From NCBI RefSeq assembly GCF_015265475.1, contig NZ_CP054493.1, positions 2,232,001 to 2,296,000 on the forward strand: a stretch of 64,000 bases of DNA. The letters are read 5' to 3'. Below, one piece after another: positions 1-64,000 of this stretch. Below the pieces are notes generated by a model. That model was not told where the DNA came from. It worked only from the letters and a program-made list of their open reading frames with translations, and did not search any database. The number at the start of each line of letters is the position of its first letter. Position 1 is the first letter of the stretch. The DNA comes from Candidatus Sulfurimonas marisnigri. GTDB taxonomy: Bacteria > Campylobacterota > Campylobacteria > Campylobacterales > Sulfurimonadaceae. The translations under genes were made by a program, and so were the position numbers.

Positions 1-346
1 AATCACCGGAGAGCATAATATTTCTACTCATACCTTTTGTAACATACAGGTCTGCTTTATAGCCGTAGTTTTTAGATAAAAAAGAACCGACTAAAATAAT
101 CAAAAAAGAGATGTGAAATAAAAACAGACCAAGCTTTTTTAACTTGTACATCTTTGCTCTAAAGATAGCTACTATTAAAAACAGAGCTAAAACACCTTGC
201 AAAGACCAGAACCATAAAGCATCATAGATATACTCTCTTGCCATACTATGTGAAGAGCTGTTTTCTATAAACGTTCCAGTAGCAATAGACAAAGCATAAA
301 TTGCCACAAAAACAAGTGCCACTTTCATAGAAAAGAGCTTATACAT
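1..346 (-). CDS. ResB-like cytochrome c biogenesis protein, 5' part
   Basis: Reading from an ATG at 346 gives 115 codons that run off the window edge without a stop. The peptide begins MYKLFSMKVALVFVAIYALS, then has TGTFIENS, a second hydrophobic segment and a third (FLFHISFLIILVGSFLSKNYG). That is the usual N-terminus of ResB/CcsB, with early transmembrane helices and the TFIE-type motif. ResB works with CcsA in system II to deliver and attach heme to apocytochromes outside the membrane. The start overlaps the last 8 bases of the upstream ccsA gene, so the two are translationally coupled. The gene is incomplete here, so fusion at its far end cannot be judged. Confidence 0.8.
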   Translation of the reverse strand, partial: MYKLFSMKVALVFVAIYALSIATGTFIENSSSHSMAREYIYDALWFWSLQGVLALFLIVAIFRAKMYKLKKLGLFLFHISFLIILVGSFLSKNYGYKADLYVTKGMSRNIMLSGD

Positions 347-1958
347 TTTTTCTATCCTTGTACGAAATAGCCACTAAACCAAAGAGGCTTAAAGCACCAA
401 TATAAGCATACCAAGGTACACGAGAACCACTGTCGCTTGCATATACATGTATAGCGTCAAAAAAGTAGTTTACACCAAAATATGTCATTAAAATAGTACT
501 AAATCCCAAAACCGACATTACAGAAAAGAGATAAACCCCGCTTCTCTTTGCAATAAATCTAAAATGGAGTATGAACATATAAACTAGTATAGAGATAAAT
601 GACCAAGCCTCTTTAGGGTCCCATGCCCAGACTCTTCCCCACGATTCATTTGCCCATACGCTTCCAAGCAGTGTACCGATTACCAAAAGAGAGAGACCAA
701 AAATCATAGATGCTTCATTTGTTTTATAAGACTCTTTGATTTGTTTAGCTACATGTAGAGAGTTTTTAGAAAATTTAAAAAGCACAAGAGTGATAATTCC
801 AAGCATAAAACTTAAGGCCAAAAATGCGTATGAGGCACTAATAATCGCTACATGTATAACAAGCCAGATAGATTGCAAACTTGAACTAAGTGTTGTTATT
901 CTAGGGTCAATCCAGCTTAGATGAGCCGCAAAAAGCATAACTCCAGCCATAAATGTAGTAACTCCAAGAGCAAAGTTTGATTTCTTAGAAAATATCAACC
1001 CAACAAGCAAGATTGCCCAAGCTATAAATATCATAGATTCATAAGCATTTGTCCATGGCGCGTGAGTGCTGATGTACCATCTTAGCCCAAGATTAAAACT
1101 ATACAGAGCAAAAAGTCCATATAAAATAAAATTAGCACTTTTTTCAATCAACATGTAGTTTTTTTCTCTAAGCACTTTTATAAAACTTAGAACTAATAAT
1201 AAGAGTCCAACTATTATATAAAATGGATAAATTTTCTCAAATATCAAAATCTTGTTATAAAAAAGTTCAGCGTCCACTTTTTCTTTAGTTAGTAAAACCT
1301 TAGAACCATAAAGCTTTTGAAACTCAGCAATCTTTTTAACCATCTCTTTGGCTAAATCAACATCGCCACTGATTAAAGCTTTTTTATTTAAAACCAAGAT
1401 TTTTTGAACGTCAAACTTTTGTGAACCACTAAATTTTTCTTCATATGTTTTTGGAGACAACCAACTGTTTTTTTCATCATTAGCCAATGGGAAGATTTTT
1501 AAATAGCCTTGAGTGTAAACATACTTAGCAACTTGAAGTTTTTCATCTATTTTTAACAGCTCTTTATCATAAGCTGTTCTTTGGCTTGCCTCTTTTTTGT
1601 TTGCCTCAGCAACTTCAAGCATCAAAGTATAAATACCATCTTTGTAAAAATCATTATAACTTTGCACTTTTGAATTGTATTCAAGCATAGGAACTTTTTT
1701 CCAAAACTCTGGAGCAAAAGTCATCCCTAAAACAACTTGATTATGATTAAGCCCAAACAACTCTTTTTTTCTTGTAAGTTTATTTAAAACATCCATATTT
1801 AGAGTGTCAAGCGGTTTCATACGGCCATCGCCGCTTTGAACACTCAAGCGGGAAAAAACCTCAGCATAACCTTTATCTAACTGGTATTTTAAAACATCAT
1901 CTTTTACGAAAGAAAAAAGCATGGTTGTAAAAAATAATAAAATTAAAAAAAATCGCAT
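339..1958 (-). CDS. ccsA: CcsA-type cytochrome c synthetase subunit
   Basis: Membrane heme-handling subunit of the system II cytochrome c synthetase. The 539 residues start with a hydrophobic leader, followed by a periplasmic region of about 220 residues (SGDGRMKPLDTLNMDVLNK) like the linker in fused CcsBA proteins. A bundle of transmembrane helices follows, holding the tryptophan-rich heme motif WGRVWAWDPKEAWS near residues 439-452. Campylobacterota normally make one fused CcsBA of about 900-1,100 residues; here the CcsA half is its own gene and ResB follows, overlapping by 8 bases. It starts directly after the stop of the preceding gene. Its place at the end of a cytochrome operon suggests a dedicated heme lyase. 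Confidence 0.9.
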   Translation of the reverse strand: MRFFLILLFFTTMLFSFVKDDVLKYQLDKGYAEVFSRLSVQSGDGRMKPLDTLNMDVLNKLTRKKELFGLNHNQVVLGMTFAPEFWKKVPMLEYNSKVQSYNDFYKDGIYTLMLEVAEANKKEASQRTAYDKELLKIDEKLQVAKYVYTQGYLKIFPLANDEKNSWLSPKTYEEKFSGSQKFDVQKILVLNKKALISGDVDLAKEMVKKIAEFQKLYGSKVLLTKEKVDAELFYNKILIFEKIYPFYIIVGLLLLVLSFIKVLREKNYMLIEKSANFILYGLFALYSFNLGLRWYISTHAPWTNAYESMIFIAWAILLVGLIFSKKSNFALGVTTFMAGVMLFAAHLSWIDPRITTLSSSLQSIWLVIHVAIISASYAFLALSFMLGIITLVLFKFSKNSLHVAKQIKESYKTNEASMIFGLSLLVIGTLLGSVWANESWGRVWAWDPKEAWSFISILVYMFILHFRFIAKRSGVYLFSVMSVLGFSTILMTYFGVNYFFDAIHVYASDSGSRVPWYAYIGALSLFGLVAISYKDRKNV

Positions 1959-2423
1959 CTATTTATCCTCTATAGGAGTATTAACCTCTTTTATTATCTT
2001 AATATGATTTATCTTCCAAGTGCCATCTTCCAATTGAATAAAGAAGTACCTCATATCATAGTCAGTTTTTACAGGTTCTGAGGAAACTTTTTTTCTAAAT
2101 ATATCTATATATCTGTATTTCCACTTCTCATGCGTGTCGAGTGTAGCAGTAATGCCATCTTGATTAAACTCACCAAACTTTATACCTAGAAGAAGGGCAT
2201 CCATAAATAGATAGTTGTCCTGATAAGACTCTAGCCAAATCCAAGTCTTAAAATATATCTCTTGCGTTAGATACTCTTGTAGATGGTCAAACTTCTTTTT
2301 TTTCGCTGCTAAAAGGACTCCGTGATTATACGAAACAACAAGCTCTCTAAAAGGCTTGTTATCTACTTCACTAGCAAATATAGTGAGTGAAAAAAAAATA
2401 TAAAATATAAAATATTTAGTCAT
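1959..2423 (-). CDS. small secreted protein, possible IMS/NTF2-like domain
   Basis: A 154-residue protein with a short N-terminal signal peptide (MTKYFIFYIFFSLTIFAS). The remainder is soluble, with a helical first half and a beta-rich second half (ATLDTHEKWKYRYIDI, then DYDMRYFFIQLEDGTWKINH). That pattern of paired strands ending in a 'dGtWKI' strand resembles ARC6-like IMS or NTF2-like folds, but this is a weak resemblance and no function can be assigned. It contains no heme motif. It sits between the large cytochrome (12-base gap) and ccsA (no gap), so it is probably a periplasmic accessory of the electron-transfer system or of heme attachment. Confidence 0.6.
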   Translation of the reverse strand: MTKYFIFYIFFSLTIFASEVDNKPFRELVVSYNHGVLLAAKKKKFDHLQEYLTQEIYFKTWIWLESYQDNYLFMDALLLGIKFGEFNQDGITATLDTHEKWKYRYIDIFRKKVSSEPVKTDYDMRYFFIQLEDGTWKINHIKIIKEVNTPIEDK

Positions 2424-2435
2424 GTCTCTTAAATC

Positions 2436-4580
2436 TTACCAACCGGTTGGCTTAGTCTCTGCTGTACCAGTTTGGTCACCAGACCTATGCTTATCACTAC
2501 AGCTAGGTCCATTTGCTAATATTTGATTTGCATTCCAAGTTGCACTACCTTTTGCTATTCTAGTAAAATAAATCTTATTTCCATTGTAATTATATGGTGC
2601 TGGAAAAGTAGTCATGCCCAACAATCTTGACATAGGAGAACCATGAGGAATTGCGATATGACATCTTACACATTCCAAATTCATCTCATTTCTTTCAGTG
2701 TGATTAGGTCCACCTTGTTCTATAAAGTGACAATTTCGACAAAAGACACCTGGGTTGTTTCCACTATTATTACTACTACCAGATTTAAATAGGGTTCCTC
2801 CTGAATCAGCTGGCCAATAATTATCAGTATTTTTACCTTTTAGCATAAACTTATAACTAGAACCATGAGGACCTTTTGGGTCAGTCCCTGTCTCATCAGC
2901 TGCTCCATGACAATCACTACAGTACATAGTCTGAGTACCTTCACTTTTCCATGGATCTCTCATCTCACTATCTTGTAAAGCTTTTGGAGAATTACTTCCA
3001 GTTCTACTACCGAGTGCAACATTTACAGGGTGACCTGAGCGGTTATTGACATTAAACTCCCACGCAACATCTGTAAAATTTACATTTGCATCACTAAATG
3101 TCACATATGCTGAGTGTGCAGGACTATTTGTCATCGTATCTCCATTCGCTCCATCAGCACCTATCCCCCAATATGAGTGACACTTAAAACACACCTCATA
3201 CTCATAAGTAGCAGTTTCGAGTGTTGTAAATGTTGTTGGCTGCTCCCATCTAGCTGTTGATGTAAAGGATGTTGGTCTAACTCCGCTAGCACCTTTTAAC
3301 GGACCTTCATTTGCTCCATTTACTATAAGGTTTGTGCCAGCACCGTTAGTTGGGTACAAAGAACCTGGTAGTGTACGGCTAATCTCTTTTACCTGATGCT
3401 GATTATGACAGTCCATGCACTCTACATGTTGAGAACTAGTCCAATCTATACCACTTGTTGGACCTTGATCATTTGTTACACCCGCACCATAAATATAATC
3501 TAGATTTGTGTGCTTTATATTTCCATTGCTATTTCTCAATGTGAATCCATGACCGTATTGCTCACTCATAGCAGTCTCTATGTCTTTTCCACCTGATGCA
3601 CCACCTGAACCGTGACATGGAGCTGTGCTTACTGTATCAGATGCTCCTTGGTAACATGTTTGCTCCTGCACTCGTCTTGTTAAATACTGGTCGTCACCTG
3701 CATTATGAGGAGTATGACAATTTACACATTTCATGTCAGATACCTTTGTACTAGCTCCATTTGAAAATTTAGTATTCACAGTTGAGTTAGTATAGGTAGC
3801 AGTTTTAACATCATGCGTGCTTCCTACAAAATTATCTTTTACATGACATGACATACATGTAGTTGCTATATTTTGTCCATGTGTCGCACCTGTATCTACT
3901 CGTAAAAACTTTCCATTCTCTTTGTGTGGGTCATGACATGAGATACACTCTACAAACTTTTGACCAGGATATCCTAGATATTCACGAAGCACTATTGGTG
4001 AATCTGGGGTAGCCTTTAGTTCATTGCCTCTAGATGCAGATTGTGAATGTGGAGCACCAGCTGACGGCATTGTCATAGTTTCCCCATATGATACTGCTAC
4101 TGGATGATGCTTACCTAAATCAGTACCTATAAAAGCACTACTACCACTCAACATTGTCCCATCACCAGCAACACCACCCATAGCAATATCACTACCATTA
4201 CCACTACCTGGAGCATTTGTAATAGCGCCAATAGCTACAGTTCCATCATGACAACTAAGGCATTGTCTAGATATTGTTCCTGGTTCTCCATTTGCACTTC
4301 CTAATACTGATGGCATTGGATACCCTGTTCTTCTCAAATAATCACTATCATACATAGTATAAGCACTAGCAGGCATACTTCTGTTCCATAGTGGGGCTCC
4401 AACAGGTTCTGCTCCATGTGGGGTATGACAAAAAACACAAATTTCCGTTTCTGACGTAGCTTTTACTGTTCCTCCAGTGTTACTAACGGAAAGATTATGT
4501 TTTGTGTTTACAATTCCAGCAAAAAGAGAGACTGATGCAAAAAATGATATTCCTATAACAAATAATTTAATAAACCTCAT
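2436..4580 (-). CDS. large multiheme cytochrome c with two abnormal heme motifs
   Basis: A 714-residue exported cytochrome (signal peptide about 1-21) with ten CXXCH motifs at residues 48, 107, 212, 242, 285, 388, 464, 554, 614 and 637. Two further sites are abnormal: C309-X12-C322-H323, and CSDKH at 694-698, where lysine replaces the second cysteine. Residues 27-246 (KHN, CHTPH, CLSCHDG, HHPVAVSY, CHDPH, CMSCH) match the spacing of the neighbouring 270-residue tetraheme protein, so the N-terminus is a paralogous four-heme module followed by a longer heme-bearing extension. The gene ends a tight operon with two NHL propellers, a PPIase and an outer-membrane barrel, and is followed by ccsA/resB. 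A role as periplasmic or surface electron-conduit cytochrome is inferred. Confidence 0.9.
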   Translation of the reverse strand: MRFIKLFVIGISFFASVSLFAGIVNTKHNLSVSNTGGTVKATSETEICVFCHTPHGAEPVGAPLWNRSMPASAYTMYDSDYLRRTGYPMPSVLGSANGEPGTISRQCLSCHDGTVAIGAITNAPGSGNGSDIAMGGVAGDGTMLSGSSAFIGTDLGKHHPVAVSYGETMTMPSAGAPHSQSASRGNELKATPDSPIVLREYLGYPGQKFVECISCHDPHKENGKFLRVDTGATHGQNIATTCMSCHVKDNFVGSTHDVKTATYTNSTVNTKFSNGASTKVSDMKCVNCHTPHNAGDDQYLTRRVQEQTCYQGASDTVSTAPCHGSGGASGGKDIETAMSEQYGHGFTLRNSNGNIKHTNLDYIYGAGVTNDQGPTSGIDWTSSQHVECMDCHNQHQVKEISRTLPGSLYPTNGAGTNLIVNGANEGPLKGASGVRPTSFTSTARWEQPTTFTTLETATYEYEVCFKCHSYWGIGADGANGDTMTNSPAHSAYVTFSDANVNFTDVAWEFNVNNRSGHPVNVALGSRTGSNSPKALQDSEMRDPWKSEGTQTMYCSDCHGAADETGTDPKGPHGSSYKFMLKGKNTDNYWPADSGGTLFKSGSSNNSGNNPGVFCRNCHFIEQGGPNHTERNEMNLECVRCHIAIPHGSPMSRLLGMTTFPAPYNYNGNKIYFTRIAKGSATWNANQILANGPSCSDKHRSGDQTGTAETKPTGW

Positions 4581-4592
4581 TTCAACCCCTCT

Positions 4593-5591
4593 CTATTTAG
4601 ATATATTCAGGCGTTTAAACATCTGAACTCTTTTATTATTTGTATCGCTAATGTATATTTTATCATTTTCTGATATAGATATATTAACAGGCAAAGAAAA
4701 CTCACCAGCTCTATTGCCATATCTACCTAAAACAAGCAGTAATTCACCTTTTTGATTAAAAATCTGTATAGCATTAAAGAGTGTATCACTCACATAAATA
4801 TTTTCATCACTATCAACTGCTATACCTCTTGGATTTACAAAACTACCTATCTTTTCCCCTACATTACCAAATGAACTTATGTAGTTTCCATCTTTATCAA
4901 GTATTTGCACACGATGATTTAAAGAATCTGTAACATATAGTTTGCCATTTTTACCAATTGCAATATATGTTGGTCTATTAAATTCTCCAGCCTTTTTTCC
5001 AAAATTACCTATAGAAAAAAGGAACTTGCCGTTAGTATTCATTACATGTATTTGGCTAGATACTGCGTCTACAATATATAAGTTTTTATTCTCTGGGTTT
5101 ATGGCAACACCTACTGGTCTCTTAATCCTAACATTTTGTATAATATGCTTAAAATCTCCATCTTCTTTAAAAACAAATATTTGTGCACGAACAGAATCAG
5201 AAACATAAATATTTCCTTCATCATCAACACAAACACCAATAGGGTATAAAAATGGCTGTTTACTTGATCCCTTTATATCTATGATTTCATCATTCTCTGT
5301 GTCAAATACATAAACAGACTTTAACGAAATATCTGTTACATAGATTTTATTTTTTACAATTTTTAAACCAAAAGGTGCTAAGAGTTTAAAATTATCTTCT
5401 CCAAAAACAAAATCACTAAGCTTAGAAAAAAAACCTTTTTTTACACCTGCTTGAGCTGCTGTAGAAAATGAATCTATGTACTCTATACGAGCAGGGTCAG
5501 GCTCTTGAGGCCAATATAATCTCTCTTGTGTCCCTGCATATAAACTCATACCAATAAAAAAAACAAACATTAACTTTATAAAATTCCTCAC
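4593..5591 (-). CDS. periplasmic NHL-repeat beta-propeller protein
   Basis: A 332-residue protein with signal peptide MRNFIKLMFVFFIGMSLYAG and six repeats of the type 'P.GIAVD..GNIYVSDT.N.RIQVF...G'. Examples are GVCVDDEGNIYVSDS near 120 and GIAVDSDENIYVSDT near 255. This gives a six-bladed NHL propeller, a scaffold for protein contacts rather than a known enzyme. It is closely similar in layout to the lipoprotein encoded at 8336-9475, so the two are probably duplicates within the operon. The gene lies 12 bases from both the barrel gene before it and the large cytochrome gene after it. I infer a scaffold or assembly role around the cytochrome. Confidence 0.85.
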   Translation of the reverse strand: MRNFIKLMFVFFIGMSLYAGTQERLYWPQEPDPARIEYIDSFSTAAQAGVKKGFFSKLSDFVFGEDNFKLLAPFGLKIVKNKIYVTDISLKSVYVFDTENDEIIDIKGSSKQPFLYPIGVCVDDEGNIYVSDSVRAQIFVFKEDGDFKHIIQNVRIKRPVGVAINPENKNLYIVDAVSSQIHVMNTNGKFLFSIGNFGKKAGEFNRPTYIAIGKNGKLYVTDSLNHRVQILDKDGNYISSFGNVGEKIGSFVNPRGIAVDSDENIYVSDTLFNAIQIFNQKGELLLVLGRYGNRAGEFSLPVNISISENDKIYISDTNNKRVQMFKRLNISK

Positions 5592-5603
5592 CCCTATCTC
5601 CTT

Positions 5604-7397
5604 TTAAAAATTTCTTACCAATTTTGCTCGCATAATTCCTCTAGATGTATATGTATCCTTAATAGAGCCGACTGTCATTGAATACATATAATCATAAGAT
5701 AATGTAAAAATTGTTTTACCAGCTACATACTTCATAGATGCACCACCTCCATAGGACACTTGCTTAGCAGTAAAATTATTAAGAGCTCTAGCATTTGATT
5801 GAATAGACAACTTCCTTCCTACGTATTGAAAGTTCAGAGATGAATTCGCACTAGAAATATCACTTGACACATCTTCAGTAATCAAACTATCATATGTATA
5901 ACCTGCCGATGCTGATATGGTGCTTCTTAAACCTATCCTTCTATTATACGACAAATTTGAATTATTACCATAAGATACAACAGTAGTGCCTTGCTTTAGT
6001 TGATAAGATGCAACAAATTTATTTGTAAGATATCCCAAGTAAGTTTCTAAATTTACGCTTGTGCGCCATGTATCACTGCTATCTTCTTGTGATTGCATAA
6101 CACGATTATATGAAGTAACAATTGTACCATTAGACCTTAGTCTTGGCAGGTTTTCTCTTAATGAAGCTCTAAGACTAAGAGTTAGTGTTTTATCTAAGCT
6201 ATCTTCTTCGGCACTAGTTTGATTTTCATCAAAACGTTCTGTTGTGTTACTCACTACATTCCCAACAAGTGAACTAGTGGTAATAATATTTCTTTGGTTA
6301 AATAAATTTATAGTTTTGCTGTATGTAGTTATTAGATTGAACATTGCTCTTTTATTCATATAAATGTCGTCTTGTGTAGTAAAATAACTTGCATTTTGAC
6401 CAACTAAAAGCCCTGGCAATATATTATAGCTAAACATCTGATTTAAATTTATCGTGCTAATTGAATTAGACCCTTCTGTAGGATTAGAAATATTATTATA
6501 ATCATATGGGGAATAATCTGTATTAACGATATCAAGGCCAATGGAGCCTAGTATATCTTTATTTGGTTTCCAGTTTAATACAATATTTCCATAGGCCACT
6601 TTAGTTTCAAGATTGCTCACATTATTGTCAATAGTAGTACTTTGATACAATAAAGAAGTATCCAGCTTAAAACTTTGACTTGGATAATAACTATAACTAA
6701 AATCAACAACATTATCTTCGCTATCTATTGCATTAGAATTTACATTATTTGTATCTACTTTTCGAATGTTATTTAGAAATCCTAATTTAAAACTTTGTCC
6801 AGTGCCTTTATAGTTTAAATTTACGCCATATTTAGCATCAGTTTCTTTTTCAGAAGTATTGCTTGAGTTTTTCTTGTTTTTACTTTCATTAAGATAATAG
6901 TTTAATCCAAATTTACCCAGGTCTACAGAACCACCAAAATTATAATTTTCTATAGTTCTTAAATAGTATATAGAAGTACTATTAGCATCTACTCCTATTT
7001 CTATTGAAGGTTCAGTAAACTTACTGTAGCCTATACTAAATGGGACTTTCGTACTTTTTAAAAATGAAAAATCACCACCATAATTATTACTTTGTGAGCT
7101 ATTATCATTTTTAATATTTGACATTGAATCATTTTGCTTTAAGTCTGAATAGTCTAAAGATCCATATACCTTATATTGTAAAATTTTTGGATGATAAACA
7201 TTTCCATCGTACAATAACTTATACTTTTGTGTAAATGTTTCTTCACTGTTCTTATAGTCTTGGGTTTCACTTTGATCATCTTCATAGTTAAACTCAATAT
7301 TACCACTTAAACCCTTGTCTGGATGATTTTTTGCCAGAACAACAGGTGAGCAAATTAACACAAGGCAAACAAAGGTTAAACAAAAATTCTTCATCAC
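5604..7397 (-). CDS. outer-membrane beta-barrel, candidate electron-conduit porin
   Basis: A 597-residue protein with a signal peptide ending near VVLA (residue 22). It is rich in Ser, Asn, Tyr and Thr, with alternating hydrophobic strands throughout, and ends in phenylalanine (AKLVRNF), the usual C-terminal signal for insertion by the BAM machinery. No plug or TonB box is visible. It also lacks the N-terminal CXXC of MtrB, so it is not a plain MtrB homologue. It lies inside an operon with a multiheme cytochrome, a PPIase and two NHL propellers. By analogy with porin-cytochrome complexes I infer that it encloses a cytochrome across the outer membrane. Ordinary outer-membrane roles remain possible. 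Confidence 0.75.
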   Translation of the reverse strand: MMKNFCLTFVCLVLICSPVVLAKNHPDKGLSGNIEFNYEDDQSETQDYKNSEETFTQKYKLLYDGNVYHPKILQYKVYGSLDYSDLKQNDSMSNIKNDNSSQSNNYGGDFSFLKSTKVPFSIGYSKFTEPSIEIGVDANSTSIYYLRTIENYNFGGSVDLGKFGLNYYLNESKNKKNSSNTSEKETDAKYGVNLNYKGTGQSFKLGFLNNIRKVDTNNVNSNAIDSEDNVVDFSYSYYPSQSFKLDTSLLYQSTTIDNNVSNLETKVAYGNIVLNWKPNKDILGSIGLDIVNTDYSPYDYNNISNPTEGSNSISTINLNQMFSYNILPGLLVGQNASYFTTQDDIYMNKRAMFNLITTYSKTINLFNQRNIITTSSLVGNVVSNTTERFDENQTSAEEDSLDKTLTLSLRASLRENLPRLRSNGTIVTSYNRVMQSQEDSSDTWRTSVNLETYLGYLTNKFVASYQLKQGTTVVSYGNNSNLSYNRRIGLRSTISASAGYTYDSLITEDVSSDISSANSSLNFQYVGRKLSIQSNARALNNFTAKQVSYGGGASMKYVAGKTIFTLSYDYMYSMTVGSIKDTYTSRGIMRAKLVRNF

Positions 7398-7406
7398 TTC
7401 TTGAAT

Positions 7407-8339
7407 TTACTTTATTATCTTTGCTTTTTTCTTTAACTTCTCAAGAAGCTCGTCTCGTTTAATTTTCTCTTCTTTAGTTTGTAAGTCTTTTTTTAAATTA
7501 TCTTTTATCTTGCTGAATGGAAGCTGCTTCGCTTCACCTTTTTCAATGACTTCTACTATATAACAACCCAGACCTCGTTCCATAACCTCACTAAGTTCCC
7601 CAGGCTTCATTTTAAACACTTCTTCTTCTATACTAGCAGTTATCTGTCCCTTATGCATAAAGCCCAAGTTACCACCCTTAACACGACTCCTGTCACTAGA
7701 GTATTTTTCTGCCACTTCCTCAAATGATGTGCCACTTTTGATTTTTGCTAATGCTTCATCTGCTTTTTTCTTTGCCTTTTTATTCCCTATAGGGTCCATT
7801 GGATTGTTTTTTATATATATCATTTTGATATTTATTCTCTCTGGCATTTTAAACTTGTGCTTGTTGTTTTTATAATATTCTTTAAGCTCTTTTTCTGTTG
7901 GTACGCTTTTTATGTTTTTTTCATAAACTTGAGCTAAAACTAACTCTTTTTTAAATGCATGCATATATAAATCGAAGCTAGTACGTTTCTTCTGAAAATA
8001 AATATCTAGTTGAGCTCTTGAATTATTTGCAGCCTTAAGAAGTTCCTTTTTTCTAGTATCTAAATCCTCTTGCTTTGGTTTAAAACCTTGTGAAAGTCCA
8101 TAAGTATAAAAAATATTTATATTTATAAGTTCATCTAAGGCTTTTTTTATCAACTCATCTGTTTTTGCTTTTTTTAAATTTGTATGAAAAGAAATTCTAG
8201 GCAATAGTTTTTCAACAGTATAATTAAGTTCTTCTTGAATTATTGCTGTTCCGTTTACTACTGCAACTGTATTTTCTGGAAGTACTGTCGCATGAGAAAA
8301 AGACAAAACAATAAAAAGTGAAACTAATATCTTTTTCAT
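7407..8339 (-). CDS. periplasmic parvulin-type peptidyl-prolyl isomerase
   Basis: A 310-residue SurA/PpiC-like chaperone-isomerase. A signal peptide (about 1-18) is followed by a helical N-terminal chaperone region (30-150). One parvulin domain lies at about 160-265, with EEVAEKYSSDRSRVKGGNLG and PGELSEVMERGLGCYIVEVI. A basic tail follows. The start overlaps the stop of the upstream lipoprotein gene by 4 bases and the barrel gene follows after 9 bases. In this setting it probably folds the beta-barrel or the proline-containing multiheme cytochromes. From memory, PPIase genes recur next to extracellular cytochrome genes in Geobacter; I could not check that here. Confidence 0.9.
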   Translation of the reverse strand: MKKILVSLFIVLSFSHATVLPENTVAVVNGTAIIQEELNYTVEKLLPRISFHTNLKKAKTDELIKKALDELININIFYTYGLSQGFKPKQEDLDTRKKELLKAANNSRAQLDIYFQKKRTSFDLYMHAFKKELVLAQVYEKNIKSVPTEKELKEYYKNNKHKFKMPERINIKMIYIKNNPMDPIGNKKAKKKADEALAKIKSGTSFEEVAEKYSSDRSRVKGGNLGFMHKGQITASIEEEVFKMKPGELSEVMERGLGCYIVEVIEKGEAKQLPFSKIKDNLKKDLQTKEEKIKRDELLEKLKKKAKIIK

Positions 8340-9475
8340 TTGTCACCATCCTTTTTTGTCTGTTTTTCTTTTTCTTTTCTTTCTCTTTCTAAAACAGCTT
8401 TAGGTGTATAATCTACATACTCTTTGTACTTTAATGGATTGTTTTTTTGCCATTTTTCACTTAAGTATTGAAACGACTGTACTCTTCCTGAAAAGCCATC
8501 AGCTATAATTAGTTTATCATTTTCATCAATATACATCCCCGAAATAAGTCTAAATGTTGCTGGTTCTACGAATCCTGCATGACCAAAATAAGTCATTATC
8601 TCACCTTCTTGATTAAAAACTTGAACATTATTAAATGCACTATCAGCTACATAAATATGCCCTTCACTATCAATACCTACCCCTTTTGGTCTTGCGAAGT
8701 CACCAGGTCTATCACCAACCTTACCAATACTTTTTATAAACTTTCCATCTTTATCAAAAATCTGTACTCTAAAATTTTGTGTGTCTGTTACTACAAAATT
8801 ATTGTTTCTTCTATCTATGGCAATATTTGTAGGGAAGTTAAATTCTCCATGAGCATTACCTCTTTTACCAACTTTATACAAAAGCTTTTTAGTAGCCAAA
8901 TCATAAGCTTTTACATCATGTGCTTTTGTATCTACAACATATAATCTATGAAGCTCCTTATCAATAGCTATCCCTGTTGGTGCTGTAAAGTCTAAGCGAC
9001 TTCCAAGAGTAAAAACTAAAGTTCCTTCTTGATATCCTGTAATTTTTTTTGCTAATATATCACTTATATACATTATGCCATCTTTATCAAAAGCTATAGA
9101 AACAGGACTAACAAAACTAGCTCCCTGGCCAGCGCCCAAGTATGCTACTTTTTTTGTTTTTTCATCAATTATAAAAACAACTCTCGTTCCTGTGTCTACT
9201 ACATATATTTTTCCATTTTTAAAAGCTACACCATAAGGTTTTACTATAAGAGGGTTTTGGACTTTTTTACTAGTATCACCAGTTATACTGTCTAATAAGT
9301 TAGTTTCTTCCTCTTCAACATTTTCACCTCTATATGTGTCTAGGTAAACAATACGTGGCTTATCAGGATATGGAGGAAACGCTAGCATTTCTTGTTTTAT
9401 CTCTTTTACTTTTGTTGAGCATCCTATAAACATAAGTTGCATAAAAATAAAAAGCACAGCCAATATCAGTTTCAT
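8336..9475 (-). CDS. NHL-repeat beta-propeller lipoprotein
   Basis: A 379-residue lipoprotein whose signal ends in the lipobox FIGC (cysteine at residue 19). Six NHL-type repeats span about 75-345, for example GVAFKNGKIYVVDTGTR, NIAIDRRNNNFVVTDTQNFR and GVGIDSEGHIYVADSAFN. A charged tail rich in Lys and Glu closes the protein. It heads the long operon: 72 bases separate it from the YceI-like gene upstream, while the PPIase gene overlaps it by 4 bases. It is a paralogue of the soluble NHL protein at 4593-5591. Anchored to a membrane, it probably scaffolds the cytochrome-barrel assembly; no enzymatic residues are evident. Confidence 0.85.
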   Translation of the reverse strand: MKLILAVLFIFMQLMFIGCSTKVKEIKQEMLAFPPYPDKPRIVYLDTYRGENVEEEETNLLDSITGDTSKKVQNPLIVKPYGVAFKNGKIYVVDTGTRVVFIIDEKTKKVAYLGAGQGASFVSPVSIAFDKDGIMYISDILAKKITGYQEGTLVFTLGSRLDFTAPTGIAIDKELHRLYVVDTKAHDVKAYDLATKKLLYKVGKRGNAHGEFNFPTNIAIDRRNNNFVVTDTQNFRVQIFDKDGKFIKSIGKVGDRPGDFARPKGVGIDSEGHIYVADSAFNNVQVFNQEGEIMTYFGHAGFVEPATFRLISGMYIDENDKLIIADGFSGRVQSFQYLSEKWQKNNPLKYKEYVDYTPKAVLERERKEKEKQTKKDGDK

Positions 9476-9547
9476 ATAACAATCCTTAAATTAAATAATT
9501 ATTTTTATTGTAGCAGATGAATTTAAACAATCTACTGTAAATATAGT

Positions 9548-10135
9548 TTAGTAGCAAATTTCATCTATTTTTATTATTAAACTAGCATGAACATCATCCC
9601 ATGTTACTCCTAAATGTTCACCACTACATGCATTGTCTAGTGAGTTCAATGCATCACTTGCATTAAAATCTCTCATATAGATATGCCACCTTGCATGAAA
9701 TTCTCCTTTTTTTATAAAGTAAGATGTTTTAAGCTCTTTTTTAACGCCATTAAAGTCTAACTCAATAGTAATATAACCACTTTTTTTATAAATTTCCTTA
9801 TCTGCTTCAACGGCTATAATTTTAGCTCTAATATCTTTTTTTATTATCTTTTTAAAAAAATATTCCTTCAGATTAGGTATTATCAGATCTTCTTTTGAAC
9901 CAATGTCTACTATATTTATAATTACAGATGAGCCAACAAGTAGTTGCTTCAAAGTTGGTGCTTCATTTTTGGCAGGAGAGTACTTGATATCGTTAAAGTG
10001 GCTACCCATAGCAACTTTAAATTCTGTCTTATATCCTCTAAAGAGAACTTCTATATTGTTTTTTTGTGTAAACTTACAGCTATATGCCTGAGCTAAAACA
10101 CTAAAAAAAACAAGTGCTACAATACTTTTTTTCAT
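9548..10135 (-). CDS. YceI-like periplasmic protein
   Basis: A 195-residue protein with signal peptide MKKSIVALVFFSVLAQAYS. The rest alternates beta strands in YceI fashion (EVLFRGYKTEFKVAMGSHFN; SGYITIELDFNGVKKELK), with three cysteines (20, 170 and 194 approximately). YceI-family proteins fold as lipocalin-like barrels, often binding isoprenoid lipids. It has gaps on both sides and a TATAAT-like box upstream, and the upstream tetraheme gene ends in a strong terminator, so it is probably transcribed separately. Its role next to the cytochromes is unknown; a quinone- or lipid-binding function is only a guess. Confidence 0.6.
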   Translation of the reverse strand: MKKSIVALVFFSVLAQAYSCKFTQKNNIEVLFRGYKTEFKVAMGSHFNDIKYSPAKNEAPTLKQLLVGSSVIINIVDIGSKEDLIIPNLKEYFFKKIIKKDIRAKIIAVEADKEIYKKSGYITIELDFNGVKKELKTSYFIKKGEFHARWHIYMRDFNASDALNSLDNACSGEHLGVTWDDVHASLIIKIDEICY

Positions 10136-10207
10136 CTAAAATTCCTTCTGATTATTATGCGTATAATGATTATTATATAGTGTTTATGTAAATGGGAGAA
10201 AAAGGGC

Positions 10208-10242
10208 AAAAAAAAAGGCAGATGCTAAAAGCACCTGCCTTT
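10208..10242 (-). terminator. rho-independent terminator of the tetraheme cytochrome gene
   Basis: On the minus strand a 9-bp GC-rich stem (GGCAGGTGC paired with GCATCTGCC, one G-U pair) with a 5-base loop is followed directly by nine U residues. It lies 20 bases beyond the tetraheme stop codon. It is the clearest terminator in the window and separates that gene from the YceI-like gene. Confidence 0.9.
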
Positions 10243-10262
10243 GCGAACAAACAAGAGTATAC

Positions 10263-11075
10263 TTATTTGTCGTGACAACCAATACAAAGCTGAGAACCTT
10301 TGTTAGTATGACGAAGATAACTAACTTCACCTGTACCTTGTGCTGAACCTGTTGCATTATGTGGATCATGACATGAAACACACTCAACTTGATCATTAGA
10401 AGAACCTCTTAGTAGATCCGACACTTTAGGAGTTGCAGGAGCACCTGGTACTAGCCATGCTTGATCTCCTGCTGGTAAAGTAGTTGCAGTTGTTCTTAAA
10501 GAAGCTCTTCCTGGAACATATGTAATAGAAATTGGATGATCATTTGATAAGTCAGCTACACCATCAGCACCACCAGCACCTGCATCATATGAACCACCAG
10601 CACCAATATTACCGCCATTCAATGAGCCAATACCAGTCATACTCATATTACCATCTTTTAGACCGCCCATACCAGAACCTGGAGCATTTAATATAGAGTT
10701 AACAGCAGAAATACCATCATGACATGATAAACATACTAAAGATGGATTCGCTGGTACAGTACCATTATTATCACTTCCACCAATCGTTTTACCATACATC
10801 TTGTAACCAGACACACCAGCCGTAGGCTTGTTTAGTGAATCTTTATTCCAAAGTGGCGCACCTGAAAAAGCTGTGTTAGCCGCGTGAGGCGTGTGACAAT
10901 ATACACAAATTTCACCATTATCACCAGTAGTTGCACCACCAGTTCTTACGCTAATGTTGTGTGGACTACCAGTAGCAGTAATCGATTCACCACCATAAGT
11001 AGCACCTGAAGTACCCGCGAAAGCCATTGTTGTTGTTAACAGTGAAGCTAATAACAATTTTAATTTAGTATTCAT
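10263..11075 (-). CDS. exported tetraheme cytochrome c, candidate filament subunit
   Basis: A 270-residue protein with a signal peptide ending AFA (residue 20) and four CXXCH motifs at 57, 115, 232 and 264. Candidate distal histidines are H39 (SPHN), H64 (CHTPH), H180 (NDHP), H239 (CHDPH) and H256. Long Gly/Ala/Ser stretches separate the motifs, especially residues 130-175. The same module is repeated at the N-terminus of the 714-residue cytochrome. The gene has its own consensus sigma-70 promoter, a GGGAGAG ribosome site and a strong terminator, which suggests high monocistronic expression. Size and heme number are like the tetraheme cytochromes that polymerise into extracellular nanowires (OmcE type), but homology to those is not proven. 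A periplasmic shuttle is the alternative. Confidence 0.9.
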   Translation of the reverse strand: MNTKLKLLLASLLTTTMAFAGTSGATYGGESITATGSPHNISVRTGGATTGDNGEICVYCHTPHAANTAFSGAPLWNKDSLNKPTAGVSGYKMYGKTIGGSDNNGTVPANPSLVCLSCHDGISAVNSILNAPGSGMGGLKDGNMSMTGIGSLNGGNIGAGGSYDAGAGGADGVADLSNDHPISITYVPGRASLRTTATTLPAGDQAWLVPGAPATPKVSDLLRGSSNDQVECVSCHDPHNATGSAQGTGEVSYLRHTNKGSQLCIGCHDK

Positions 11076-11130
11076 AATATCTCTCCCTTTGCATATAGTA
11101 AATTACTTATATGTTTTGTTGATATACAAT

Positions 11131-11159
11131 ATTATATCTATTAATCTTAATAATTGCAA
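11131..11159 (-). promoter_or_regulatory. sigma-70 promoter of the tetraheme cytochrome gene
   Basis: On the minus strand TTGCAA (11159-11154) and TATAAT (11136-11131) are separated by exactly 17 bases. They lie about 55-84 bases before the start codon. A good ribosome site (AAAGGGAGAG) precedes the ATG. The near-consensus -35 is notable because Campylobacterota promoters usually lack one. Confidence 0.75.
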
Positions 11160-11200
11160 CAAGCATCAACTAAGAATTTTATTTTATCAAAAATTAAGTT

Positions 11201-11227
11201 ACAGAAAGTAACACAGTTGCTTTCTGT
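11201..11227 (-). terminator. hairpin directly after the octaheme cytochrome gene
   Basis: An 8-bp perfect inverted repeat (ACAGAAAG / CTTTCTGT) with an 11-base loop abuts the stop codon of the octaheme gene. A U-rich stretch follows about 7 bases later on the minus strand. It is a weak terminator or a 3'-end stabiliser that separates this transcript from the tetraheme promoter. Confidence 0.5.
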
Positions 11228-12253
11228 TTACTTTTTATGGCATCTTTGACATACGTTAAAAGGATGGGAACCTTCCATTCTAAGTAAATATATCCCTGTG
11301 GATCCATGAGGGTTATGACAGCTTGTACAAACGAATTCCCTTCCTGGCCGTGCTGGGTCTGCTCTATCTTTTGTTGGGTGAGCTCCTGCATTTCTTGAAA
11401 AAACAAATCCTGAAACTATATGGTTGCCCGGAATCGCTTTTTCCGTATGACAAGTTGTGCACAAGTCCCAAATATGCTTACGAAGAAAAAACTCATTGTC
11501 AGAGCCGTGTGGATTATGACATCTTTTACATCTTCCATCATTAACTGGGCCATGTCCATATCTGCTTGCTTGCCACCCCTCTACAGTATCATGACAATAT
11601 GCACAAGTTTTTGCGATTGGATCAGGTGCTAAATATTTCGTAAGTCCTTCATCGTCTATGTTGTATTCAGCACCTTTTCCATTATGACAAATCGTACACA
11701 ACCAGTTAGCAGCAGGAGCATGCGTACTTTTGGTATTTAACTTACCGCTGTGACACTTATAACATGTAGTTTCTGAGACATCATCAAATGGTTCATCTTC
11801 AGGAGGTATATTATTTGTCATATCATGACAAGATTTACACTTCTCTTCCTCTTCTTCTGAATGAAAATAATTTTTATCATACTGTTCAGCATCATATACA
11901 TCTACACCAGGGAGTACATCATTGTAAAAGTAAGACTCCCTTTTATCACTACTAAGAAGTTTACCATCTTTATATGCTTCAATAAAAATTGTATTTACTG
12001 CTGGATGAAGCTCAACGGTTTTACAATACGTATCTTTTTCTGATGTTACATCTATTGTTGTATTTATATCGCCTTGTCTAATAACTATCTTATCTACACT
12101 TTTATGATTTGCTTCAATTACAAACGTGCTGTCTTTTCCTTCGTATCTTGTATAATCAAAAGGTTTCATGATTTCAATAAAAGATGAAGCTTCTTCAGCT
12201 TTGCCGCTTAAAGCGACAAGAAGAAGAATAAAGAAAAGATATATTGTTTTCAA
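11228..12253 (-). CDS. octaheme cytochrome c with N-terminal beta domain
   Basis: A 341-residue exported protein (signal about 1-19). Residues 20-120 are heme-free and strand-rich (SFIEIMKPFDYTRYEGKDST, VNTIFIEAYKDGKLLSSDKR), like an immunoglobulin-type carbohydrate- or protein-binding domain. Eight CXXCH motifs follow at 139, 164, 186, 217, 242, 265, 309 and 335; several are of the doubled 'CHNPHGS' class. It follows the 12-site cytochrome by 8 bases and is followed by a hairpin, so it ends that operon. A periplasmic or surface electron carrier whose N-terminal domain binds a partner is a reasonable inference. It does not look like a known octaheme nitrite, hydroxylamine or tetrathionate reductase. 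Confidence 0.85.
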   Translation of the reverse strand: MKTIYLFFILLLVALSGKAEEASSFIEIMKPFDYTRYEGKDSTFVIEANHKSVDKIVIRQGDINTTIDVTSEKDTYCKTVELHPAVNTIFIEAYKDGKLLSSDKRESYFYNDVLPGVDVYDAEQYDKNYFHSEEEEEKCKSCHDMTNNIPPEDEPFDDVSETTCYKCHSGKLNTKSTHAPAANWLCTICHNGKGAEYNIDDEGLTKYLAPDPIAKTCAYCHDTVEGWQASRYGHGPVNDGRCKRCHNPHGSDNEFFLRKHIWDLCTTCHTEKAIPGNHIVSGFVFSRNAGAHPTKDRADPARPGREFVCTSCHNPHGSTGIYLLRMEGSHPFNVCQRCHKK

Positions 12254-12261
12254 GACCAGAT

Positions 12262-13503
12262 CTATTTCAGGTTGACTTTTGGAGTCTCTCTATCGTAGTG
12301 GCGACGAGCATGACAAGCTGGCGCACATGAACCGCCATTTTCAGTTTCAATATAACGAATTGGAAAATTTATTCTTCCAAACTGTGTTTTCTTTCTTAAG
12401 TGGTGTGGGTACTCTTTTGTTCCATGAAAATCATGACAAGCACGACAAGAACGACCTTTTATTTTGTTAACATGCACAAAGTGTATATTTTTATCACCAT
12501 TTCTAAAGTTAGTTGCTTCAATTGTAAACTCTGCTTTAATTTTATCTGGTTCATGACACTGAAAACAGATATAATTTTTTTCGTCAAAACTTTCATAAAA
12601 AGTTCTAGGAAATGGTTTTTTTAACATTCTTAAGTTGTTTGAGCCATGAGGATTGTGACATGCAGCACAATCACCCCAAAGTATTGGACCATGCCAATCT
12701 GGATTATCTTCAAGATGTTTTGCAATATTTTGAAGCTTGTACCCTGTCTCATCAGTTTTTAAAGACTCATTGTGACATGTTAGACATAACTCTTTTGCTG
12801 TATCTTTAATAATAAACTTTGGATGCTCAGAACCATGAGGGTCGTGGCACTCAAGACATTTTCTTGGTCTATCAATTGCTCCATGCTTATCTGTAACTTC
12901 TGCTATCCAAACTTTTTTATCTACATGACACATAAGACAGATATCTTTTTTACGGTCAGCTTTTAGTTGGTAAAGATTATCTTCAGTGTGAGGATCATGA
13001 CAGTTTGTACACTGATCTTTTACTGGTGGGTGAATATATGTAGTATTGTGTAAAAACTTATCTTTTGCCTCGTGACACGATGTACAAAGCTCATTGATAC
13101 TAGCTCTAACCAAAAGTTTTGCGTTTGGTGATTCATGTGGGTTATGACATGCTGTACAAGCACCTGCTCCTACTGGTCCATGAATAAAATTCTTAGTATC
13201 TTTTGGTTCATGGCACTGGTAGCACAATTCTGGAGTGTCAAGCTTTAAATCTTCTCCATCTTCAGGGTTAGCTCCCTCATGACAAACAGTACAGTCTCCC
13301 CACTCATATGGAGGGTGAACAACTTTTTCATCTGCTCTTAGTGCAGTTCCGTAAAACTTCTCTTTTTCAGTTAAAGCGAGAGTTTCAGTTTCAGCTTGAG
13401 CACCAGCCATATCTGCACCAAAATCTTCAGCTGCCATGATACTTGTACATGTTAGCAATAAAGAGATAATTATATTTGCTATGTAGAAACGATTATATTT
13501 CAT
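12262..13503 (-). CDS. dodecaheme-type cytochrome c
   Basis: A 413-residue exported cytochrome with a signal peptide of about 24 residues and an acidic linker. It has eleven CXXCH motifs (71, 94, 116, 140, 165, 189, 216, 240, 279, 313, 353) and a twelfth site with one extra residue, CAPACH at 393-398. Many sites are doubled CXXCH pairs with CHNPHES, CHDPHTE and CHDPHGS, typical of periplasmic electron-storage cytochromes. It is 8 bases before the octaheme gene and 17 bases after the monoheme gene, forming one operon. The family is used as wires rather than enzymes, so a periplasm-spanning carrier is inferred. Confidence 0.85.
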   Translation of the reverse strand: MKYNRFYIANIIISLLLTCTSIMAAEDFGADMAGAQAETETLALTEKEKFYGTALRADEKVVHPPYEWGDCTVCHEGANPEDGEDLKLDTPELCYQCHEPKDTKNFIHGPVGAGACTACHNPHESPNAKLLVRASINELCTSCHEAKDKFLHNTTYIHPPVKDQCTNCHDPHTEDNLYQLKADRKKDICLMCHVDKKVWIAEVTDKHGAIDRPRKCLECHDPHGSEHPKFIIKDTAKELCLTCHNESLKTDETGYKLQNIAKHLEDNPDWHGPILWGDCAACHNPHGSNNLRMLKKPFPRTFYESFDEKNYICFQCHEPDKIKAEFTIEATNFRNGDKNIHFVHVNKIKGRSCRACHDFHGTKEYPHHLRKKTQFGRINFPIRYIETENGGSCAPACHARRHYDRETPKVNLK

Positions 13504-13520
13504 TTTTTACCTTTTCTTAT

Positions 13521-13886
13521 TTATCTTTGTCTTGGTCTATCAGCAGCTGAAACCAGATATGTTGCGAGAGCCTTCATTTTGTCATTTGAAAGAGTCTTAA
13601 TTTTTGCCAATTGCGGGTTCATAACAGGTGCGCGGTCTGGATAAACTATAGGGGTTCCCAATGAACTAAGATAAGACACTAAAGAACTCTCTTTACCTGT
13701 ATATGCAGTCGCTATTGTCATTATTGATGGACCAATTAGCTCTTTGTCTAATTTATGGCAAAGGGTACAACCTTTTGATTCGAAGATTGCTTTACCCTTT
13801 GCTTTGATAACATCATCTGAATCTTCTGCTATAACATTAGAGAAAAACAATATGCTAAAAGATAAACCCAATATAAATTTTTTCAT
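13521..13886 (-). CDS. monoheme class I cytochrome c
   Basis: A 121-residue periplasmic c-type cytochrome. The signal peptide ends about residue 20; CTLCH at 40-44 binds the heme, and the methionine of PVMNPQL (about residue 90) is the likely sixth ligand. The C-terminal helix ALATYLVSAA is typical of small class I cytochromes. It is the first gene of the cytochrome operon that continues to the 12- and 8-heme genes. It is a good candidate to pass electrons between the bc1 complex and the multiheme proteins. Confidence 0.85.
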   Translation of the reverse strand: MKKFILGLSFSILFFSNVIAEDSDDVIKAKGKAIFESKGCTLCHKLDKELIGPSIMTIATAYTGKESSLVSYLSSLGTPIVYPDRAPVMNPQLAKIKTLSNDKMKALATYLVSAADRPRQR

Positions 13887-13935
13887 TTAAAAGCCTTTTT
13901 TAAAGAATAGTGCGCCGATTGTAGCATAACTTTTT

Positions 13936-14388
13936 TTAAATTTCTATAATTAGGCACTCATCTTTTATATTAATATCCTTATATGTTACAAAAAAAAGTT
14001 CTGCAGCTATACCGTTTCCATATTCAATAATTTCTTTTTCACAATTTAAAATAGGAGTTGTTCCAAAGCCGCAGCTTGGGCTTTTTGATTTCAAAACAAT
14101 CTCATCTACTTCTGGATTCTCTTTTATAAATTCAATGATTTCATCTTCTAAAAGTTTTGTGATGTCTACATTTGTACTATCAGTAATAACTCTATTCTTG
14201 CCATCAACATTTACAATATTAATTTTTTCTCTTGGTGTTCCAAAAAGAGGTGCTTCTGGACAAAAAGGGATGATTTCATAATCTTTAAAAGCTTCAATGA
14301 CTTCATTTACTTTTTTTGTTTTACCATCATAGCGACAATTCTCGCCAAGTAAACAAGCAGAGATGATGACCTTTTTACCACTATTCAT
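13936..14388 (-). CDS. DUF523 family protein
   Basis: A 150-residue cytosolic protein with the family signatures SACLLGENCRYDGKTK near the N-terminus (residues 10-25) and KSKSPSCGFG near 103-112. The conserved cysteines suggest metal or Fe-S binding, but no firm biochemical role is known for this family. The whole protein is one DUF523 domain, without the DUF1722 extension. It is separated from the cytochrome operon by 49 bases and from the aldehyde dehydrogenase gene by about 100, so it may be an independent unit. Confidence 0.8.
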   Translation of the reverse strand: MNSGKKVIISACLLGENCRYDGKTKKVNEVIEAFKDYEIIPFCPEAPLFGTPREKINIVNVDGKNRVITDSTNVDITKLLEDEIIEFIKENPEVDEIVLKSKSPSCGFGTTPILNCEKEIIEYGNGIAAELFFVTYKDINIKDECLIIEI

Positions 14389-14425
14389 TTAACTCCATTA
14401 TATGAGCAAAGCCCATATAATTAAC

Positions 14426-14463
14426 GCTAAGCGCTGTGCTACTAAAGTTGCCTCTATCGATGC
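14426..14463 (+). repeat. degenerate copy of the palindromic intergenic repeat
   Basis: This intergenic stretch contains CGCTGTG, ACTAAAG, TTGCCTCT and GATGCA in the same order and spacing as the copy at 33862-33906. The second arm is decayed (GATGCA instead of GAGGCA). I place it in the family because of the shared CGCTGTG...ACT.AAG..TTGCCTCT order; it could be coincidence. Confidence 0.4.
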
Positions 14464-14486
14464 AAAATGAATTTTAAATAAATTCA

Positions 14487-15902
14487 TTAGCAGATGACTA
14501 CACTCTTAATTTCTGTCATCTCTTCTATAGCGAACTTAGGACCTTCACGCCCTACTCCACTTAGCTTCACACCACCATAAGGCTGTATATCAAAACGAAG
14601 AGTTGGCATGTCATTTATAACTATTCCACCAGCATCAAGCTCAGATATAGCACGTTGAGTCAGCTTCAAGTCATTTGTGAAAACAGAAAACTGAAGTCCG
14701 TATGGAGAGTTGTTCATTCGAGGAATTGCATCATCAAATGAGCCAACTTTTATTAGTGAAACAATAGGGGCAAATACCTCTTCACAAACTATTGCCATGT
14801 CATCTCTTACATCAACCATAACACAAGGGTAAAACATTCTTCCCTCATGTCTTGGAGTAAGAAGAGGAGTTGCTCCCTCCTCTATAGCACTCTCTACCCA
14901 ACCCATAGCACGAATAGCCGCATCATCATCTATAAGCGGTCCCATAAAAGTATCATCTTCATAAGGAGAGCCAACTACCAATTTTTTAGTCTCTTCTGCC
15001 ATATTTTTTGCGAATTCATCATAAATATCAGAATTAACGTATATTCTCTGCAGAGATATGCAAACTTGTCCAGAGTTTACAAAAGCACCTAAAGCACAAC
15101 GCTGAGCAGCCAAATCTAAATCAGCACTCTTATCTATGTAAGTAGCTGCATTTCCGCCAAGCTCTAAAGATACTTTTTTAATGCCGGCATTTTTAGTGAT
15201 AATGCGTCCAACAGGAACTGAACCAGTGAAGCTGATAACACGTGGAATATTACTAGTAATTAAAGCACTTCCAACTTCTGCATCGCCGTAGACCACACTA
15301 AGAGCATCTTTTATGGCGAACTCACTCTCTATAAAGAGTTTTGCAAATTTATATGCCGTTAATGGCGCTTCTGGTGTTGGCTTTAAGACAACACAGTTTC
15401 CTGCAACCAAAGCAGGAGCTAGCTTATGTGCTACAAGATTTAATGGAAAATTAAATGGAGTGATTGCCACAACTACACCAGCTGGCTCTCTAGTGAAAAA
15501 TGCAGTTGTTTTTTTACCACTAGGCATTGCATCAGTGTTAATTGTTTCACCATGCATTGTTCGCATAGTCTCAGCTGACAAAGTTACTGTTTCAATACAT
15601 CTATCTACCTCAACTCTTGCAAAAGATATTGGCTTACCAACTTCATCGGTTATAGTTTTTGCGATATCCTCTTTTTGCTCTTTAAGTTTTTTTACCACAT
15701 CCAAAAGCCAGTTGCATCTTTGAGAAAGAGTTGATTGTTTAGCATACTTTGTTGCGTCCTGCGCAATTTGTAATGCTTTTAAAGCATCTTTCTCATCACA
15801 AATAGGAGCATACGAGACAACTTCTCCACTAAATGGACTTCTTCTTTCACTGCAATTATCTGTTATAGCTTCAACTGAGCCAAAAAATATTTTTGCATTC
15901 AT
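14487..15902 (-). CDS. NAD(P)-dependent aldehyde dehydrogenase
   Basis: A 471-residue class I aldehyde dehydrogenase, soluble and full length. It has the nucleotide-loop motif FTGSVPVG (about 225-232), the glutamate motif LELGGN (about 247-252) and the catalytic cysteine in NSGQVCIS (about 276-283). The C-terminal half keeps EEVFAP and the 'GGIVINDMPTLRFDIQPYGG' stretch. The sequence is of the lactaldehyde/succinate-semialdehyde/glyceraldehyde-3-phosphate type, but the substrate cannot be told. A TATAAT-like sequence lies about 50 bases upstream. Its neighbours are unrelated, so it is probably a single-gene transcript. Confidence 0.85.
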   Translation of the reverse strand: MNAKIFFGSVEAITDNCSERRSPFSGEVVSYAPICDEKDALKALQIAQDATKYAKQSTLSQRCNWLLDVVKKLKEQKEDIAKTITDEVGKPISFARVEVDRCIETVTLSAETMRTMHGETINTDAMPSGKKTTAFFTREPAGVVVAITPFNFPLNLVAHKLAPALVAGNCVVLKPTPEAPLTAYKFAKLFIESEFAIKDALSVVYGDAEVGSALITSNIPRVISFTGSVPVGRIITKNAGIKKVSLELGGNAATYIDKSADLDLAAQRCALGAFVNSGQVCISLQRIYVNSDIYDEFAKNMAEETKKLVVGSPYEDDTFMGPLIDDDAAIRAMGWVESAIEEGATPLLTPRHEGRMFYPCVMVDVRDDMAIVCEEVFAPIVSLIKVGSFDDAIPRMNNSPYGLQFSVFTNDLKLTQRAISELDAGGIVINDMPTLRFDIQPYGGVKLSGVGREGPKFAIEEMTEIKSVVIC

Positions 15903-16033
15903 GTAATTCCTTGCGTAAAAAGTTTTTATAATTATAATATGAAAAATTATACCATTAAAAAAGTAGCAAACTTATTTTATTTTAGGCTTTTAAATTTTAT
16001 GTTATTATATGGGTAGATAAACAGGAGGATGTC

Positions 16034-16258
16034 ATGGAAGTTACTCGCTATATATTTCAGTCACCTTATTCTAGCCAAGTACAAGTTGGAAGAGCTGATA
16101 CTGTTTCTGTTGGCAGTAAAAATACAGCAGATAGCAGTTCGGGACTTGATGGTGCGATAAACCAAGCGCTTAGCAATGCAGAAAACTTCGAAGCTACTCA
16201 AGTTAAAGAGCTTGAACTTACAATTAGTAGCGATTCTATTTTAGATATTTACGCCTAA
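16034..16258 (+). CDS. small hypothetical protein
   Basis: A 74-residue polar protein (MEVTRYIFQSPYSSQVQVGR...) with no signal peptide, membrane segment or cysteine. The middle is rich in Ser, Gly, Asp and Asn and probably disordered; the ends look more ordered. An excellent ribosome site (AGGAGG) sits 5 bases before the ATG and a TATTAT box about 30 bases upstream, so it is very likely expressed. The thioredoxin-like gene follows after 12 bases. The function is not recognised. Confidence 0.7.
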   Translation: MEVTRYIFQSPYSSQVQVGRADTVSVGSKNTADSSSGLDGAINQALSNAENFEATQVKELELTISSDSILDIYA

Positions 16259-16270
16259 CAAAAGGGAAAA

Positions 16271-16660
16271 ATGAAACTTTTTATAGTTATATCAGTGCTT
16301 CTATCAACTCTTTTTAGTGCCGAATTAAATTGGTTACATAATTATGATGTTGCCTTATCGCAAGCAAAAGAGGAGAAGAAGTGTGTTTATCTTTTTGTTG
16401 GTGCGGATGTTTGCAAATGGTGTGATAGATTTAAAGAGATGACTCTCTCAGACAATAGAGTTATACAAAGACTGAAGAAAGATTATGTACTTTTATACAT
16501 GTCAAGAGATAGACATAAAATACCAGCAAAATTTAAAGTCAGAGGTGTCCCTAGACATTACTTTCTAACAAAAAATGGTGAGATAATATATGCGGCTCAA
16601 GGAAGCAGAGAAATTGACGGTTTTTACGATTTACTTGAAGAAGCTGATTTAGCAAAATAA
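16271..16660 (+). CDS. periplasmic thioredoxin-like protein
   Basis: A 129-residue protein with a signal peptide (about 1-17) and one thioredoxin fold of the Thioredoxin_7 class. The redox motif CKWC is at about residues 49-52 and the cis-proline in GVPRHYF at about 97. It is small for a DsbD C-domain and lacks membrane helices. It probably reduces or guards cysteines in the periplasm, for example apocytochromes before heme attachment. It follows the small gene at 16034 and ends 1 base before the convergent yraN gene. Confidence 0.8.
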   Translation: MKLFIVISVLLSTLFSAELNWLHNYDVALSQAKEEKKCVYLFVGADVCKWCDRFKEMTLSDNRVIQRLKKDYVLLYMSRDRHKIPAKFKVRGVPRHYFLTKNGEIIYAAQGSREIDGFYDLLEEADLAK

Positions 16661-16661
16661 A

Positions 16662-16991
16662 CTAGAGTGTAATGTTCTCCAATAACTCTATATTTTTAGG
16701 TGTTACAATAATTGCATCAAAAACAAAATTTACGTCGAGAGAATTTTTTTTCATATAAACATGTGCTGTTTTTATGACTTTTGATAGCTTCTTCTGGGTT
16801 ATATTTTGAATGGCACACTCATAATCAACTCCGCTTTTTACCTCTATAAAATGAATAACCTCATCTTTTACTGCAATTATATCTATCTCGCCAAAGCGAG
16901 AGTAAAAGTTTCTCTCAGCTACAAAAAATCCATTTTCTAAGAGAAATTCACTCGCTTTATCTTCAGCAATATTTCCCTTAGATCTGCTCAT
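16662..16991 (-). CDS. yraN: YraN/UPF0102 family nuclease-like protein
   Basis: A 109-residue UPF0102 protein, typical full length. It shows the resolvase-like core of the family: AEDKASEFLLENGF, RFGEIDIIA (about 32-40) and HFIEVKSG (about 47-54), supplying the D-X-E-X-K residues of a restriction-endonuclease fold. A role in DNA processing is assumed for the family but not established. The ATG follows immediately after the stop of the formate dehydrogenase-like gene, so the two are coupled. In C. jejuni I recall yraN next to hom, which would mean two genes were inserted between them here. Confidence 0.85.
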   Translation of the reverse strand: MSRSKGNIAEDKASEFLLENGFFVAERNFYSRFGEIDIIAVKDEVIHFIEVKSGVDYECAIQNITQKKLSKVIKTAHVYMKKNSLDVNFVFDAIIVTPKNIELLENITL

Positions 16992-19061
16992 TTAGCAGTT
17001 AATCACTTCAACTTTTATAGATTTAAAAGCAGCAGTTAAAATAACCTCATCACACTTATCTCCAAACAGATTATTTATCTTGGAATCTGCATGGTGAAAA
17101 GTTGAAAAAAGAGTTTTTGGCTCTACTTTGTTTGTTAGCTTAACAAGAAGTGGTGAAGTTTGACCAAACTCTGTTTTTAAAATTACTCTTTCGCTTGTAA
17201 AATCTGCCACGTCATCTTCATTTACTAAAAGAACATCTTCACTATAACGCTTCATTAAACTTGGTGTCTGTTTGGTTTGCGCGGCATTATTATATTGAGC
17301 GATTGTTCTCCCCGTTGTTAAATGATAACCGGTTAATTTTTTAGCCAATATCTCTTCTATCATCCCGCGAAGCTTATATTGATGATAATGAAATTCACCA
17401 AGTCCATCGTCAGTTCTAAAGTCTAGTTGATGAAGTATCGGTGTGTCTTCCGTATGGACAGGCCACTGCAGTCCACGCTTACGGTGACGCTCAAGCCTGC
17501 TATATGAAGCTCCACTAAAACGACGATATGCAACCTCTCTTACTTCATCCCAAATCTCATTTGAGTTTTTATAAGCATAATCTCCCCCCATTTTATTATC
17601 AAGAAGTTTTATTACTTCCCAATCATCAGGCAGGTCTGATTTTACAAGCGGTTGAGAAAGATGCAGACGACGCATTGCGTTTACATAAACACCTGTTTTT
17701 TCATAGGCAGATTTTACACCTATTACTATATCTGCTCTTGATGTTATATCTGTCATAAAGAGTTCTTGAACCATAACAAACTCTAAGTTATCCATAGCTC
17801 TATTTAGTTTATTTAAATTTGGGTGTATATGAGTTAAATCTTCACCCATGTTTAAAACAGCTTTTAGGCGCCCTTCTAACATCTCATCAACTAACTGAGG
17901 TGTCATAAGACCAACTTCTTTTGGCTCTTGGTAATCAGGATCATAATTTGGAAGCATTCCCATATCACAAGCACCTTGCACATTGTTTTGACCACGAAGA
18001 GGCATAAGTCCAGCTCCGCTTTTTCCTACATTTCCTGTCATAAGAGCAAGATGTACAATAGCCATTACTGCGTAAGAACCATCTAGATGTTCAGTAACTC
18101 CTAGTCCCCAAAATATCATAGATTGTTTTAGTGCGTATTCACGAGCCACTTTTGGAATCATTTTGCTTAGATACTCATAGCCCTCAATATTTTCAAAATA
18201 CTTAGGATTAGCATATGGGTCATTTAAAATCTTCTCTTTAAACTCTGCAAAACCTTTAGTTCTGTCAGCAATAAAACTCTCAGCATAAAGCTCTTCATCC
18301 ATAATCACATAAGCTATCATATTTAAAACAAGTAGATTCGCTTCATGCGGGATGATTGCTTTATATTTTGAGAATCTATGAAGCTTTATCTCTCTTACGT
18401 CAAATACTGCTAGGTTATCATGCTTTTGTGCCACTTCTACAATACGGTTTGAGATAATTGGGTGAGCTTCTGTTGTGTTTGAGCCAATTACTATCATAAA
18501 TTCGGCATTGTATATATCATTATACGGGTTTGTTGCCGCACCTTCACCAATAGTTTTCTTCATACCAGTAAGACTTGGAGCGTGACAAACTCGTGCACAA
18601 TTATCTACATGTGGTGAGTTTATTGTGTGGCGAGTAAACTTTTGAAAAAGGTATACACTTTCACATGAAGTTCTAGCACCACCTATTGAGGCAATACTTC
18701 TGTCACCATAGTTCTTTCTAATCTCTTGAAGTTTCATAGAGGCTGCAGTTGTAGCAGAGTCTAGATCTGTTTCATACCAAGTCTCATCAAAATCAACCAA
18801 TGACGAGGAGATAGCCTCTTTTATTGCTGGGTTTTTATCAAGAAAAGTTTTCCTGACTCTTGGTATTTTCAGCCTCTCTTGTGAATCAACAAAATCAAAG
18901 CCATATTTACCCTTTATACAAAGTTTTCCTTGTGAAACGACTCCATCTGGGTGTGCAAAAATCTTTTGAATTTTATTAGTATCAGTATTAACGTTAGCTG
19001 CAATATCACAGCCAACACCACAATAAGTACAAACACTATCTATAGTTTCAACATTTTCCAT
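16992..19061 (-). CDS. formate dehydrogenase-like molybdopterin oxidoreductase
   Basis: A 689-residue Mo/W-bisPGD enzyme of the FdhF type. The N-terminal 4Fe-4S domain uses C11, C14, C18 (CTYCGVGC) and C48 (GKLCIKG). The active-site region reads NCARVCHAPS, placing cysteine 159 where E. coli FdhF has selenocysteine, with the conserved histidine after it. RGQNNVQGACDMG (near 350) and the C-terminal molydopterin domain are present. There is no Tat signal, so the enzyme is cytosolic. No FdhB/C-like partner, NADH-linked subunit or hydrogenase gene is adjacent, which is unusual. Formate/CO2 conversion is the best guess; an assimilatory nitrate reductase is less likely because of the ARVCH motif. 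Confidence 0.8.
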   Translation of the reverse strand: MENVETIDSVCTYCGVGCDIAANVNTDTNKIQKIFAHPDGVVSQGKLCIKGKYGFDFVDSQERLKIPRVRKTFLDKNPAIKEAISSSLVDFDETWYETDLDSATTAASMKLQEIRKNYGDRSIASIGGARTSCESVYLFQKFTRHTINSPHVDNCARVCHAPSLTGMKKTIGEGAATNPYNDIYNAEFMIVIGSNTTEAHPIISNRIVEVAQKHDNLAVFDVREIKLHRFSKYKAIIPHEANLLVLNMIAYVIMDEELYAESFIADRTKGFAEFKEKILNDPYANPKYFENIEGYEYLSKMIPKVAREYALKQSMIFWGLGVTEHLDGSYAVMAIVHLALMTGNVGKSGAGLMPLRGQNNVQGACDMGMLPNYDPDYQEPKEVGLMTPQLVDEMLEGRLKAVLNMGEDLTHIHPNLNKLNRAMDNLEFVMVQELFMTDITSRADIVIGVKSAYEKTGVYVNAMRRLHLSQPLVKSDLPDDWEVIKLLDNKMGGDYAYKNSNEIWDEVREVAYRRFSGASYSRLERHRKRGLQWPVHTEDTPILHQLDFRTDDGLGEFHYHQYKLRGMIEEILAKKLTGYHLTTGRTIAQYNNAAQTKQTPSLMKRYSEDVLLVNEDDVADFTSERVILKTEFGQTSPLLVKLTNKVEPKTLFSTFHHADSKINNLFGDKCDEVILTAAFKSIKVEVINC

Positions 19062-19076
19062 AAAAACTTCCCAAAT

Positions 19077-19808
19077 TCAATTGATGAAGTTTACAATCTT
19101 ATCTCTTAAAAACTGCGGAAATAAGTTTAAAAGTTTAATAATTAAATAAAATCTAAAAGGGAAAGGATAAAATCTTTTACTCTTTTGGATAGCTTTATAA
19201 ATTTTCATAGCACCATCTTTGGTACTAAGTAAAAATGGCATCTTAAACTTATTTTTGTCAGTAAGTTCACTTTTTATAAAGCCAGGTAATATATTTATAA
19301 CTTCTATACCATCTTTTTTATACTTGTATCTAATAGATTCAGCGTAAGCATTGAGTGCTCTTTTTGAGGAACTATAAGCTTTTGAACTTGGCATTGCAAT
19401 TAGTGAAGATAATGATGAAATGAAAACTATTTTACCGCTTTTTTGTGCTTTAAACAGAGGAAGCAAGATTTCTAAAATTGCATGATTAGCAAATAAGTTA
19501 ACATCGAAAAGTTTTTTAAAATCTTTAAATGGTGTTATCTCCATGGAGTGTCCTATTGATATTCCGGCATTTAAAATGACCATATCAATAGCGCCGATTA
19601 GTTTTATTTTTTCTTGAAGTTTTTCAAAGTCCGATAGGTCTGCTACAACTACATGTATATTTTTTACATGTGGGGCGAATTCTTGCTGTAGCTTTGTTAA
19701 ACGAGTTTCTCTTCTTGCCAATAAAATAAGCTCATTATCTTTAGTAGCATAGAGTCTTGCTAACGCTTCACCTATCCCGCTGCTTGCTCCTGTTATTAAG
19801 ATTTTCAA
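19077..19808 (-). CDS. short-chain dehydrogenase/reductase
   Basis: A 243-residue classical SDR: nucleotide motif TGASSGIG (6-13), NAGIS (about 84-88), catalytic serine in FISSLSS, and YSSSKRALN with the Tyr-X3-Lys pair. The C-terminus (PFPFRFYLIIKLLNLFPQFL) is hydrophobic, as in SDRs that act on lipids or membrane-bound substrates. It lies between hom (10-base gap) and the formate dehydrogenase-like gene (15-base gap). The substrate is unknown. Confidence 0.85.
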   Translation of the reverse strand: MKILITGASSGIGEALARLYATKDNELILLARRETRLTKLQQEFAPHVKNIHVVVADLSDFEKLQEKIKLIGAIDMVILNAGISIGHSMEITPFKDFKKLFDVNLFANHAILEILLPLFKAQKSGKIVFISSLSSLIAMPSSKAYSSSKRALNAYAESIRYKYKKDGIEVINILPGFIKSELTDKNKFKMPFLLSTKDGAMKIYKAIQKSKRFYPFPFRFYLIIKLLNLFPQFLRDKIVNFIN

Positions 19809-19818
19809 AGGTAAAAAC

Positions 19819-21081
19819 CTACACTATCCTAATCATAACTGGAGTTGAGTTTACAAAATCAAGTGCTTCTATCTCTTTAATCATAGCTTGAATATCTCTT
19901 TCATATGCTACATGTGTTGAAATCAGTAAATTTGCAGAATCTTGTGATGCTGGACGTTGAAGCATAGTCTCAACTGAGATATTGTTGTCTTCAAAAATTT
20001 TTGTTATTTTTGCTAATACACCTTTTTTGTCAGAAACATTAATACGAAGATAGTATTTTGATTCAATATTTTGTGTAGCTTTAAGAGTAAGCTTACTTCC
20101 TTCCATTGGTCTGTCAAATCCAAGCATTGGAGTAGACTTTCCGCTTCTGGCAATATCTATGATATTTGCAACAACAGCAGAAGCTGTAGCATCTCCACCA
20201 GCACCAGGACCATAGTAAAGTGTCTCACCAACTTTATCTCCAACTACAGAGATTCCATTCATAACACCATCAATTTTTGCTATCATCTCTTCTTGTTTGA
20301 TAAGACAAGCATGAACACGAAGTTCAACTTCATTTCCATCTTTTTTAGCAATACCAAGAAGTTTTATGGCATATCCGAATTCTTTGGCAAAAGATATATC
20401 TTCTTGAGTTACATTTTGTATACCCTCAATCAAGATATCTTCAGGCTTAGCATCTATACCATAAGCAATACTTGCTAAAATAAGTAGCTTATGAGCAGCA
20501 TCAAATCCACCTACATCAAATGTTGGGTCTGCTTCTGCGTAACCTAATTCTTGGGACTCTTTTAAAATGTCATCATACGCTACACCATCATTAGTCATCT
20601 TTGTCATCATATAGTTACATGTACCGTTCATAATTCCCATAATTGATTCAATGTGGTTTGCTGAAAGTCCGTCACGAAGAGCGTTAATAATTGGAATACC
20701 ACCTGCAACACTAGCTTCATACTCAAATGCTATATCTTTAGCCAAGCTTTGAAGCTCATAACGATGATATGCCAAAAGCGCTTTGTTTGCAGTAACAACC
20801 GCTTTACCACTTTTAAGTGCTTTTTTTACAACCTCAAATGCTTCTTCAACTCCGCCCATAAGCTCAACAACAATATCTATTTCACTGTCATCAAGTATGT
20901 CATCAACATTGTTAGTTAAAGTTATATCTAAACCTCTATCTTTATTTAGATTTTTAACTACTCCACTTTTAACTACTATATCCACACCAGCACGAGCAGA
21001 AATAACATCAGCATTATCTTTTAAAATTTGAGCTACACTTGTTCCAACGGTTCCAACACCAATTATTCCTACTTTTATCAT
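19819..21081 (-). CDS. hom: homoserine dehydrogenase
   Basis: A 420-residue monofunctional homoserine dehydrogenase, which reduces aspartate semialdehyde to homoserine for threonine and methionine synthesis. It has the Rossmann motif GIIGVGTVGTSV at the start, the catalytic core NYMMTKM...ELGYAEADPTFDVGG (about 155-195), YYGPGAGGDATASAVV near 290, and a C-terminal ACT domain (about 345-418) for feedback control by threonine. It starts 1 base after the stop of the aminotransferase gene, so the two are coupled. Confidence 0.95.
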   Translation of the reverse strand: MIKVGIIGVGTVGTSVAQILKDNADVISARAGVDIVVKSGVVKNLNKDRGLDITLTNNVDDILDDSEIDIVVELMGGVEEAFEVVKKALKSGKAVVTANKALLAYHRYELQSLAKDIAFEYEASVAGGIPIINALRDGLSANHIESIMGIMNGTCNYMMTKMTNDGVAYDDILKESQELGYAEADPTFDVGGFDAAHKLLILASIAYGIDAKPEDILIEGIQNVTQEDISFAKEFGYAIKLLGIAKKDGNEVELRVHACLIKQEEMIAKIDGVMNGISVVGDKVGETLYYGPGAGGDATASAVVANIIDIARSGKSTPMLGFDRPMEGSKLTLKATQNIESKYYLRINVSDKKGVLAKITKIFEDNNISVETMLQRPASQDSANLLISTHVAYERDIQAMIKEIEALDFVNSTPVMIRIV

Positions 21082-21082
21082 A

Positions 21083-22306
21083 CTACTTCTCTTCCTCTTG
21101 AAACTGTTTTAAAAACTCTTTAATATTTCTAGCTGCCTGACGTATACGATTGTCATTTTCTATAAGAGCTATACGAACATAGTTCTCACCATAAGCACCA
21201 AAACCAATACCTGGAGCTACTGCAACACCAGCTTCTACTAAAAGTCTTTTTGAGAATTCTAAAGAGCCTAAATGTTCAACACACTCTGGAAGCTTAGCCC
21301 AAACGAACATACTAGCTTCGTTTTTATTAATTTTCCAACCAGCTCTCTCAAATGCTTCAAGTAAAACGCCTTGTCTATGGTCATACTTATCTGTAATGTC
21401 TTTCACGCACTGCTGATCTCCATTTAGTGCGACTGTAGCTGCAACCTGAATAGGAGTAAACATTCCATAATCTAGCCAAGATTTTATCTTTTGAAGTGCG
21501 CCGATTAACTTTTTGTTTCCAACAAAGAAGCCAACACGCCATCCAGCCATATTGTAACTTTTAGAAAGAGTAAAACTCTCAACTGCAACATCTTTTGCTC
21601 CTGGAACGCTCATAATAGAAGGAGTAACATAACCATCAAAAGTTATATCTCCATATGCTATATCAGAGATAACATAAAACCTTTTCTCTTTAGCCATTGC
21701 AACTAATCTTACATAGAACTCTTGCGTTACTGTTACAGTTGTTGGGTTATGAGGAAAGTTTACCAACACATACTTTGGTTTTGGAGAAGTCTCTTTAAAA
21801 ACTCTATCCAAATCAATAAAAAATTTATCTTCATCAAGTCTGTAGTGTTCATCAAACTCTATTCCAAACTTAACAACATTTCCTCCTGCTAAGATAAAAG
21901 AGTACTCATGGATAGGGTATGTAGGATCAGGTACAACAGCCGTATCACCTGGATTTGTAACTGCATAAGTCAAGTGAGCATAGCCCTCTTTTGAACCCAT
22001 AGTAGCAACGCACTCTGTCATTGGGTCTAAGTCACAATCATATCTTCTTTTATACCAATCAGAGATTGCCATTAGAAGCTTAGGAATACCTTTTGATGTT
22101 GAATAACCATGAGTTTTTGTTTTCTGGGCAGATTCTATAAGTTTTTCTCGTATGTGCTCAGGAGTGTCCCCATCCGGATTACCCATAGAAAAATCTATAA
22201 CATCAGCACCCGCTCTACGCTCAGCCATTTTAAGCTCATTTACCTCAGCGAAAACATACTTTGGTAATCTTTTCATCTTGTCAAACTGTATTTCATCAAA
22301 CATCAA
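21083..22306 (-). CDS. class I aminotransferase, AlaC-like
   Basis: A 407-residue PLP-dependent fold-type I aminotransferase. Visible landmarks are FSMGNPDGDTP near 40, GSKEGYAH near 110, NFPHNPTT near 190, and the PLP-lysine motif SFTLSKSYNMAGWRVGF (about 243-259). The pattern resembles alanine/glutamate-pyruvate aminotransferases (E. coli AlaC) and LL-diaminopimelate aminotransferases; the first fits better. It is coupled to hom. Either of the two adjacent ATGs could be the start. Confidence 0.85.
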   Translation of the reverse strand: MMFDEIQFDKMKRLPKYVFAEVNELKMAERRAGADVIDFSMGNPDGDTPEHIREKLIESAQKTKTHGYSTSKGIPKLLMAISDWYKRRYDCDLDPMTECVATMGSKEGYAHLTYAVTNPGDTAVVPDPTYPIHEYSFILAGGNVVKFGIEFDEHYRLDEDKFFIDLDRVFKETSPKPKYVLVNFPHNPTTVTVTQEFYVRLVAMAKEKRFYVISDIAYGDITFDGYVTPSIMSVPGAKDVAVESFTLSKSYNMAGWRVGFFVGNKKLIGALQKIKSWLDYGMFTPIQVAATVALNGDQQCVKDITDKYDHRQGVLLEAFERAGWKINKNEASMFVWAKLPECVEHLGSLEFSKRLLVEAGVAVAPGIGFGAYGENYVRIALIENDNRIRQAARNIKEFLKQFQEEEK

Positions 22307-22373
22307 AATTTCCTGTAAAAATATTAATGGTATTTTAGCTAAAAATGTTTATAAAAGGATAATAAACTTTATT

Positions 22374-23255
22374 TTACTGCTTAGGAAATGCTTCTCTTAC
22401 GCCAATTGATGTTAACATCAAAGCATCTTTTATATTTTTCAGAGTATATATATCAGAAATCTTTATATAATATGTGTTTTCTTTCATATCTAAAGTTATT
22501 CTTCTTCTCTTTACGTCTTTTTTTAGAACCCTTAATAAGTTTAATGATTTATCATAATAAGCAATATATGGGTACCAGCTATTTCTATGTGAGCTGGAAA
22601 TTCTTAATTTTTTAATTTTTGAGACATCTAGCCAATATGAGTAAAGAGACCTCTTTAGTTCCAACTCCTCTCCATCTTCAAGAACTTTTGTGTCAAGCTT
22701 AGCTTTTTGCATATTAACAACATAGGTCCAATCTGTTTCAGATTCTCTTATAATATCTACAATTTCACAACCACTTTTACTTAACTCTTGCGATAAAATA
22801 AGAGGATCTGCTGCATATTCGGAAGTCAAACTTATCTGCCAAGTAAACTCAGATGCTTTTAAATTTGACTCTTTTGTTACATATCTGTAATAGCCTATAT
22901 TTTGAAGTGAATCACTCATAATTTTAACAAAAAATAGAGGTGGGCCATCTGTTTTAAAACTAATGTTTATTTCACATGGCTCCTTAAAAAATAGATTTAA
23001 AATACCATTTTCTTTAAGAGTTTGTATAACTTTAACAGAATCAACTCTGCCATCATTTATGTAGTAATCTTCTTTTGGAGAAAAAATAATATCTATATAT
23101 GCTCTATCTTTTTTAAATGCTGCTTCTCCAATAAAAGATTTAATTTTTGCTGTTAAAAGATTTTCTGATTTTGATATATGTGTCTCTTTGTTTTTGATCT
23201 CAGCAGCTGCAGAAAAAGAGAAAAATAGCGCAATTACTAAAAATATTTTTACCAT
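22374..23255 (-). CDS. hypothetical periplasmic protein
   Basis: A 293-residue protein with signal peptide MVKIFLVIALFFSFSAAA and two cysteines (about 99 and 168) but no recognised domain. It is rich in charged residues and strands. A gene for a periplasmic protein at the same place (between the aminotransferase and a membrane protein before trmH) is, as I recall, conserved in Campylobacter. It overlaps the upstream HTH-membrane protein gene by 7 bases, so the two probably work together in the envelope, but no function can be named. Confidence 0.7.
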   Translation of the reverse strand: MVKIFLVIALFFSFSAAAEIKNKETHISKSENLLTAKIKSFIGEAAFKKDRAYIDIIFSPKEDYYINDGRVDSVKVIQTLKENGILNLFFKEPCEINISFKTDGPPLFFVKIMSDSLQNIGYYRYVTKESNLKASEFTWQISLTSEYAADPLILSQELSKSGCEIVDIIRESETDWTYVVNMQKAKLDTKVLEDGEELELKRSLYSYWLDVSKIKKLRISSSHRNSWYPYIAYYDKSLNLLRVLKKDVKRRRITLDMKENTYYIKISDIYTLKNIKDALMLTSIGVREAFPKQ

Positions 23256-24037
23256 ATATTTCCTCTATTTAAACTCCTAAACTCTTCAAAATTTAACTTT
23301 TTTAGCTCTGCATCTTTATATAAAAATCTTACTGTTTTAGGATCTTTATACTCTGTAACAACTCCATTGATTTCAATATTTATATGTCCATGCCCAAATG
23401 CTAAAAGCCACTCTTTGCTTGGATCCAAGCTGAATTCATCGGAAAAAATTGTTTGATTTTTTTTATGTGTACTTAAGTCGATGTAGCCTAACCATACTTT
23501 AGCTCTTGGAATAATTTTAAAAGAGATTGCTTCATTTTTAGAATCATCTATTATAGTTACTTCCTTTGTTGATTCTACTTTCTCAATTGTCGAACTGTTT
23601 TCATCTTTTATATCTAACGTAATATTACTTTTAGCACTATTTATTACACTGTTGTCAACTTTAGTATTTTTTGACTCTTTACTGTTTATTGATTTTATAT
23701 TTAAAAGAGCGAATGCAACAAAAATTGCTATTGCAACCCCTATATATATTGGAGCTAAATTTCTTTTTTTATTAGAAGGCAGAAAAACTTTAGTACGGTT
23801 TTCTTCGTTAACTTGGGGAGTAATAATATTAAAATATTCTTCTGCTCTGCTTTTAAGTTCACTTAAGTCAACAGAATACTCACGCTCAAAGATGGATATA
23901 AAGCCAAATAGCTGTACTCTAGTCATACCTTCAAAGCTTTCATGTAAAATAGCTTGGACATATTCTCTTGAAATATGGGTGGCCTCATGTATTTTTTGAG
24001 CACCAACTTCTTTTAATACTTCACACCCTTTTTTCAT
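23249..24037 (-). CDS. RodZ-like HTH protein with one membrane anchor
   Basis: A 262-residue protein. The N-terminus (1-70) resembles a HTH domain of the RodZ type (VGAQKIHEATHISREYVQAI...). A basic stretch and one transmembrane helix (about 93-112, PIYIGVAIAIFVAFALL) follow, then a low-complexity linker and a periplasmic strand-rich domain (about 170-255). This cytoplasmic HTH / single TM / periplasmic layout is that of RodZ, which links MreB to the wall machinery, but the sequence is not clearly RodZ. It overlaps trmH by 4 bases and the periplasmic gene downstream by 7. Confidence 0.65.
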   Translation of the reverse strand: MKKGCEVLKEVGAQKIHEATHISREYVQAILHESFEGMTRVQLFGFISIFEREYSVDLSELKSRAEEYFNIITPQVNEENRTKVFLPSNKKRNLAPIYIGVAIAIFVAFALLNIKSINSKESKNTKVDNSVINSAKSNITLDIKDENSSTIEKVESTKEVTIIDDSKNEAISFKIIPRAKVWLGYIDLSTHKKNQTIFSDEFSLDPSKEWLLAFGHGHINIEINGVVTEYKDPKTVRFLYKDAELKKLNFEEFRSLNRGNIW

Positions 24038-24714
24038 ATTCGCATCCTATCCATTAAAATAGCTCCGGCAACACTAACATTTAAAGAATCAAACTCATGT
24101 GACATTTTTATACTTACTACTTCATCTAATTTAGAGACGACTCTATCAGTAAGTCCGTCACCCTCGCTTCCTAAGAATAGTGCTCTTTTTTGTTTTGGCT
24201 TTACATCTCTTATATCTAATCCACCCATATCAGCACCATAAGTAGTAAAACCAGATGTTTTAAGATCATTCATAACATCATGAACATTTGTCTCTATTGC
24301 AAAAGGCATGTCAAACAGAGCACCAGTGCTTGTTCTTAGTATTGCTTCAAATGGAAGTTTTTTAACCCCACATGCAATAATACTGTCAACACCCAGTGCA
24401 TAGGCACTTCTTACAATGGCACCTATGTTTCCTATATCTGTTAAGCCTGATAAGACAAGTACAAACTCGTGATTTAAAAATGTTTTATAATCTTTGAGTT
24501 CATATTCATCAACCTCAGCCAATATTCCTTGATGAGAAGCATTCTTACACATTTTACCTGCAGCATCTGCCGGTATTCTTTTTATCTCAAAACCCATTTT
24601 CATTAGTTTTGAGTACTCTTTTTTATCCATCTCTTTGGCAAGATATAAAATCTTGATTTTTTCAGGATGCTTACTTATAATATAATTGATTGGTTGTTTT
24701 GCATAAATTAACAT
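24034..24714 (-). CDS. TrmH/RlmB-family RNA 2'-O-ribose methyltransferase
   Basis: A 226-residue SPOUT-class methyltransferase. An N-terminal substrate-binding part (1-75) precedes the knotted SPOUT domain, with motif 1 NIGAIVRSAYALGVD (about 97-111), motif 2 FLGSEGDGL (about 175-183) and motif 3 IKMSHEFDSLNVSVAGAIL. The likely target is G2251 of 23S rRNA (RlmB) or a tRNA G18-like site. It starts the operon that continues to hom. Confidence 0.85.
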   Translation of the reverse strand: MLIYAKQPINYIISKHPEKIKILYLAKEMDKKEYSKLMKMGFEIKRIPADAAGKMCKNASHQGILAEVDEYELKDYKTFLNHEFVLVLSGLTDIGNIGAIVRSAYALGVDSIIACGVKKLPFEAILRTSTGALFDMPFAIETNVHDVMNDLKTSGFTTYGADMGGLDIRDVKPKQKRALFLGSEGDGLTDRVVSKLDEVVSIKMSHEFDSLNVSVAGAILMDRMRI

Positions 24715-24795
24715 GAGGACATTCTATCTAAAAAAAATTAAAAAAAAAGTTTTATATCGTTTTTTATTATAAAAGTTGATATTTGATAGGAAATA

Positions 24796-25611
24796 TTATA
24801 TTTCAAGCAGTCTTTGATAGCAAGCTTTAGTATTTTCGCCAGTTATTTTACAAATGAGTTTTGCCTGAGTTTTCTTAGGAATATCGAGCTCTAAAATATC
24901 ATTTTGACTTATTGCACTACTATTATGAATAGCACCTGCTTCAATCACAACAACCCATTCTCCACGAAAATTACTATTAAGCTTTAAAAGGCACTCATCA
25001 GCAGTTCCAAAATAGTAATTTTGAAACTTTTTTGTAAGCTCTTTTGCTAAAAATATTTTTCTCGAAGACTCTTCTATTGATAGCTCTTTTAAAAACTTCT
25101 CTAATCTATGCGGTGATTCATAAACAATTGTAGTAAATCCACTATTTAGCGCACCTTGAAGTGAAGCTGCTCTATCTTGACCTTTATGAGGTAAAAAGCC
25201 CCAAAACAACATCTTTGTTTCAATAAATCCACTCGCAACAAAGGCTGTAAGAAGTGCATTTGCACCAGGGAGAACATCATACTCTACTTCATTTTCTTGA
25301 CAATATTTTACCAAAGCTTGTCCAGGATCGCTGATTCCAGGCATTCCAGCATCACTTGCATATACAATATTTTCATTAAAAAAAGATGGTTCAAGTCCAT
25401 TTATAAAATCTTTTTCATTGTGTGAGTGAAGTGGTATAAATCTTTGATTCTCTTTAAAAGAAGTTTCGTATCGCTCTTTTAAAATGTGGATAAGTTTTTT
25501 TGTAACGCGAGTATCTTCGCAAAGGAGTATGTCTGCATCTCTTAAAGCTTCTATAGCTCTAAGAGAAATATCTCCTATATTTCCAATCGGAGTTGGAACA
25601 AGGGATAGCAT
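24796..25611 (-). CDS. rsmI: 16S rRNA 2'-O-ribose C1402 methyltransferase
   Basis: A 271-residue tetrapyrrole-methylase-fold enzyme that modifies C1402 of 16S rRNA. The family start LVPTPIGNIGDISLRAIEAL, CEDTRVTKKL, the glycine-rich SDAGMPGISDPG (about 91-102), LPGANALLTAFVASG and VVYESPHRL are all present. The protein has the usual length. It lies 9 bases downstream of rpmE and 81 bases before trmH. Confidence 0.95.
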   Translation of the reverse strand: MLSLVPTPIGNIGDISLRAIEALRDADILLCEDTRVTKKLIHILKERYETSFKENQRFIPLHSHNEKDFINGLEPSFFNENIVYASDAGMPGISDPGQALVKYCQENEVEYDVLPGANALLTAFVASGFIETKMLFWGFLPHKGQDRAASLQGALNSGFTTIVYESPHRLEKFLKELSIEESSRKIFLAKELTKKFQNYYFGTADECLLKLNSNFRGEWVVVIEAGAIHNSSAISQNDILELDIPKKTQAKLICKITGENTKACYQRLLEI

Positions 25612-25620
25612 TTGTTAAAT

Positions 25621-25821
25621 CTAGTCTTTAGCGTAACGCTTGTTGAATTTCTCAATTCTACCAGCTGTATCTACCATTCTCTCAGAACCTGTAAAGAATG
25701 GGTGACATTCATTACAAATATCGATTCTTAGTGTATCTTGAGCAGCTTTATTTTGAAAGCTGTTTCCACATGCACAAGTTACAGTACAAGCTACAAAGTT
25801 AGGGTGAAGATCTTTTTTCAT
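25621..25821 (-). CDS. rpmE: 50S ribosomal protein L31
   Basis: A 66-residue L31 of the zinc-binding (C+) type: C16 and C18 area (CTVTCACGN) and [10 protein letters not shown] provide the metal ligands. The N-terminus MKKDLHPNF and the tail [10 protein letters not shown] are typical. A clear AAAAGG ribosome site precedes it. The protein sits on the central protuberance of the large subunit. Confidence 0.97.
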
Positions 25822-25871
25822 TTTTTTGCCTTTTGATACTCGTTTATGTGCGAATATCTATATATTTTTTT

Positions 25872-25895
25872 AATCCGTATGGGTGCGGATTTTTT
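25872..25895 (+). terminator. hairpin with U-tract on the plus strand
   Basis: AATCCG and CGGATT form a 6-bp stem with an 8-base loop, followed by TTTTT on the plus strand only. Both flanking genes (rpmE and rsmE) are on the minus strand, where the same hairpin has an A-tract and no U-tract. It may stop antisense transcription or act as a leader structure for rpmE. Confidence 0.45.
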
Positions 25896-25927
25896 CAATT
25901 GGAATTGTACCAAAAATTATCTTAAAC

Positions 25928-26611
25928 TTATAGTAGTATCTTGCTAGCCACTGCCATAACAGCACTTTCAGAGCGCAACACCATTGAAGTGGAGAGTCTA
26001 AAGTTCTCTTGTTTACTTAGAAACTCTTTTTCATCCTGCGAAAAACCACCTTCGCAACCAATCAAAACAGTTTCAAACTCAGCACCGCCATTTAAAGTAT
26101 TATCACAAAAGTCAAAAACCTTCGTTTTCGGGAATTCATCTATAAAATCTTTTATATTTTTATATGTATCAAACTCTAGATAGGAGCTTCTTCCGCTTTG
26201 CTGCATTGACGCTTCTATAATCCTCTCAAACCTTTTAAAATCTAGCTTGAAATTTTTTTGACTTCTAGAGCACGATATAAAAGAGATTTTTTCCACACCT
26301 ATCTCACATAACGAGGGGAGAACTTTCTCTATTGAATTTGAATCAATAATGCACCATGCAACATGTAAAAAATTTTTACTTTTAATCTCTTTTATTTCAG
26401 AGGAGATAAGAGAAAGTTCTAATACTTTTGGTTCTACATGTACAACTCTGTATGTATGTAGATTTTTCATATCTGTTCTTGAGCGAAAACTAAGTTCATC
26501 CCCTTCACAGTGACGTCTTACTTTAACTAAATATTTGTAAAGTTCCCCTTTTACATGTAAAGACTCTTTACCTGCATCATCGTTAAAGGTATAGGTCAAA
26601 TCCACATCCAA
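25928..26611 (-). CDS. rsmE: 16S rRNA m3U1498 methyltransferase
   Basis: A 227-residue RsmE-type SPOUT methyltransferase. The N-terminal PUA-like part carries HVKGELYKYLVKVRRHCEG, and the C-terminal knot has IGCEGGFSQDEKEFL (about 182-196) and the final LRSESAVMAVASKIL. SISSCSRSQKNFKLDFKRFE-like residues near 113-130 fit the cofactor region. It methylates U1498 in the decoding centre. The upstream membrane-protein gene overlaps its start by 16 bases. Confidence 0.9.
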   Translation of the reverse strand: MDVDLTYTFNDDAGKESLHVKGELYKYLVKVRRHCEGDELSFRSRTDMKNLHTYRVVHVEPKVLELSLISSEIKEIKSKNFLHVAWCIIDSNSIEKVLPSLCEIGVEKISFISCSRSQKNFKLDFKRFERIIEASMQQSGRSSYLEFDTYKNIKDFIDEFPKTKVFDFCDNTLNGGAEFETVLIGCEGGFSQDEKEFLSKQENFRLSTSMVLRSESAVMAVASKILL

Positions 26612-27003
26612 AAAGAGATACTTAACGTTACTAGTACTTCTAGAAATAAAACCTTTAATGCAAAAATTTTATACTCACTAAAAGCATTTTGCTCTTTTTT
26701 ATTTAAGTATTTCAATCTAGATGAACGTTTTACTTCCAAGACTATTATGGCTAGTGCAAAAATTATCATAGCAATATTTGCTAAAGTAAACTCAAGATGT
26801 TTTGCCGCCATCATAACAATACCTGTAAAAATAATTACACTAATAGCTATTGAGCCTATCGGCATAAAAAGTCTCATAAATCTTCTATATTTAGTTATAT
26901 CCTTCGCACGCAAAAGCATAAAAACATTGATTAAAATCACACCCAAAACAGACATAACACCGTAGTTATGTGTTACAATACTCATATCATACATTTCATT
27001 CAT
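26596..27003 (-). CDS. small integral membrane protein
   Basis: A 135-residue protein with four predicted transmembrane helices (about 13-30, 46-66, 74-92 and 113-133) and short charged loops (RAKDITKYRRFMR; KRSSRLKYLNKKEQN). Histidines at about 12 and 69 lie within or near helices, which might hint at heme or metal binding, but nothing else supports that. It overlaps the start of rsmE by 16 bases. An equivalent small membrane protein gene beside rsmE is, as I recall, conserved in Campylobacter. Confidence 0.7.
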   Translation of the reverse strand: MNEMYDMSIVTHNYGVMSVLGVILINVFMLLRAKDITKYRRFMRLFMPIGSIAISVIIFTGIVMMAAKHLEFTLANIAMIIFALAIIVLEVKRSSRLKYLNKKEQNAFSEYKIFALKVLFLEVLVTLSISFWMWI

Positions 27004-27050
27004 AGTGAAATTTTACTATAATTATTATAATTTTTGCTAAAAGGCGGGCA

Positions 27051-28271
27051 ATGGCTGTAACAATCGAAGAAGCACTAGAACTTATTTACAAAAATACACC
27101 AAATAAATCACTAAAAATATTACCACTTGAACAACTTCTTGGTTATGTTTTATGTGAAGATATAGTTGCAAAGCACAACCTTCCATCTTATGACAATTCT
27201 GCAATGGACGGCTACGCCGTAAAAGTTGCAGATGCTGGAAAATTAGCAAAAGTTACTCATACTATTTTTGCTGGTGATGATTCAAAAGATGAGCTAGAGT
27301 CTGGATTTGCTATAAAAATAATGACAGGCGCAAAGATACCATTTGGTACTGAGTGCATAGTTCCCATTGAGGATGTCACAGAGTCTAATGCTGGCATTGT
27401 ACTGCCAGAAAATCTGTATAAAAATAGACATATTCGTTTTTGCGGTGAGGACATTAAAAGTGGGTATAAACTTCTGCATAAAGGTCAAAGAATTCATGCC
27501 CATCACATTACCTTGTTGGCTTCTCAAGGTATTTCACATGTAAAAGTATATAAAAAACCTAAAGTTGCTATCTTCGCTTCAGGTAATGAGTTAAAAATGC
27601 ACTTTGAGAGTGTTGAGTCATATCAACTTTACAATACAAACAGTCCAACATTTTATTCACGTGCACTTGAGCTTGGTTGTGAGGTTGAGTTTATAGGAAC
27701 AGCTCACGATTCACTTGAAGATATTCACCTTCACATAAAAAGCGCACTTGATTGCGACCTAATCGTTACAAGTGGAGGAGTTAGTGTTGGAGATGCAGAC
27801 TTTACAAAAGAGGCATTTGGAGCATTTGGCTATGAAATATTTTTTGATAAAATAGAGATAAAACCTGGCAAACCTACAACTTTCGGGAAAATTGGAAATA
27901 CATGTGTTTTAAATCTCCCCGGAAACCCATTAGCTGCTGCACTGAACTTTGAACTATTTGGACAGAGCATTTTATTGGCATTAAGCGGTGATGAGTCTAA
28001 ATATTTAAACGCAATAGAGACAAAGATGCAAACTGACTATAAGTTAAAAAAGGGAAGAAGAACATTGGTACCTGGTTTTTTTGATGGTAACTCATTTGCT
28101 CCGTATGAGAAGTTTTCACCGGGGATGATATCTCCATTGGCGACTTCAAATAGTTATATAATTATTGATAATAGTGTTGACTTTTTGACAAAAGAGGCCA
28201 GTGTAAAAATAATTCCAACAAGGTTTTATTTCACCTCAAAAGAGAGTAGTGATTTAGTTAGCAGTAACTAA
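27051..28271 (+). CDS. moeA: molybdopterin molybdenumtransferase
   Basis: A 406-residue MoeA, which inserts molybdate into adenylylated molybdopterin. It has LPSYDNSAMDGYAV (about 43-56), IMTGAKIPFGTECIVPIED (about 89-107), VTSGGVSVGDADF (about 240-252) and LPGNPLAA (about 289-296), and the usual C-terminal beta domain. It supports the formate dehydrogenase-like enzyme and other molybdoenzymes of the cell. Its stop overlaps the convergent queD stop by 4 bases. Confidence 0.95.
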   Translation: MAVTIEEALELIYKNTPNKSLKILPLEQLLGYVLCEDIVAKHNLPSYDNSAMDGYAVKVADAGKLAKVTHTIFAGDDSKDELESGFAIKIMTGAKIPFGTECIVPIEDVTESNAGIVLPENLYKNRHIRFCGEDIKSGYKLLHKGQRIHAHHITLLASQGISHVKVYKKPKVAIFASGNELKMHFESVESYQLYNTNSPTFYSRALELGCEVEFIGTAHDSLEDIHLHIKSALDCDLIVTSGGVSVGDADFTKEAFGAFGYEIFFDKIEIKPGKPTTFGKIGNTCVLNLPGNPLAAALNFELFGQSILLALSGDESKYLNAIETKMQTDYKLKKGRRTLVPGFFDGNSFAPYEKFSPGMISPLATSNSYIIIDNSVDFLTKEASVKIIPTRFYFTSKESSDLVSSN

Positions 28272-28849
28272 ACACTAAGAGGGTTTATAAAACTCTCGCC
28301 TCTTTTGATTTTTTCCCATAATTCAAAATCATTCCAGTCATTTCTAATCTCATTACTGAATATAATATCATCTAGGTTAATTATTCCCATATTTTCAGAG
28401 TAGGCATCCTCTGCAAAACATTGCGCATATCCTGTATCTGTTTCATGAACAATAATACTATTTAGCTTTACTTCTCTCTCGCCATTTACAGTTTCGGTTA
28501 ACTTTAGAATTCTGTCAATCATAACAAATATAACACGAGAAAACTGCTCTGCTGAAGGAGACACTGGAAGCTGAACCCATCTGTCTGAGTATTTTTTCAT
28601 ATCCTCTATATATTCTAGTTCATCTTTGTCCCAAATAGTTACAGCATGATCAAAACAGTCAATAAAAGCTTTCATATTTTGTTTCATTAGTCCAAAGTCA
28701 TAAACCATTTGTGCATTATCTAAAAAGTTAGATTCAAAAAGTAGTTCAATCTTGTAGGAGTGTCCATGAAGTGAACTTCTGCATCTTACAGTTGAGCAAC
28801 CTCTCACTATATGAACGTTCTCAAATTTAAAAAGTTTTCTTATAATCAT
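28268..28849 (-). CDS. queD: 6-carboxytetrahydropterin synthase
   Basis: A 193-residue protein of the PTPS/QueD family, which makes 6-carboxytetrahydropterin for queuosine. The zinc histidines are H13 area (FENVHIV) and the HGHSY motif (about 29-33), preceded by the catalytic-cysteine segment CSTVRCRSSL. DCFDHAV and HETDTGYAQC complete the active site. It is longer than the E. coli enzyme (about 120) because of extra loops and a C-terminal tail. queE and moaA lie just upstream. Confidence 0.9.
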   Translation of the reverse strand: MIIRKLFKFENVHIVRGCSTVRCRSSLHGHSYKIELLFESNFLDNAQMVYDFGLMKQNMKAFIDCFDHAVTIWDKDELEYIEDMKKYSDRWVQLPVSPSAEQFSRVIFVMIDRILKLTETVNGEREVKLNSIIVHETDTGYAQCFAEDAYSENMGIINLDDIIFSNEIRNDWNDFELWEKIKRGESFINPLSV

Positions 28850-28902
28850 ATATATATCCTATTAATCTCATAAAATCTGAACAAGTCCACATTTTATTCA
28901 GT

Positions 28903-28928
28903 CACTTAAGCTTTGCCTATTGGCAAGA
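28903..28928 (+). repeat. diverged copy of the palindromic intergenic repeat
   Basis: Between queE and queD, the segment CACTTAAGCTTTGCCT followed by ATTGGCAAGA matches the repeat at 40263-40289 in its first arm. The second arm has changed in step so that a TTGCC/GGCAA stem is kept. Compensating change in the stem suggests a structured element. Confidence 0.45.
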
Positions 28929-28934
28929 TGGAGT

Positions 28935-29696
28935 TTACACTCCCTTTTCTTTGTCCCATATTCTCATATGAAGTCTGTCACTAAAATTGTACCCTTTTAG
29001 TTTGCAAAACTCTATAAGAGGTTCACTGTTAGATTCTACTTCAAGCTTGCTTCCACCAAGTGGCATACAATAAACCTTTGTTTTTGGTGCATGCAAAAGT
29101 ATACTAGTTATCTCTTCTTGTAAATCTCTGTTAATCGATGATGCACCAATACTGAACTTAAAAAAAGACTCTTTAGCATTTGAAGTAATAGAACTTATAA
29201 CATCACCTCTTATACGCTTAGATAAAGGCTCGTTTGAGTTAGACAATTTGACAGACAAAGCAAAGATACACTCTTTATATACTGGATACTTAAGAAAATC
29301 TACATGTAGAGATCCGTTTGTCTCAAAAGTAACTCTATGACCCGCTACATGTAGAGCATTTAAAAACTCAATAAAAATAGGCTCATTTGCATATATCAGT
29401 GGTTCTCCGCCAGTTAAAACAACATCTACATGTGGAGGCAGTTTGTACTCATCTAAAACATTTAAAAGCTCATTTGATTTATTGATTGGTATCCAATTTT
29501 TAGAGAAGTGTTCTCTGTTAACTGCATAAATAGTGTCACAGCCAAGAAGTTTTGTGCCATCTGAGAGAGTCTCTTCGCAGGCAAAACCTTCACATTTCAT
29601 ATTGCAGCCGCCAAAGCGAAAGAACAATGAAGGAGTCCCAGTGTAGCGACCTTCACCCTGAATGGAGTAAAAGTGTTCAACTAGGTATATCATCAT
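28935..29696 (-). CDS. queE: 7-carboxy-7-deazaguanine synthase (radical SAM)
   Basis: A 253-residue QueE. The N-terminus [20 protein letters not shown] and the cluster motif [10 protein letters not shown] (a spaced variant of CX3CX2C) identify it, with [10 protein letters not shown] near 88-97 and the glycine-rich SAM site. It converts carboxytetrahydropterin, the QueD product, to CDG in queuosine synthesis. Its start overlaps the moaA stop by 4 bases (either of two successive ATGs). Confidence 0.9.
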
Positions 29697-30658
29697 CCGC
29701 CTGTTTCGTAAAAAGCACGGGATGAACTCTCACCATCTTCACCACCCCAACGATTTTTTTCAGGTTTTGTTCTTACAACTTCTCTTAAAACTTCTGCAGC
29801 AGCATTAATATCACCAGCTTTTATAGCTTTGCCAATACTCAGTGCCTCATCAAAATATAGACATGGGATAAGATTACCCTCAGCAGTAAGACGAATACGG
29901 TTGCACTTTTTACAAAAATCATCTGCATAAGGCTCTATAATACCAAATCTGTACCCATCTTTCATTGTGTAGTAATGTGAAGGCGACGAGCCGTCAAAAC
30001 CATCATCTGTAAACTCGTAATGCTCTCTTAATCGCTCTAAAAGTTCATCTGATTTAAGTCCGCTTATATCTTTAGAAGCATGTTGGTTCTCCATATACTC
30101 TATAAAGCGTATAGACATGTCGCGCTCTTTACAATACTCTAGTACATCTACAATTTCATCAGCATTCATGTTCTTCATGGGAACCATATTTACTTTGACT
30201 TTAAGACCGACTCTTCTTGCCTCTTCAACACCAGCTAGAACATTTTTCAAAACATCTTTTGCCGCAATTCTGTGTGCAGTCTCTGGCTTTAAAGTGTCTA
30301 TACTGACATTTATACGTCTCAATCCTGCATCTTTTAGTCTCTGTGCAGCACCTTTTAGTAAAAATGCGTTAGTTGTCATAGCTAAATCAATACTCGGTTC
30401 ATAGTCGTAAATCATCTTAATAAACTTGTCTAAATCTTCTCGCAGAAGTGGTTCCCCGCCTGTTATGCGGATTTTTTTAACACCCTCATCTATTGCTATT
30501 TTCATAAACAAAAACAGTTCTTCAAAACTAAGTAGGTTCTCTTTTGGAACCCAAGAGAATGGTTTTTCCGGCATACAGTACTGACATCTAAAGTTACAAC
30601 GCTCTGTTACGGAGACTCTTAGGTAGTCAACTACCCTGTCATAGCTATCAATTAACAT
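29693..30658 (-). CDS. moaA: GTP 3',8-cyclase (radical SAM)
   Basis: A 321-residue MoaA, the first enzyme of molybdopterin synthesis. The radical-SAM cluster CNFRCQYC is at about residues 20-27, GGEP near 64-67, and the second cluster CKKCNRIRL...GNLIPCL (about 245-265). The C-terminal GG dipeptide (FYETGG), needed for GTP activation in MoaA, is intact. It is followed directly by queE. Confidence 0.95.
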
Positions 30659-30672
30659 AATTATCTTCTTCT

Positions 30673-31344
30673 TTATTTAGCTAATATCTCAGCTTTTAGT
30701 TTTGTAAATTCATCTTCACTCAATATTCCATCAACTTTTAGCTGATAAGCTTTTTTTACTTCGTCCATTTTAGATGAAGTCGTAAGAGTCTCTATCTGCA
30801 CCTTTTGTACAGCTGGCTTTGGTGCAAGTGGAGCAGATACTATAGGCGTACTCTCTTGTTTTTCATCAGGAGTTACTAACTCTGTTATTATATTGTCAAG
30901 CTCAATAGCTCTTGAACCTGAGAGCCCTGTTTTTGCTATCTCTTTTAAGGCTACACCCTTCTCAGCTTGGACAAAAGAGAAGTTGTTGTTTTGTACATCG
31001 TTAATAACTCTAAGGTAGTAGCTCTCACCCTCTTTAAAGTCCATCTGCAACTTTCTCTCTTCAATGCCATCTTTTGTTACAGAGATTGATATTTTTTCAG
31101 GTTTTAGATTGAAAACCTGATATTCACCTTCAAATATTTTACTCTCAACTCTTTTATTGTTAATGCGGATTTTATAACTTCCCATATTGCCGTTCTCACC
31201 TGTACTGACAAATTGTGGAACATAAACATAAACAAGTGAAGCACCTTGAAGAGGTTCTTGTTTTGCAAACGCCACTTTAGAGCTACAAGCCGTGAATACC
31301 AGCAGTATAAGAAGTATGGTTGATTTTAAAAGTAAGTTTTTCAT
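30673..31344 (-). CDS. lipoprotein with DUF2846-like and SHOCT-like regions
   Basis: A lipoprotein of 223 residues when begun at the internal ATG at 31344: this gives [20 protein letters not shown] with a lipobox at FTAC, and an AAAGG ribosome site. A start 19 codons further upstream would place extra residues before the signal peptide. The middle (about 30-125) has a DUF2846-type beta domain ('SLVYVYVP', '[15 protein letters not shown]', '[11 protein letters not shown]'), and the C-terminus has a SHOCT-like helix pair ([20 protein letters not shown]). It is 14 bases before moaA, and its role is unknown. Confidence 0.75.
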
Positions 31345-31450
31345 ATTGTTAAGCCTTTGGTTTATAAGTGGTGTATTATACACAAAAAGCTTAAATTTCA
31401 TATATTACGAAGTAGATTATAAAAAATATTTGCAGAGTGTGATTTGGGAA

Positions 31451-31486
31451 GTAAAAATAAGTATTTCCAAGCAAAAGCTTGGAAAT
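31451..31486 (-). terminator. terminator-like hairpin after the porin gene
   Basis: A perfect 10-bp inverted repeat (ATTTCCAAGC / GCTTGGAAAT) with an AAAA loop lies 37 bases beyond the porin stop. On the minus strand it is followed by ACTTATTTTTACTT, a U-rich tail. Confidence 0.7.
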
Positions 31487-31522
31487 TAAGTTTGTCTAGA
31501 AACTTTTTAAGTTAGATAACTA

Positions 31523-32932
31523 TTAAAAGCTGTAACGAGCCCAAAGACGAACTCTTGTATCTGAATCACTACCAGTAGTAACCAATAAATGGTCCCCACC
31601 AGATGCCATAGTTGTTGATTTTTGATCCCAGTCACGCACTATTAATGCAGCAAAGTATTGAACTCCACCAGCTTTAAGTTTGTACATTAAGTCAAACTCA
31701 TTATAATCACATTCTGTACCAGTTACAGGATCTGGATTAATAGACTCAAGGTTTTCCTTGCCAGCAGAAGTCATACCATATTGAGCGATAATTGTACCCA
31801 TATCACCAAGACTATAAGCAGCTTTTACAACTACAGTGTCTGCATCTTTAGCGATGTTAAGTTGATTATATACCATTTGAGAATAAAGTGGAGATTTTAC
31901 ACCTGTACCAGCATTTGTAATTGCTACTGTTCCATCATTAACTGAAGTATATAATGCTGTTAGCGTTAATGCGTCCATTGGCTTAATTGATGCCTTTACA
32001 CCAAATGCTGTTGTATCTTTTGCAGCATGACCTAATACAGCGTCAAGACCAGCATTTGTATCTAAAGATATAGAACCGCCTTGAAGACCTACTTTAAGAC
32101 CCATTGGTAAATCTTTACCACCTATTGCAACATCACCCCAAAGAATGCTAGCACTACCAAATCCTGTTGTACCTGCTATATCTCGAATATTACCTAAGTC
32201 ATAATAAGATGCTGTAATAGTAGTATTTGGAAGTGATTTATTTTGAGCAGTCAATAAATAAATATTACCATGGTATCTAAGTCCACTATTTTCTGAACCT
32301 ACACGAGAGCCTACATTTAAATTACTAAAAGCTGTAGTACCAAATGGTGCAACTGCATTACTTTCACCAACAGATGAAGCAACTAAAGTTGTGTTTGGTA
32401 AATCAGTATTTACAACTAATACTGCATCAAAACTATTTTTAAATACATTCCAACCCTCTGTATATGCAAAAGGAGAAAGTGATTTTGGAAGTTGTTGACG
32501 ACCAACTTTTACAGTTGTATTACCAATCTTTTTAGTAATATTCATCTGAGATAAAGCAATCTCATCAGCTATAGTACTATTAGCACTTCTAGTAGTAACT
32601 CCTTGTCTATCAGTACCAGTATTTTTATCTAAACTTGCAGTACCCTTGTATTGAATCTCAGAACCAAAAGTAAAGTTATTTCCAAGGTCAGCATCTAAGC
32701 CTAACTGAACACCAAATTGAATTTCTGAATTTGGAATTCCAGCTGCTCCTGGAACACCAGGACTTTGTGCATCAGTATGACCAAATAAATCACCACTAGT
32801 ACCATTGTCTGAGTGTGTCTCATAGTAAAGAACTGCTTGACCAGTTGTTACGATATCTATTCCCTTATCTGCAGCTACTGCTGAAGTTACCAATAATGAC
32901 GCTGCCGCCAAAGATACTAAAGTTTTTTTCAT
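31523..32932 (-). CDS. major outer-membrane porin
   Basis: A 469-residue exported barrel protein with a clean signal peptide (MKKTLVSLAAASLLVTSAVA) and alternating strands rich in Gly, Asn, Thr and aromatic residues throughout. It ends RLWARYSF, with the C-terminal phenylalanine required for BAM insertion. NTTVKVGRQQLPKSLSPFAY near 125-145 is typical of OprD/MOMP-like porins of Campylobacterota. A long inverted repeat lies in its upstream region and a terminator follows, so it is monocistronic and likely highly expressed. Confidence 0.85.
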   Translation of the reverse strand: MKKTLVSLAAASLLVTSAVAADKGIDIVTTGQAVLYYETHSDNGTSGDLFGHTDAQSPGVPGAAGIPNSEIQFGVQLGLDADLGNNFTFGSEIQYKGTASLDKNTGTDRQGVTTRSANSTIADEIALSQMNITKKIGNTTVKVGRQQLPKSLSPFAYTEGWNVFKNSFDAVLVVNTDLPNTTLVASSVGESNAVAPFGTTAFSNLNVGSRVGSENSGLRYHGNIYLLTAQNKSLPNTTITASYYDLGNIRDIAGTTGFGSASILWGDVAIGGKDLPMGLKVGLQGGSISLDTNAGLDAVLGHAAKDTTAFGVKASIKPMDALTLTALYTSVNDGTVAITNAGTGVKSPLYSQMVYNQLNIAKDADTVVVKAAYSLGDMGTIIAQYGMTSAGKENLESINPDPVTGTECDYNEFDLMYKLKAGGVQYFAALIVRDWDQKSTTMASGGDHLLVTTGSDSDTRVRLWARYSF

Positions 32933-32975
32933 GTATTTCTCCTGTTTTGTTTAAATATCACTCATTATAGATTAA

Positions 32976-33030
32976 TTGAGAAGTGATAGCGAAATGACCC
33001 TCTCTAAGTCACTTTGCTATCACTTCTCAA
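32976..33030. repeat. 55-bp inverted repeat upstream of the porin gene
   Basis: Two 23-base arms (32976-32998 and 33008-33030) are inverted repeats with only two mismatches and a 9-base loop. It lies 43-97 bases before the porin start codon. It could be a long 5'-leader hairpin, an operator, or a remnant of a small mobile element. No U-tract follows on either strand. Confidence 0.85.
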
Positions 33031-33207
33031 ACACGATAACTAATTTTACTTCACATATCTTACATTAGTTTTTTTAATTTTAGTTTAAATTATACGATTT
33101 TGTTTGCATTTTGTTTACTTTTTTCATTAAATGTATAAATTAAGGATTATTTTATTTATTAGATTTGATTTGTTATAAAATCAGATAATATTTGTTATAA
33201 TTATAAT

Positions 33208-33669
33208 ATGAAATTCAGAACACTTAAAAGACAAAAAAAAGTTAAAAAAACTGCTGTGAAGTATATGTATGCTTCTTACACACATAGAGTAAAAGCATTT
33301 ATTACAGATATGTTTATGATATATGCTCCAATTTTATATTTGATTGCCTATGTTTTTATGGATGGTAAAGATGATTTTCAGTCATCACAACTTGCCCCTT
33401 TTATTGGTGTATCAATTTATGGTCTAATATATGCGATTCTATTAAGTAAGTTTGGACAGACTCCGGGGAAGAAAGCTTACGAAATAAAAGTAGTTGATGA
33501 TAAAAAGGGTGAGTTAATTAGTTTTTTTAGAGCTGTTTGCAGATTTATAGCTTTTTTGTTTACCGCATCAACACTTTTAGGACTTTTTCTTCCTTTTTAC
33601 AGAAAAGACAAAAAAAGTCTACATGATTTAATTTGTGGAACCATTGTTGTAATAGAGAAAAAAGACTAA
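33208..33669 (+). CDS. RDD family membrane protein
   Basis: A 153-residue protein with three transmembrane segments (about 36-52, 67-85 and 112-130). The RDD signature is seen as YTHRVKAFITDMF (Arg at 28 and Asp at 34) and the downstream GKKAYEIKVVDDKKG. RDD proteins are small membrane proteins of mostly unknown transport function. It starts 178 bases after the inverted repeat of the porin, on the other strand, and stands alone. Confidence 0.85.
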   Translation: MKFRTLKRQKKVKKTAVKYMYASYTHRVKAFITDMFMIYAPILYLIAYVFMDGKDDFQSSQLAPFIGVSIYGLIYAILLSKFGQTPGKKAYEIKVVDDKKGELISFFRAVCRFIAFLFTASTLLGLFLPFYRKDKKSLHDLICGTIVVIEKKD

Positions 33670-33688
33670 CTACTTAATTAAATGCAGA

Positions 33689-33711
33689 CTCCCCATTAAA
33701 AATATGGGGAG
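33689..33711 (+). terminator. hairpin after the RDD gene
   Basis: An 8-bp perfect stem (CTCCCCAT / ATGGGGAG) with a 7-base AT loop lies 20 bases after the stop codon. No U-tract follows, so it is a possible rho-dependent or stabilising 3' end. Confidence 0.4.
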
Positions 33712-33861
33712 AAACGAAATCTACCTACTTTAAGCTTACCTAAACTATATTTGGAACTACGGGAAAGATAGTCTTATAAAACCAGTTATATATTAATTGT
33801 TTAAATAGCTTGAGGATGTAAAAGTGTTTTAAGTGATTTATAAAGTGTTGAAGTAAACAAG

Positions 33862-33906
33862 TCTGCCTCAAGAGAGGCAAGCTTCAGTGACCACAGCGGT
33901 CAAAGC
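33862..33906 (-). repeat. palindromic intergenic repeat, extended copy
   Basis: Read on the minus strand this contains two small hairpins: TGACC-gctgt-GGTCA, then TGCCTC-TCT... with GAGGCA. The second part, starting CACTGAAGCTTGCCTCT, is nearly identical to the copy at 40263-40289, differing by one loop base. It lies between the RDD gene and petC. Confidence 0.75.
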
Positions 33907-33909
33907 GGA

Positions 33910-33933
33910 GTAAAAGAGATTACTCTCTTTTAC
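33910..33933 (-). terminator. perfect hairpin beyond petC
   Basis: A perfect 10-bp stem (GTAAAAGAGA / TCTCTTTTAC) with a 4-base loop lies 9 bases beyond the petC stop on the minus strand. No U-tract follows. It probably marks the 3' end of the petABC mRNA. Confidence 0.55.
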
Positions 33934-33941
33934 GGGAATAA

Positions 33942-34889
33942 CTAATGTAACTCTTTCCAAACCGATCTTTTCCAAAGATAAGCAAAGATAGCAAAGATTA
34001 AGATGTACCACATTACATTTTGACCAACTGATTCTCTCTCAGCTCTTTTAGTATCACCAGCATCTTTAAGATGCTCAATAACTTTCTCAGCAGAATCAGC
34101 TGTAACACCAACTCTTGGCATTGCAGTACCAGCTAAGTGGTTTTGAGGATTTTCAATAAAAGTGCTTACATAGTGCTCACCGCGAGAACGGATATACATA
34201 CTTAAATCTGGAGGTAATTTACCCATATATTTAGTAAGAGAATCTTGGTATTCTAACACTTGAATGTCAAATGCCAAAGAATCCTTTTTATGTTTGAACG
34301 TAGGTTTTGTACCAATTTGAGTCCAATTTTCATAAGAAAGCGCATGACATCTACCACAAGCATTTTCATATGCAACTTTAGGAGTCAATTCATCTTTACT
34401 AACAGCAATCGACTGTAAATATGCAACCATATCTGCAACTTCTTGGTCAAGGTCTCCACCAGCACCAAAGAAAGGAACCATTGGGTGCATTTGACCTTTA
34501 TTTGCGTCAAATTTATGCTCAACTTTTAGAGCATGTGCAGGATTTTTAATTAAGTCAGTTAAAAATTTAACATCATAAACAGCACCTGCATTACTTAAGT
34601 CAGGTGGGTTCACACCATAACTAGCAGCAGCAGTAACCGCATCCATTGGAGCAGGCATACCATCTTTAGAAATTGAGTGACAACCTGTACAAGCGGCCGC
34701 TCCAGTTACTAATGCTTTTCCATTAGCAGCGTTACCAGTTTTAGTAACACTTGGTAAATCAGCGTAAGCAAAATTTTCACTATCTACTTGCTTATGCATT
34801 ACATGGTGAGCATAAGGCTCAACCAAATAATAAGTTACAAGTGAGAAGAAAACAACTACTGCTAATATTAAAGGTTCTTTATTTTTCAT
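33942..34889 (-). CDS. petC: diheme cytochrome c subunit of the bc1 complex
   Basis: A 315-residue membrane-anchored cytochrome with two CXXCH motifs, CTGCH at 67-71 and CGRCH at 178-182. This is the c4-like two-domain form that replaces cytochrome c1 in Campylobacterota bc1 complexes. One N-terminal helix (6-24) and one C-terminal helix (about 291-306, WYILIFAIFAYLW) hold it to the membrane. It accepts electrons from the Rieske protein and passes them to periplasmic cytochromes. It is 12 bases after petB. Confidence 0.93.
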   Translation of the reverse strand: MKNKEPLILAVVVFFSLVTYYLVEPYAHHVMHKQVDSENFAYADLPSVTKTGNAANGKALVTGAAACTGCHSISKDGMPAPMDAVTAAASYGVNPPDLSNAGAVYDVKFLTDLIKNPAHALKVEHKFDANKGQMHPMVPFFGAGGDLDQEVADMVAYLQSIAVSKDELTPKVAYENACGRCHALSYENWTQIGTKPTFKHKKDSLAFDIQVLEYQDSLTKYMGKLPPDLSMYIRSRGEHYVSTFIENPQNHLAGTAMPRVGVTADSAEKVIEHLKDAGDTKRAERESVGQNVMWYILIFAIFAYLWKRSVWKELH

Positions 34890-34901
34890 TTGTTTCGCTC
34901 C

Positions 34902-36116
34902 CTATACTTTTTTTTCACGTGCTGTAATAAATGGAAGTGCAATCCACATTACAATAAACAGTAGTGCTGCAACTAAACCAATAGTGCTAAAAATACCTTC
35001 TGGAGGTAATTTACCCATAGCAGTTAAAACTATCATAACTATCAGCATCATCCAGAACCAATATTTAAATGCTCCACGACGAGATGCTGGAACTGAGTTT
35101 GGACTTCTGTCTAACCATGGTAATAACATAAAGATTACTTGTGCAAAACCGAATGCTACTAGACCTATATCAATAGAGAATGGACGAAGAATCTCATAAG
35201 ACCACAAGAAATACCACTCAGGATAGATGTGTGCCGGAGTCTTAAGACCATCAGCAGGGTCAAAGTTTACAGGATCCATTGCAAAGCCATAGTTGTAAAA
35301 AGTTAGATAGAAAAAGAATACTAAGTAAACTCCTACAACCATCATATCTTTAGACATAAAGTCATTTGCAAATCTCATAACTTTAGAACCAGCTTTGTCA
35401 CCATCTAAATATTTTTTAGCTTCAGCATCAAAATCAATCTCATCACCATCTTGGTTATTAACATGTGGAATACGAAGAGCAGCAAAGTGAAGCCCAATTA
35501 GTCCAATAATAGCCAATGGAATAAGAACCACATGTAGCATAAAGAAACGAGTTAAGAATGCTTGAGCAGGAATATAATCCCCACGGATCCACTCAACTAA
35601 ACCATCAGCATGTAACGAACCACCTGAGAAAAGGTTAGTAATAACCATACCAGCCCAGTAAGACATTTGTCCCCATGGTAACATATAACCAGAGAAAGCT
35701 TCTGCTGAGAATGCAACAAAAAGAAGCATACCAGAAATCCAAATCATCTCACGACCTTTTTTATAAGAGCCGTAATAAATACCTGTAAACATGTGAATAT
35801 AGATAACCAAGAAAACTACAGATGCCGCAACACCATGTACATGTCTCCATAACCAACCAAAATCTACATCTCTCATAATTGTATAGTTTACACTATAAAA
35901 TGCTGTATCAACATTTGGTTGATAATACATTAATAAGAATATGCCTGAAACTAAAAGTATTGCAAATGTGATTGCTAGAATCATACCCATTGCCCACAAG
36001 AAGTTAATGTTTTTAGGAATCCAATACTCAGATCCCATTACCTTTTCTACTTTTTCAATTGCTAATCGTTGGTTTAACCAATCTTTAACACTTGTCGCTT
36101 TTGTAAAATGTGCCAT
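34902..36116 (-). CDS. petB: cytochrome b of the bc1 complex
   Basis: A 404-residue full-length cytochrome b with eight or nine membrane helices. The paired heme histidines are in WLWRHVHGVAAS (about 88-99) and FMLHVVLIPLAIIGLIGLH (about 192-210). PEWYFLW (about 300-306), the quinol-site PEWY motif, is intact. It oxidises menaquinol and passes electrons to the Rieske centre and low-potential chain. It is the middle gene of petABC. Confidence 0.95.
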   Translation of the reverse strand: MAHFTKATSVKDWLNQRLAIEKVEKVMGSEYWIPKNINFLWAMGMILAITFAILLVSGIFLLMYYQPNVDTAFYSVNYTIMRDVDFGWLWRHVHGVAASVVFLVIYIHMFTGIYYGSYKKGREMIWISGMLLFVAFSAEAFSGYMLPWGQMSYWAGMVITNLFSGGSLHADGLVEWIRGDYIPAQAFLTRFFMLHVVLIPLAIIGLIGLHFAALRIPHVNNQDGDEIDFDAEAKKYLDGDKAGSKVMRFANDFMSKDMMVVGVYLVFFFYLTFYNYGFAMDPVNFDPADGLKTPAHIYPEWYFLWSYEILRPFSIDIGLVAFGFAQVIFMLLPWLDRSPNSVPASRRGAFKYWFWMMLIVMIVLTAMGKLPPEGIFSTIGLVAALLFIVMWIALPFITAREKKV

Positions 36117-36129
36117 TTATGTCCTTTCC

Positions 36130-36654
36130 TTAAAGTGTTATGCCAGTTTCTTTCATTTTTGTGTATTCAGGTCCAGCTTCACCTAAAACCAACATGTTTC
36201 CATCTATTTTAAATGGAGGTATATCAAAACCGCGTGGAGGTGGAACTTTTGTTACTTCGCCAGACCAATCAAACTGACCACCGTGACAAGCACATGCAAA
36301 ACCTTCCTCTGCAGCATTATATGCAGGTATACAACCTAAGTGCGTACATAAACCAATAGCTATCATATAATGTGATCCAGAAATAACAATGTCACGAGCT
36401 TTTTGACTTTCAGTTGCTTTTGCAACCATTGCTTCAGTCTTTTTCATAACAAAAATAGGCTTCCCTCTCCACTTCTCTGTTACTAACACGTTCTCTTCAT
36501 ATATTGACATATCAAGAGTTGTAAATCCAGCTGCTTTAACACTTGGAAGCGGATCCCAAGTTTTTTTCATTGCAACTAATGAACCTATTGCACCAACACC
36601 TGCAACGGCGCCAAATGCTTTGCCCATAAAACCTCTACGGCTACTATTATGCAT
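36130..36654 (-). CDS. petA: Rieske iron-sulfur protein of the bc1 complex
   Basis: A 174-residue Rieske protein with a Tat-type N-terminus (SRRGFMG, residues 5-11) and a signal anchor. The 2Fe-2S motifs CTHLGC (103-108) and CACHGG (121-126) are complete, and the cluster is followed by PPPRGFD-like loop residues. It is the first gene of petABC. A TATAAT box sits about 35 bases upstream of the start. Confidence 0.96.
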   Translation of the reverse strand: MHNSSRRGFMGKAFGAVAGVGAIGSLVAMKKTWDPLPSVKAAGFTTLDMSIYEENVLVTEKWRGKPIFVMKKTEAMVAKATESQKARDIVISGSHYMIAIGLCTHLGCIPAYNAAEEGFACACHGGQFDWSGEVTKVPPPRGFDIPPFKIDGNMLVLGEAGPEYTKMKETGITL

Positions 36655-36687
36655 ATTTGCTCTCTTTCTTGTAATTTTTAAAGACTG

Positions 36688-36693
36688 ATTATA
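36688..36693 (-). promoter_or_regulatory. -10 element of the petABC promoter
   Basis: TATAAT reads on the minus strand, extended as TAGTATATAAT, 34-39 bases before the petA start. No convincing -35 is seen, as usual in Campylobacterota. Confidence 0.5.
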
Positions 36694-36714
36694 TACTAAA
36701 ATAGTTTTAAGTAA

Positions 36715-37593
36715 TTATAAATTTAAGTTTTCTTTTATAAATTTTACCATTTTGTTACTATTTTGTCTCATTTTAGAATATTTATGCTCATATATGGATT
36801 TAATGGCATTTGAAAGGCATTTTTTATCATAATTTTTAACTATTGGTATATTTAATTCTTCAAAAAGTTCTAAAAAGTCTGTGGTGTAATCATCTCTTTG
36901 AATATATATAGGTCTCCCGCCTGAAGCAAGGTTTTCTAAAACTGCCTGTGGGGATGCTGTTATTAAAACTTCTGAATTCATAATAACTTCATCATAATCT
37001 TCAAACTCGTGGTGGGTTGGAAATTGTTCTTTTAGCATATCTTCATAATCAAAAAAGTAGTAAAAACCCAATAGTAAATCTGGATTAAGTCCATCAATCA
37101 TATTAATGTTTTTCTCTAAATCTTTTTCATAATCATCATCTCCAAAAAAATAGGACAATTTAATAGTTTTTTCTTTTTCGGATGCTCCCTCTGCATAGAA
37201 CTTTTCATCTACTGCATAAGCATTACAGATATTTACTCCATCTAAATATGGAGATATTAAAAACTCATTTTGCTCTTTTTTATCATCTTTATTATCACTA
37301 ACACGAATAAAAGTGGAGAAATACTTTCTCATATCTTCAAGCATTATAGGGTTTGCTTCTTCAGAATCAAAGATTATCTTAGAGCCGTTATGTGCAATGT
37401 TTGGAATATTTCTAATAACATCAATCCCTACACTATTTTTGACACCAAAATGTTTAGCCTCATTTGCAATACGAAAATCAGAACATAAAAGTGTAATCTC
37501 AATATCACCTAGTGAACGGATAATTGTGCATGCTCTTCTAAATCTGTCAAGACCTATGCGGTGCCCTGTGTGTACGTAGTAATAGACATTCAT
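36715..37593 (-). CDS. hypothetical protein, glycosyltransferase-like
   Basis: A 292-residue soluble protein. The start (YYYVHTGHRIGLDRFRRACT) and the C-terminal part (SEVLITASPQAVLENLASGGRPIYI, about 208-232) follow the pattern of PseG or MurG/GT28-like sugar-nucleotide binding folds, where a 'G(G/S)RP' loop holds the nucleotide. The sequence between does not match a known subgroup. It lies between petA and mnmG, 10 bases after mnmG. Confidence 0.55.
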   Translation of the reverse strand: MNVYYYVHTGHRIGLDRFRRACTIIRSLGDIEITLLCSDFRIANEAKHFGVKNSVGIDVIRNIPNIAHNGSKIIFDSEEANPIMLEDMRKYFSTFIRVSDNKDDKKEQNEFLISPYLDGVNICNAYAVDEKFYAEGASEKEKTIKLSYFFGDDDYEKDLEKNINMIDGLNPDLLLGFYYFFDYEDMLKEQFPTHHEFEDYDEVIMNSEVLITASPQAVLENLASGGRPIYIQRDDYTTDFLELFEELNIPIVKNYDKKCLSNAIKSIYEHKYSKMRQNSNKMVKFIKENLNL

Positions 37594-37603
37594 CTTTTTT
37601 ACC

Positions 37604-37915
37604 TTATTTTTTTCTGCCTGCTATTTTTATATATATATGGAGTATCTCTATAGCAGCTGGTGTTATTCCACTTATCATTGATGCAGATTGAAGAGTTGGA
37701 GGATTAAAAGTCTCTAATTTTTCAATAATCTCTGTTGACAATCCACTAACAATTCTAAAATCAAAGTTTTCAGGGATTTTGATTTTAAGATATTTTTTCA
37801 TCTTTTGGATCTCTTCACTCTGCTTTATAATATAACGATAATATTTTCCCTCTACTAAAATCTCTTCTTTAATATAGTCATCATATTTATCCAATTCTGG
37901 AAGTAGTTTTACCAT
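37604..37915 (-). pseudogene. mnmG: MnmG C-terminal part, separated by a frameshift
   Basis: A 103-residue reading frame that begins [20 protein letters not shown] and contains [11 protein letters not shown] and [11 protein letters not shown], the C-terminal helical domain of MnmG that binds tRNA and MnmE. Alone it would have no function. It is the last sixth of mnmG in the -1 frame relative to the first part. Its ATG overlaps the first part's TGG-TAA end (ATGGTAA), so restart by coupled translation is conceivable. The shift lies at a run of five A residues (plus-strand T at 37915-37919). Confidence 0.85.
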
Positions 37916-39477
37916 TTTTGAACATCAAAAGTTTTTCTAGCAACCAACTGTTGAGCTGTAATAGTATCTTTAATCTTTTCTTCACCAATAGACTCTAAAA
38001 ATTCTATAAACTCTTTATTTGGAGTGTATTTTGTTTCATTAAGAAGTTGTGCACCATCTTGAATTTGCTGATGTTTTAGTTTTACTTTTTCATATACCTC
38101 ATCACTAAGCAAACCAATTTCATGTCCATATCTGCTAAGTCTTGTGTCTGCAGACTCTTCACGAAGAAGAAGTCTATACTCTGCACGAGATGTAAACATA
38201 CGGTAGGGCTCTTTAGTCCCTTTTGTTACCAAATCGTCTATCAAAACGCCAATATATGCTTCATCTCTACGTAAAACAAGTGGCTCTTTTCCCTGAATGC
38301 TTAGAGTTGCATTTATACCTGCCATCAAACCTTGAGCTGCTGCCTCTTCATAACCTGTTGTTCCGTTTATCTGTCCAGCTAGATATAGACCTTTAATTTT
38401 TTTAGTCTCAAGGGAGTGTTTTAACTCTCTTGGATCAACAAAATCATACTCTATCGCATACCCGTAACGAACAATCTTCGCATTCTCCATTCCAACAACT
38501 GAGTGAATCATCTGCTGTTGAACCTCTGGCGGTAAAGATGTACTCATACCATTTATATAGCACTCTGTATTCTCCATAGTTTGCGGCTCAATAAAGAGGT
38601 GATGTCTATCTTTATCACGAAATCTATTCACCTTATCTTCTATACTTGGGCAATATCTTGGTCCTGTTCCCTCGATTTGACCGGTAAAGAGTGGTGCTCT
38701 GTAAAAATTTGACTCAATAATATTATGAGTATCTTCATTTGTATAAGCTATAAAACATGGAATTTGCTTCTTAGTTTTTCTAAACTCTTCGCGGTTTGTT
38801 CTAAAACTAAACGGATTTGGAACTTCATCTCCGCCTTGCTCATCCATAACGGAAAAGTCTATTGTCGAGCTATCAATTCTGGCACATGTACCAGTTTTCA
38901 ATCTACCCATTTGCAGTCCACATTTTTTCAGTGAGTCACTAAGACCTACGCTCGTCTGTTCACCAAAACGACCACCCTCTTGTTTAATCTCACCAATATG
39001 AATAACACCTTTTAAAAATGTTCCACTTGTTATGATTACCCTTTTGGCTCTATAGTCGTTTAAGAGGTTTGTTTTAACACCTTTGACCTCTTCATCTTCT
39101 ACTATAATTGATTCAACCATCTCTTGGACTAAATCAAGATTTGGAGTAGTTAAAACTTTATTTCTTGCAATAACTCGGTACTTATCCATATCTATTTGAG
39201 CACGAGAACCACGAACTGCAGGACCCTTTGTCTCATTTAAAATGCGAAACTGAATACCCGCTTCGTCTGTAATAAGTCCCATTTCACCGCCAAGAGCATC
39301 TAACTCACGAACTAGATGACCCTTCGCTAAACCACCAACGGCAGGGTTACAACTTGTAGCACCAACATTTTCGGCAAGCATAGAAATCATTAAGGTCTTA
39401 CTGCCCATTCTGGCACACGATAGAGCCGCTTCAACACCGGCATGACCGCCGCCAATAATTATTACATCATAAATCAT
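37909..39477 (-). pseudogene. mnmG: MnmG N-terminal part, frameshifted near its end
   Basis: A 522-residue FAD protein that makes the cmnm5U/nm5U wobble modification with MnmE. The FAD motif [17 protein letters not shown] begins at residue 9, with [21 protein letters not shown] (written in part), [14 protein letters not shown] and [16 protein letters not shown] later. The frame stops at TGG TAA, and the missing C-terminal domain follows in the -1 frame. Adding one A to the five-A run would restore [11 protein letters not shown] and a length of about 624, normal for MnmG. A sequencing error, a real mutation, or recoding could explain it. Confidence 0.9.
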
Positions 39478-39569
39478 ATATTATTCCATATTATCTTTAG
39501 CCGAATTTTATCATTTTTGAGTATCATTTGCATAATATATATTCAATTAGTTAGGGTTTTTAATAAATT

Positions 39570-40256
39570 ATGATAAACAAAGCACATGAAGCCTATAATA
39601 AAGGCGATTTTACGACTGCTTTTGAGCTGTACTCAATATTAGCAGAAGATGGCAATGCAGATGCTCAAACATCTCTAGCTTACATGTACCAAAATGCTCA
39701 AGGGTGTGAAAAAAACGATAAAAAAGTACTTGAGCTTTATGAAAAAGCGGCTGAGGCAAAACAACCTTATGCCCTTTTCAATTTAGCTATCCTTTATATG
39801 AATGGTCTTAGCGGAGTTGAACACGACCAATTCAAAGCGCACGACCTTCATATGGAGGCTGCGACAAGAGAAGTTCCACCCGCTATGTATGAAGTTGCTC
39901 TAATGCTTGAGCGCGGACTAGGATGTGCTCAAAACTACTCCGAGGCTGCTTTTTGGTATGAAGAGGGAGCTAAAAGAGGACATCTCGAGTCTTTCAATAA
40001 TCTTGGTGTTCTTTACAAAGAGGGACATGGTGTTAGTCTAGATGAAGCAAGATGTTTTATCTGTTTTTCTAAAGCCGCTGAGGGTGGCCTAGCTGAGAGT
40101 CTTTACAACCTTGGTCAACTCTACGACCAAGGTTTTGGGTGTGAGCAAGACCATGACAAAGCACTTGATTTATGTAGAAAAGCTGCCTATAAAGGTCATG
40201 TTAAAGCCAAAGAGATTATCAAAGGCTTACAAGAAGAGGGTAAGATAGTCTTCTAG
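39570..40256 (+). CDS. Sel1-repeat protein
   Basis: A 228-residue protein without a signal peptide, made of about six Sel1-like repeats of 36 residues. Examples are DAQTSLAYMYQNAQGCEKNDKKVLE and GHLESFNNLGVLYKEGHGV (shown in part). Three repeats carry the 'G.GC..(D/N)' cysteine seen in Helicobacter Hcp proteins, though those are secreted. Such helical solenoids mediate protein contacts. It precedes ribE by about 50 bases, with a hairpin repeat between them. Confidence 0.85.
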   Translation: MINKAHEAYNKGDFTTAFELYSILAEDGNADAQTSLAYMYQNAQGCEKNDKKVLELYEKAAEAKQPYALFNLAILYMNGLSGVEHDQFKAHDLHMEAATREVPPAMYEVALMLERGLGCAQNYSEAAFWYEEGAKRGHLESFNNLGVLYKEGHGVSLDEARCFICFSKAAEGGLAESLYNLGQLYDQGFGCEQDHDKALDLCRKAAYKGHVKAKEIIKGLQEEGKIVF

Positions 40257-40262
40257 ATATAA

Positions 40263-40289
40263 CACTGAAGCTTGCCTCTTTGAGGCAGA
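40263..40289 (+). repeat. palindromic intergenic repeat before ribE
   Basis: Begins CACTGAAGCTTGCCTC and ends GAGGCAGA, with a TGCCTC-TTT-GAGGCA hairpin. It is nearly identical to the repeat at 33862-33889. It lies just before the ribosome site of ribE (hairpin end at 40287, AAGGA at 40295), so it could affect ribE translation. Confidence 0.75.
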
Positions 40290-40305
40290 AATAAAAGGAT
40301 ATAAC

Positions 40306-40923
40306 ATTTTTACTGGATTAATAAGAGAAATTGCGAATGTTAAAAGTTTAGTCGGAAGTACCCTTACAATTAGAGCAAAGCATAAAGCTAAAATTGGTGA
40401 TTCTATTGCTATTAACGGAGCATGTTTAACGGTTATAAAGGTCTTAAATGATGGCTTTAGCGTAGAACTATCTCCTGAGAGTCAAAAACTTTTAGCTATG
40501 GAGAACTACAAAAATGAAGTTCATATAGAACCTGCTATGATGATGGGTGACAGATTTGAAGGTCATATTGTTCAAGGACATGTAGATTGTATTGGTACTA
40601 TTAAAGAGATAAAAAATAACGGAAACTCTTTTGATGTTTTTATACATGTAGATAAAAAATATATAGCTTTTGTTATTCCTAAAGGTTCTATTACTATAGA
40701 TGGAGTCAGTCTGACTGTTAACGATGTGATGAGTGATAGCTTTAGACTCACTATAATTCCCCACACGATGAAAGAGACACTATTTAGAAACTATAAAAAG
40801 GGCTCACATGTTAATGTTGAAACAGACATGTTTGCTAGATATGTTTCGCATATAATTGCTCATCAAAGTAAAGCCGCTTCACTCTCTTGGGACGATGTTG
40901 ACTCAATAAGTGCAAGATATTAA
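40306..40923 (+). CDS. ribE: riboflavin synthase alpha subunit with AUU start
   Basis: Riboflavin synthase, which makes riboflavin from two lumazines. The 205 residues show the twin-barrel pattern: (M)FTGLIREIANV, GDSIAINGACLTV and then GDRFEGHIVQGHVD, GSITIDGVSLTV. No ATG, GTG or TTG exists in frame between the previous stop (40255) and the MFTG-type start. The frame begins ATT TTT ACT GGA at 40306, with AAGGA 6 bases before it, exactly where the universal Met should be. The next ATG (40498) would delete 64 residues including one lumazine site. An AUU start, as known for infC, is the best reading; a base error (ATG to ATT) is the alternative. Confidence 0.85.
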   Translation: MFTGLIREIANVKSLVGSTLTIRAKHKAKIGDSIAINGACLTVIKVLNDGFSVELSPESQKLLAMENYKNEVHIEPAMMMGDRFEGHIVQGHVDCIGTIKEIKNNGNSFDVFIHVDKKYIAFVIPKGSITIDGVSLTVNDVMSDSFRLTIIPHTMKETLFRNYKKGSHVNVETDMFARYVSHIIAHQSKAASLSWDDVDSISARY

Positions 40924-40925
40924 AA

Positions 40926-41192
40926 ATGGCAGATAAAGCCGTTGCCTTAGAATATGATAAAAAGAGCGGCTCAGCTCCAAAAGTCATAGCTTCCGGAAAA
41001 GGGACAATTGCTAAAAACATTATCGCCAAGGCAAAAGAGTTTGATATTCCAATATTTGCAAATGAGGCACTTGTAAACTCTTTAGTTGATTTAGAGATTG
41101 ACAAAGAGATTCCAAGTGAGCTTTACCAGGCAATAGCAGATGTTTTCATCTGGCTTATGAAAAATGAGAAAAACTTTAAAATTGGAAAATAA
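40926..41192 (+). CDS. FlhB-like cytoplasmic domain protein
   Basis: An 88-residue protein that matches the cytoplasmic C-terminal domain of the flagellar export gate protein FlhB: ALEYDKKSGSAPKVIASGKG and then IPIFANEALVNSLVDLEIDKEIP (in part). It lacks the membrane helices and the NPTH autocleavage motif. Such stand-alone FlhB-C paralogues occur in many flagellated bacteria and their role in export is unclear. It starts 3 bases after ribE and overlaps recQ by 29 bases. Confidence 0.85.
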   Translation: MADKAVALEYDKKSGSAPKVIASGKGTIAKNIIAKAKEFDIPIFANEALVNSLVDLEIDKEIPSELYQAIADVFIWLMKNEKNFKIGK

Positions 41193-42963
41193 AAACAAAG
41201 TCCTAAAAGACATATTTGGCCACAATAGTTTTAGAGAGCTTCAAGAAGATGGCATTGATGCTATTTTAGAAAATCGTGATCTGCTTATGATACTTCCGAC
41301 TGGTGGTGGAAAATCACTTGTTTACCAACTTCCAACACTTATAAAAGATGGTATCAGCATCGTTATATCCCCTCTTATCGCACTTATGCAAGACCAAGTA
41401 GCTTCACTAAAAGCACAAGGAATCAGTGCAGATATGATCTCATCTGCTCAAAGTCAAGAAGATATAGACAATATTGTCTACTCTGCTAAGATGGGTCAAC
41501 TGAAATTTTTATATCTTTCTCCAGAGAGATTAAACACGCAGTGGACACTAAATCTACTTAACCAACTAAAGATAAACTTTTTTGTAGTAGATGAAGCGCA
41601 CTGTATTTCCCAATGGGGACATGAGTTTCGTGATGATTACAGAGCTTTGGGAAGGTTGAAATCTAATTTTCCAAACTCCAATATTTGTGCATTTACTGCA
41701 ACTTCTACAAATCATGTGACACAAGACATCATAAGAGAACTGCGACTTGAGAATCCACTTCTACTTAAAGGTAAAGTCTTTCGCAAAAACCTCTACATAT
41801 CTTCAGAGAGACGCATTACGAATGGTCAAGCACAACTAAAGAACTTTCTCAAGCGTCATGAAAATGAGAGTGGAATAATTTATGTGAGTTCAAGAAAAAA
41901 GGCAGAGGAGTTAAGTTCAAATCTAAATATAGCTGGCTATAAGACATTAGCTTATCACGCTGGACTTCCTCAACATATTCGTGAAAACAACTTTAAAATA
42001 TTTGTTAATGACAAAGTAAATATAATGGTAGCAACTATTGCTTTTGGAATGGGGATTGACAAAAGTGATATTCGCTTTGTTGCTCACATGTCTCTGCCAA
42101 AAACACAAGAAAACTACTACCAAGAGATAGGTCGTGCTGGACGGGATGGTGAAGATAGCGAAGTTTTACTACTTTTTAACTCTTCTGATATGATAATGCA
42201 AAAACAATTTTTAAAAGACATCCCAGACCAAAACTATGCAAATCATCTAGATGCAAAAATAGATAGCATTTATAAATATGCGACAAGTGAGATATGTTTT
42301 CACAAACAACTTGCTGAGTATTTTGAAGACACACTTGATGAATGTGGCAATAGATGTGACAACTGCTCAAACTCAGATGATTTAAGAGAAGATATTACAA
42401 AAGAGGCTCAGATGGTATTGAGCACAATTTATAAAACTGGACAAAATTTCGGAAAAAACTACATCATAGATATACTTCGTGGTTCAACAGAGCAAAAGCT
42501 TTTAAGCAATGGTGCAGACAAACTATCTGTCTACAATATAGGTTCTAATCTTAGCAAGAAAGAGTGGTTTGTAATTATAGAGCGTTTAATGGAGATGAAG
42601 ATTTTGAGCCTTGGTGAGTTTAGTTCTTTAAAACTTACAAATGATGCCATAGCGATACTAAAATCGCAAAAAACAGTTGATATAAAATCTTCAAGACTTC
42701 AGGTAAAAGGTCAAGACAAAAAAGTTAGACAAAATGACAAGTTTGATTATGATAAAGAGTTATTTGAAGAACTTCGCACTAAACGAAGCGAAATGGCATC
42801 CAAAATGGGAGTTCCAGCTTACCTTATTTTTGGAGACAAGACTCTCAAACATCTTGCAAATGACAAACCTTTTGATAAGGTCACCATGCTTGAAGTTAAT
42901 GGTGTTGGCGAGAAAAAGTTTGAGCAGTTTGGAGAAGAATTTTTAAATGTTATTAACTCTTAA
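41164..42963 (+). CDS. recQ: RecQ-type ATP-dependent DNA helicase
   Basis: A 599-residue RecQ helicase, which unwinds DNA 3'-5' in recombination and repair. PTGGGKS (45-51) is the Walker A motif, VVDEAHCISQWGH (about 141-153) is motif II plus aromatic loop, and YYQEIGRAGRDG is motif VI. Zinc ligands come from C-FHK...CGNRCDNC (about 377-397), and an HRDC domain lies near 525-599. The start overlaps the FlhB-like gene by 29 bases with no obvious ribosome site, so it is probably coupled. Its stop codon overlaps that of the convergent mnmD gene. Confidence 0.93.
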   Translation: MRKTLKLENKNKVLKDIFGHNSFRELQEDGIDAILENRDLLMILPTGGGKSLVYQLPTLIKDGISIVISPLIALMQDQVASLKAQGISADMISSAQSQEDIDNIVYSAKMGQLKFLYLSPERLNTQWTLNLLNQLKINFFVVDEAHCISQWGHEFRDDYRALGRLKSNFPNSNICAFTATSTNHVTQDIIRELRLENPLLLKGKVFRKNLYISSERRITNGQAQLKNFLKRHENESGIIYVSSRKKAEELSSNLNIAGYKTLAYHAGLPQHIRENNFKIFVNDKVNIMVATIAFGMGIDKSDIRFVAHMSLPKTQENYYQEIGRAGRDGEDSEVLLLFNSSDMIMQKQFLKDIPDQNYANHLDAKIDSIYKYATSEICFHKQLAEYFEDTLDECGNRCDNCSNSDDLREDITKEAQMVLSTIYKTGQNFGKNYIIDILRGSTEQKLLSNGADKLSVYNIGSNLSKKEWFVIIERLMEMKILSLGEFSSLKLTNDAIAILKSQKTVDIKSSRLQVKGQDKKVRQNDKFDYDKELFEELRTKRSEMASKMGVPAYLIFGDKTLKHLANDKPFDKVTMLEVNGVGEKKFEQFGEEFLNVINS

Positions 42964-43709
42964 TCTCTGAGAGACTTAACATCTGGATTGCACGATATCT
43001 TATGCTTCATATCTACATGTAGAAATTCTTTTAGCTCACTCATTGAGGCAACGGTAGCATCACGAAAACCTTCACCGCTATTTATATAAATGTTAAAACT
43101 ATTCTCATAAAGGGCAAGTCTTGTAGCAAGCGCCATTGAGTAGGTTGTCAAAATTCCATCTTTTTTCATAGTGTTTTTAATATCGCTAAAGTACTCTTTT
43201 GTCCAAAGAGTTGGATTCTTACTTGGTGAAAAAGCATCCTGATATACTATGTCGAATTTGTCTTTAAAGTTTCTGATATACTCTCTTGCATCACCAACGA
43301 ACAGTTCTACATGTAGAGTTTCATCTTGATACGCTCCTGTTTCACAAAGTTTTAAAACAATATGTTTAAACTCATCAAACTCTTTTGGGTAAGTGAAGTT
43401 TTTCAAAGATTTTATGAGTGCAGAATCTAACTCTGGAGAGTAAATATTTAGCTTACATGTAAGAGAGTTTTTTTTATGATAATAGATGGTCGCCAATGTA
43501 TTAAAACCCAAACCAAAACAAATATCTAATATATTTATCTCTTTTAGGTGTTGCTTTATCTTAAATGCCGGATGAACATGTTTAACCAAAGACTCATGAA
43601 GTGCTCCATCTTTTGTGGAGTGATAATGCTCATCATACTCTTTTGAATAAGCAGTGTAACTGCCGTCATCACTTAAAGTCATTTGATGAAGTTCGGTGTT
43701 AAATGACAT
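42960..43709 (-). CDS. MnmD-type tRNA methyltransferase (stand-alone)
   Basis: A 249-residue SAM-dependent methyltransferase equivalent to the MnmC2/MnmD half of MnmC, which converts nm5s2U to mnm5s2U in tRNA. It has ILDICFGLGFNTLATIYY (about 59-76), VELFVGDAREYIR and YQDAFSPSKNPTLWTKEYF, the typical NPxxW segment. No MnmC1 oxidase domain follows. It belongs to the same pathway as mnmG, which is frameshifted in this window. Confidence 0.85.
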   Translation of the reverse strand: MSFNTELHQMTLSDDGSYTAYSKEYDEHYHSTKDGALHESLVKHVHPAFKIKQHLKEINILDICFGLGFNTLATIYYHKKNSLTCKLNIYSPELDSALIKSLKNFTYPKEFDEFKHIVLKLCETGAYQDETLHVELFVGDAREYIRNFKDKFDIVYQDAFSPSKNPTLWTKEYFSDIKNTMKKDGILTTYSMALATRLALYENSFNIYINSGEGFRDATVASMSELKEFLHVDMKHKISCNPDVKSLRD

Positions 43710-43721
43710 AGAATCTACTCA

Positions 43722-43889
43722 CTATAATCCATTACCCCACATGTGCATTTTTTTAGCCATGACTAAATCATAACCGTCAACACCCTGCATCATCTCTTCA
43801 AAAATTTCACTTATATCATCTTGAGCAGTGGCAACTTGTAAATAATGATTATCTGCCAGAGGAATAAATAGTTCTATAGACTGTTTCAA
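43722..43889 (-). CDS. small protein with TTG start, coupled to upstream gene
   Basis: A 55-codon frame starting TTG at 43889 and overlapping the stop of the upstream gene as TTGA. The peptide begins (M)KQSIELFIPLADNHYLQVAT and ends MAKKMHMWGNGL; it has an acidic middle (AQDDISEIFEEMM). The 4-base stop/start overlap and the way it fills the gap before mnmD support expression. No ATG alternative lies near the start. No family is recognised; it resembles its upstream partner in charge and length class only. Confidence 0.5.
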   Translation of the reverse strand: MKQSIELFIPLADNHYLQVATAQDDISEIFEEMMQGVDGYDLVMAKKMHMWGNGL

Positions 43890-44188
43890 TATGCTAAATC
43901 ATGAAGCTCTTTAAATAGATACGCTTCAACTATATCATCTATACTTCTCCCAGTATGAGCAACTAGAACCATCATATTTTTCTCCATAAATGGCCACACA
44001 TGCTCATTGTCATTAATAACGACTGCACACTCACTAAGATTTTCAAATGCATTATTATCAATGTTGTGGCTTACCTCTACAAGCTCACCCTCTTCTATAA
44101 GTAGTTGAGCCCATATTTTTGCATCCTCTATTTTAGTGAGGGATGCCTCTTGGACATCATCGCTATCCATCGGAAGTAAAATATACAT
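43886..44188 (-). CDS. hypothetical acidic protein downstream of luxS
   Basis: A 100-residue acidic, soluble protein (MYILLPMDSDDVQEASLTKI...) with no cysteine, signal peptide or membrane helix. It has alternating helix and strand predictions (AKIWAQLLIEEGELVEVSH; CAVVINDNEHVWPFMEKN). It follows luxS by 3 bases, so they share a message, but a link to AI-2 synthesis is not established. The function is not recognised. Confidence 0.65.
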   Translation of the reverse strand: MYILLPMDSDDVQEASLTKIEDAKIWAQLLIEEGELVEVSHNIDNNAFENLSECAVVINDNEHVWPFMEKNMMVLVAHTGRSIDDIVEAYLFKELHDLAY

Positions 44189-44191
44189 TGC

Positions 44192-44695
44192 TTACTCTAC
44201 TTTTGACAAATCTAGTGCTAAAGTATCATTATCCATAATGCCGATATCTTTACTTAATACAGCAGAAGCAATACTTTTTGCATCTTCTAGTGAATGCATT
44301 TTATATGTTCCACACTGGTATAGATTAAGCTCTGGTATATCATTTTGGCTCTTTACATTTAAGACATCTTCCATAGCAGCTTTCCAAGCTTCTGCCACAA
44401 CTTTTTCATCAGGAGCACCTAAAAGTGACATATAAAAACCTGTTCTACATCCCATAGGAGAGAGGTCAATAATCTCCACTTTTTCGCTGTTTAAATGCTC
44501 TCTCATAAAACCAGCAAAAAGATGCTCTAGTGTATGTATCCCTTCAGGTGAAAGAATCTCTTCATTTGGCTTAACAAATCTTAAATCAAATACTGTAACG
44601 TCATCTCCACTAGGAGTCTTCATCCCCTTTGCACGGCGAACTGCAGGTGCTGGCATAATTGTATGGTCAACTGTAAAACTGTCTAATAATGGCAT
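44192..44695 (-). CDS. luxS: S-ribosylhomocysteine lyase
   Basis: A 167-residue LuxS, which cleaves S-ribosylhomocysteine to homocysteine and the AI-2 precursor DPD. The metal ligands are H54 and H58 of HTLEH and C128 of QCGTY; the catalytic cysteine is C83 in [19 protein letters not shown] and [10 protein letters not shown] complete the family pattern. It is the first gene of a small operon that includes the two hypothetical proteins downstream. Confidence 0.96.
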
Positions 44696-44835
44696 ATTAT
44701 TTCCTTATTTAAATTAGGTGATTGTATCGTTTTTTATCTAATTAAAGATAACAAATATACAAACTAAAAATAGCTTTACATACATTCAGTGTACATTATC
44801 ACAATTTGATTATTATATTGTATTTACATTTGTTA

Positions 44836-44854
44836 TAACTTTATGCTAAAGTTA
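44836..44854. promoter_or_regulatory. palindrome in the MCP promoter region
   Basis: TAACTTTA and TAAAGTTA form a perfect 8-3-8 inverted repeat 29 bases before the MCP start codon. It overlaps the TATGCT that could act as -10 (with TTGTAT 18 bases upstream). It looks like an operator or a short hairpin. Confidence 0.5.
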
Positions 44855-44882
44855 CACAATTAAACTAAAAGGGAAAATTAAG

Positions 44883-46928
44883 GTGAAAAATATATCTATT
44901 AAAATACAGGTATTACTACTAACATCAGTATCTCTTATTATATTAGCGATAATCACAACTTACATATCGAGCACAATGAGCAAAGAGGCTCTGATGAAAA
45001 ATAGTTATAATCAACTAACGACAGCTAGGGATATGAAAAAAAGCTTTATAGAGTCATTTTTCAGTGAACTTATAAGTGATGTGGATGTGCTATCACATGC
45101 ACAAAATGTTGAAAGCCTTATTAATGACCTAATATATGTACATAAAGAGCTAAAAGTACAAGCAACTGACAATTATCCTGTTACTAATCCACTGGCTGTA
45201 GATAAAACACTTCCGCATGATAATTTTTTTCAAAATTACATGAAAGCTTATAAGTTAGCTGATATATATATTGTATGCTCTAAACATGGACATGTAATGT
45301 ACACAGCATCAAAACGCTCTGATTATGGACAAAATATTACTGTTGGTCCCCTTAATAAAAGTGGTTTAGCCCAAGCATATAGAAATGCACTTAAAAATGA
45401 TCGACCTACTTTTTTTGACATGCAACCTTATGAACCAAGCAACAATGAGCCCTCGATGTTTCTTGCAACACCTGTTAAGCTTAATGGTGTGACAAAATCA
45501 GTTTTAGTATTTCAGATTAATGATAAAACTATAACTAATGTAATGAAATATAGAACTGGTTATGGGGATTCACAAGAGGATTATCTGGTTGGTCCTGATA
45601 AGCTAATGAGAAGTGACAGCTTTATTGACCCTGAAAACCACTCAATAAAAGCTTCTTTTTCTAATCCGCAAAAAGGTTCTATTGACACAGAAGCGTCAAA
45701 AGAGGCTCTTTCTGGCAAAACTGACACTAAAAAAGTAATCGGCTATACAGGGAATAGTGTTCTTAGTTCATTTACTAGTATTAAAGTAGGAGAGGATTTT
45801 TTATGGGCTATACTTTCTGATATAAATTATGATGAAATTAATATTGTTCCAAACTCTATCAGAAACAGTATTATTATTGCTTCTATTTTTGCACTATTGG
45901 TAATTATTGTCATTTCGATACTTATGGTTAACATTTCTATAGTTAGCCCAATAAATAAGTTTAAAAATACTCTACTCAACATTGGTGAGAATAATGACTT
46001 AACCATAAAAGTGGATGAAAATGCTCCTAAGGAAATCTCTCAAATAGCACATAGTTTCAATAAACTTATGAATGAACTTAGAAATCTGATTGAGACCTCC
46101 AAACTAAGTTCGTCTGAAAATTCTTCAATCTCTAACGAACTATCCACTACAGCAATGGGAGTTGGCAAAAATGTTGAAAAATCTGTAGCAGTTGTTGATG
46201 AAGCTACTAGAACAGCAGAAAATATCAGTACTGAAATCACACAAGCAATTGCTGATGCTATAGAGAGTAAAAAAGATATCTTACAGGCAAATGAAACTCT
46301 AACTGACGCAAGAAATGATGTAGTGTCTCTTACAAGCAGTATACAACATAGTGCTGAACTCGAAGTTGAACTTGCACACAGGATGACAACTCTCACCACT
46401 GATGCAAATGAAGTAAAAACTATTCTTGAAATTATTTCAGATATTGCAGACCAGACAAATCTTTTAGCACTTAATGCGGCAATAGAAGCGGCAAGAGCTG
46501 GCGAGCATGGTCGTGGTTTCGCGGTAGTAGCAGATGAAGTAAGAAAACTAGCTGAGAGAACACAAAAAACCCTAACAGAGATCAATGCAACTATAAATGT
46601 AATAGTTCAATCTATATCAGATGTCAGTGGTCAAATGAGCAATAATTCCGAGGAGATTCAAGCACTTGCAAGTACAGCAACAGATGTTGAAGAAAAAATA
46701 AATCTATCTGTTAGTATTGTTGATGCAGCTGTAAAAGCAAGTGATGAAACTGTAAAAGATTTTGAGAGTACAGGAAAAAGTGTTAAAGTAATAGTTACTA
46801 AAATTACACAAATTAATGAGTTGTCTTCTGAGAATGCTCGTAATGTTGAGGAGATTGCAGCTTCAGCTGACCAGCTAAACTCAATGACTGACGAACTGCA
46901 CTCTAAGCTTGAAACTTTCCGCACCTAG
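44883..46928 (+). CDS. methyl-accepting chemotaxis protein
   Basis: A 681-residue transducer starting at GTG after an AAGGGAAA ribosome site. TM1 is at about 9-28; a long periplasmic sensing domain (about 30-325, dCache-like, with [11 protein letters not shown] and [14 protein letters not shown]-type segments) follows, then TM2 (about 329-350), HAMP (about 350-405) and the signalling domain. The kinase-control hairpin [20 protein letters not shown] and the following [17 protein letters not shown] are intact (about 518-558). No C-terminal CheR-binding pentapeptide is seen. CheB- and CheR-like genes follow, with overlap, suggesting a private adaptation set. The ligand is unknown. Confidence 0.9.
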
Positions 46929-47487
46929 TAAAATTGTCCTTATTGGCGCCTCCACTGGAGGTCCAGGACAAATAGAAAAAATCATCAAGTCATTACCCCA
47001 ACTGAGTGATATAAGCATAATTATTGCACAGCACATGATTGATGTTTTTTTACCTAGCTTTGCAAAAAGACTAAAAAACATTAGTGTCAATCCGGTATCT
47101 ATGGTAACTGATGGTCTTAATCTTGATACAAATCATATATATATTTCAAATGGATTAACGTCCATCGCTGAAAAAAGCTCACAACTGTATTTCAATATAC
47201 AAGTATCTGACGAGCACCAATACAATCCAGATATCAATACTCTCTTTAACTCTTTAGTTCCCTTTAGCAATAACATAGTAATGCTTAGCGTTATCCTTAC
47301 TGGGATAGGCGATGATGGCATTAATGGGTGCAAGCAACTCTCTATTAATGGAGTAAGGTGTATTACTGAAAGTGAGAAGAGCGCGATAGTTGATGGCATG
47401 CCATTTCGAGCAAGAGAAGATGTTCCAAATATTGAAGTATCTGATATAAATGAAATTATTAACAGTATAAAGGAGTTTTGTAATTAA
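46909..47487 (+). CDS. CheB methylesterase without receiver domain
   Basis: A 192-residue stand-alone CheB esterase/amidase domain. The catalytic triad is Ser15 (GASTGG), His42 (AQHMI) and Asp136 (TGIGDDG). The whole N-terminal receiver domain of normal CheB is missing, so it cannot be switched by CheA phosphorylation in the usual way. It starts at TTG, 20 bases inside the end of the MCP gene, and its TAA overlaps the cheR ATG by one base. Receiver-less CheB is known in Campylobacter and Helicobacter relatives. Confidence 0.88.
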
Positions 47488-48263
47488 TGTTTGGATTCTT
47501 AAAGAAAAACAAAACAGTAGAGGCAGTAGAGAAAATATTAAAAACTGAGGACTACAAAGATATTTTACCTGTTGCCGAGTATTTTAAAAATGAAACAGGT
47601 GTAACTTTTGATAGACAAACCAGTATACTACAAAGCAAAGTAACTACTTTTTGCAAACAAAGGGAGATTTATTCATTTATCGAACTTTTAAATACAATAG
47701 AGCATAATAAAAATATTAAACAAGAGCTAATTGATTATCTTACAACTAATGAAACATATTTTTACAGAGAATTTAAACAAATTGCAGAACTTGTTGATTT
47801 AGTTAAAAAAGCAGACTCTAAAGTAGATATCTTATGTGCGCCATCTTCTACTGGAGAGGAATCTTACTCTATTGCAATTGCTCTGCTTGAAGCAGGTGTT
47901 CCTTCTTATCATTTTCATATTACAGGTATTGATATAAACTCAGACGCACTTACTAAAGCAAACAAATCTATTTACAGAGAAAGAAATGTACGAAATCTAC
48001 CATCAGGTGTTATTGAAAAGTACTTCACAAAGCATGGTGATGAATATATATTAAATGACAGCTTAAAATCACTTGTCAACTTTAAACTTGCAAATATATT
48101 TGATTCTTCTTTCAAGCAAATTGGTAAATTTGACTTTATATTTTCAAGAAATATGCTTATCTATTTTGACAATGGAACAAGGTTAAAAGCTAAAGAAATT
48201 TTAGAGAGTATGAGAAAAGATGATAAATATAAAGTTTTTTTTGGACATGCTGATTTGTTTTAA
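47487..48263 (+). CDS. cheR: CheR chemoreceptor methyltransferase
   Basis: A 258-residue CheR, which methylates glutamates on MCPs using SAM. The family marks are TNETYFYREFKQ (about 89-100), the SAM motif ILCAPSSTGEESYSIAIAL (about 116-134), ITGIDINSDALTKA and the later FDFIFSRNMLIYFD. The N-terminal helical part is present and full length is normal. Stop/start overlap with cheB couples the two enzymes. Confidence 0.92.
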   Translation: MFGFLKKNKTVEAVEKILKTEDYKDILPVAEYFKNETGVTFDRQTSILQSKVTTFCKQREIYSFIELLNTIEHNKNIKQELIDYLTTNETYFYREFKQIAELVDLVKKADSKVDILCAPSSTGEESYSIAIALLEAGVPSYHFHITGIDINSDALTKANKSIYRERNVRNLPSGVIEKYFTKHGDEYILNDSLKSLVNFKLANIFDSSFKQIGKFDFIFSRNMLIYFDNGTRLKAKEILESMRKDDKYKVFFGHADLF

Positions 48264-48389
48264 TAAAATTTGGGATTATGAAATAAGGTTTTAGATTTTA
48301 TGTAGATTGTGCCTGAGAAGCAAAAAGGGCTAGACTATAAGTCTGCCATTTGCTCATCTGGTACAAGATGTGCGAAAGCTAAAAAGTCT

Positions 48390-49346
48390 TTAAACTCTAG
48401 CTTCTTCACGTCTTTGTAGATATGCCCATTGAGCATCTACACGCTCTTGCCACTCTTTGATTAAGTACTTGTACTCATCTTTAAATAAGTGTTTAAAACG
48501 ACCTTGTGCAGCTAAATACTCTTCAACTGGCACAACATTCTTAGGTCTATATGTAATATTCCACTCTTTTCCATCAATAACTTCATAAAGTGGGAATACT
48601 AATGAATCAGTTGCTAAATCAGTCATCATCATTGTATCTTTAGGATCAAATCTCCACTCAGTAGTACAAGCAGAAACAGCATTAATAAACACTGCACCTT
48701 CAGTTGCAAAACCTCTTTGGATTTTTTTAACCATGTCTTTCCATTTGTTTGGAGAAACTTGTGCAGCATATGGAATGTTATGAGCTGCCATAATACCCAT
48801 AATGTCTTTCTTATTCTTTGTCTCACCATAAGAAATAGAACCAGCAGGTGAAGTTGTACAACTTGAACCAATTGGAGTAGAACTTGAACGTTGTCCACCT
48901 GTATTTGCATATACTTCATTATCTAAAGTAACATACATCATGTCATGATTTCTTTCCATACAACCTGAAAGCCATTGTAAACCAATGTCATAAGTTGCAC
49001 CATCACCAGCAAATGCAACAAACTTAGGTGTACGTTCTGGTTGCTTCAGGCGACCTTTTGTTTTAAGTGCTTGGTACATTGACTCTGCACCCGCAACTGC
49101 TGTTGAAGCATTTTCGAAACCAATGTGAATCCAAGAAGCATCCCAAGATGTATATGGATAAACTGCCGTACAAACTTCAAGACAACCAGTCGAAGCAGAT
49201 AATACTAAATCATCATTAGTTGCATTTAAAACTTCACGAACGATGATAGAGTGAGAACAACCAGGGCATAGAAGGTTTGCACCCTCAAAACGATCTGCTG
49301 ATGTTGAGAACTCTTTTAAGTTTTTAATTTTTTTAATTTCACTCAT
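48390..49346 (-). CDS. porB: pyruvate:ferredoxin oxidoreductase beta subunit
   Basis: A 318-residue TPP-binding subunit of the four-subunit enzyme that interconverts pyruvate and acetyl-CoA plus CO2. LLCPGCSHS (near 25-33), the TPP motif AFAGDGATYDIGLQWLSG (about 110-127), NEVYANTGGQRSSSTP and the cysteine residues CTTEWRF are typical. In a reductive-TCA autotroph it works as pyruvate synthase. It is the last gene of the por operon. Confidence 0.93.
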   Translation of the reverse strand: MSEIKKIKNLKEFSTSADRFEGANLLCPGCSHSIIVREVLNATNDDLVLSASTGCLEVCTAVYPYTSWDASWIHIGFENASTAVAGAESMYQALKTKGRLKQPERTPKFVAFAGDGATYDIGLQWLSGCMERNHDMMYVTLDNEVYANTGGQRSSSTPIGSSCTTSPAGSISYGETKNKKDIMGIMAAHNIPYAAQVSPNKWKDMVKKIQRGFATEGAVFINAVSACTTEWRFDPKDTMMMTDLATDSLVFPLYEVIDGKEWNITYRPKNVVPVEEYLAAQGRFKHLFKDEYKYLIKEWQERVDAQWAYLQRREEARV

Positions 49347-49355
49347 TGTAACTTC

Positions 49356-50579
49356 CTATAAATAAGATAGTTTCGGTCCACGAACACCGATAAACTGTTG
49401 TAATTGAGTAGTTATTTTACCAGCATCAGCATTTGCTTGAAGCTCATTGAAAAGATCTACTAAGTGTGCCTTAGTTAAGTCACGACCACCAAGACCATAA
49501 ATATAGCCAGAAAGTAAAACTTTTGAATCTGTGTTAAATAATGAACCAGCAATTTCGTTAAACATAGCTCCTGCTGCACCACCTGGAGATGAACGATCTA
49601 ATACACCAACCGCTTTTATATCTTTAAGTGCATCAGCCACTGCCATAAATGGGAATGGACGAACAACACGAAGACCAACAACACCAGCTTTGATACCTTT
49701 AGCTCTCATCTCAGTTGCAACTTCACGAGCTGTTTCAACTGATGTACCCATACAAAATACTGCAACATCTGCATCATCCATATCGTAACACTCAACAGGA
49801 TTATATTTACGACCTGTTAGTTTTTCAAACTCTGCAAAAGCATCATCAATTTTTGGTGGAACATTAAGCATAAGGTCTCTGTGTTGACGAGCTTTATGCT
49901 CATAATGCCAATCTTCTTCTGTTTGAACACCATGAGTTGCAGGATGTTCAAAATCCAACATGTCATTCATTGGCTTATAGTCACCAACAAATTTATATGC
50001 TACATCATCACTCAATGTATTTACACCTTGAGCTGTATGAGAAGTCATAAATCCATCTTGATTTACAATTGCTGGAAGTCTTACATCATGATCTTCAGAA
50101 ACTTTAAAAGCAATAAGGTTTAAATCATAAACATCTTGTGGACAAAATGCATCAAACTGAATCCAACCGCTATCACGACAAAGATACATATCAGAGTGAT
50201 CACCATTAACATTCAGTGGTGAAGCCAAAGTACGGTTTACAAGGTTTAAAACGATTGGTAAACGCATTCCTGATGCTTGGTAAAGAACCTCAACCATAAG
50301 TGCTAGACCTTGAGAAGATGTAGCAGTTGCAACACGACCACCAGCCGCTGCTGCACCAACACATGCGCTCATTGCCGCATGCTCAGACTCAACCATTACA
50401 TATTCGCCCTCAACATAGTTGTCAGATTTGAATTTTGCATAACCTTCAACTATTGGAGTTGATGGTGTAATTGGGTATGCAGCAACAACATCAACTTGTG
50501 CTTGTCTTAAAGCTTGTGCTGCGGCAAAGTTACCATCCCATACTTCAGTCTCATTTAATTCCATTTTATCAAATGCCAT
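49356..50579 (-). CDS. porA: pyruvate:ferredoxin oxidoreductase alpha subunit
   Basis: A 407-residue alpha subunit. It has AAYPITPSTPIVEGYAKF (about 34-51), VESEHAAMSACVGAAAAGGR and ATSSQGLALMVEVLYQASGMRLP, all in the typical PorA region that contacts pyruvate and CoA. The C-terminal part has the transketolase-like domain (VGVLDRSSPGGAAG). Its start overlaps the porD stop by one base. It is coded between porD and porB. Confidence 0.93.
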   Translation of the reverse strand: MAFDKMELNETEVWDGNFAAAQALRQAQVDVVAAYPITPSTPIVEGYAKFKSDNYVEGEYVMVESEHAAMSACVGAAAAGGRVATATSSQGLALMVEVLYQASGMRLPIVLNLVNRTLASPLNVNGDHSDMYLCRDSGWIQFDAFCPQDVYDLNLIAFKVSEDHDVRLPAIVNQDGFMTSHTAQGVNTLSDDVAYKFVGDYKPMNDMLDFEHPATHGVQTEEDWHYEHKARQHRDLMLNVPPKIDDAFAEFEKLTGRKYNPVECYDMDDADVAVFCMGTSVETAREVATEMRAKGIKAGVVGLRVVRPFPFMAVADALKDIKAVGVLDRSSPGGAAGAMFNEIAGSLFNTDSKVLLSGYIYGLGGRDLTKAHLVDLFNELQANADAGKITTQLQQFIGVRGPKLSYL

Positions 50580-50977
50580 TATGCTTGCTCCTCATCTTTT
50601 TTAGGCCATGAAGCTAGTTCTGCCTCATCATCTGCTTGTTCAGGGAACATTAGAAGTGATTTTGGGTTTGTAGGGCAAACCTCAACACATATTCCACAAC
50701 CTTTACAGTGATCCATATCTACACCAATCATCTTTTTGTCTCTTGAAATAATTGACATATCTGGACAAAAAATCCAACAAAATTGACAATCAATACAGTA
50801 ATCTTTATTGAATACTGGCTTAACTAGTCTCCAATCTGCAACACTTGCTTTAAAAGAGTTGTTTTCTGAATATGCGCGATCCTCTTGTACTGTTCCTGCA
50901 ACATCGTCGATTTTGCCATCAAAACTACGGAGTATTGCTCCGATTTCAAGTTCATCCCATCCTTTATGTTCCATCAT
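50579..50977 (-). CDS. porD: pyruvate:ferredoxin oxidoreductase delta subunit (2x[4Fe-4S])
   Basis: A 132-residue ferredoxin-like subunit with two cluster motifs, YCIDCQFCWIFCPD (about 60-73) and CKGCGICVEVCPTNP (about 91-105). It carries electrons from the TPP site to external ferredoxin. It is longer at its N-terminus than minimal 2x4Fe-4S ferredoxins, as usual for PorD of Helicobacter type. One-base overlap with porA shows coupling. Confidence 0.93.
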   Translation of the reverse strand: MMEHKGWDELEIGAILRSFDGKIDDVAGTVQEDRAYSENNSFKASVADWRLVKPVFNKDYCIDCQFCWIFCPDMSIISRDKKMIGVDMDHCKGCGICVEVCPTNPKSLLMFPEQADDEAELASWPKKDEEQA

Positions 50978-50984
50978 CTACTCC

Positions 50985-51542
50985 TTATTTCACTTCATCA
51001 TAAGCACGCTGAATTGCAAGCATATTCGCGTCAATGATTTTTTGTGGTAATTTTTTAAGAACTCTTTTCATGCTCTCTTTAAAAAATTCTATATCATACA
51101 TTCCAGAAATTTTCATAAATGCACCAAGCATTGGTGTATTTGGAATAGGACGACCAATAGTTTCATTAGCAATAGTAATACAGTCAACCGTATGAACCTC
51201 TTTACCAGTAAGCTTTGGTTGCTTTTCTATTAACTCTTCAGCAGTTAAATGCGTAGTTACAATATATTTTGTAGTATCTTTGCCATTTAATGTAATATCA
51301 CCAGTAAGAGCCAATGCAGGATCGATTACAAATACATAATCTGGTTTCATATATTTTTCATGATTCATAATAACTTTATCATCAACACGATTGTAAGCTG
51401 TCATTGAAGCTCCACGTTTTGCAGATCCGTAAAATGCAAATGCCTGCACATGCTTACCAGTTGTAGAAATAACATCTGCTAAACCTTTAGCTCCTGTTAC
51501 GGCGCCTTGTCCAGCACGACTATGCCATCTAATTTCTAGCAT
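50985..51542 (-). CDS. porG: pyruvate:ferredoxin oxidoreductase gamma subunit
   Basis: A 185-residue gamma subunit with the family start EIRWHSRAGQGAVTGAKGLA and QAFAFYGSAKRGASMTAYNR near 34-53. PIPNTPMLGAFMK near 130 is typical. It is the first gene of the porGDAB operon, with a good AAGGAG ribosome site and a TATAAT box upstream. Confidence 0.92.
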   Translation of the reverse strand: MLEIRWHSRAGQGAVTGAKGLADVISTTGKHVQAFAFYGSAKRGASMTAYNRVDDKVIMNHEKYMKPDYVFVIDPALALTGDITLNGKDTTKYIVTTHLTAEELIEKQPKLTGKEVHTVDCITIANETIGRPIPNTPMLGAFMKISGMYDIEFFKESMKRVLKKLPQKIIDANMLAIQRAYDEVK

Positions 51543-51565
51543 ATAATCTCCTTCTATTTATTATA

Positions 51566-51580
51566 AGAACAAGCTGTTCT
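51566..51580. promoter_or_regulatory. 15-bp palindrome upstream of porG
   Basis: AGAACA-AGC-TGTTCT is a perfect 6-3-6 inverted repeat 24-38 bases before the porG start, just upstream of a TATAAT (51565-51560, minus strand). Such a place, between -35 and -10, suits a repressor site for the por operon. No regulator can be named. Confidence 0.45.
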
Positions 51581-51660
51581 AATTTACTTAATATTCTAGA
51601 CAAGTTGCTCTTAAAAATAGCTTGAAACTATGCACTTTATAACTAACTTAATAAAGTGTG

Positions 51661-52299
51661 TTATATTTTCCTATTAAGAAGATATTTAACTGCTTCTAGG
51701 GCATCATTAAATATAACATTTGTATATTTATTTAAACAATCTAGCTCTCCATATCCGCATAATAGGCCTATGGAGTTTACTTTTGCGTTTTTGGCTGATA
51801 TTAAATCTAACTTAGTATCTCCTATCATCCATATCTCTTTATTATTAGTATCTAGTTTTTCCAAAGCTTTTAATATAGGCTCTTCATGCGGTTTTGGATT
51901 CTCAACATCTTCCCTGCCAATTAAAACTTCAAAATACTGCATTAATTCAAAGTGCTCCATTAAAATTCTAGAGTATTCTCCTGTTTTCGTCGTAACAATA
52001 CCTAGAACCGCAAATTCACTAGCCTTAATTACTGCCTCTCTTGCATTCTCTAAAAGCTCTGTCCTTAGTGTAGAAATCTCTCGATAGTATTCTTTATATG
52101 TTGATACATAGTCCCAAACAACATCTCTGTGAACACCTAGCTCTTCATACATTACATCAAGTGGATATCCTATAAGCGCTTTAATCTCTTCATCCTCTGG
52201 ATTGGGATATTTATGAACATTAAAAGAGTGGTGAAAAGTCTCCAAAATCGCCTCTGTTGAGTCAATAAGTGTTCCATCTAAATCAAATAGTATAATCAT
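51661..52299 (-). CDS. HAD-family phosphatase, phosphoglycolate phosphatase-like
   Basis: A 212-residue HAD hydrolase. FDLDGTLIDS (4-13) has the two catalytic aspartates; IVTTKTG supplies motif II threonine; KPHEEPILKAL contains the motif III lysine; and MIGDTKLDLISAKNA (about 159-173) is motif IV. The helical cap with CLNK-type residues fits the Gph/PpaX class. It follows the peptide-binding protein gene by 3 bases, so a shared message is likely. Confidence 0.87.
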   Translation of the reverse strand: MIILFDLDGTLIDSTEAILETFHHSFNVHKYPNPEDEEIKALIGYPLDVMYEELGVHRDVVWDYVSTYKEYYREISTLRTELLENAREAVIKASEFAVLGIVTTKTGEYSRILMEHFELMQYFEVLIGREDVENPKPHEEPILKALEKLDTNNKEIWMIGDTKLDLISAKNAKVNSIGLLCGYGELDCLNKYTNVIFNDALEAVKYLLNRKI

Positions 52300-52302
52300 A
52301 GT

Positions 52303-53802
52303 CTAATTTTTCTCCCAGTTTATATAATCATGCCAAATTCCGCTAGGGCTTGGAGTTACATTTTTTATATTTTTATTTATTGCTGTAATTGAGTTTGGAA
52401 TATACAAAAAGAGATATGGATTTTCATCTGTTATTGTTTTAAACATCTCTTTCCACATAACCGACAACTTATCTCTGTCTATAATACTTTGAGATTTTTC
52501 TATCATTTCGTCTATCTTTTGATTGGAATATCCAACCAGGTTGAAGCCACCTTTTTTATCACTGTCACTGTGCCAAAACATGTATGGGTCTGGAGTAGGT
52601 GAGAGTCCCCAACCAAGAAGAACAGTATCAAATTCATGAGGAAAAACAACCATATTTAAAAATGCCTGCCACTCCATAACTCTTAAGTTCACAATAACAC
52701 CAGCACTTTTAAGCTGATGCTGAATTATCTGTGCTGCATAAGGTCTTATAGCACTTGAGTTTGACGTAACAATCTCGAAAGTAAATGGATTGTTCTCATC
52801 ATATCCAGCCTCACTCAGGAGTTGCTTAGCTTTTTTAATATTTTGTGTTGGAGCTTTTACATCTTTGTTGAAAGCTTTAGTTCCTGGTAGAAACGGGCCA
52901 GTACAGACTTTTGCATGATTAAAAAATAAAATTTTTACTATCTCATCTCTGTTGATTGACAGGGAAATCGCTTCTCTTACTTTAGGATTTTTAAACTTTT
53001 CTAGTCTTAAATTAAAACCAAGATATGTGTATGACCTTGAAATTTGCTCATATGTGTCAAACTTATTAAAAAAACCTTCACTTAACTGTCTTTCAAACTG
53101 CATAGGTTCTATACTCCCAACATCTAAAGCAGATGATTTCAACATTAAAAAACGTGTCATCGGGTCTGCTATGACGTGAAAAGAGATTTTGTCTATTTTT
53201 GCACGACCTTCAAAATAATCATCAAATGCTGCTAAAATGATATTTTTAGAGTGTTCGAGTTGGTAGAGTTTATAAGCACCTGTTCCAATTGGGTTTGTGT
53301 TAAAAGATGAATTCATCAGATTTTCTTCATCTTTTAGTACATGCTCTGGTAATATTCCCATCATCCAAGTCTCCAAAGCCTTAAAATATGGCTCTTTATA
53401 CTTTACTTTTACAGTCAACTCATCAAGTGCCTCAACACTCTTTACAAATCTGAAATTTGCACTGTATGGTGAGCTTATTTTTGATGAGACAAGCACATCA
53501 TAAGTGAAAACAACATCTTTTGCAGTGAAAATCTCCCCATCATGCCACTTAACATTCTTATGAAGCTTGAATATAAGGGTTGTATTGTCCTCGTAGTAAA
53601 ACTCTTTTGCCAAATCACCTATAATTGTGGATGAATCTTTGTCATATTTTATAAGCCCGTTAAATAAAAAACCTGTTATCTCTGATGAGCTTGAGTCTGT
53701 TGCCAAGATAGGGTTTAATCGTGCCGGATTTGTTGAAGTTGCAAGGTTGAGTGTTGATGAAAAAAGGTTTATGGATAAAAACAGCAGTATTATGTAGTGC
53801 AA
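52303..53802 (-). CDS. peptide/oligopeptide ABC transporter binding protein
   Basis: A 499-residue solute-binding protein of family SBP_bac_5. The leader MHYIILLFLSINLFSS lacks a lipobox, so it is soluble in the periplasm. LNPILATDSSSSEITGFLFN, FKLHKNVKWHDGEIFTAKDV (in part), PIGTGAYKL and LGFNLRLEKFKNPKVREAIS follow, as in DppA/OppA proteins. No permease or ATPase genes are adjacent; only the HAD phosphatase follows. It may serve a transporter coded elsewhere or bind nickel chelates, as some family members do. Confidence 0.85.
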   Translation of the reverse strand: MHYIILLFLSINLFSSTLNLATSTNPARLNPILATDSSSSEITGFLFNGLIKYDKDSSTIIGDLAKEFYYEDNTTLIFKLHKNVKWHDGEIFTAKDVVFTYDVLVSSKISSPYSANFRFVKSVEALDELTVKVKYKEPYFKALETWMMGILPEHVLKDEENLMNSSFNTNPIGTGAYKLYQLEHSKNIILAAFDDYFEGRAKIDKISFHVIADPMTRFLMLKSSALDVGSIEPMQFERQLSEGFFNKFDTYEQISRSYTYLGFNLRLEKFKNPKVREAISLSINRDEIVKILFFNHAKVCTGPFLPGTKAFNKDVKAPTQNIKKAKQLLSEAGYDENNPFTFEIVTSNSSAIRPYAAQIIQHQLKSAGVIVNLRVMEWQAFLNMVVFPHEFDTVLLGWGLSPTPDPYMFWHSDSDKKGGFNLVGYSNQKIDEMIEKSQSIIDRDKLSVMWKEMFKTITDENPYLFLYIPNSITAINKNIKNVTPSPSGIWHDYINWEKN

Positions 53803-53881
53803 AATTACTCTTTTTTTAAAGAGATTATACCAAAGTTACTTAGAGTTGTTAGTTAATGAAAAGTTTATGAAGAGGTTTTAA

Positions 53882-53898
53882 CAGCGCAAAAAGCGCTG
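53882..53898 (-). terminator. hairpin after rpsI
   Basis: CAGCGC and GCGCTG form a perfect 6-bp GC-rich stem with a 5-base loop, 20 bases beyond the rpsI stop. The following minus-strand sequence (TTAAAACC) is only weakly U-rich. Confidence 0.6.
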
Positions 53899-53918
53899 AT
53901 AAAAAGTTTTTGTATAGA

Positions 53919-54308
53919 TTAACGCTTAGAGAACTGACGAGAACGACGAGCTTTACGCTTACCTGGCTTCTTACGTTCAACAACACGTGAATCACGAGTC
54001 ATCATGCCTTCTGGCTTAAGAATCGTTTTTAATGCTGGATCAAATGTAACTAATGCACGAGAAATACCGTGACGAAGTGCATCTGCTTGACCACCAAAAC
54101 CACCACCCATTGTGCTAGCTACGATATCAACTGAAGTATCTTGTTTTGTTAAAGCAAGTGGTTGCTTAACACGAAGTTTCTTAGCTTCTAATCCACCTAA
54201 CCATGCGTCTAACGAAAGACCGTTGATTGTTATGTTACCTGTACCTGGTGTTAACCATACTTTTGCTATTGAAGCTTTACGACGACCTGTTGCGTATATT
54301 TTTGCCAT
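53919..54308 (-). CDS. rpsI: 30S ribosomal protein S9
   Basis: A 129-residue S9, which binds 16S rRNA near the P site. It has the typical start [15 protein letters not shown], the core [19 protein letters not shown] and the basic tail [16 protein letters not shown] that reaches the P-site tRNA. It follows rplM by 10 bases in the usual L13-S9 operon. Confidence 0.98.
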
Positions 54309-54318
54309 ATGTCAATCC

Positions 54319-54741
54319 TTACTTAGCAAGTTGTGCAGTGTGAGGATGTTCAGCACCTGCATAAATTTTTAATTTTTTAATCATTTTAGCACCAAGCTTA
54401 GTTTTAGGAAGCATACCACGAACAGCTAATTTATATAGCTTCTCTGGGTTTTTTTCTAAAAGCTCAGTCATTTTAACACTTTTAGTACTACCGAAGTAAC
54501 CTGAGTGAGAAAAATACTCTTTATTAGCAATTTTACCTAGACCGTTAAATTTTGCTTTAGAAGCATTTACGATAACTACATAGTCACCACAGTCAATGTT
54601 TGGAGTCCAACATACTTTGTTCTTGCCACGAAGTATAGTAGCTACTTCAGTAAGCATACGACCAAAAGTTTTACCCTCAGCGTCGATCAAAATCCATTTT
54701 TGATCAATTTGTTCAGAAGTTGCAATTTTTGTAAATTTCAT
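54319..54741 (-). CDS. rplM: 50S ribosomal protein L13
   Basis: A 140-residue L13, an early assembly protein of the large subunit. W16 region (KWILIDAEGKTFGRMLTEVA), CGDYVVIVNA and the AVRGMLPKTKLG segment (about 108-119) are the family marks. It starts the L13-S9 operon, with its leader in the 129-base gap upstream where no other gene is seen. Confidence 0.98.
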   Translation of the reverse strand: MKFTKIATSEQIDQKWILIDAEGKTFGRMLTEVATILRGKNKVCWTPNIDCGDYVVIVNASKAKFNGLGKIANKEYFSHSGYFGSTKSVKMTELLEKNPEKLYKLAVRGMLPKTKLGAKMIKKLKIYAGAEHPHTAQLAK

Positions 54742-54870
54742 TCTTGAACCCTTATCTTAGATTTTAACAAACAGATAACCTGCTTGTTTTAGTGGCGAAA
54801 GTATATCTGCATAAACTTACAAGAAGCTTAATTTTTGGTTTATTTAAGGTTTGGGAGAGTGATTGATTTT

Positions 54871-55476
54871 TTAATTGTAAAAAAGGTTTATAAACATCAT
54901 TATACCAAAGCCAAACAAGATAATTGATGATACTAAACTAATCCAATGCGACACTCTTTGCGATATTTTATGTCTGCTTCTATGTACCAAATAAGGCATA
55001 AGAGTTATCCATAAAAGTATTGCACTAAGCATACCAAAGAGTGTAATAAACGGATTTAGTTCTTTACCAGCTATGTAGCCAGAAACACTAAACCAAAACC
55101 CTACAGTGTATGGGTTTACAGATGTTAATATATACCCTTTTAGGTACAGTTTCATACTACTTTTCTTTGCGACCTGCTGTATTGGTATATCAATTTTTGT
55201 ATCTCTATTTTTATATATGGTGTAGGCTAAATATATTAAAAAAACTCCTCCAAAAAGAGACAAACCATTCAAAATTTCTGGTTGATTCACATAAATCATT
55301 AATCCAAACATAATTAAAAATAGATACGTTATGTCAGAGCTCATCGCCCCAAGCCCTATAATGACACCATTTTTGTATCTCTTAACAGACTCATTCATAA
55401 TAAGAATATTTATAGGCCCCAATGGAACTGCAGCACCTAAGCCTAGTAAAAAACCTTCCATATATGATAAAACCAT
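54871..55476 (-). CDS. LysE-family translocator
   Basis: A 201-residue membrane protein with six predicted helices. The LysE/RhtB marks GLGAAVPLGPINILIMNESV (12-31) and NPYTVGFWFSVSGY (about 116-129) are present. Family members export amino acids or related solutes, but the substrate cannot be told. It is inserted, relative to the C. jejuni order I recall, between addA (4-base gap) and rplM. Confidence 0.88.
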   Translation of the reverse strand: MVLSYMEGFLLGLGAAVPLGPINILIMNESVKRYKNGVIIGLGAMSSDITYLFLIMFGLMIYVNQPEILNGLSLFGGVFLIYLAYTIYKNRDTKIDIPIQQVAKKSSMKLYLKGYILTSVNPYTVGFWFSVSGYIAGKELNPFITLFGMLSAILLWITLMPYLVHRSRHKISQRVSHWISLVSSIILFGFGIMMFINLFYN

Positions 55477-55480
55477 TTAG

Positions 55481-58216
55481 TTATACACTTACTATTTTTA
55501 TTTCATTTTTTAAGAGATAGCATATATAGCCATCTACATCTTCACCTGTAATCTCTTTAATGGCTTTAACGTAGTAACGAACTTGTTTTAAGTGATGCTC
55601 ACTATAAGATGCAGAACTTTTATAGTCTATAATATTCCAACTCCCAAACAGGCTTTCTTGTGTGTCGCTTTTTACCAATAAGTCTATATATCTCAAGTTA
55701 TTTTTATATCTAATCGCTTGTTCTCTGTAACATTCTCCACTAGAGAGAGTCTTGAATTTATCATTTTGTAAAAGGAGTTTAGCACGGTTTTCTATATCCA
55801 GCACCTCTTCATCTTCCAAAGAGTGTCCGTATTTATTTATCATCATATCTTTGGCATTTATAATGTTTTCTTCGCGAAACTCTCCCAACATCTCCAACAT
55901 ATAGTGCATAGCAAGACCAAAGTTTATAGACTTTAAATCTTCCTCTTTATCATCTTCTAGTTTTAAAATATCACTTTGAGTTCCGTAATAAAGATTTTTA
56001 TACTCCAAAGCTTTAAATTCCTCTTTACATGTAGAAATATTTGAAGAGTTTGTACATGTAAGCGTTCCACTCTTCTTACATGTAAGGTCTAAAATCTCAA
56101 ATATCGAGCCTTTTGATTTCATAATTACAATAAGATTGTCTCGCGCTCTTGTAAATGCAACATACAGAGCATTTAAGCTGTCTTCACGGACTAAAGTCCT
56201 CTCTTTTGTCAGTGCATTAGCATACTGCTTATCTATTGCGTCACGACCCTTTATTCGGAGATAAATATTTTTCAAAGTTATATCATCATACTCATAAATT
56301 ATAGAATCTCTTGCGGGTGGCGCTTTTTTGAGTCTGTCCATAACTATGACATGTTCATACTCTAGCCCTTTTGATTTATGAACTGTAAGGACTCTTACAC
56401 CGTTGAGCTCAGACGCTGCGGCACTTGTATCTAAACGTTCATACTCAAAAAGCAGAGCTTCAATATCGCTATATTTTGAGATGGCATTTAAAAATCTAAT
56501 CAGGTTAAAATCATCGCTGAAAAGTTCATATTTTTCAATCACATCTTTAACTACATGTATAATCTTAACTTCGTTAAAATCAACTCTTTTAATACCCTTA
56601 ACATCTTGTGAGATAAGAGCAAAGAAGTTGTACATGTAGATATCTTCTCTAAAGTAAAGATACTTCAAATACTCCAAAATAGCTTTCACGCTTCTTTGGT
56701 TTATAAGCTTTGTTGTAGTCTCTGTTACAACCTCTATATTTTGAGTATTTAAAGCCTGTTTAACCTCTCCACCGTCACCGTTTGTTGCACATAAGATTGC
56801 TATTTCATTTATGTTTGCGCCATTACTAAGAAGTCTTTGAACCTGTGTTGTGACCTCTTGCAGTAGTTCGTCATTATGGATAACTTCAACATAACCGCCA
56901 CTTGCTTCTGGTCGCACTAACTGAGGAGAGTAGTTTTTTATCTTCTCAATAAAAGCACTGTTTACAAACTCAATAACCTCTTTTTGTGAACGGTAGTTTG
57001 TTAGAAGTTTTTCTACATGTGTGTTATTTTCCTCTTGAACAGTTCCAAACAGAGATGAAACACCGCCTCGAAACCTATAAATAGACTGCTTAACATCTCC
57101 AACAAAAAAGAAACTCCCGTTGTCAAAAATTCCATTTCCTGAGGTAATCTCATTTATAAGCGGCTTCATAATTTCATACTGCAAAATACTTGTGTCTTGA
57201 AACTCATCCAGCAACATATGCTCTATTTGTGAGTCAAGCCTAAAGTATAAGAACTCACTGTCGTCAATCAGATTTAAAATCTCATAAACCAAGTATGTGA
57301 CATCAGAAAAACTAAGTTCGCTGTCATCCATGTAGAGAGCTTTTTTGCTCTTTGCGTAGATGTCAACCAGCTCTTTTATACCAAAGAAAAAGTTCTGCTC
57401 TTTTGCACGGTTTTGATTTTTTACAGCCTCTTGAATTTTGAGTAGCAAATCATCCATAACAGGGGTAAAGCACTTTTTAAAAGTACTGTAATCAAGTGAC
57501 TCTCTTGCTATCCAAGCCTTTTGGCTGAGTTCATAAAAGTTTTCTGCTTCTACTGATTTTATAGCGGTTTTCGAAGCTGCTTCACAGGACTCAACGAGTG
57601 CTCTGAGCTCTGACATGTAAAGCATAGCCTCCTCCTCGAACTGCAGATAGTTTTGCTTTGAAAACTCCATATCTTTAAGCTCTGAAAACTTCACATAAAA
57701 CTCATCCAAAAGTGTAAATATATCTGTAAGTCGTTTTTTTGAAGAGAGCGATAATGCTACCAGAGTCTCTTTTTTACCTGCAACTGTCACCTCTTTTAAA
57801 AATCTAGAAAGTAGTTTAAGCTCGTGTTGGGATGCAAAAGTAGAGAAGTCAGGCATCAAAGAGGCATACAGAGAAAACTTTCTTAGTATCTGCGTGAAAA
57901 AGCTGTCAATCGTCATGATTTTTGTATGTGAATTTAAAAACTCATTTAGAATTCTTTGGCGGTTCTCAAGCAGGAACTCGCGCGGCAACTCTGTTACTTT
58001 GACTATCTCATCAAGCTCTCCACGATTCTCAAGCTCTTCGAGAGTTGAAACAACTCTCTCCTGCATCTCACTAGCTGCCTTGTTTGTAAAAGTAAGGGCT
58101 AAAATCTTAGATGGTGAGGCACCCTGAAATAGCAGACTAAGGTAACGGACAACAAGCATAAATGTTTTTCCGCTTCCTGCACTCGCTTCATAAGCTAGAT
58201 TATTTACAAATGCCAT
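55481..58216 (-). CDS. addA: AddA helicase-nuclease of the AddAB recombination complex
   Basis: A 911-residue UvrD-type helicase with a C-terminal RecB-like nuclease. Walker A is ASAGSGKT (11-18), LTFTNKAASEMQERV is motif Ia, LLDEFQDTS motif II, and VLTVHKSKGLEYEHVIVMD motif V. The nuclease residues are in RYIDLLVK...WNIIDYKSS...QVRYYVKAI (about 847-895). It processes double-strand ends for RecA loading together with AddB. Its ATG overlaps the addB stop (TAATG). The gene contains six TACATGTA palindromes. Confidence 0.92.
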   Translation of the reverse strand: MAFVNNLAYEASAGSGKTFMLVVRYLSLLFQGASPSKILALTFTNKAASEMQERVVSTLEELENRGELDEIVKVTELPREFLLENRQRILNEFLNSHTKIMTIDSFFTQILRKFSLYASLMPDFSTFASQHELKLLSRFLKEVTVAGKKETLVALSLSSKKRLTDIFTLLDEFYVKFSELKDMEFSKQNYLQFEEEAMLYMSELRALVESCEAASKTAIKSVEAENFYELSQKAWIARESLDYSTFKKCFTPVMDDLLLKIQEAVKNQNRAKEQNFFFGIKELVDIYAKSKKALYMDDSELSFSDVTYLVYEILNLIDDSEFLYFRLDSQIEHMLLDEFQDTSILQYEIMKPLINEITSGNGIFDNGSFFFVGDVKQSIYRFRGGVSSLFGTVQEENNTHVEKLLTNYRSQKEVIEFVNSAFIEKIKNYSPQLVRPEASGGYVEVIHNDELLQEVTTQVQRLLSNGANINEIAILCATNGDGGEVKQALNTQNIEVVTETTTKLINQRSVKAILEYLKYLYFREDIYMYNFFALISQDVKGIKRVDFNEVKIIHVVKDVIEKYELFSDDFNLIRFLNAISKYSDIEALLFEYERLDTSAAASELNGVRVLTVHKSKGLEYEHVIVMDRLKKAPPARDSIIYEYDDITLKNIYLRIKGRDAIDKQYANALTKERTLVREDSLNALYVAFTRARDNLIVIMKSKGSIFEILDLTCKKSGTLTCTNSSNISTCKEEFKALEYKNLYYGTQSDILKLEDDKEEDLKSINFGLAMHYMLEMLGEFREENIINAKDMMINKYGHSLEDEEVLDIENRAKLLLQNDKFKTLSSGECYREQAIRYKNNLRYIDLLVKSDTQESLFGSWNIIDYKSSASYSEHHLKQVRYYVKAIKEITGEDVDGYICYLLKNEIKIVSV

Positions 58217-60856
58217 TACTCTCTACCACACATTACTTTATAATCACAAAACAAGCAGTTTTTCAAATCTTCACATTTTTCAAAATTTACATCTTCTATG
58301 TTGAGCAAATCTTTTATATTTGATTCCAAAACTGCTAACTTCTCTTGCAAAAAAGCCTCATTTACAATTTTGGACTCTTTAAGGTCATAGTATCCACACC
58401 CGACAACATTGCCTAATCCACCAGCTAACAAGTAGTAAAATTCGAGTTGGAAGTCTGTTGCTTCTGTAAAGTTTTTCTCTGTATAAAGAGGGTATTTTCC
58501 AGTTTTATAGTCAAGTACAAATATCTCATTGGCACGTTTATCTATTCGGTCTATCTGCCCAGCCAATGTTATTCCTGCAAAGGTACATTCCATACTCTCT
58601 TCGCATTTATAAACTTCCCAGCCATCAGCAAATCTTTTAACTTCCTCTTCACAAAACTTGTCCAGATTTCTTTTTTGTATAGCTATTAAATACTTCTCTA
58701 ACTCACTCTCTCCACAAGCATCATCAAGCTCTACATGTAGATTTTTTTTGAGCTCATCTACGTTGGAGTAACTGCTCTTTTTCGTGTAGAGTTCTTTTAG
58801 CGCTTCATGTACATCTAAACCAATTTCAAACTCTTTAGGCATATCTTTTGGTATCTCATGTCCATAAATATGTTTGATATATCTGTAATAGTATTTTCTT
58901 TTACATGTAAGAAAGTTTTTAAGTCTTGTAGCTGATAGTTTTTGATTTTTAAAACTATACTCGAGCTTTATCTCTTCCTCTTCTTTTGCTGACGTAGTCT
59001 TTTTCTCAAACAAAATATTTGCATAACCAGATTCTACATGTAGAGTTTTCTCTTTAATCCCTAGCTGCTTTAAAAACCTTGAACCTGAGCTGTCGCTTGA
59101 TTTTACAAATGAGATTGCAACCTCTTTACTTCTAATGATTAGCATCTCATAGTAGTGTTTTTGAAGGTTTTCTCTATCACTCATAGTAGGAAGGTTCGCC
59201 ATCTCTCTTATGCTTGTGTTTAAAAACATATCTTTGTCGCTTTTTTTTGGCACATTGGAGTCGCTAAAGTCAACTATTACAACCGCATCAAACCTAACTG
59301 AACGAGTCTCTAAAACACCCATAACAGTTATTTTTCCACCTCTTACATCATCCATAGTTCTACTTGCCAACCTCTGCAAGAAAACTGAAAGTAGAGATTT
59401 CACACCCATCTCTCTCATATATGGCAATATATTTTTAAAACTGTAAAGCTCTTCGTCAAATATTTTTATCTCTTTTTTGTTTGAAAATCTCTCTTTATAC
59501 TCTCTCAAAAACACTAAGATATCTACCTCGTGACTTTTTTTGTAGTATATACTTCGAAGCAACATGTAGAACTCATCACCAACTCTCTCCAGCCTAGCTT
59601 CATTCTCTTTTGAATCTTGGTCTATGAACTTACATGTAGAGTCTAGTTTTTCATAAATCTTTGTTTTGTTAAACGGTTCACCCATTGCAAAGTTAAAGTT
59701 TGATTTTTCATCGAAAGCTTTAAGCATTGGAGCAAATTTTTCATCTGGGAGTATAACTGCTATATTTTCAGGTTTATGTCCGCTTTTAATAAAGTCATAT
59801 ATCTTTTTTTGCACAAATGCGACTTGCAGCATTGTCTCACTGAAAGATTCACATGTAACATTTTTGTTTTGCTCTTGCTTGTGAGAACTAACTATCCTGC
59901 TCTCGTTTAAAGATATTTTATACTCGAAACCTTCCTCCAAAACTATACCTAACTCTAAGAATTTACTCTGCATTTTAGAATTAAACTTAGTAGTATTAAA
60001 CACTACATGTACCGTGCTAAACTCACAACATTTTTGTAAAAGCTCCAGTTCAAAGTTTGTTAAATGGCCATCTACATGTAAGATTATATTTTTATGGGTT
60101 TTCGCATATGCTTCGTTGAAGTTGTAGAGTTTTGCTAAAAATATTTTATCTAAGAGTTTTCTCTCACTGCACAAGAGTTCATATCTTTTGTACAGCTCCT
60201 GTAAAATTGTTATATGCTCCTCATACTCACCGTAAATATCTGAGGTATCCAATCTCTTTATGTCGTACAGCTCAGCACTTAGCTCTTCAAAAAATTTAAA
60301 AATATATGAACTGTTTTTAGTAAATGTGAAAAAGTTTCTCTGGATTTGAAGTTTCGTAAATGCGTTAAAGTCTGAAGCTTCAAGGAGAAGTAAAACTCTG
60401 CTATCCGCATCAAGTGTTTTAAAATCTTTAACGATACATAACTTTGAGATAAAATCACTCATAGTAATAAAGTTTGGGAGAAAAAGAGTTGAGTTCTCTA
60501 TTGCCATCTGCTCTGCTCTTATTGCGCGGGCTGATGGCAAGACTATAGTTGAGTTATTCATAAAAGAATTATAGCTTAATATTCAAAAGCCTCTTTAGCT
60601 CTAGTGTCGGCTTTAACATTGTAAAATCTTTGAACATCTAGCACATTTGCTTTTGCCATAATATCCCATCTTCCCTCTTGTGGAAGTTTGATTGTGTTAA
60701 AAGTATAAATTCCATTTTCTACTGATGGGTTAATCAACTCTTGGTCATGCTTATGGTTATTTGGTCTTGTTACAATAACTTTTATCTTTGCACTGTTTAC
60801 CGGTTGAGAGTTTACGTCCGTAACTCTATATTTTATTGTTGAACCCTCTACATGTA
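56036..60856. repeat. dense cluster of TACATGTA palindromes
   Basis: Twelve copies of TACATGTA start at 56036, 56053, 56077, 56552, 56631, 58732, 58902, 59035, 59631, 60004, 60073 and 60849, mostly inside addA and addB. At least 28 occur in the whole window, and eight carry the longer CTACATGTAG. They are counted by eye. Confidence 0.7.
58216..60561 (-). CDS. addB: AddB-like nuclease subunit of the AddAB complex
   Basis: A 781-residue AddB with a degraded helicase-like N-terminus (VLPSARAIRAEQMA replaces a good Walker A) and an active C-terminal nuclease. GQIDRIDKRANEIFVLDYKTGKYP (in part, about 675-700) gives the D...DYK nuclease triad, with a Gln-rich helix after it. C568-type LTCKRKYYYRYI and the final CEDLKNCLFCDYKVMCG supply four cysteines for a 4Fe-4S staple as in B. 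subtilis AddB. The short length is typical of Campylobacterota. It is followed by addA; FixH lies 14 bases upstream. Six TACATGTA sites lie within it. Confidence 0.88.
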   Translation of the reverse strand: MNNSTIVLPSARAIRAEQMAIENSTLFLPNFITMSDFISKLCIVKDFKTLDADSRVLLLLEASDFNAFTKLQIQRNFFTFTKNSSYIFKFFEELSAELYDIKRLDTSDIYGEYEEHITILQELYKRYELLCSERKLLDKIFLAKLYNFNEAYAKTHKNIILHVDGHLTNFELELLQKCCEFSTVHVVFNTTKFNSKMQSKFLELGIVLEEGFEYKISLNESRIVSSHKQEQNKNVTCESFSETMLQVAFVQKKIYDFIKSGHKPENIAVILPDEKFAPMLKAFDEKSNFNFAMGEPFNKTKIYEKLDSTCKFIDQDSKENEARLERVGDEFYMLLRSIYYKKSHEVDILVFLREYKERFSNKKEIKIFDEELYSFKNILPYMREMGVKSLLSVFLQRLASRTMDDVRGGKITVMGVLETRSVRFDAVVIVDFSDSNVPKKSDKDMFLNTSIREMANLPTMSDRENLQKHYYEMLIIRSKEVAISFVKSSDSSGSRFLKQLGIKEKTLHVESGYANILFEKKTTSAKEEEEIKLEYSFKNQKLSATRLKNFLTCKRKYYYRYIKHIYGHEIPKDMPKEFEIGLDVHEALKELYTKKSSYSNVDELKKNLHVELDDACGESELEKYLIAIQKRNLDKFCEEEVKRFADGWEVYKCEESMECTFAGITLAGQIDRIDKRANEIFVLDYKTGKYPLYTEKNFTEATDFQLEFYYLLAGGLGNVVGCGYYDLKESKIVNEAFLQEKLAVLESNIKDLLNIEDVNFEKCEDLKNCLFCDYKVMCGRE

Positions 60857-61082
60857 GAGCGTCAGTTATATACTCAATCTTATATTTTTCATCAAATGCA
60901 ATCTTTGCTTGTATTAACTCATTTGCTTTTGCATCAGCTTCATGGTAGCCCATCATATAAGTATCGCTATTCTCAACAGGAAGTGTATTTGCAACAACAA
61001 CAGTTACTATGCAAGCACTAAATACAAGCATTATTGATATACCAATTGCGTATGGCCAAATTCTACCGTTAGCTAAGCTCAT
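60576..61082 (-). CDS. FixH-family membrane protein
   Basis: A 168-residue FixH/CcoH-like protein with one N-terminal membrane helix (about 10-31) and a periplasmic beta domain (about 75-160, EGSTIKYRVTDVNSQPVNSA, EGRWDIMAKANV). FixH helps assemble cbb3 oxidase or its copper site, and the gene sits in the ccoNOQP operon. It overlaps the TPM gene upstream by 14 bases. MMGYHEADAKANE is typical of the family. Confidence 0.82.
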   Translation of the reverse strand: MSLANGRIWPYAIGISIMLVFSACIVTVVVANTLPVENSDTYMMGYHEADAKANELIQAKIAFDEKYKIEYITDALHVEGSTIKYRVTDVNSQPVNSAKIKVIVTRPNNHKHDQELINPSVENGIYTFNTIKLPQEGRWDIMAKANVLDVQRFYNVKADTRAKEAFEY

Positions 61083-61755
61083 TTTTTTTCCTTATAAAAT
61101 ATAGTTTTCTTTTAATATACAAGACTATACCATAAACAATAATGCCGTAAAACAATACTTTCACGAGTAAAATACTGTTTTGATTAGCATTGCCGACTGC
61201 ATTTTGCAAAACTACATTTTTACTTTCTGCTATCTGTTCTGCAATATCAGCGTAGCCGTTAAACATTGAACCGCTGTACTTTCCAAGCACTTCACCTTGT
61301 TTAGCTTTTTGAGCCAATAGAGGTAAGATTGTGCCACCACTTGTCATATCACTAAAATCCATATTCATCAAAGCGATTACAAAAGCTTGAACCGGTGATG
61401 ATATTGGACTTAAAATCTGTTTTTTATCGAAATACTTATATAAAGAGGGCTCACTTGCCAATATGTCCACTTTGGAGTCCATCTCTGAAAAGGTAAGCAA
61501 AACTGTAGGTTCACTGAAATCTTTCATCAACTCTTTTTCATAATCAACTATACGCATCTTATTTGGGAGCTCTTTAAGCATAATCAGCCTCAAAGATATT
61601 CCGGTTTTTTGATGTAGTTCATAACCCAGTTTTTCAATCTGTTCACCAAAAGCAGGATTGAAAATAACTTCATCTTTATATAAATATTGCGCCGTAAGTG
61701 ATGTGTTAAACAGTAACGTGAGGATGAGGGCCGCAAGCCCTCGTGAAAATTTCAA
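61069..61755 (-). CDS. TPM-domain membrane protein in the cbb3 operon
   Basis: A 228-residue protein when begun at TTG (61755), with AGGAA 6 bases before it; this gives signal peptide (M)KFSRGLAALILTLLFNTSLTA. A longer ATG start at 61836 would run through the 29-codon gene below and has no signal-like N-terminus. After the leader comes a TPM-like fold (about 25-155, FGEQIEKLGYELHQKTGISL), then a C-terminal membrane helix and a basic tail (VLYIKRKLYFIRKKNELS). TPM domains occur in photosystem-repair and BatE-like proteins. An analogous gene lies at this place in Campylobacter, as I recall. A role in oxidase maturation is inferred. Confidence 0.7.
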   Translation of the reverse strand: MKFSRGLAALILTLLFNTSLTAQYLYKDEVIFNPAFGEQIEKLGYELHQKTGISLRLIMLKELPNKMRIVDYEKELMKDFSEPTVLLTFSEMDSKVDILASEPSLYKYFDKKQILSPISSPVQAFVIALMNMDFSDMTSGGTILPLLAQKAKQGEVLGKYSGSMFNGYADIAEQIAESKNVVLQNAVGNANQNSILLVKVLFYGIIVYGIVLYIKRKLYFIRKKNELS

Positions 61756-61763
61756 AAAATTTC

Positions 61764-61853
61764 CTAACCAATATAGAGATGATTTGGTGTTAAAACAGCA
61801 TATGCAGTGTAAATTGCCATAATAACAAGGCCCCATGAAATTACTTTTTCCAT
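61764..61853 (-). CDS. 29-residue membrane miniprotein in the cbb3 operon
   Basis: A 29-codon frame starting MEKVISWGLVIMAIYTAYAV and ending NHLYIG. It is one transmembrane helix with a short polar tail. Its ATG overlaps the TAA of the DUF4006 gene by one base (TAATG), the same coupling used by other genes here, and the TPM gene starts 9 bases after it. Single-helix proteins such as CcoM and CcoS exist in cbb3 oxidase systems, so this may be an overlooked subunit. It is too short to name. Confidence 0.6.
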   Translation of the reverse strand: MEKVISWGLVIMAIYTAYAVLTPNHLYIG

Positions 61854-62068
61854 TATTTACTCCCTACATTTACTATATGGTCTTCAACTTTTGAACCAAA
61901 CATCTTTATAGACTTCTCATCTTTAACTTCATAAAAGTTTGTTGCACTTGCATTTTGTACACTAAGTCCCCAAGCTGATAAAACAATTAGGATTGTAAGT
62001 AGCAATACTGTCGCAATCAACATACCTGTTATACCATCCAGAGCAAATACACTTCTATTCTCATTCAT
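61853..62068 (-). CDS. DUF4006 family small membrane protein
   Basis: A 71-residue DUF4006 protein: NRSVFALDGITGMLIATVLL (4-23) begins the family motif and one membrane helix (about 15-36), followed by a periplasmic tail (ATNFYEVKDEKSIKMFGSKV). DUF4006 genes are found after ccoP in Campylobacterota, which suggests a cbb3 accessory function. It starts 10 bases after ccoP and overlaps the miniprotein gene below by one base. Confidence 0.82.
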   Translation of the reverse strand: MNENRSVFALDGITGMLIATVLLLTILIVLSAWGLSVQNASATNFYEVKDEKSIKMFGSKVEDHIVNVGSK

Positions 62069-62078
62069 ACCTGACTCC

Positions 62079-63008
62079 TTATTTATTCAAGCTGCTGATA
62101 TACGCACCAACAGCCTCTTTTTGTTTAGCATTAAGTCTATCGAACTTAGGCATTTCACCTATGGCACCTTTTTTACCATGAAGCAGAACATCCACAACAA
62201 GCCTAGTTGTAAATGTTGCAATGCTTGGAGCAACGTATTGTATGCCTTTACCATCAGTACCGTGACACATGGCACAAGTTCCTGCAAATATATCAGCACC
62301 CTCTCCGCTCATACCGTTTGCAACATAAAAAGAGACCATATTGATTTCCGCATCTGTAATTAGAGCACCACTGTTGCTATTGAAAAGACCATTACGATCT
62401 GGCATCGGAATTGACTGTTTAGGGTCTAGTAAATAGTTGTCAGAACCATTTTCTATTGCATATTTCACTGAGTCTACATTAATTCTTTTATTAAGGTTAG
62501 CCGCTTTTCCATCAATACCATCAGCACTGATACCATGGCATACTTTACACTCAGCCAAATATACAGATTCACCCATCTCTACTAATCTAGCACCGGTAAT
62601 ATCAGCGTATTTTGCTTCAAATTTAGCATTGTGAGCGGCTGTATCTTCATTATACTCACCAATTTGTGAATATGCATTTACAGGATAACCAATGGTCATA
62701 TACCACATTCCCCAAACCATAAGTATTAAGAACATAACAGCCCAACCCATAGGCAACTCATTTAAGTATTCACCGATACCATCCCAACTCTCTTCAACCA
62801 ACTGCCCATTCGCAGTGTCTGTTTGCATCTGACGAACATACTTGATTACAACAAAAACTGTAATTATTACTAGTGCTATTGCACCGGTAACTGCAAGCAT
62901 ATTGACGATATCACCATTTAAACCACCCTCTGAACCACCTATTGACAAGTAAGTCAATAGTATCATCACAGCAGCAAAGATAATCCCCCCAAGATAAAGC
63001 TTATTCAT
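62079..63008 (-). CDS. ccoP: cbb3-type cytochrome oxidase diheme subunit
   Basis: A 309-residue diheme cytochrome c subunit with CKVCH at 154-158 and CAMCH at 245-249. Two N-terminal helices (about 5-22 and 36-57) and a further one (about 88-107, WAVMFLILMVWGMWYMTIGY) anchor it. It passes electrons to the CcoO-CcoN core. It overlaps ccoQ by 4 bases and is followed by the DUF4006 gene. Confidence 0.94.
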   Translation of the reverse strand: MNKLYLGGIIFAAVMILLTYLSIGGSEGGLNGDIVNMLAVTGAIALVIITVFVVIKYVRQMQTDTANGQLVEESWDGIGEYLNELPMGWAVMFLILMVWGMWYMTIGYPVNAYSQIGEYNEDTAAHNAKFEAKYADITGARLVEMGESVYLAECKVCHGISADGIDGKAANLNKRINVDSVKYAIENGSDNYLLDPKQSIPMPDRNGLFNSNSGALITDAEINMVSFYVANGMSGEGADIFAGTCAMCHGTDGKGIQYVAPSIATFTTRLVVDVLLHGKKGAIGEMPKFDRLNAKQKEAVGAYISSLNK

Positions 63009-63244
63009 ATATCTCTCCTATTTCTCTTTATTCTACCCTCAAGGGGCACCTCGTCATCAGACATAGGTGACACCGGAGTATCATCTATATCATCTTTGAG
63101 TGCCATATTGCTAAAACTCTCATAGTCTATTCCATCTGCATCTTTTCTTTTTGTATATAAATGATATATATATGCATAAAGACCTATAACCAAAATAGTT
63201 ATTAGAGCAAAATATCCATAAGCTTGAAGTTGTGCAATATCCAC
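63005..63244 (-). CDS. ccoQ: cbb3-type cytochrome oxidase subunit CcoQ
   Basis: A 79-residue small subunit with one membrane helix (about 9-30, YGYFALITILVIGLYAYIYHLYTKRKDAD in part). The remainder is acidic and soluble (DDIDDTPVSPMSDDEVPLEGR). CcoQ stabilises the CcoNO-CcoP contact. It is coded between ccoO (13-base gap) and ccoP (4-base overlap). Confidence 0.9.
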   Translation of the reverse strand: MDIAQLQAYGYFALITILVIGLYAYIYHLYTKRKDADGIDYESFSNMALKDDIDDTPVSPMSDDEVPLEGRIKRNRRDI

Positions 63245-63257
63245 TACAAACCCCTAC

Positions 63258-63950
63258 TTATTGAAGACTATTCATGTAAGCAATAAGAGCAACTATTTCA
63301 GGAATATCTCCGTTAGCTACTGCATCTTTTACATCTTGATCTTTCATATCCGCCGCTATTACTTTTGCTTCAGCCAGAGCTAAAGCGTTTGCATCGGCAA
63401 CACTACTTCCCATTTTAACAACTTTTTTAGAGCCATCTTTCATAGGAACTTCTTTGTTATACGGAACTGAGAAGAATTGTGCAACAGTTAGTTGCTCTGC
63501 ATAAGCAGTATCTATATCAGTCTTATTTGTAAACATCCATTTATAAGCGGGCATAATAGAGCCTGGAACCACAGAAGCTGGATCTTTCATATGATTTTCA
63601 TGCCAGTCAGTAGTTCTATAATTACCTACGCGCATTAAATCTGGACCAGTTCTTTTTGAACCCCAAAGAAAAGGACGATCATAAGCATACTCACCACTTA
63701 ATGAATAATGTCCATAACGGTCAGTCTCTGACTTAAACGGACGAACAAGCTGTGAGTGACATGCATTACAACTGTTTTTAATATAAACATGACGGCCCGC
63801 TAACTCTAATGTAGAGTATGGAGCTGTACCGATTACAGGACGAGATGCTTGAGCAAAATTTGGTAATATTTCTACTAAACCAGCAAAAGCAATTACTACG
63901 AATACACCTACCGCAAAAAAGAACGGATGTTTTTCTAACCAATGAAACAT
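63258..63950 (-). CDS. ccoO: cbb3-type cytochrome oxidase monoheme subunit
   Basis: A 230-residue CcoO with an N-terminal helix (10-27) and CNACHSQLVRP (heme at 61-65). The following RYGHYSLSGEYAYDRPFLWG (about 77-96), RTGPDLMRVG and SIMPAYKWM segments are diagnostic; the methionine is the likely axial ligand. The C-terminus IVALIAYMNSLQ is typical. It follows ccoN by 17 bases. Confidence 0.95.
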   Translation of the reverse strand: MFHWLEKHPFFFAVGVFVVIAFAGLVEILPNFAQASRPVIGTAPYSTLELAGRHVYIKNSCNACHSQLVRPFKSETDRYGHYSLSGEYAYDRPFLWGSKRTGPDLMRVGNYRTTDWHENHMKDPASVVPGSIMPAYKWMFTNKTDIDTAYAEQLTVAQFFSVPYNKEVPMKDGSKKVVKMGSSVADANALALAEAKVIAADMKDQDVKDAVANGDIPEIVALIAYMNSLQ

Positions 63951-63967
63951 ATTATTATCCTTATCTT

Positions 63968-64000
63968 TTATGCGCCCATAGGCGATGCGTTTTGAAGCTC
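63968..64000 (-). CDS. ccoN: CcoN C-terminus, partial
   Basis: The last ten codons of the preceding gene (ELQNASPMGA, stop TAA) are visible before the window edge. Assignment to the cbb3 oxidase catalytic subunit CcoN rests on position directly before ccoO; the peptide itself is too short to identify. Confidence 0.7.
   Translation of the reverse strand, partial: ELQNASPMGA

Follow-up and report, generated by a model that had tools for sequence, protein, structure and literature searches.

The window analyzed here comprises bases 2,232,001-2,296,000 (64 kb) of the one-contig, 2.49-Mb genome of Candidatus Sulfurimonas marisnigri. Near its start lies a 13.5-kb gene cluster (339-13886), encoded on the minus strand throughout and made up of 11 co-directional genes followed by those for CcsA and the start of ResB, which are listed in Table 1 in the order of transcription. 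The genes which an earlier note on this DNA had named are borne out, but the note omitted the two small genes at 1959-2423 and 9548-10135. Pfam agrees for each of its two NHL propellers, parvulin and CcsA. ResB is also present as claimed, but the window holds only a part of it (2-346, the first 115 of 444 aa). The host had further been described as otherwise a bc1/cbb3 respirer, and both the bc1 complex (33942-36654) and CcoP of a cbb3 oxidase (62079-63008) were found in the window. A gene for a subtilase lipoprotein of 1,473 aa, located just beyond the window edge, is common to this genome (G000) and one other, G088, and the 195-aa gene is found at its place in these two genomes only.

Table 1. 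Genes of the cluster in order of transcription, with positions in the window.
Gene product	Position	Strand	Basis
Monoheme class I cytochrome c, 121 aa, His/Met ligands	13521..13886	-	CTLCH at 40; Met89 invariant in 13 relatives
12-heme cytochrome, 413 aa, MtrA/DmsE-like doubled-CXXCH family	12262..13503	-	11 CXXCH and an invariant CX3CH
Octaheme cytochrome, 341 aa, heme-free N-terminal region of ~130 aa	11228..12253	-	8 CXXCH
Tetraheme cytochrome, 270 aa, UetA/OmcE clade	10263..11075	-	4 CXXCH; 7tfs_A E 2.8e-16; tree
Exported protein without family assignment, 195 aa	9548..10135	-	No Pfam/NCBIfam family
NHL propeller lipoprotein, 379 aa, UetH-like	8336..9475	-	Lipobox Cys19; Pfam
SurA/PrsA-type parvulin peptidyl-prolyl isomerase (PPIase), 310 aa, UetB-like	7407..8339	-	Pfam
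Outer-membrane beta-barrel (predicted), 597 aa, UetC-like	5604..7397	-	28 predicted strands, plug-less, C-terminal Phe
NHL propeller, 332 aa, UetI-like	4593..5591	-	Pfam
11-12-heme cytochrome, 714 aa, UetJ-like	2436..4580	-	OmcE-like tetraheme N-terminal domain and C-terminal heme chain with C-X12-CH
Conserved exported protein, 154 aa	1959..2423	-	Adjoins UetJ in relatives
CcsA half of split System II cytochrome c synthase, extra copy	339..1958	-	Pfam
ResB half, start only	1..346	-	Gene runs on beyond the window (L007:11012-12346)

Five of the proteins are c-type cytochromes, in agreement with the 1, 12, 8, 4 and 10-12 sites on one strand reported in the earlier note. The CXXCH motif occurs once in the 121-aa protein and 11, 8, 4 and 10 times in the proteins of 413, 341, 270 and 714 aa, respectively, i.e., 34 times in the cluster compared to a mean of 0.2 (maximum 3) in shuffled versions of the same proteins. 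The other 50 kb of the window holds only 5 such motifs in long ORFs. Conserved extra motifs complete the count. In the 413-aa protein, C393-X3-CH is invariant in 13/13 relatives, which gives 12 heme sites in all. The 714-aa protein carries a C-X12-CH at 309-323 that 18/18 relatives share and that is invariant, as CXnCH, across 27 sequences from several phyla. Relatives of this protein also have a C-terminal CX4CH, in place of which this genome has only the reduced form CSDKH. The monoheme cytochrome is His/Met ligated, and His/Met cytochromes c are of the high-potential type.

CcsA and ResB had earlier been counted as components of a conduit, but they are heme-attachment machinery. In eight genomes sampled, there is one CcsBA copy without the cluster, two with it, and three in this genome and G088, as would be expected of an additional heme-attachment system that moves together with the cluster. 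The additional split ResB/CcsA is common to the latter two genomes, both of which are single contigs. An extra CcsBA beside cytochromes with unusual heme motifs resembles Wolinella CcsA1/NrfI, which we take to be dedicated System II synthases, and the extra CcsA/ResB may attach heme at the odd CXnCH sites.

Judged by gene content and by profile comparison with loci of the Uet order, the closest described system is probably not the porin-cytochrome complexes of Geobacter, which had served the earlier note as a model, but Uet, a proposed conduit that was described for electron uptake. It is known from Ca. Tenderia and, in a paper on Gallionellaceae, from Gallionella (PMC10734462). In Ca. Tenderia electrophaga it consists of the undecaheme UetJ (11-12 motifs), the tetraheme UetA, the trihemes UetD/E/G, the PPIase UetB, the barrel UetC and the NHL proteins UetH/I (PMC10734462). 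We found several proteobacterial loci with the order tetraheme-PPIase-barrel-triheme(s)-soluble protein of ~300 aa-triheme-NHL-NHL-J, which is the lettered Uet order, and the 270-aa tetraheme family has profile matches to the A-position genes in loci of this order. The barrel is homologous to gammaproteobacterial barrels in the C position (hhalign 98.9%, E 2e-17, 512 columns; reversed controls 0.05 and 0.08, shuffled controls 0.75 or more). Tetraheme A, PPIase B, barrel C, NHL H/I and the 11-12-heme J are common to Uet and the cluster. However, the trihemes D/E/G and the TPR protein F of Uet are absent from the locus and its flank, and the cluster instead includes the monoheme, 12-heme and 8-heme cytochromes, the 154-aa protein and full-length CcsBA, in a Campylobacterota host. 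Since the core matches Uet but the trihemes and the TPR protein are absent, the cluster is, by its gene content, a Campylobacterota variant of the Uet kind rather than Uet proper, joined to a module of the OmcE type. It had also been thought that the combination is little described in such genomes, but related loci occur in many phyla: among the best 80 matches (more exist) of a GTDB profile scan with the 714-aa family, UetJ-like genes are found in Campylobacterota, Aquificota, Nitrospirota, Gamma-, Beta- and Alphaproteobacteria, Magnetococcales, Bacteroidota, Chlorobiota and Desulfo-lineages. In the mainly open-access literature, we found no publication that joins Sulfurimonas with Uet, OmcE or "undecaheme".

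The tetraheme cytochrome and the UetJ-like protein also share a domain with a filament-forming cytochrome. The chain 7tfs_A, which we take to be the OmcE filament, matches the tetraheme (E 2.8e-16) and gives an even stronger match to the 714-aa protein over residues 18-247 (E 4.2e-26), and 9yuq_N, present in 16 copies in its entry, matches likewise. The four non-CXXCH (distal) histidines of OmcE align and are all kept. In a 151-row tree, OmcE, its orthologue and 9yuq group with the tetraheme (A) proteins, and the UetJ N-terminal domains form the sister clade; one state change explains 148 labelled rows, and the joining branch has an SH-aLRT of ~92 by a quick method. OmcE is reported to polymerise via a histidine from the neighbouring subunit (PMC9473688). 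This cross-subunit histidine and the kinship of the two domains with OmcE make a filament seeded on UetJ plausible.

The multiheme pair upstream of the tetraheme gene matches 6r2q_A (413 aa, E 2.9e-16; 341 aa, E 1.5e-10), presumably the MtrA chain of the Mtr complex. The 413-aa protein also scores with the DmsE decaheme model, below the cut-off, and has two paralogues elsewhere that lack a barrel, as would be expected if the cytochromes formed a DmsE-like periplasmic chain to a soluble acceptor, unconnected with the cell surface. Nevertheless, no terminal reductase gene is seen in or adjoining the cluster, and the barrel and the OmcE-like cytochrome are present, so that such a chain seems very improbable. 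We also find the neighbours of the tetraheme gene in another setting. The closest gene to G. sulfurreducens OmcE in the searched set is a 65%-identical orthologue in a Desulfuromonadia genome (G387/L144), where it is accompanied by ResB, CcsA, a 10-heme protein like the 413-aa cytochrome, an 8-heme protein like the 341-aa cytochrome and an NHL lipoprotein. These shared neighbours indicate that the window joins a periplasmic module of the OmcE-locus type to a Uet core. With the OmcE locus of Geobacter-type bacteria, the cluster thus shares an OmcE-clade tetraheme with the four distal histidines, and its CcsA/ResB, multiheme pair and NHL protein have homologues in L144; it differs in the added barrel, PPIase and UetJ, and its filament is putative. 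An Aquificaceae MAG (L081) has nearly the whole set, both Uet core and periplasmic module, with no PPIase seen.

Neither Pfam nor NCBIfam has a family that matches the barrel. Its AlphaFold2 model (14 sequences) has 28 strands straight after the signal peptide, no plug domain and a mean pLDDT of 86, and its last residue is Phe, which agrees with the outer-membrane-type barrel with C-terminal Phe read in the earlier note. Searched with Foldseek, the whole PDB yields MtrB as the top match (E 2.1e-9), and VIA-align also places MtrB first (Z 18.3), followed by TonB-dependent receptors (17.5), at an rmsd of 10 Å. Because these Z values are close and the rmsd is large, the likeness to MtrB supports the size and type of the modelled barrel rather than common descent. 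Membership in the MtrB/PioB family was considered and rejected, as PF11854 finds nothing in the genome. The cluster resembles MtrCAB, MtoAB and PioAB in having a large barrel and an MtrA-like cytochrome, but it has 28 predicted strands versus 26, a barrel outside the MtrB_PioB family and no OmcA/MtrC-family decaheme. It had been reasoned earlier that a barrel unable to hold a cytochrome would argue against a conduit; the strand number, though an indirect measure and set beside MtrB and TonB scores that lie close together, does not point to such a barrel. An open 28-strand pore would need filling, and UetJ, the multiheme neighbour that the barrel retains in relatives, would be the natural candidate. 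The AlphaFold2 model of the 714-aa cytochrome itself (mean pLDDT 50) was too poor and was set aside. Alternatively, barrel, PPIase and NHL proteins might be an export or assembly line for OmcE-like filaments, with no electron flow through the barrel. A large barrel beside a dedicated PPIase, a surface cytochrome and propellers would suit secretion, and the OmcE-like gene of G387/L144 keeps its NHL gene, with no neighbour that matched the barrel, PPIase or UetJ profiles. The persistence of the 11-12-heme UetJ next to the barrel in relatives and the ranking of MtrB as top fold match argue against this, and we regard an export line as improbable.

The divergence between this genome and G088 is unevenly distributed over the cluster. 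The monoheme, 12-heme and 8-heme cytochromes, the 154-aa protein and CcsA are 85-95% identical, whereas identity falls to 30% in the barrel, 41% in the PPIase, 59-63% in the NHL proteins, 60% in the tetraheme and 69% in UetJ. In their evolution, the NHL and PPIase proteins thus go with the barrel. The proposed outer-membrane parts change fast and the proposed periplasmic parts slowly, which supports the topology. Allelic replacement of the barrel segment between the two genomes was rejected, as 7/8 gene trees keep them as sisters, and rapid divergence of this segment is likelier.

Barrel homologues occur patchily, in 22 of the 228 family genomes and, within these, in 16 of the genus (135 of the genomes examined). 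Their surroundings preserve the order NHL-PPIase-barrel-NHL-714 aa, and most sufficiently long contigs have monoheme-413-341-270 upstream and 154 aa-CcsBA downstream as well. A scan of viral contigs with the NHL protein gave no match. The cluster is real, conserved, patchily distributed and of the conduit type; its function is read from homology and fold. Among 12 single-contig genus genomes, only this one and G088 have both the cluster and nifH above the cut-off. Among named isolates, nif genes are reported from four, S. marisnigri and S. baltica included (PMC12029903, PMC12403661).

What the computation establishes is the gene content, the homologies, the heme motifs and the fold of the barrel. 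On this basis, the locus probably encodes an electron conduit across the outer membrane, with a Uet-type core and a periplasmic module, to an outside acceptor. The surface electron-transfer system of the earlier note remains the best-supported reading, owing to the Uet core, the OmcE-related tetraheme and the MtrB-like barrel, but its Geobacter model, the rarity of the combination and the role given to CcsA/ResB did not hold. We infer the location of the parts, their complex formation, polymerisation, direction and acceptor as follows. Electrons from sulfur compounds would pass via quinone and bc1 to the His/Met monoheme, and from there to the 8- and 12-heme cytochromes, which would act as periplasmic wires. 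These would feed the UetJ-like cytochrome held in the plug-less 28-strand barrel, and UetJ would pass electrons to surface-exposed OmcE-like tetraheme subunits, which may form a filament that starts from the OmcE-like N-terminal domain of UetJ. From these subunits, electrons would reach the outside acceptor, for which Mn(IV) oxide is the likeliest choice. The PPIase may aid folding of the barrel, and the NHL propellers may keep the parts together.

Entry from the cytochrome c pool is most likely, since a NapC/NirT/CymA-family quinol dehydrogenase was not found in the genome, nor was MtrB/PioB, bc1 is present, and a His/Met monoheme comes first. The potential of the cytochrome c pool would suit Mn(IV) oxide and not Fe(III) oxides. 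With sulfide or thiosulfate, Ca. Sulfurimonas marisnigri can use MnO2 for growth but not Fe(III) oxides, and its electron pathway was left open by the authors (PMC6589767); S. baltica uses MnO2, whereas S. gotlandica does not (PMC9789136). The same conduit could also run in reverse, with a partner cell, a metal surface or Fe(II)/FeS minerals as the electron source and the cbb3 oxidase or nitrate reduction as the sink. The namesake Uet genes come from a cathode-oxidising organism and from iron oxidisers (PMC10734462; PMC5371394), and the high-potential c-type link and the cbb3 oxidase in the window would agree with uptake. However, the known outside partner of Ca. S. marisnigri and S. baltica is the acceptor MnO2, and sulfur compounds already serve as electron source; uptake is therefore unlikely, though less so than the export line considered above.

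PMC6589767 and PMC9122950 assign no outer-membrane pathway to the coupling of sulfide oxidation to solid MnO2 in Sulfurimonas, a coupling held to matter in the redoxclines of the Black Sea and the Baltic. The cluster is a strong candidate for the route of Sulfurimonas electrons to solid manganese oxide, and the locus offers a named gene set and a possible explanation of the failed growth on Fe(III) oxides. For a Sulfurimonas MAG near cable bacteria, an incomplete set of Mtr-like genes has been reported, together with the possibility of "an undetected porin" (PMC11748539), which could be a barrel of the kind found here. The locus also links Uet conduits and OmcE filaments, which have been described separately, through a domain and a periplasmic module that they have in common, and this bears on how the filaments are fed with electrons. 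More tentatively, conduit and nanowire might be one machine, with the N-terminal domain of the barrel-anchored UetJ as the base for a UetA/OmcE-like tetraheme polymer, and in Sulfurimonas the wire would then be the Mn(IV)-oxide reductase, fed by the cytochrome c pool and not by quinol. If so, Uet clusters would be the missing outer-membrane feed of OmcE-type filaments.

The cytochrome c synthase CcsBA/ResB is present in three copies in both the window's genome and the sister genome G088, and in two copies in the other genomes with the cluster, versus one in the sampled genomes without it. When window 4593-11075 is compared with the sister genome, its barrel, PPIase, NHL and tetraheme proteins reach an identity of only 30-63%, and the flanking cytochromes one of 85-95%. 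Two paralogues of the 413-aa, 12-heme cytochrome are encoded elsewhere in the window's genome, outside the cluster, and no adjoining barrel gene was recognised at either locus.

OmcZ is processed by the protease OzpA. A lipoprotein with a subtilase domain, five Big_5 domains and Lcl_C, which is reminiscent of OzpA, is encoded downstream of the cluster, a position it holds only in the window's genome and G088.

Among relatives, two Sulfurimonas genomes carry duplicated UetJ-like genes within their cluster region. A spermine-synthase/MFS fusion gene, missing from the window's own cluster, follows CcsBA in several of the other clusters of Sulfurimonas.

Genes in and around the cluster, elsewhere in the window's genome and in relatives (L007 is a stretch of the window's genome reaching past the window start)
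Feature	Location	Remarks
CcsBA/ResB, window's genome	L007:2787-6071; L007:11012-12346; window 339-1958	
413-aa cytochrome paralogue	L038:7395-8540	11 hemes, 55% identity, stand-alone
413-aa cytochrome paralogue	L039:7627-8712	10 hemes, 46% identity, stand-alone
Small doubled-CXXCH cytochrome	L041:6096-6803	4 hemes, kin of OmcE-like tetraheme
Small doubled-CXXCH cytochrome	L040:6338-6961	3 hemes, kin of OmcE-like tetraheme
Small doubled-CXXCH cytochrome	L040:7051-7791	4 hemes
Subtilase lipoprotein, 1,473 aa	L007:6115-10536 (-)	~1.5 kb outside window start
Duplicated UetJ-like genes	L052:2697-4775 and 8400-10463	
Duplicated UetJ-like genes	L061:11952-14006 and 14610-16114	
Spermine-synthase/MFS fusion	L044:1465-3825; L048:14773-17142; L053:10316-12682	
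NapC/NirT cytochrome	L058:18345-18980	G065

In G065, from one related genus, a gene for a NapC/NirT quinol-dehydrogenase cytochrome comes after the cluster, which suggests that electrons enter the system there by another route than in the window's genome.

Follow-up and report, generated by a model that had tools for sequence, protein, structure and literature searches.

An unfused CcsA/ResB pair encoded beside a multiheme cytochrome with a single-cysteine CXXKH motif in Candidatus Sulfurimonas marisnigri

Our analysis of a 64,000-nucleotide stretch of the Candidatus Sulfurimonas marisnigri chromosome (the window) reveals that the CcsA and ResB parts of a System II cytochrome c synthase are encoded by two separate genes (the split pair) next to a 714-residue multiheme cytochrome (MHC). 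As the sequence-only reading had reported, the cytochrome combines ten CXXCH motifs with a C309-X12-C322-H323 site and a C-terminal CSDKH motif; C309, C322 and C694 are its only other cysteines. The genome contains three System II synthases, the split pair and two fused CcsBA proteins (fus1 and fus2), and split pairs were found at each of the three loci where the cytochrome ends in CXXKH. We lean, with modest confidence, towards reading the split pair as a third System II synthase dedicated to the C-terminal, single-cysteine CXXKH site of the adjacent cytochrome.

The locus and its multiheme cytochrome

The full resB gene encodes 444 residues (L032:17513-18847; Pfam ResB PF05140, 4.9e-22), and its start at position 346 gives it an 8-nt overlap with ccsA. 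The pair thus contains both the ResB domain and the CcsA cytochrome-c-assembly domain of a System II synthase. The gene run had been read as ending at resB, but that end is the edge of the window: orf129, a 1473-aa ORF and the fused CcsBA fus1 (1050 aa) follow on the same strand, the last about 5 kb past resB. A frameshifted fusion is ruled out, since fused lyases run ResB-CcsA whereas the split genes run ccsA-resB, and all three split loci agree.

Table 1. Features of the locus, in window coordinates.
Feature	Position	Strand	Basis or remark
resB, first 115 codons	2..346	(-)	Pfam ResB; runs on past window edge
ccsA, unfused, 539 aa	339..1958	(-)	PF01578, 2.9e-36; WWD domain and heme-ligand histidines
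ntf154, 154 aa, secreted-looking	1959..2423	(-)	groups with split pair
MHC, 714-aa multiheme cytochrome	2436..4580	(-)	OmcE-like N-terminal part (residues 18-247) and long C-terminal part
C694-S-D-K-H698 site (CXXKH) of MHC	2487..2501	(-)	motif
C309-X12-C322-H323 site of MHC	3612..3656	(-)	motif and homologue alignment
NHL1, NHL-repeat protein	4593..5591	(-)	domain match; synteny
597-aa protein, presumed outer-membrane barrel ('porin' label)	5604..7397	(-)	conserved position only
PpiC-type peptidyl-prolyl isomerase (PPIase)	7407..8339	(-)	domain match
NHL2, NHL-repeat protein	8336..9475	(-)	domain match
cyt270, tetraheme OmcE-like cytochrome	10263..11075	(-)	motif count; OmcE match
cyt341, 8 CXXCH	11228..12253	(-)	motif count
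cyt413, 11 CXXCH and one CX3CH	12262..13503	(-)	motif count

The gene order cyt413-cyt341-cyt270-NHL2-PPIase-barrel-NHL1-MHC-ntf154-lyase is repeated, whole or mostly, in the loci whose flank is long enough; L031, in which the cytochrome gene stands without the surrounding genes, is one of the exceptions. The cluster likely has a role in extracellular electron transfer. No Pfam family above cut-off was found for ntf154, nor any Pfam match for the presumed barrel protein. An Rfam scan of positions 1-16000 returned no match, and the promoter and terminator counts (50 versus a shuffle mean of 41.6, sd 7.0, and 4 versus 4.4, respectively) are not clearly above shuffles.

Residues 18-247 of MHC match OmcE (PDB 7tfs) at 4.2e-26, or 2.5e-35 with a profile, so that OmcE-type similarity extends over the tetraheme region; cyt270 matches OmcE at 2.8e-16. 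Unlike OmcE, which forms cytochrome filaments and which it resembles by sequence, MHC extends for another ~465 residues that hold eight more sites. The part bearing CX12CH has no solved relative above cut-off, and an AlphaFold model of MHC built from 15 sequences has a mean pLDDT of 29.6. MHC is present in 21 of 228 genomes of the family and 10 of 397 of the phylum; two other families have it in 3 of 22 and 4 of 22 genomes. These sets overlap. It also occurs in Persephonella MAGs. The homologue set comprises 45 rows, obtained from 49 by taking eight as duplicates (L080b was restored) and adding L116 (G603), G625:C3 and G607:C217; locus L078 (G551) duplicates L017.

Distribution of the unconventional motifs and the lyase genes

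The CX12CH spacing is found in 44 of the 45 homologues, with CX13CH in the remaining one (L083), and residues C309, C322, H323 and H344 do not vary among 15 aligned homologues. CX12CH is therefore a trait of the whole MHC family, and its presence, as CX12CH or CX13CH, in every homologue, set against split pairs at three loci, does not support it as the split-pair target. An NCBIfam doubled-CXXCH domain covers residues 280-311 and runs to position 34 of its 41-position model; the site before CX12CH is C285-X2-C288-H. CX12CH is thus most simply read as a CXXCH with a ten-residue insert, and it would carry heme. A comparably long loop within one site of a multiheme cytochrome is known from Geobacter OmcZ, a different protein, whose heme 1 has 14 residues between its cysteines in a cryo-EM structure (PMC9473688). 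In the open literature, with most subscription papers outside its scope, we found no description of CX12CH with heme or of CXXKH.

The C-terminal site, in contrast, varies widely among the homologues. The 42 visible sites comprise CX4CH (17), CX1CH (8), CX5CH (6), CX7CH (3), CXXKH (3), CX2CH (2), CX9CH (2) and xxxCH (1); five truncated rows were left out of this count and the contig-end fragments G517 and G392 added, for the broken L030 gene, its second ORF served as the tail, and the count excludes an L080 chimeric fragment of 79 aa. Otherwise the three CXXKH tails hardly resemble one another, agreeing solely in C, K and H and one more residue over 38 ungapped positions. The C694 column is invariant in the 15-sequence alignment, but there it is paired with the second cysteine of other tails and proves nothing.

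Split pair and fus1 are both present at all three CXXKH loci (the window, G467/L065 and L014), whereas none of the 26 other MHC rows with a fused lyase in view has a split pair; 13 further rows have no lyase in view. The association gives a Fisher value of 2.7e-4 on the assumption of independent rows, which these are not. The 26 rows include L025, whose CcsBA lies on the opposite strand and outside the fus1 clade, and both L080 and L080b, which are one locus. A search of 398 genomes of the order, a draw outside which G467 and L014 fall, yielded no further unfused lyase above cut-off. Co-occurrence thus supports the tracking of CXXKH with the split pair, from three loci of which two are close relatives.

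The fused lyase fus1 follows the CX12CH cytochrome. Matches to fus1 at an identity of at least 63% occur in 12 of 80 genus genomes, all 12 of which have MHC, two of them (G517 and G392) as a C-terminal fragment at a contig end adjoining fus1; conversely, every MHC-positive genome falling within this 80-genome sample has fus1. Most of the remaining genus genomes have only a general-type lyase, ~42-46% identical over its full length. In another family (f9), the four MHC-positive genomes provide the four best lyase matches. CX12CH thus co-occurs with fused fus1 rather than with the split pair, and fus1, judged by this distribution, looks like the dedicated fused CcsBA of the gene cluster.

These results sharpen the earlier proposal that the pair is a dedicated lyase for CX12CH or the lysine site: a dedicated role is the most plausible, the lysine site is supported by co-occurrence (3/3 versus 0/26), and CX12CH, with 45 of 45 homologues, is not supported. 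The search for a second fused CcsBA, which that proposal had called for, returned two, fus1 and the 1041-aa fus2 at about 1.08 Mb, ruling out the split pair as sole synthase. Nor do the homologues lack the odd motifs, the finding that with a sole synthetase would have counted against a dedicated lyase: CX12CH is common to them, and CXXKH is confined to three.

Lineages and active sites of the lyases

In the lyase tree, the split forms group as one clade (100/100), separate from fus2 (100/100), fus1 (98/96; 24 rows, among them two identical pairs) and an nrfA-linked type (100/100); split pairs are 41% identical. With two other fused CcsBA proteins in the genome and a separate split clade, a dedicated lyase is the best inference for the split pair. 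The gene order MHC-ntf154-ccsA-resB is identical at all three split loci, and the ntf154 tree groups the same three loci (100/99). In the NHL1 tree, however, the window and G467 sit with their own family, and grouping of the trio is rejected (p-AU 1.15e-15). Window ntf154 is 53% identical to that of L014 versus 24-32% to own-family loci, whereas window fus1 is 53% identical to that of L014 versus 58-74% to own-family loci. The trees and identities together indicate that an ntf154-ccsA-resB block, perhaps with MHC or the MHC end, has moved between lineages.

For MHC, the full-length tree leans to the own-family position (74/90) without rejecting the trio (p-AU 0.316), which the half-length trees recover with weak support (45/95 and 82/44); none of these trees shows independent origins of CXXKH. 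Because the split pair and ntf154 each form one clade, the association may reflect one event kept over a long divergence rather than repeated gain. The MHC and the split pair are probably one co-inherited cassette.

Like the canonical Campylobacterota CcsBA (Helicobacter hepaticus, PDB 7s9y), the split pairs have ResB and CcsA parts, a WWD domain and four conserved histidines; unlike it, they are unfused, reversed in gene order and altered in the WWD domain and P-His2 loop. TM-His1/2, P-His1/2 and the WWD tryptophans, located by homology from the heme-ligand positions of CcsBA (PMC11322641), are retained in all three. In the WWD domain, all three carry Tyr to Val and Thr to Ala/Ser changes, and the P-His2 loop reads YFFDAIHV instead of YYLSGLHS or similar; at both places they differ from all 39 fused rows compared (two identical pairs included). 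Among 169 strongly conserved columns, the split lyases depart from the fused ones at 33, eight of which lie at fus1 residues 1002-1016. According to PMC11322641, an exchange of P-His2 with the motif histidine has been proposed, and WWD residues near the changed positions form heme crosslinks. Furthermore, canonical CcsBA is described as attaching no heme to a 20-mer with its second cysteine replaced by serine (PMC8112865), the peptide that is the nearest tested analogue of CXXKH. The co-occurrence, the shared active-site changes and this in vitro limit of canonical CcsBA all point to a synthase dedicated to a single-cysteine site.

Assignment of lyases to heme sites

We infer the following division of labour. 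ResB and CcsA of the split pair would together use the TM-His pair to bring heme across the membrane to the periplasmic WWD/P-His site. There, the altered P-His2 loop and WWD domain would accept a motif having the first cysteine only; one thioether would form to Cys694, and His698 would be the proximal ligand. Loading of the ten CXXCH motifs would fall to the general fused fus2, the cluster's fus1 or both, and that of CX12CH to fus1. Both the presence of heme at CXXKH and its thioether number are predictions from sequence. More tentatively, and short of an even chance, CXXKH may be a natural bacterial single-thioether heme c site with its own two-gene synthase, its P-His2 loop rebuilt, while a second dedicated, fused synthase from the same cluster serves CX12CH; one cytochrome would then have two lyases, each specific to a motif. 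Single-thioether cytochromes c are found in Euglenozoa, where the motif is (A/F)XXCH. CXXKH resembles these in having one cysteine per heme site, but they keep the second cysteine and CXXKH the first, and the organisms and their maturation differ.

No other site of the MHC family varies as much as the C-terminal one, so CXXKH could instead be a decayed, heme-free protein end, with the split pair along by chance or for other general cytochromes; that the linkage to the split pair may be a single event fits this as well. We regard decay as rather unlikely, however, given that C, K and H are retained in three otherwise diverged tails, and that between the window and G467 the split pair (84-87% identity) is better conserved than MHC (65-69%) or the barrel (~30%). 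Unlikely, too, is a role of the split pair in loading CX12CH or the whole cytochrome as an extra copy of the function held elsewhere by fused fus1: the pair adjoins a CX12CH cytochrome at all three loci, but most homologues, all with CX12CH or CX13CH, are without it, and fus1 is retained at all three split loci.

Because System II lyases work in trans, a neighbouring gene need not encode the substrate, and the split pair could load another cytochrome of the genome or cluster, unconnected with the odd motifs of MHC. The constant order of the four genes at all three loci and the movement of ntf154 between lineages together with the split pair make this very improbable, and a synthase dedicated to CXXKH is the reading we retain.

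This reading has parallels in Wolinella, where NrfI and CcsA1 are dedicated CcsBA-type lyases for CXXCK and CX15CH, respectively; like the split pair, they are System II lyases whose genes adjoin that of an unconventional-motif cytochrome (PMC6976685 and PMC12285233). The split pair differs from these fused enzymes in being two genes in the order ccsA, resB, and CXXKH differs in lacking a cysteine, whereas their motifs have a changed ligand or a long spacing. It is not an NrfI, as MHC has no CXXCK and the nrfA-linked type is a separate clade, nor a CcsA1, as the neighbouring motif is CX12CH in an OmcE-related protein rather than CX15CH in an MccA-type octaheme cytochrome.

A closer precedent comes from the same genus. 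At loci L106 and L109, a CcsBA of ~800 aa with Tyr at P-His1 adjoins a 505-aa cytochrome with four CXXCH and a CWTCK motif and a tetraheme protein of 184/178 aa, features by which we read the neighbours as nrfA and nrfH; the third member of this type, L107, has no such neighbour in view. By these features the ~800-aa type is probably NrfI, and it exemplifies lyase clades with altered periplasmic sites standing beside odd-motif cytochromes. One genus thus holds four lyase clades (general fus2, nrfA-linked, fus1 and split), and each of them goes with a motif or neighbour of its own. The named active-site changes across them make substrate choice testable through mutation or exchange of the WWD and P-His2 segments.

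Odd heme motifs of the cluster cytochromes

Besides the odd motifs of MHC, the 714-residue multiheme cytochrome, a third such site is seen in the cluster cytochrome cyt413, where a CX3CH motif is conserved in all 17 listed homologue rows longer than 300 aa (one duplicate pair among the 17). In the MHC family, Cys spacing is hypervariable at the last site (for example, in loci L016, L018, L022, L023, L024 and L083), and 8 of 42 tails have CX1CH there, a spacing for which we know of no heme c precedent.

Copies and distribution of MHC

Genomes G513 and G504 carry MHC copies in tandem (loci L080 and L077, respectively). A fragment in G513, in which the MHC start is joined to the tail, hints at recombination of the tail. 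MHC is also present on Persephonella (Aquificota) MAG contigs (L023, L025, L026 and L030), reflecting either inter-phylum gene transfer or mis-binning; the L025 contig contains much of the cluster besides MHC.

Neighbouring proteins and NrfI-like lyases

The presumed barrel protein shares 23–30% identity among the window, L065 and L014 loci, versus 40–85% for its cluster neighbours, and by this measure is evolving very fast relative to them. In both the window genome and G467, a 1473-aa ORF lies in the interval from resB to fus1 (a fused CcsBA); its sequence looks like that of an S8 (subtilisin-like) protease in which Ig-like domains are repeated. In the NrfI-like CcsBA proteins, Tyr replaces the conserved heme-ligand histidine P-His1, and an NrfHA-like pair adjoins the gene in L106 and L109.

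Coordinates of the features discussed
Feature	Location	Strand	Remark
CX3CH (CAPACH) of cyt413	residues 393-398; window 12310-12327	-	near C-terminus
79-aa MHC start/tail fragment	L080:7148-7387	-	G513
Presumed barrel protein	window 5604-7397	-	
1473-aa ORF	L032:12616-17037	-	resB/fus1 interval of window genome
NrfI-like CcsBA, ~800 aa	L106:3749-6130		
NrfI-like CcsBA, ~800 aa	L109:5017-7431		
NrfI-like CcsBA, ~800 aa	L107:5534-7933

Follow-up and report, generated by a model that had tools for sequence, protein, structure and literature searches.

A probable OmcE-family nanowire subunit with dedicated assembly genes, and a fused OmcE-domain partner that is possibly a filament cap or anchor, in Candidatus Sulfurimonas marisnigri

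A tetraheme cytochrome gene of Candidatus Sulfurimonas marisnigri raises the question of whether some Campylobacterota build extracellular heme filaments of the OmcE type. Homology surveys have found OmcE relatives across bacteria and archaea, and our literature search, whose coverage of key papers was incomplete, found no paper on OmcE-type wires in Campylobacterota. Some Sulfurimonas, which belong to this phylum, respire solid Mn(IV) oxide, yet the authors of a study on a Sulfurimonas MAG, who could trace no complete electron conduit in it, invoked "an undetected porin" (PMC11748539). The gene lies in the window analysed here, a stretch of 64,000 nucleotides (NZ_CP054493.1, positions 2,232,001 to 2,296,000), and a first reading made from the letters alone (the sequence-only reading) had proposed that it encodes a strongly expressed filament subunit. 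Our best reading is that the surrounding cluster encodes an OmcE-family nanowire subunit with dedicated assembly genes. We give a probability of roughly 80% to the proposal that this cytochrome is exported, carries four bis-His hemes and forms, by head-to-tail polymerisation, a heme filament outside the cell that is served by the neighbouring genes. The features of the locus, all on the minus strand and numbered from the start of the window, are the following:

13521..13886, minus strand: monoheme c-type cytochrome at the head of the cluster (Pfam Cytochrom_C; syntenic)
12262..13503, minus strand: mhc413, an 11-heme MtrA/DmsE-like cytochrome, proposed periplasmic electron donor or acceptor (6r2q_A match, co-occurrence)
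11228..12253, minus strand: mhc341, an 8-heme cytochrome (upstream neighbour in the clusters of relatives)
11131..11159, minus strand: promoter-like site TTGCAA-17-TATAAT (10/12 consensus match, not above shuffles)
10263..11075, minus strand: OmcE-type tetraheme cytochrome of 270 aa, proposed filament subunit (phmmer against PDB, profile, eight conserved His)
10214..10242, minus strand: intrinsic terminator after the subunit gene (13-bp stem, then a T run; -18.9 kcal/mol)
9548..10135, minus strand: secreted-like protein of 195 aa, no family (only in the cluster of this genome)
8336..9475, minus strand: NHL_A, an NHL beta-propeller with a lipoprotein-like N-terminus (Pfam NHL; co-occurrence)
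7407..8339, minus strand: SurA/PrsA-like prolyl isomerase (PPIase), proposed folding chaperone (Pfam Rotamase_3, 7.1e-23; syntenic)
5604..7397, minus strand: 28-strand outer-membrane beta-barrel of 597 aa, proposed secretion or electron conduit pore (AlphaFold, Foldseek)
4593..5591, minus strand: NHL_B, a second NHL beta-propeller (Pfam NHL; syntenic)
2436..4580, minus strand: mhc714, a cytochrome with 10 CXXCH and an N-terminal OmcE unit, proposed filament cap, nucleator or anchor (7tfs match)
1959..2423, minus strand: cluster protein of 154 aa (syntenic; one relative weakly matches an NTF2-like family)
339..1958, minus strand: CcsA-type part of a system II cytochrome c maturation gene (in relatives, one ResB-containing protein of ~1050 aa aligns with it)

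The subunit gene starts at an ATG with a ribosome-binding-site-like GGGAGAG just 5' of it, and the product is as the sequence-only reading described it: 270 residues with four CXXCH sites (at residues 57, 115, 232 and 264) and long Gly/Ser/Ala-rich spacers, behind a Sec-type signal-like N-terminus. Pfam returned generic heme-motif families only, with Paired_CXXCH_1 as the best, and an AlphaFold model made with 23 homologues was discarded because its pLDDT of 42.9 was too poor for any use of fold or interface. The OmcE-type identity, at first a guess from heme number and motif order, is supported by the proposed comparison with OmcE, as full-length homology, eight conserved histidines, synteny and co-occurrence all agree with it. 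PDB 7TFS is the Geobacter OmcE filament (PMC12954529). A phmmer search of all PDB chains gave two real relatives, 7tfs_A (E 2.8e-16) and 9yuq_N (E 5.6e-16), both over the full length, and a profile of 23 homologues matched the same entries at 8.2e-39 and 2.6e-35. The identity to OmcE is 32% over 247 columns, low outside the heme sites, and the long Gly-rich insertions differ. The two other filament types do not fit: the subunit has four hemes where OmcS has six, and matched 6ef8 only at E 0.0066 over 15 residues in the profile search of the PDB; OmcZ is an octaheme protein whose heme-1 motif is expanded, but the four CXXCH sites here are all standard, and neither the phmmer nor the profile search of the PDB gave an OmcZ match.

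Four bis-His hemes require eight histidines. Exactly eight (39, 61, 64, 119, 180, 236, 239 and 268) are invariant in the first nine homologues; when 23 are considered, His39, 61, 119, 180, 236, 239 and 268 remain invariant and His64 is kept in 22, and the ninth histidine of the protein, His256, is not conserved. All four CXXCH sites align with those of OmcE, as do the four other conserved histidines, which fall on its motifs KHD, TPH, DHP and KVH. Furthermore, the chain ends two residues past the fourth CXXCH in all 15 homologues checked. In OmcE and OmcS the interfacial heme takes a histidine ligand from the adjacent subunit (PMC12954529, PMC9473688). A conserved N-terminal His39 and a chain that stops at heme 4 are consistent with a similar joint, at which the C-terminal heme (CXXCH 264-268) of each subunit would receive its remaining ligand from His39 of the next copy.

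The claims on expression fared less evenly. The near-consensus -35 and -10 boxes with 17-base spacing are present as described, but they are no better than chance: when this 152-nt region was shuffled 500 times with its dinucleotides preserved, 83 of the shuffles equalled the match, and we therefore rejected the promoter as evidence of expression. High expression is thus left with codon usage as its sole support; the CAI of 0.732 is at the level of the ribosomal region (mean 0.718), ranks 8 among the 63 ORFs of the window and is the highest in the cluster. The strong terminator holds up, with a 13-bp stem at 10242-10214, a T run and -18.9 kcal/mol. The phrase "apart from its operon" needs a qualification, since the gene stands inside a co-directional cytochrome cluster, at 152 nt from its upstream and 127 nt from its downstream neighbour; promoter and monocistronic layout are weak arguments for a filament subunit. 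Strong terminators also follow the last or sole OmcE copy in 7 of 10 loci with downstream sequence, and their sequences differ, so the separation of the subunit gene from the assembly genes looks selected. As a separate observation, a box TTTACA-17-TGTAAT (or TGTAAC, TGTCAT) is shared by the regions upstream of OmcE copies in five other loci (L086, L088, L089, L090 and L095), at ~30-36 nt from the OmcE start in most of them.

The cluster reads, in one direction, monoheme cytochrome, mhc413, mhc341, OmcE, the 195-aa orphan, NHL_A, PPIase, barrel, NHL_B, mhc714, the 154-aa protein and the ccsA-type gene. mhc413 matched chain A of the Mtr complex, 6r2q_A, at E 2.9e-16, and NCBIfam DmsE at 1.6e-35, yet below the cut-off of that family. 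The barrel was modelled by AlphaFold at a pLDDT of 86.8 with 28 strands, and its best Foldseek match was MtrB (6r2q_B, E 8.3e-10, TM 0.45), with other outer-membrane barrels scoring similarly; as their Z was similar too, we rejected it as a proven MtrB homologue. The 195-aa protein between OmcE and NHL_A matched no family and is absent from all the clusters of relatives examined. In two other families a further tetraheme protein, which forms its own clade in the tree, lies between NHL_A and the PPIase (L086 10180-10944, L088 13993-14682, L094 3770-4450, L087 1623-2288).

A cluster of this kind could also house a soluble, monomeric tetraheme carrier that shuttles electrons through the periplasm, linking the inner membrane to the barrel complex of the outer one. 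Its small size and Sec-type signal-like N-terminus would suit the subunit to that role, and the adjoining MtrA-like and 8-heme cytochromes and MtrB-like barrel fit a porin-cytochrome conduit. However, the protein is homologous over its full length to a filament protein and not to small tetraheme carriers, it retains the N-terminal histidine and the abrupt C-terminus past heme 4, and folding- and secretion-type genes stand in its neighbourhood, all of which makes the carrier an unlikely reading, even if it is the best placed of those we weighed against a filament.

For the OmcE-family filament we propose the following scheme. The PPIase would fold the subunit, the 28-strand barrel could pass either the subunit or electrons across the outer membrane, and the NHL propellers may support filament assembly. 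The 11- and 8-heme cytochromes would feed or drain electrons, and the 10-heme mhc714 may dock its own OmcE domain on one end of the filament, as a cap or anchor. Electrons would likely flow out to Mn(IV)/Fe(III) or to partner cells.

The distribution of these genes ties several of them together. OmcE-type genes occur in 12 of 397 Campylobacterota genomes, in 6 of 68 genera, and mhc413 has the identical distribution, present in those 12 and absent from the other 385; two sets of 12 would coincide completely by chance with a probability of ~4e-23 when shared ancestry is ignored. NHL_A is present in 11 of the 12 and in 0 of the other 385; the contig of the twelfth (G024) stops within OmcE. The same gene order appears in 13 further genomes of the phylum, four families in all, some of these loci being split by contig ends, and several of the genomes carry tandem OmcE copies (L086 4212-7926, also L088, L089 and L095). 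In L086 the first copy is directly preceded by genes for a histidine kinase and a sensor-type protein with dCache, and other genomes have ORFs of similar size at this place, which suggests regulated switching of subunits. The present genome has a second full OmcE-type gene, 43% identical to the first (G000:C1:2458093-2458800; L026 8097-8804), which stands outside any such cluster and has a low codon adaptation of 0.589. The genome contains the 16S target of probe EPSY914 as an exact match at four places, which assigns it to the Campylobacterota. A search of the plasmid collection gave no match.

The perfect co-occurrence with the 11-heme MtrA-like mhc413 argues that the filament is tied to electron transfer. 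It counts against a filament that is OmcE-like yet mainly adhesive or structural and not conductive, a reading that draws on the dispute, alive even for Geobacter, over whether cytochrome filaments are physiological conduits (PMC11077965, PMC13194489) and that we hold to be about one chance in ten, marginally below the carrier. Weakest, and very improbable, is a terminal reductase that, like MtrC or OmcA, belongs to the barrel complex, lies exposed at the cell surface and does not polymerise: Mtr-like components do occur within the cluster, but the protein has four hemes only, no MtrC/OmcA family match above cut-off, and OmcE and 9yuq as its best PDB relatives.

A module similar to this one also occurs in a second phylum. 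OmcE-type genes were found in one Magnetococcales MAG and one Phycisphaerae MAG, and 22 of 398 genomes in the phylum of the former carry one. Among eight further loci of this second phylum, seven share the order OmcE, PPIase, NHL_B and a long OmcE-domain cytochrome with 11 CXXCH, and in the eighth the stretch examined ends before NHL_B. A long OmcE-domain ORF lies within ~12 kb of a short one in 19 of the 22 genomes (counted by eye). A large heme-free ORF follows the PPIase in all six second-phylum loci where the gap was read. In the Phycisphaerae MAG (L018 10607-15310), a protein of 1568+ aa with an NHL-like part and 20 CXXCH adjoins the OmcE-type gene.

The long cytochromes are the most unusual part of the cluster architecture. 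mhc714 opens with an OmcE unit of ~250 residues; its residues 18-247 matched 7tfs at 4.2e-26, better than the subunit gene itself, and the unit retains all four OmcE-type distal histidines. Right after heme 4, where OmcE ends, mhc714 continues with His256, a residue that all ten full-length Campylobacterota proteins in the alignment share. We rejected the idea that this linker is a true second OmcE N-terminus, and kept only its invariant histidine, because the profile matches were weak and ambiguous. In the tree, the OmcE units of the long proteins from both phyla form one group (98/91), so the fusion looks old, unlike a recent duplication; the placement of Geobacter OmcE in the same tree was left unused because of long branches. 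The mhc714 family retains an expanded motif, CYQGASDTVSTAPCH, throughout. Most relatives end in a CX4CH heme motif (CDGATCH, CSGGMCH and others), and the C-terminus of mhc714 (window 2436-4580, minus strand) has CSDKH in its place, so this heme site looks lost.

A tentative proposal, to which we give somewhat less than even odds, is that the two phyla share a conserved module that builds OmcE-type nanowires and includes a dedicated filament-end protein, the long multiheme cytochrome that starts with its own OmcE unit. In Campylobacterota, the invariant histidine after heme 4 could supply in cis the ligand that the next subunit would otherwise give in trans, and the protein may serve as cap or nucleator of the wire or as its anchor on the outer-membrane barrel.

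These genes suggest that some Campylobacterota build protein wires toward extracellular electron acceptors. If relatives of this genome respire Mn(IV), the cluster offers concrete candidates for the route, namely an OmcE-type wire, a 28-strand barrel and an MtrA-like cytochrome. Additionally, the anchoring and secretion of wires are counted among the open questions (PMC12307469), and the fused OmcE-domain partner, which both phyla conserve, would help to explain how wires are attached or terminated.

Compared with known systems, the subunit is closest to Geobacter sulfurreducens OmcE (GSU0618, PDB 7TFS), with which it shares four CXXCH hemes, a CHxK C-terminus, full-length homology and the same four distal-histidine motifs (KHD/PHN, TPH, DHP, KVH/DPH). 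It differs in its ~32% identity, in longer Gly/Ser/Ala insertions from heme 2 to the DHP motif and in belonging to another phylum; OmcE is a known polymer, and for the present protein a polymer is proposed. Chain N of PDB 9yuq, a "putative multiheme cytochrome c" in an entry of 16 chains, is likewise homologous to the subunit over the full length. The MtrAB conduit (PDB 6R2Q) resembles the cluster through the matches of mhc413 to 6r2q_A and of the barrel to 6r2q_B, but the TM-score of the barrel is only 0.45, with similar values for other barrels, and the cluster is without MtrC. The osc genes of Geobacter for folding, secretion and morphology are reportedly a prolyl isomerase, channel-like proteins and a beta-propeller; a prolyl isomerase, beta-propellers and an outer-membrane channel all adjoin the filament gene here. 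The osc operon is described as serving OmcS nanowires through genes for their folding (OscH), their secretion (OscEFG) and their morphology (OscD) (PMC13194489), and a block of eight genes has been connected with the maturation and secretion of OmcS (PMC12977616). The likeness lies in gene content, the same kinds of genes standing beside a filament cytochrome; unlike the osc operon, the Sulfurimonas cluster has an OmcE-type and not an OmcS-type filament gene, and it adds MtrA-like cytochromes and the OmcE-domain fusion.
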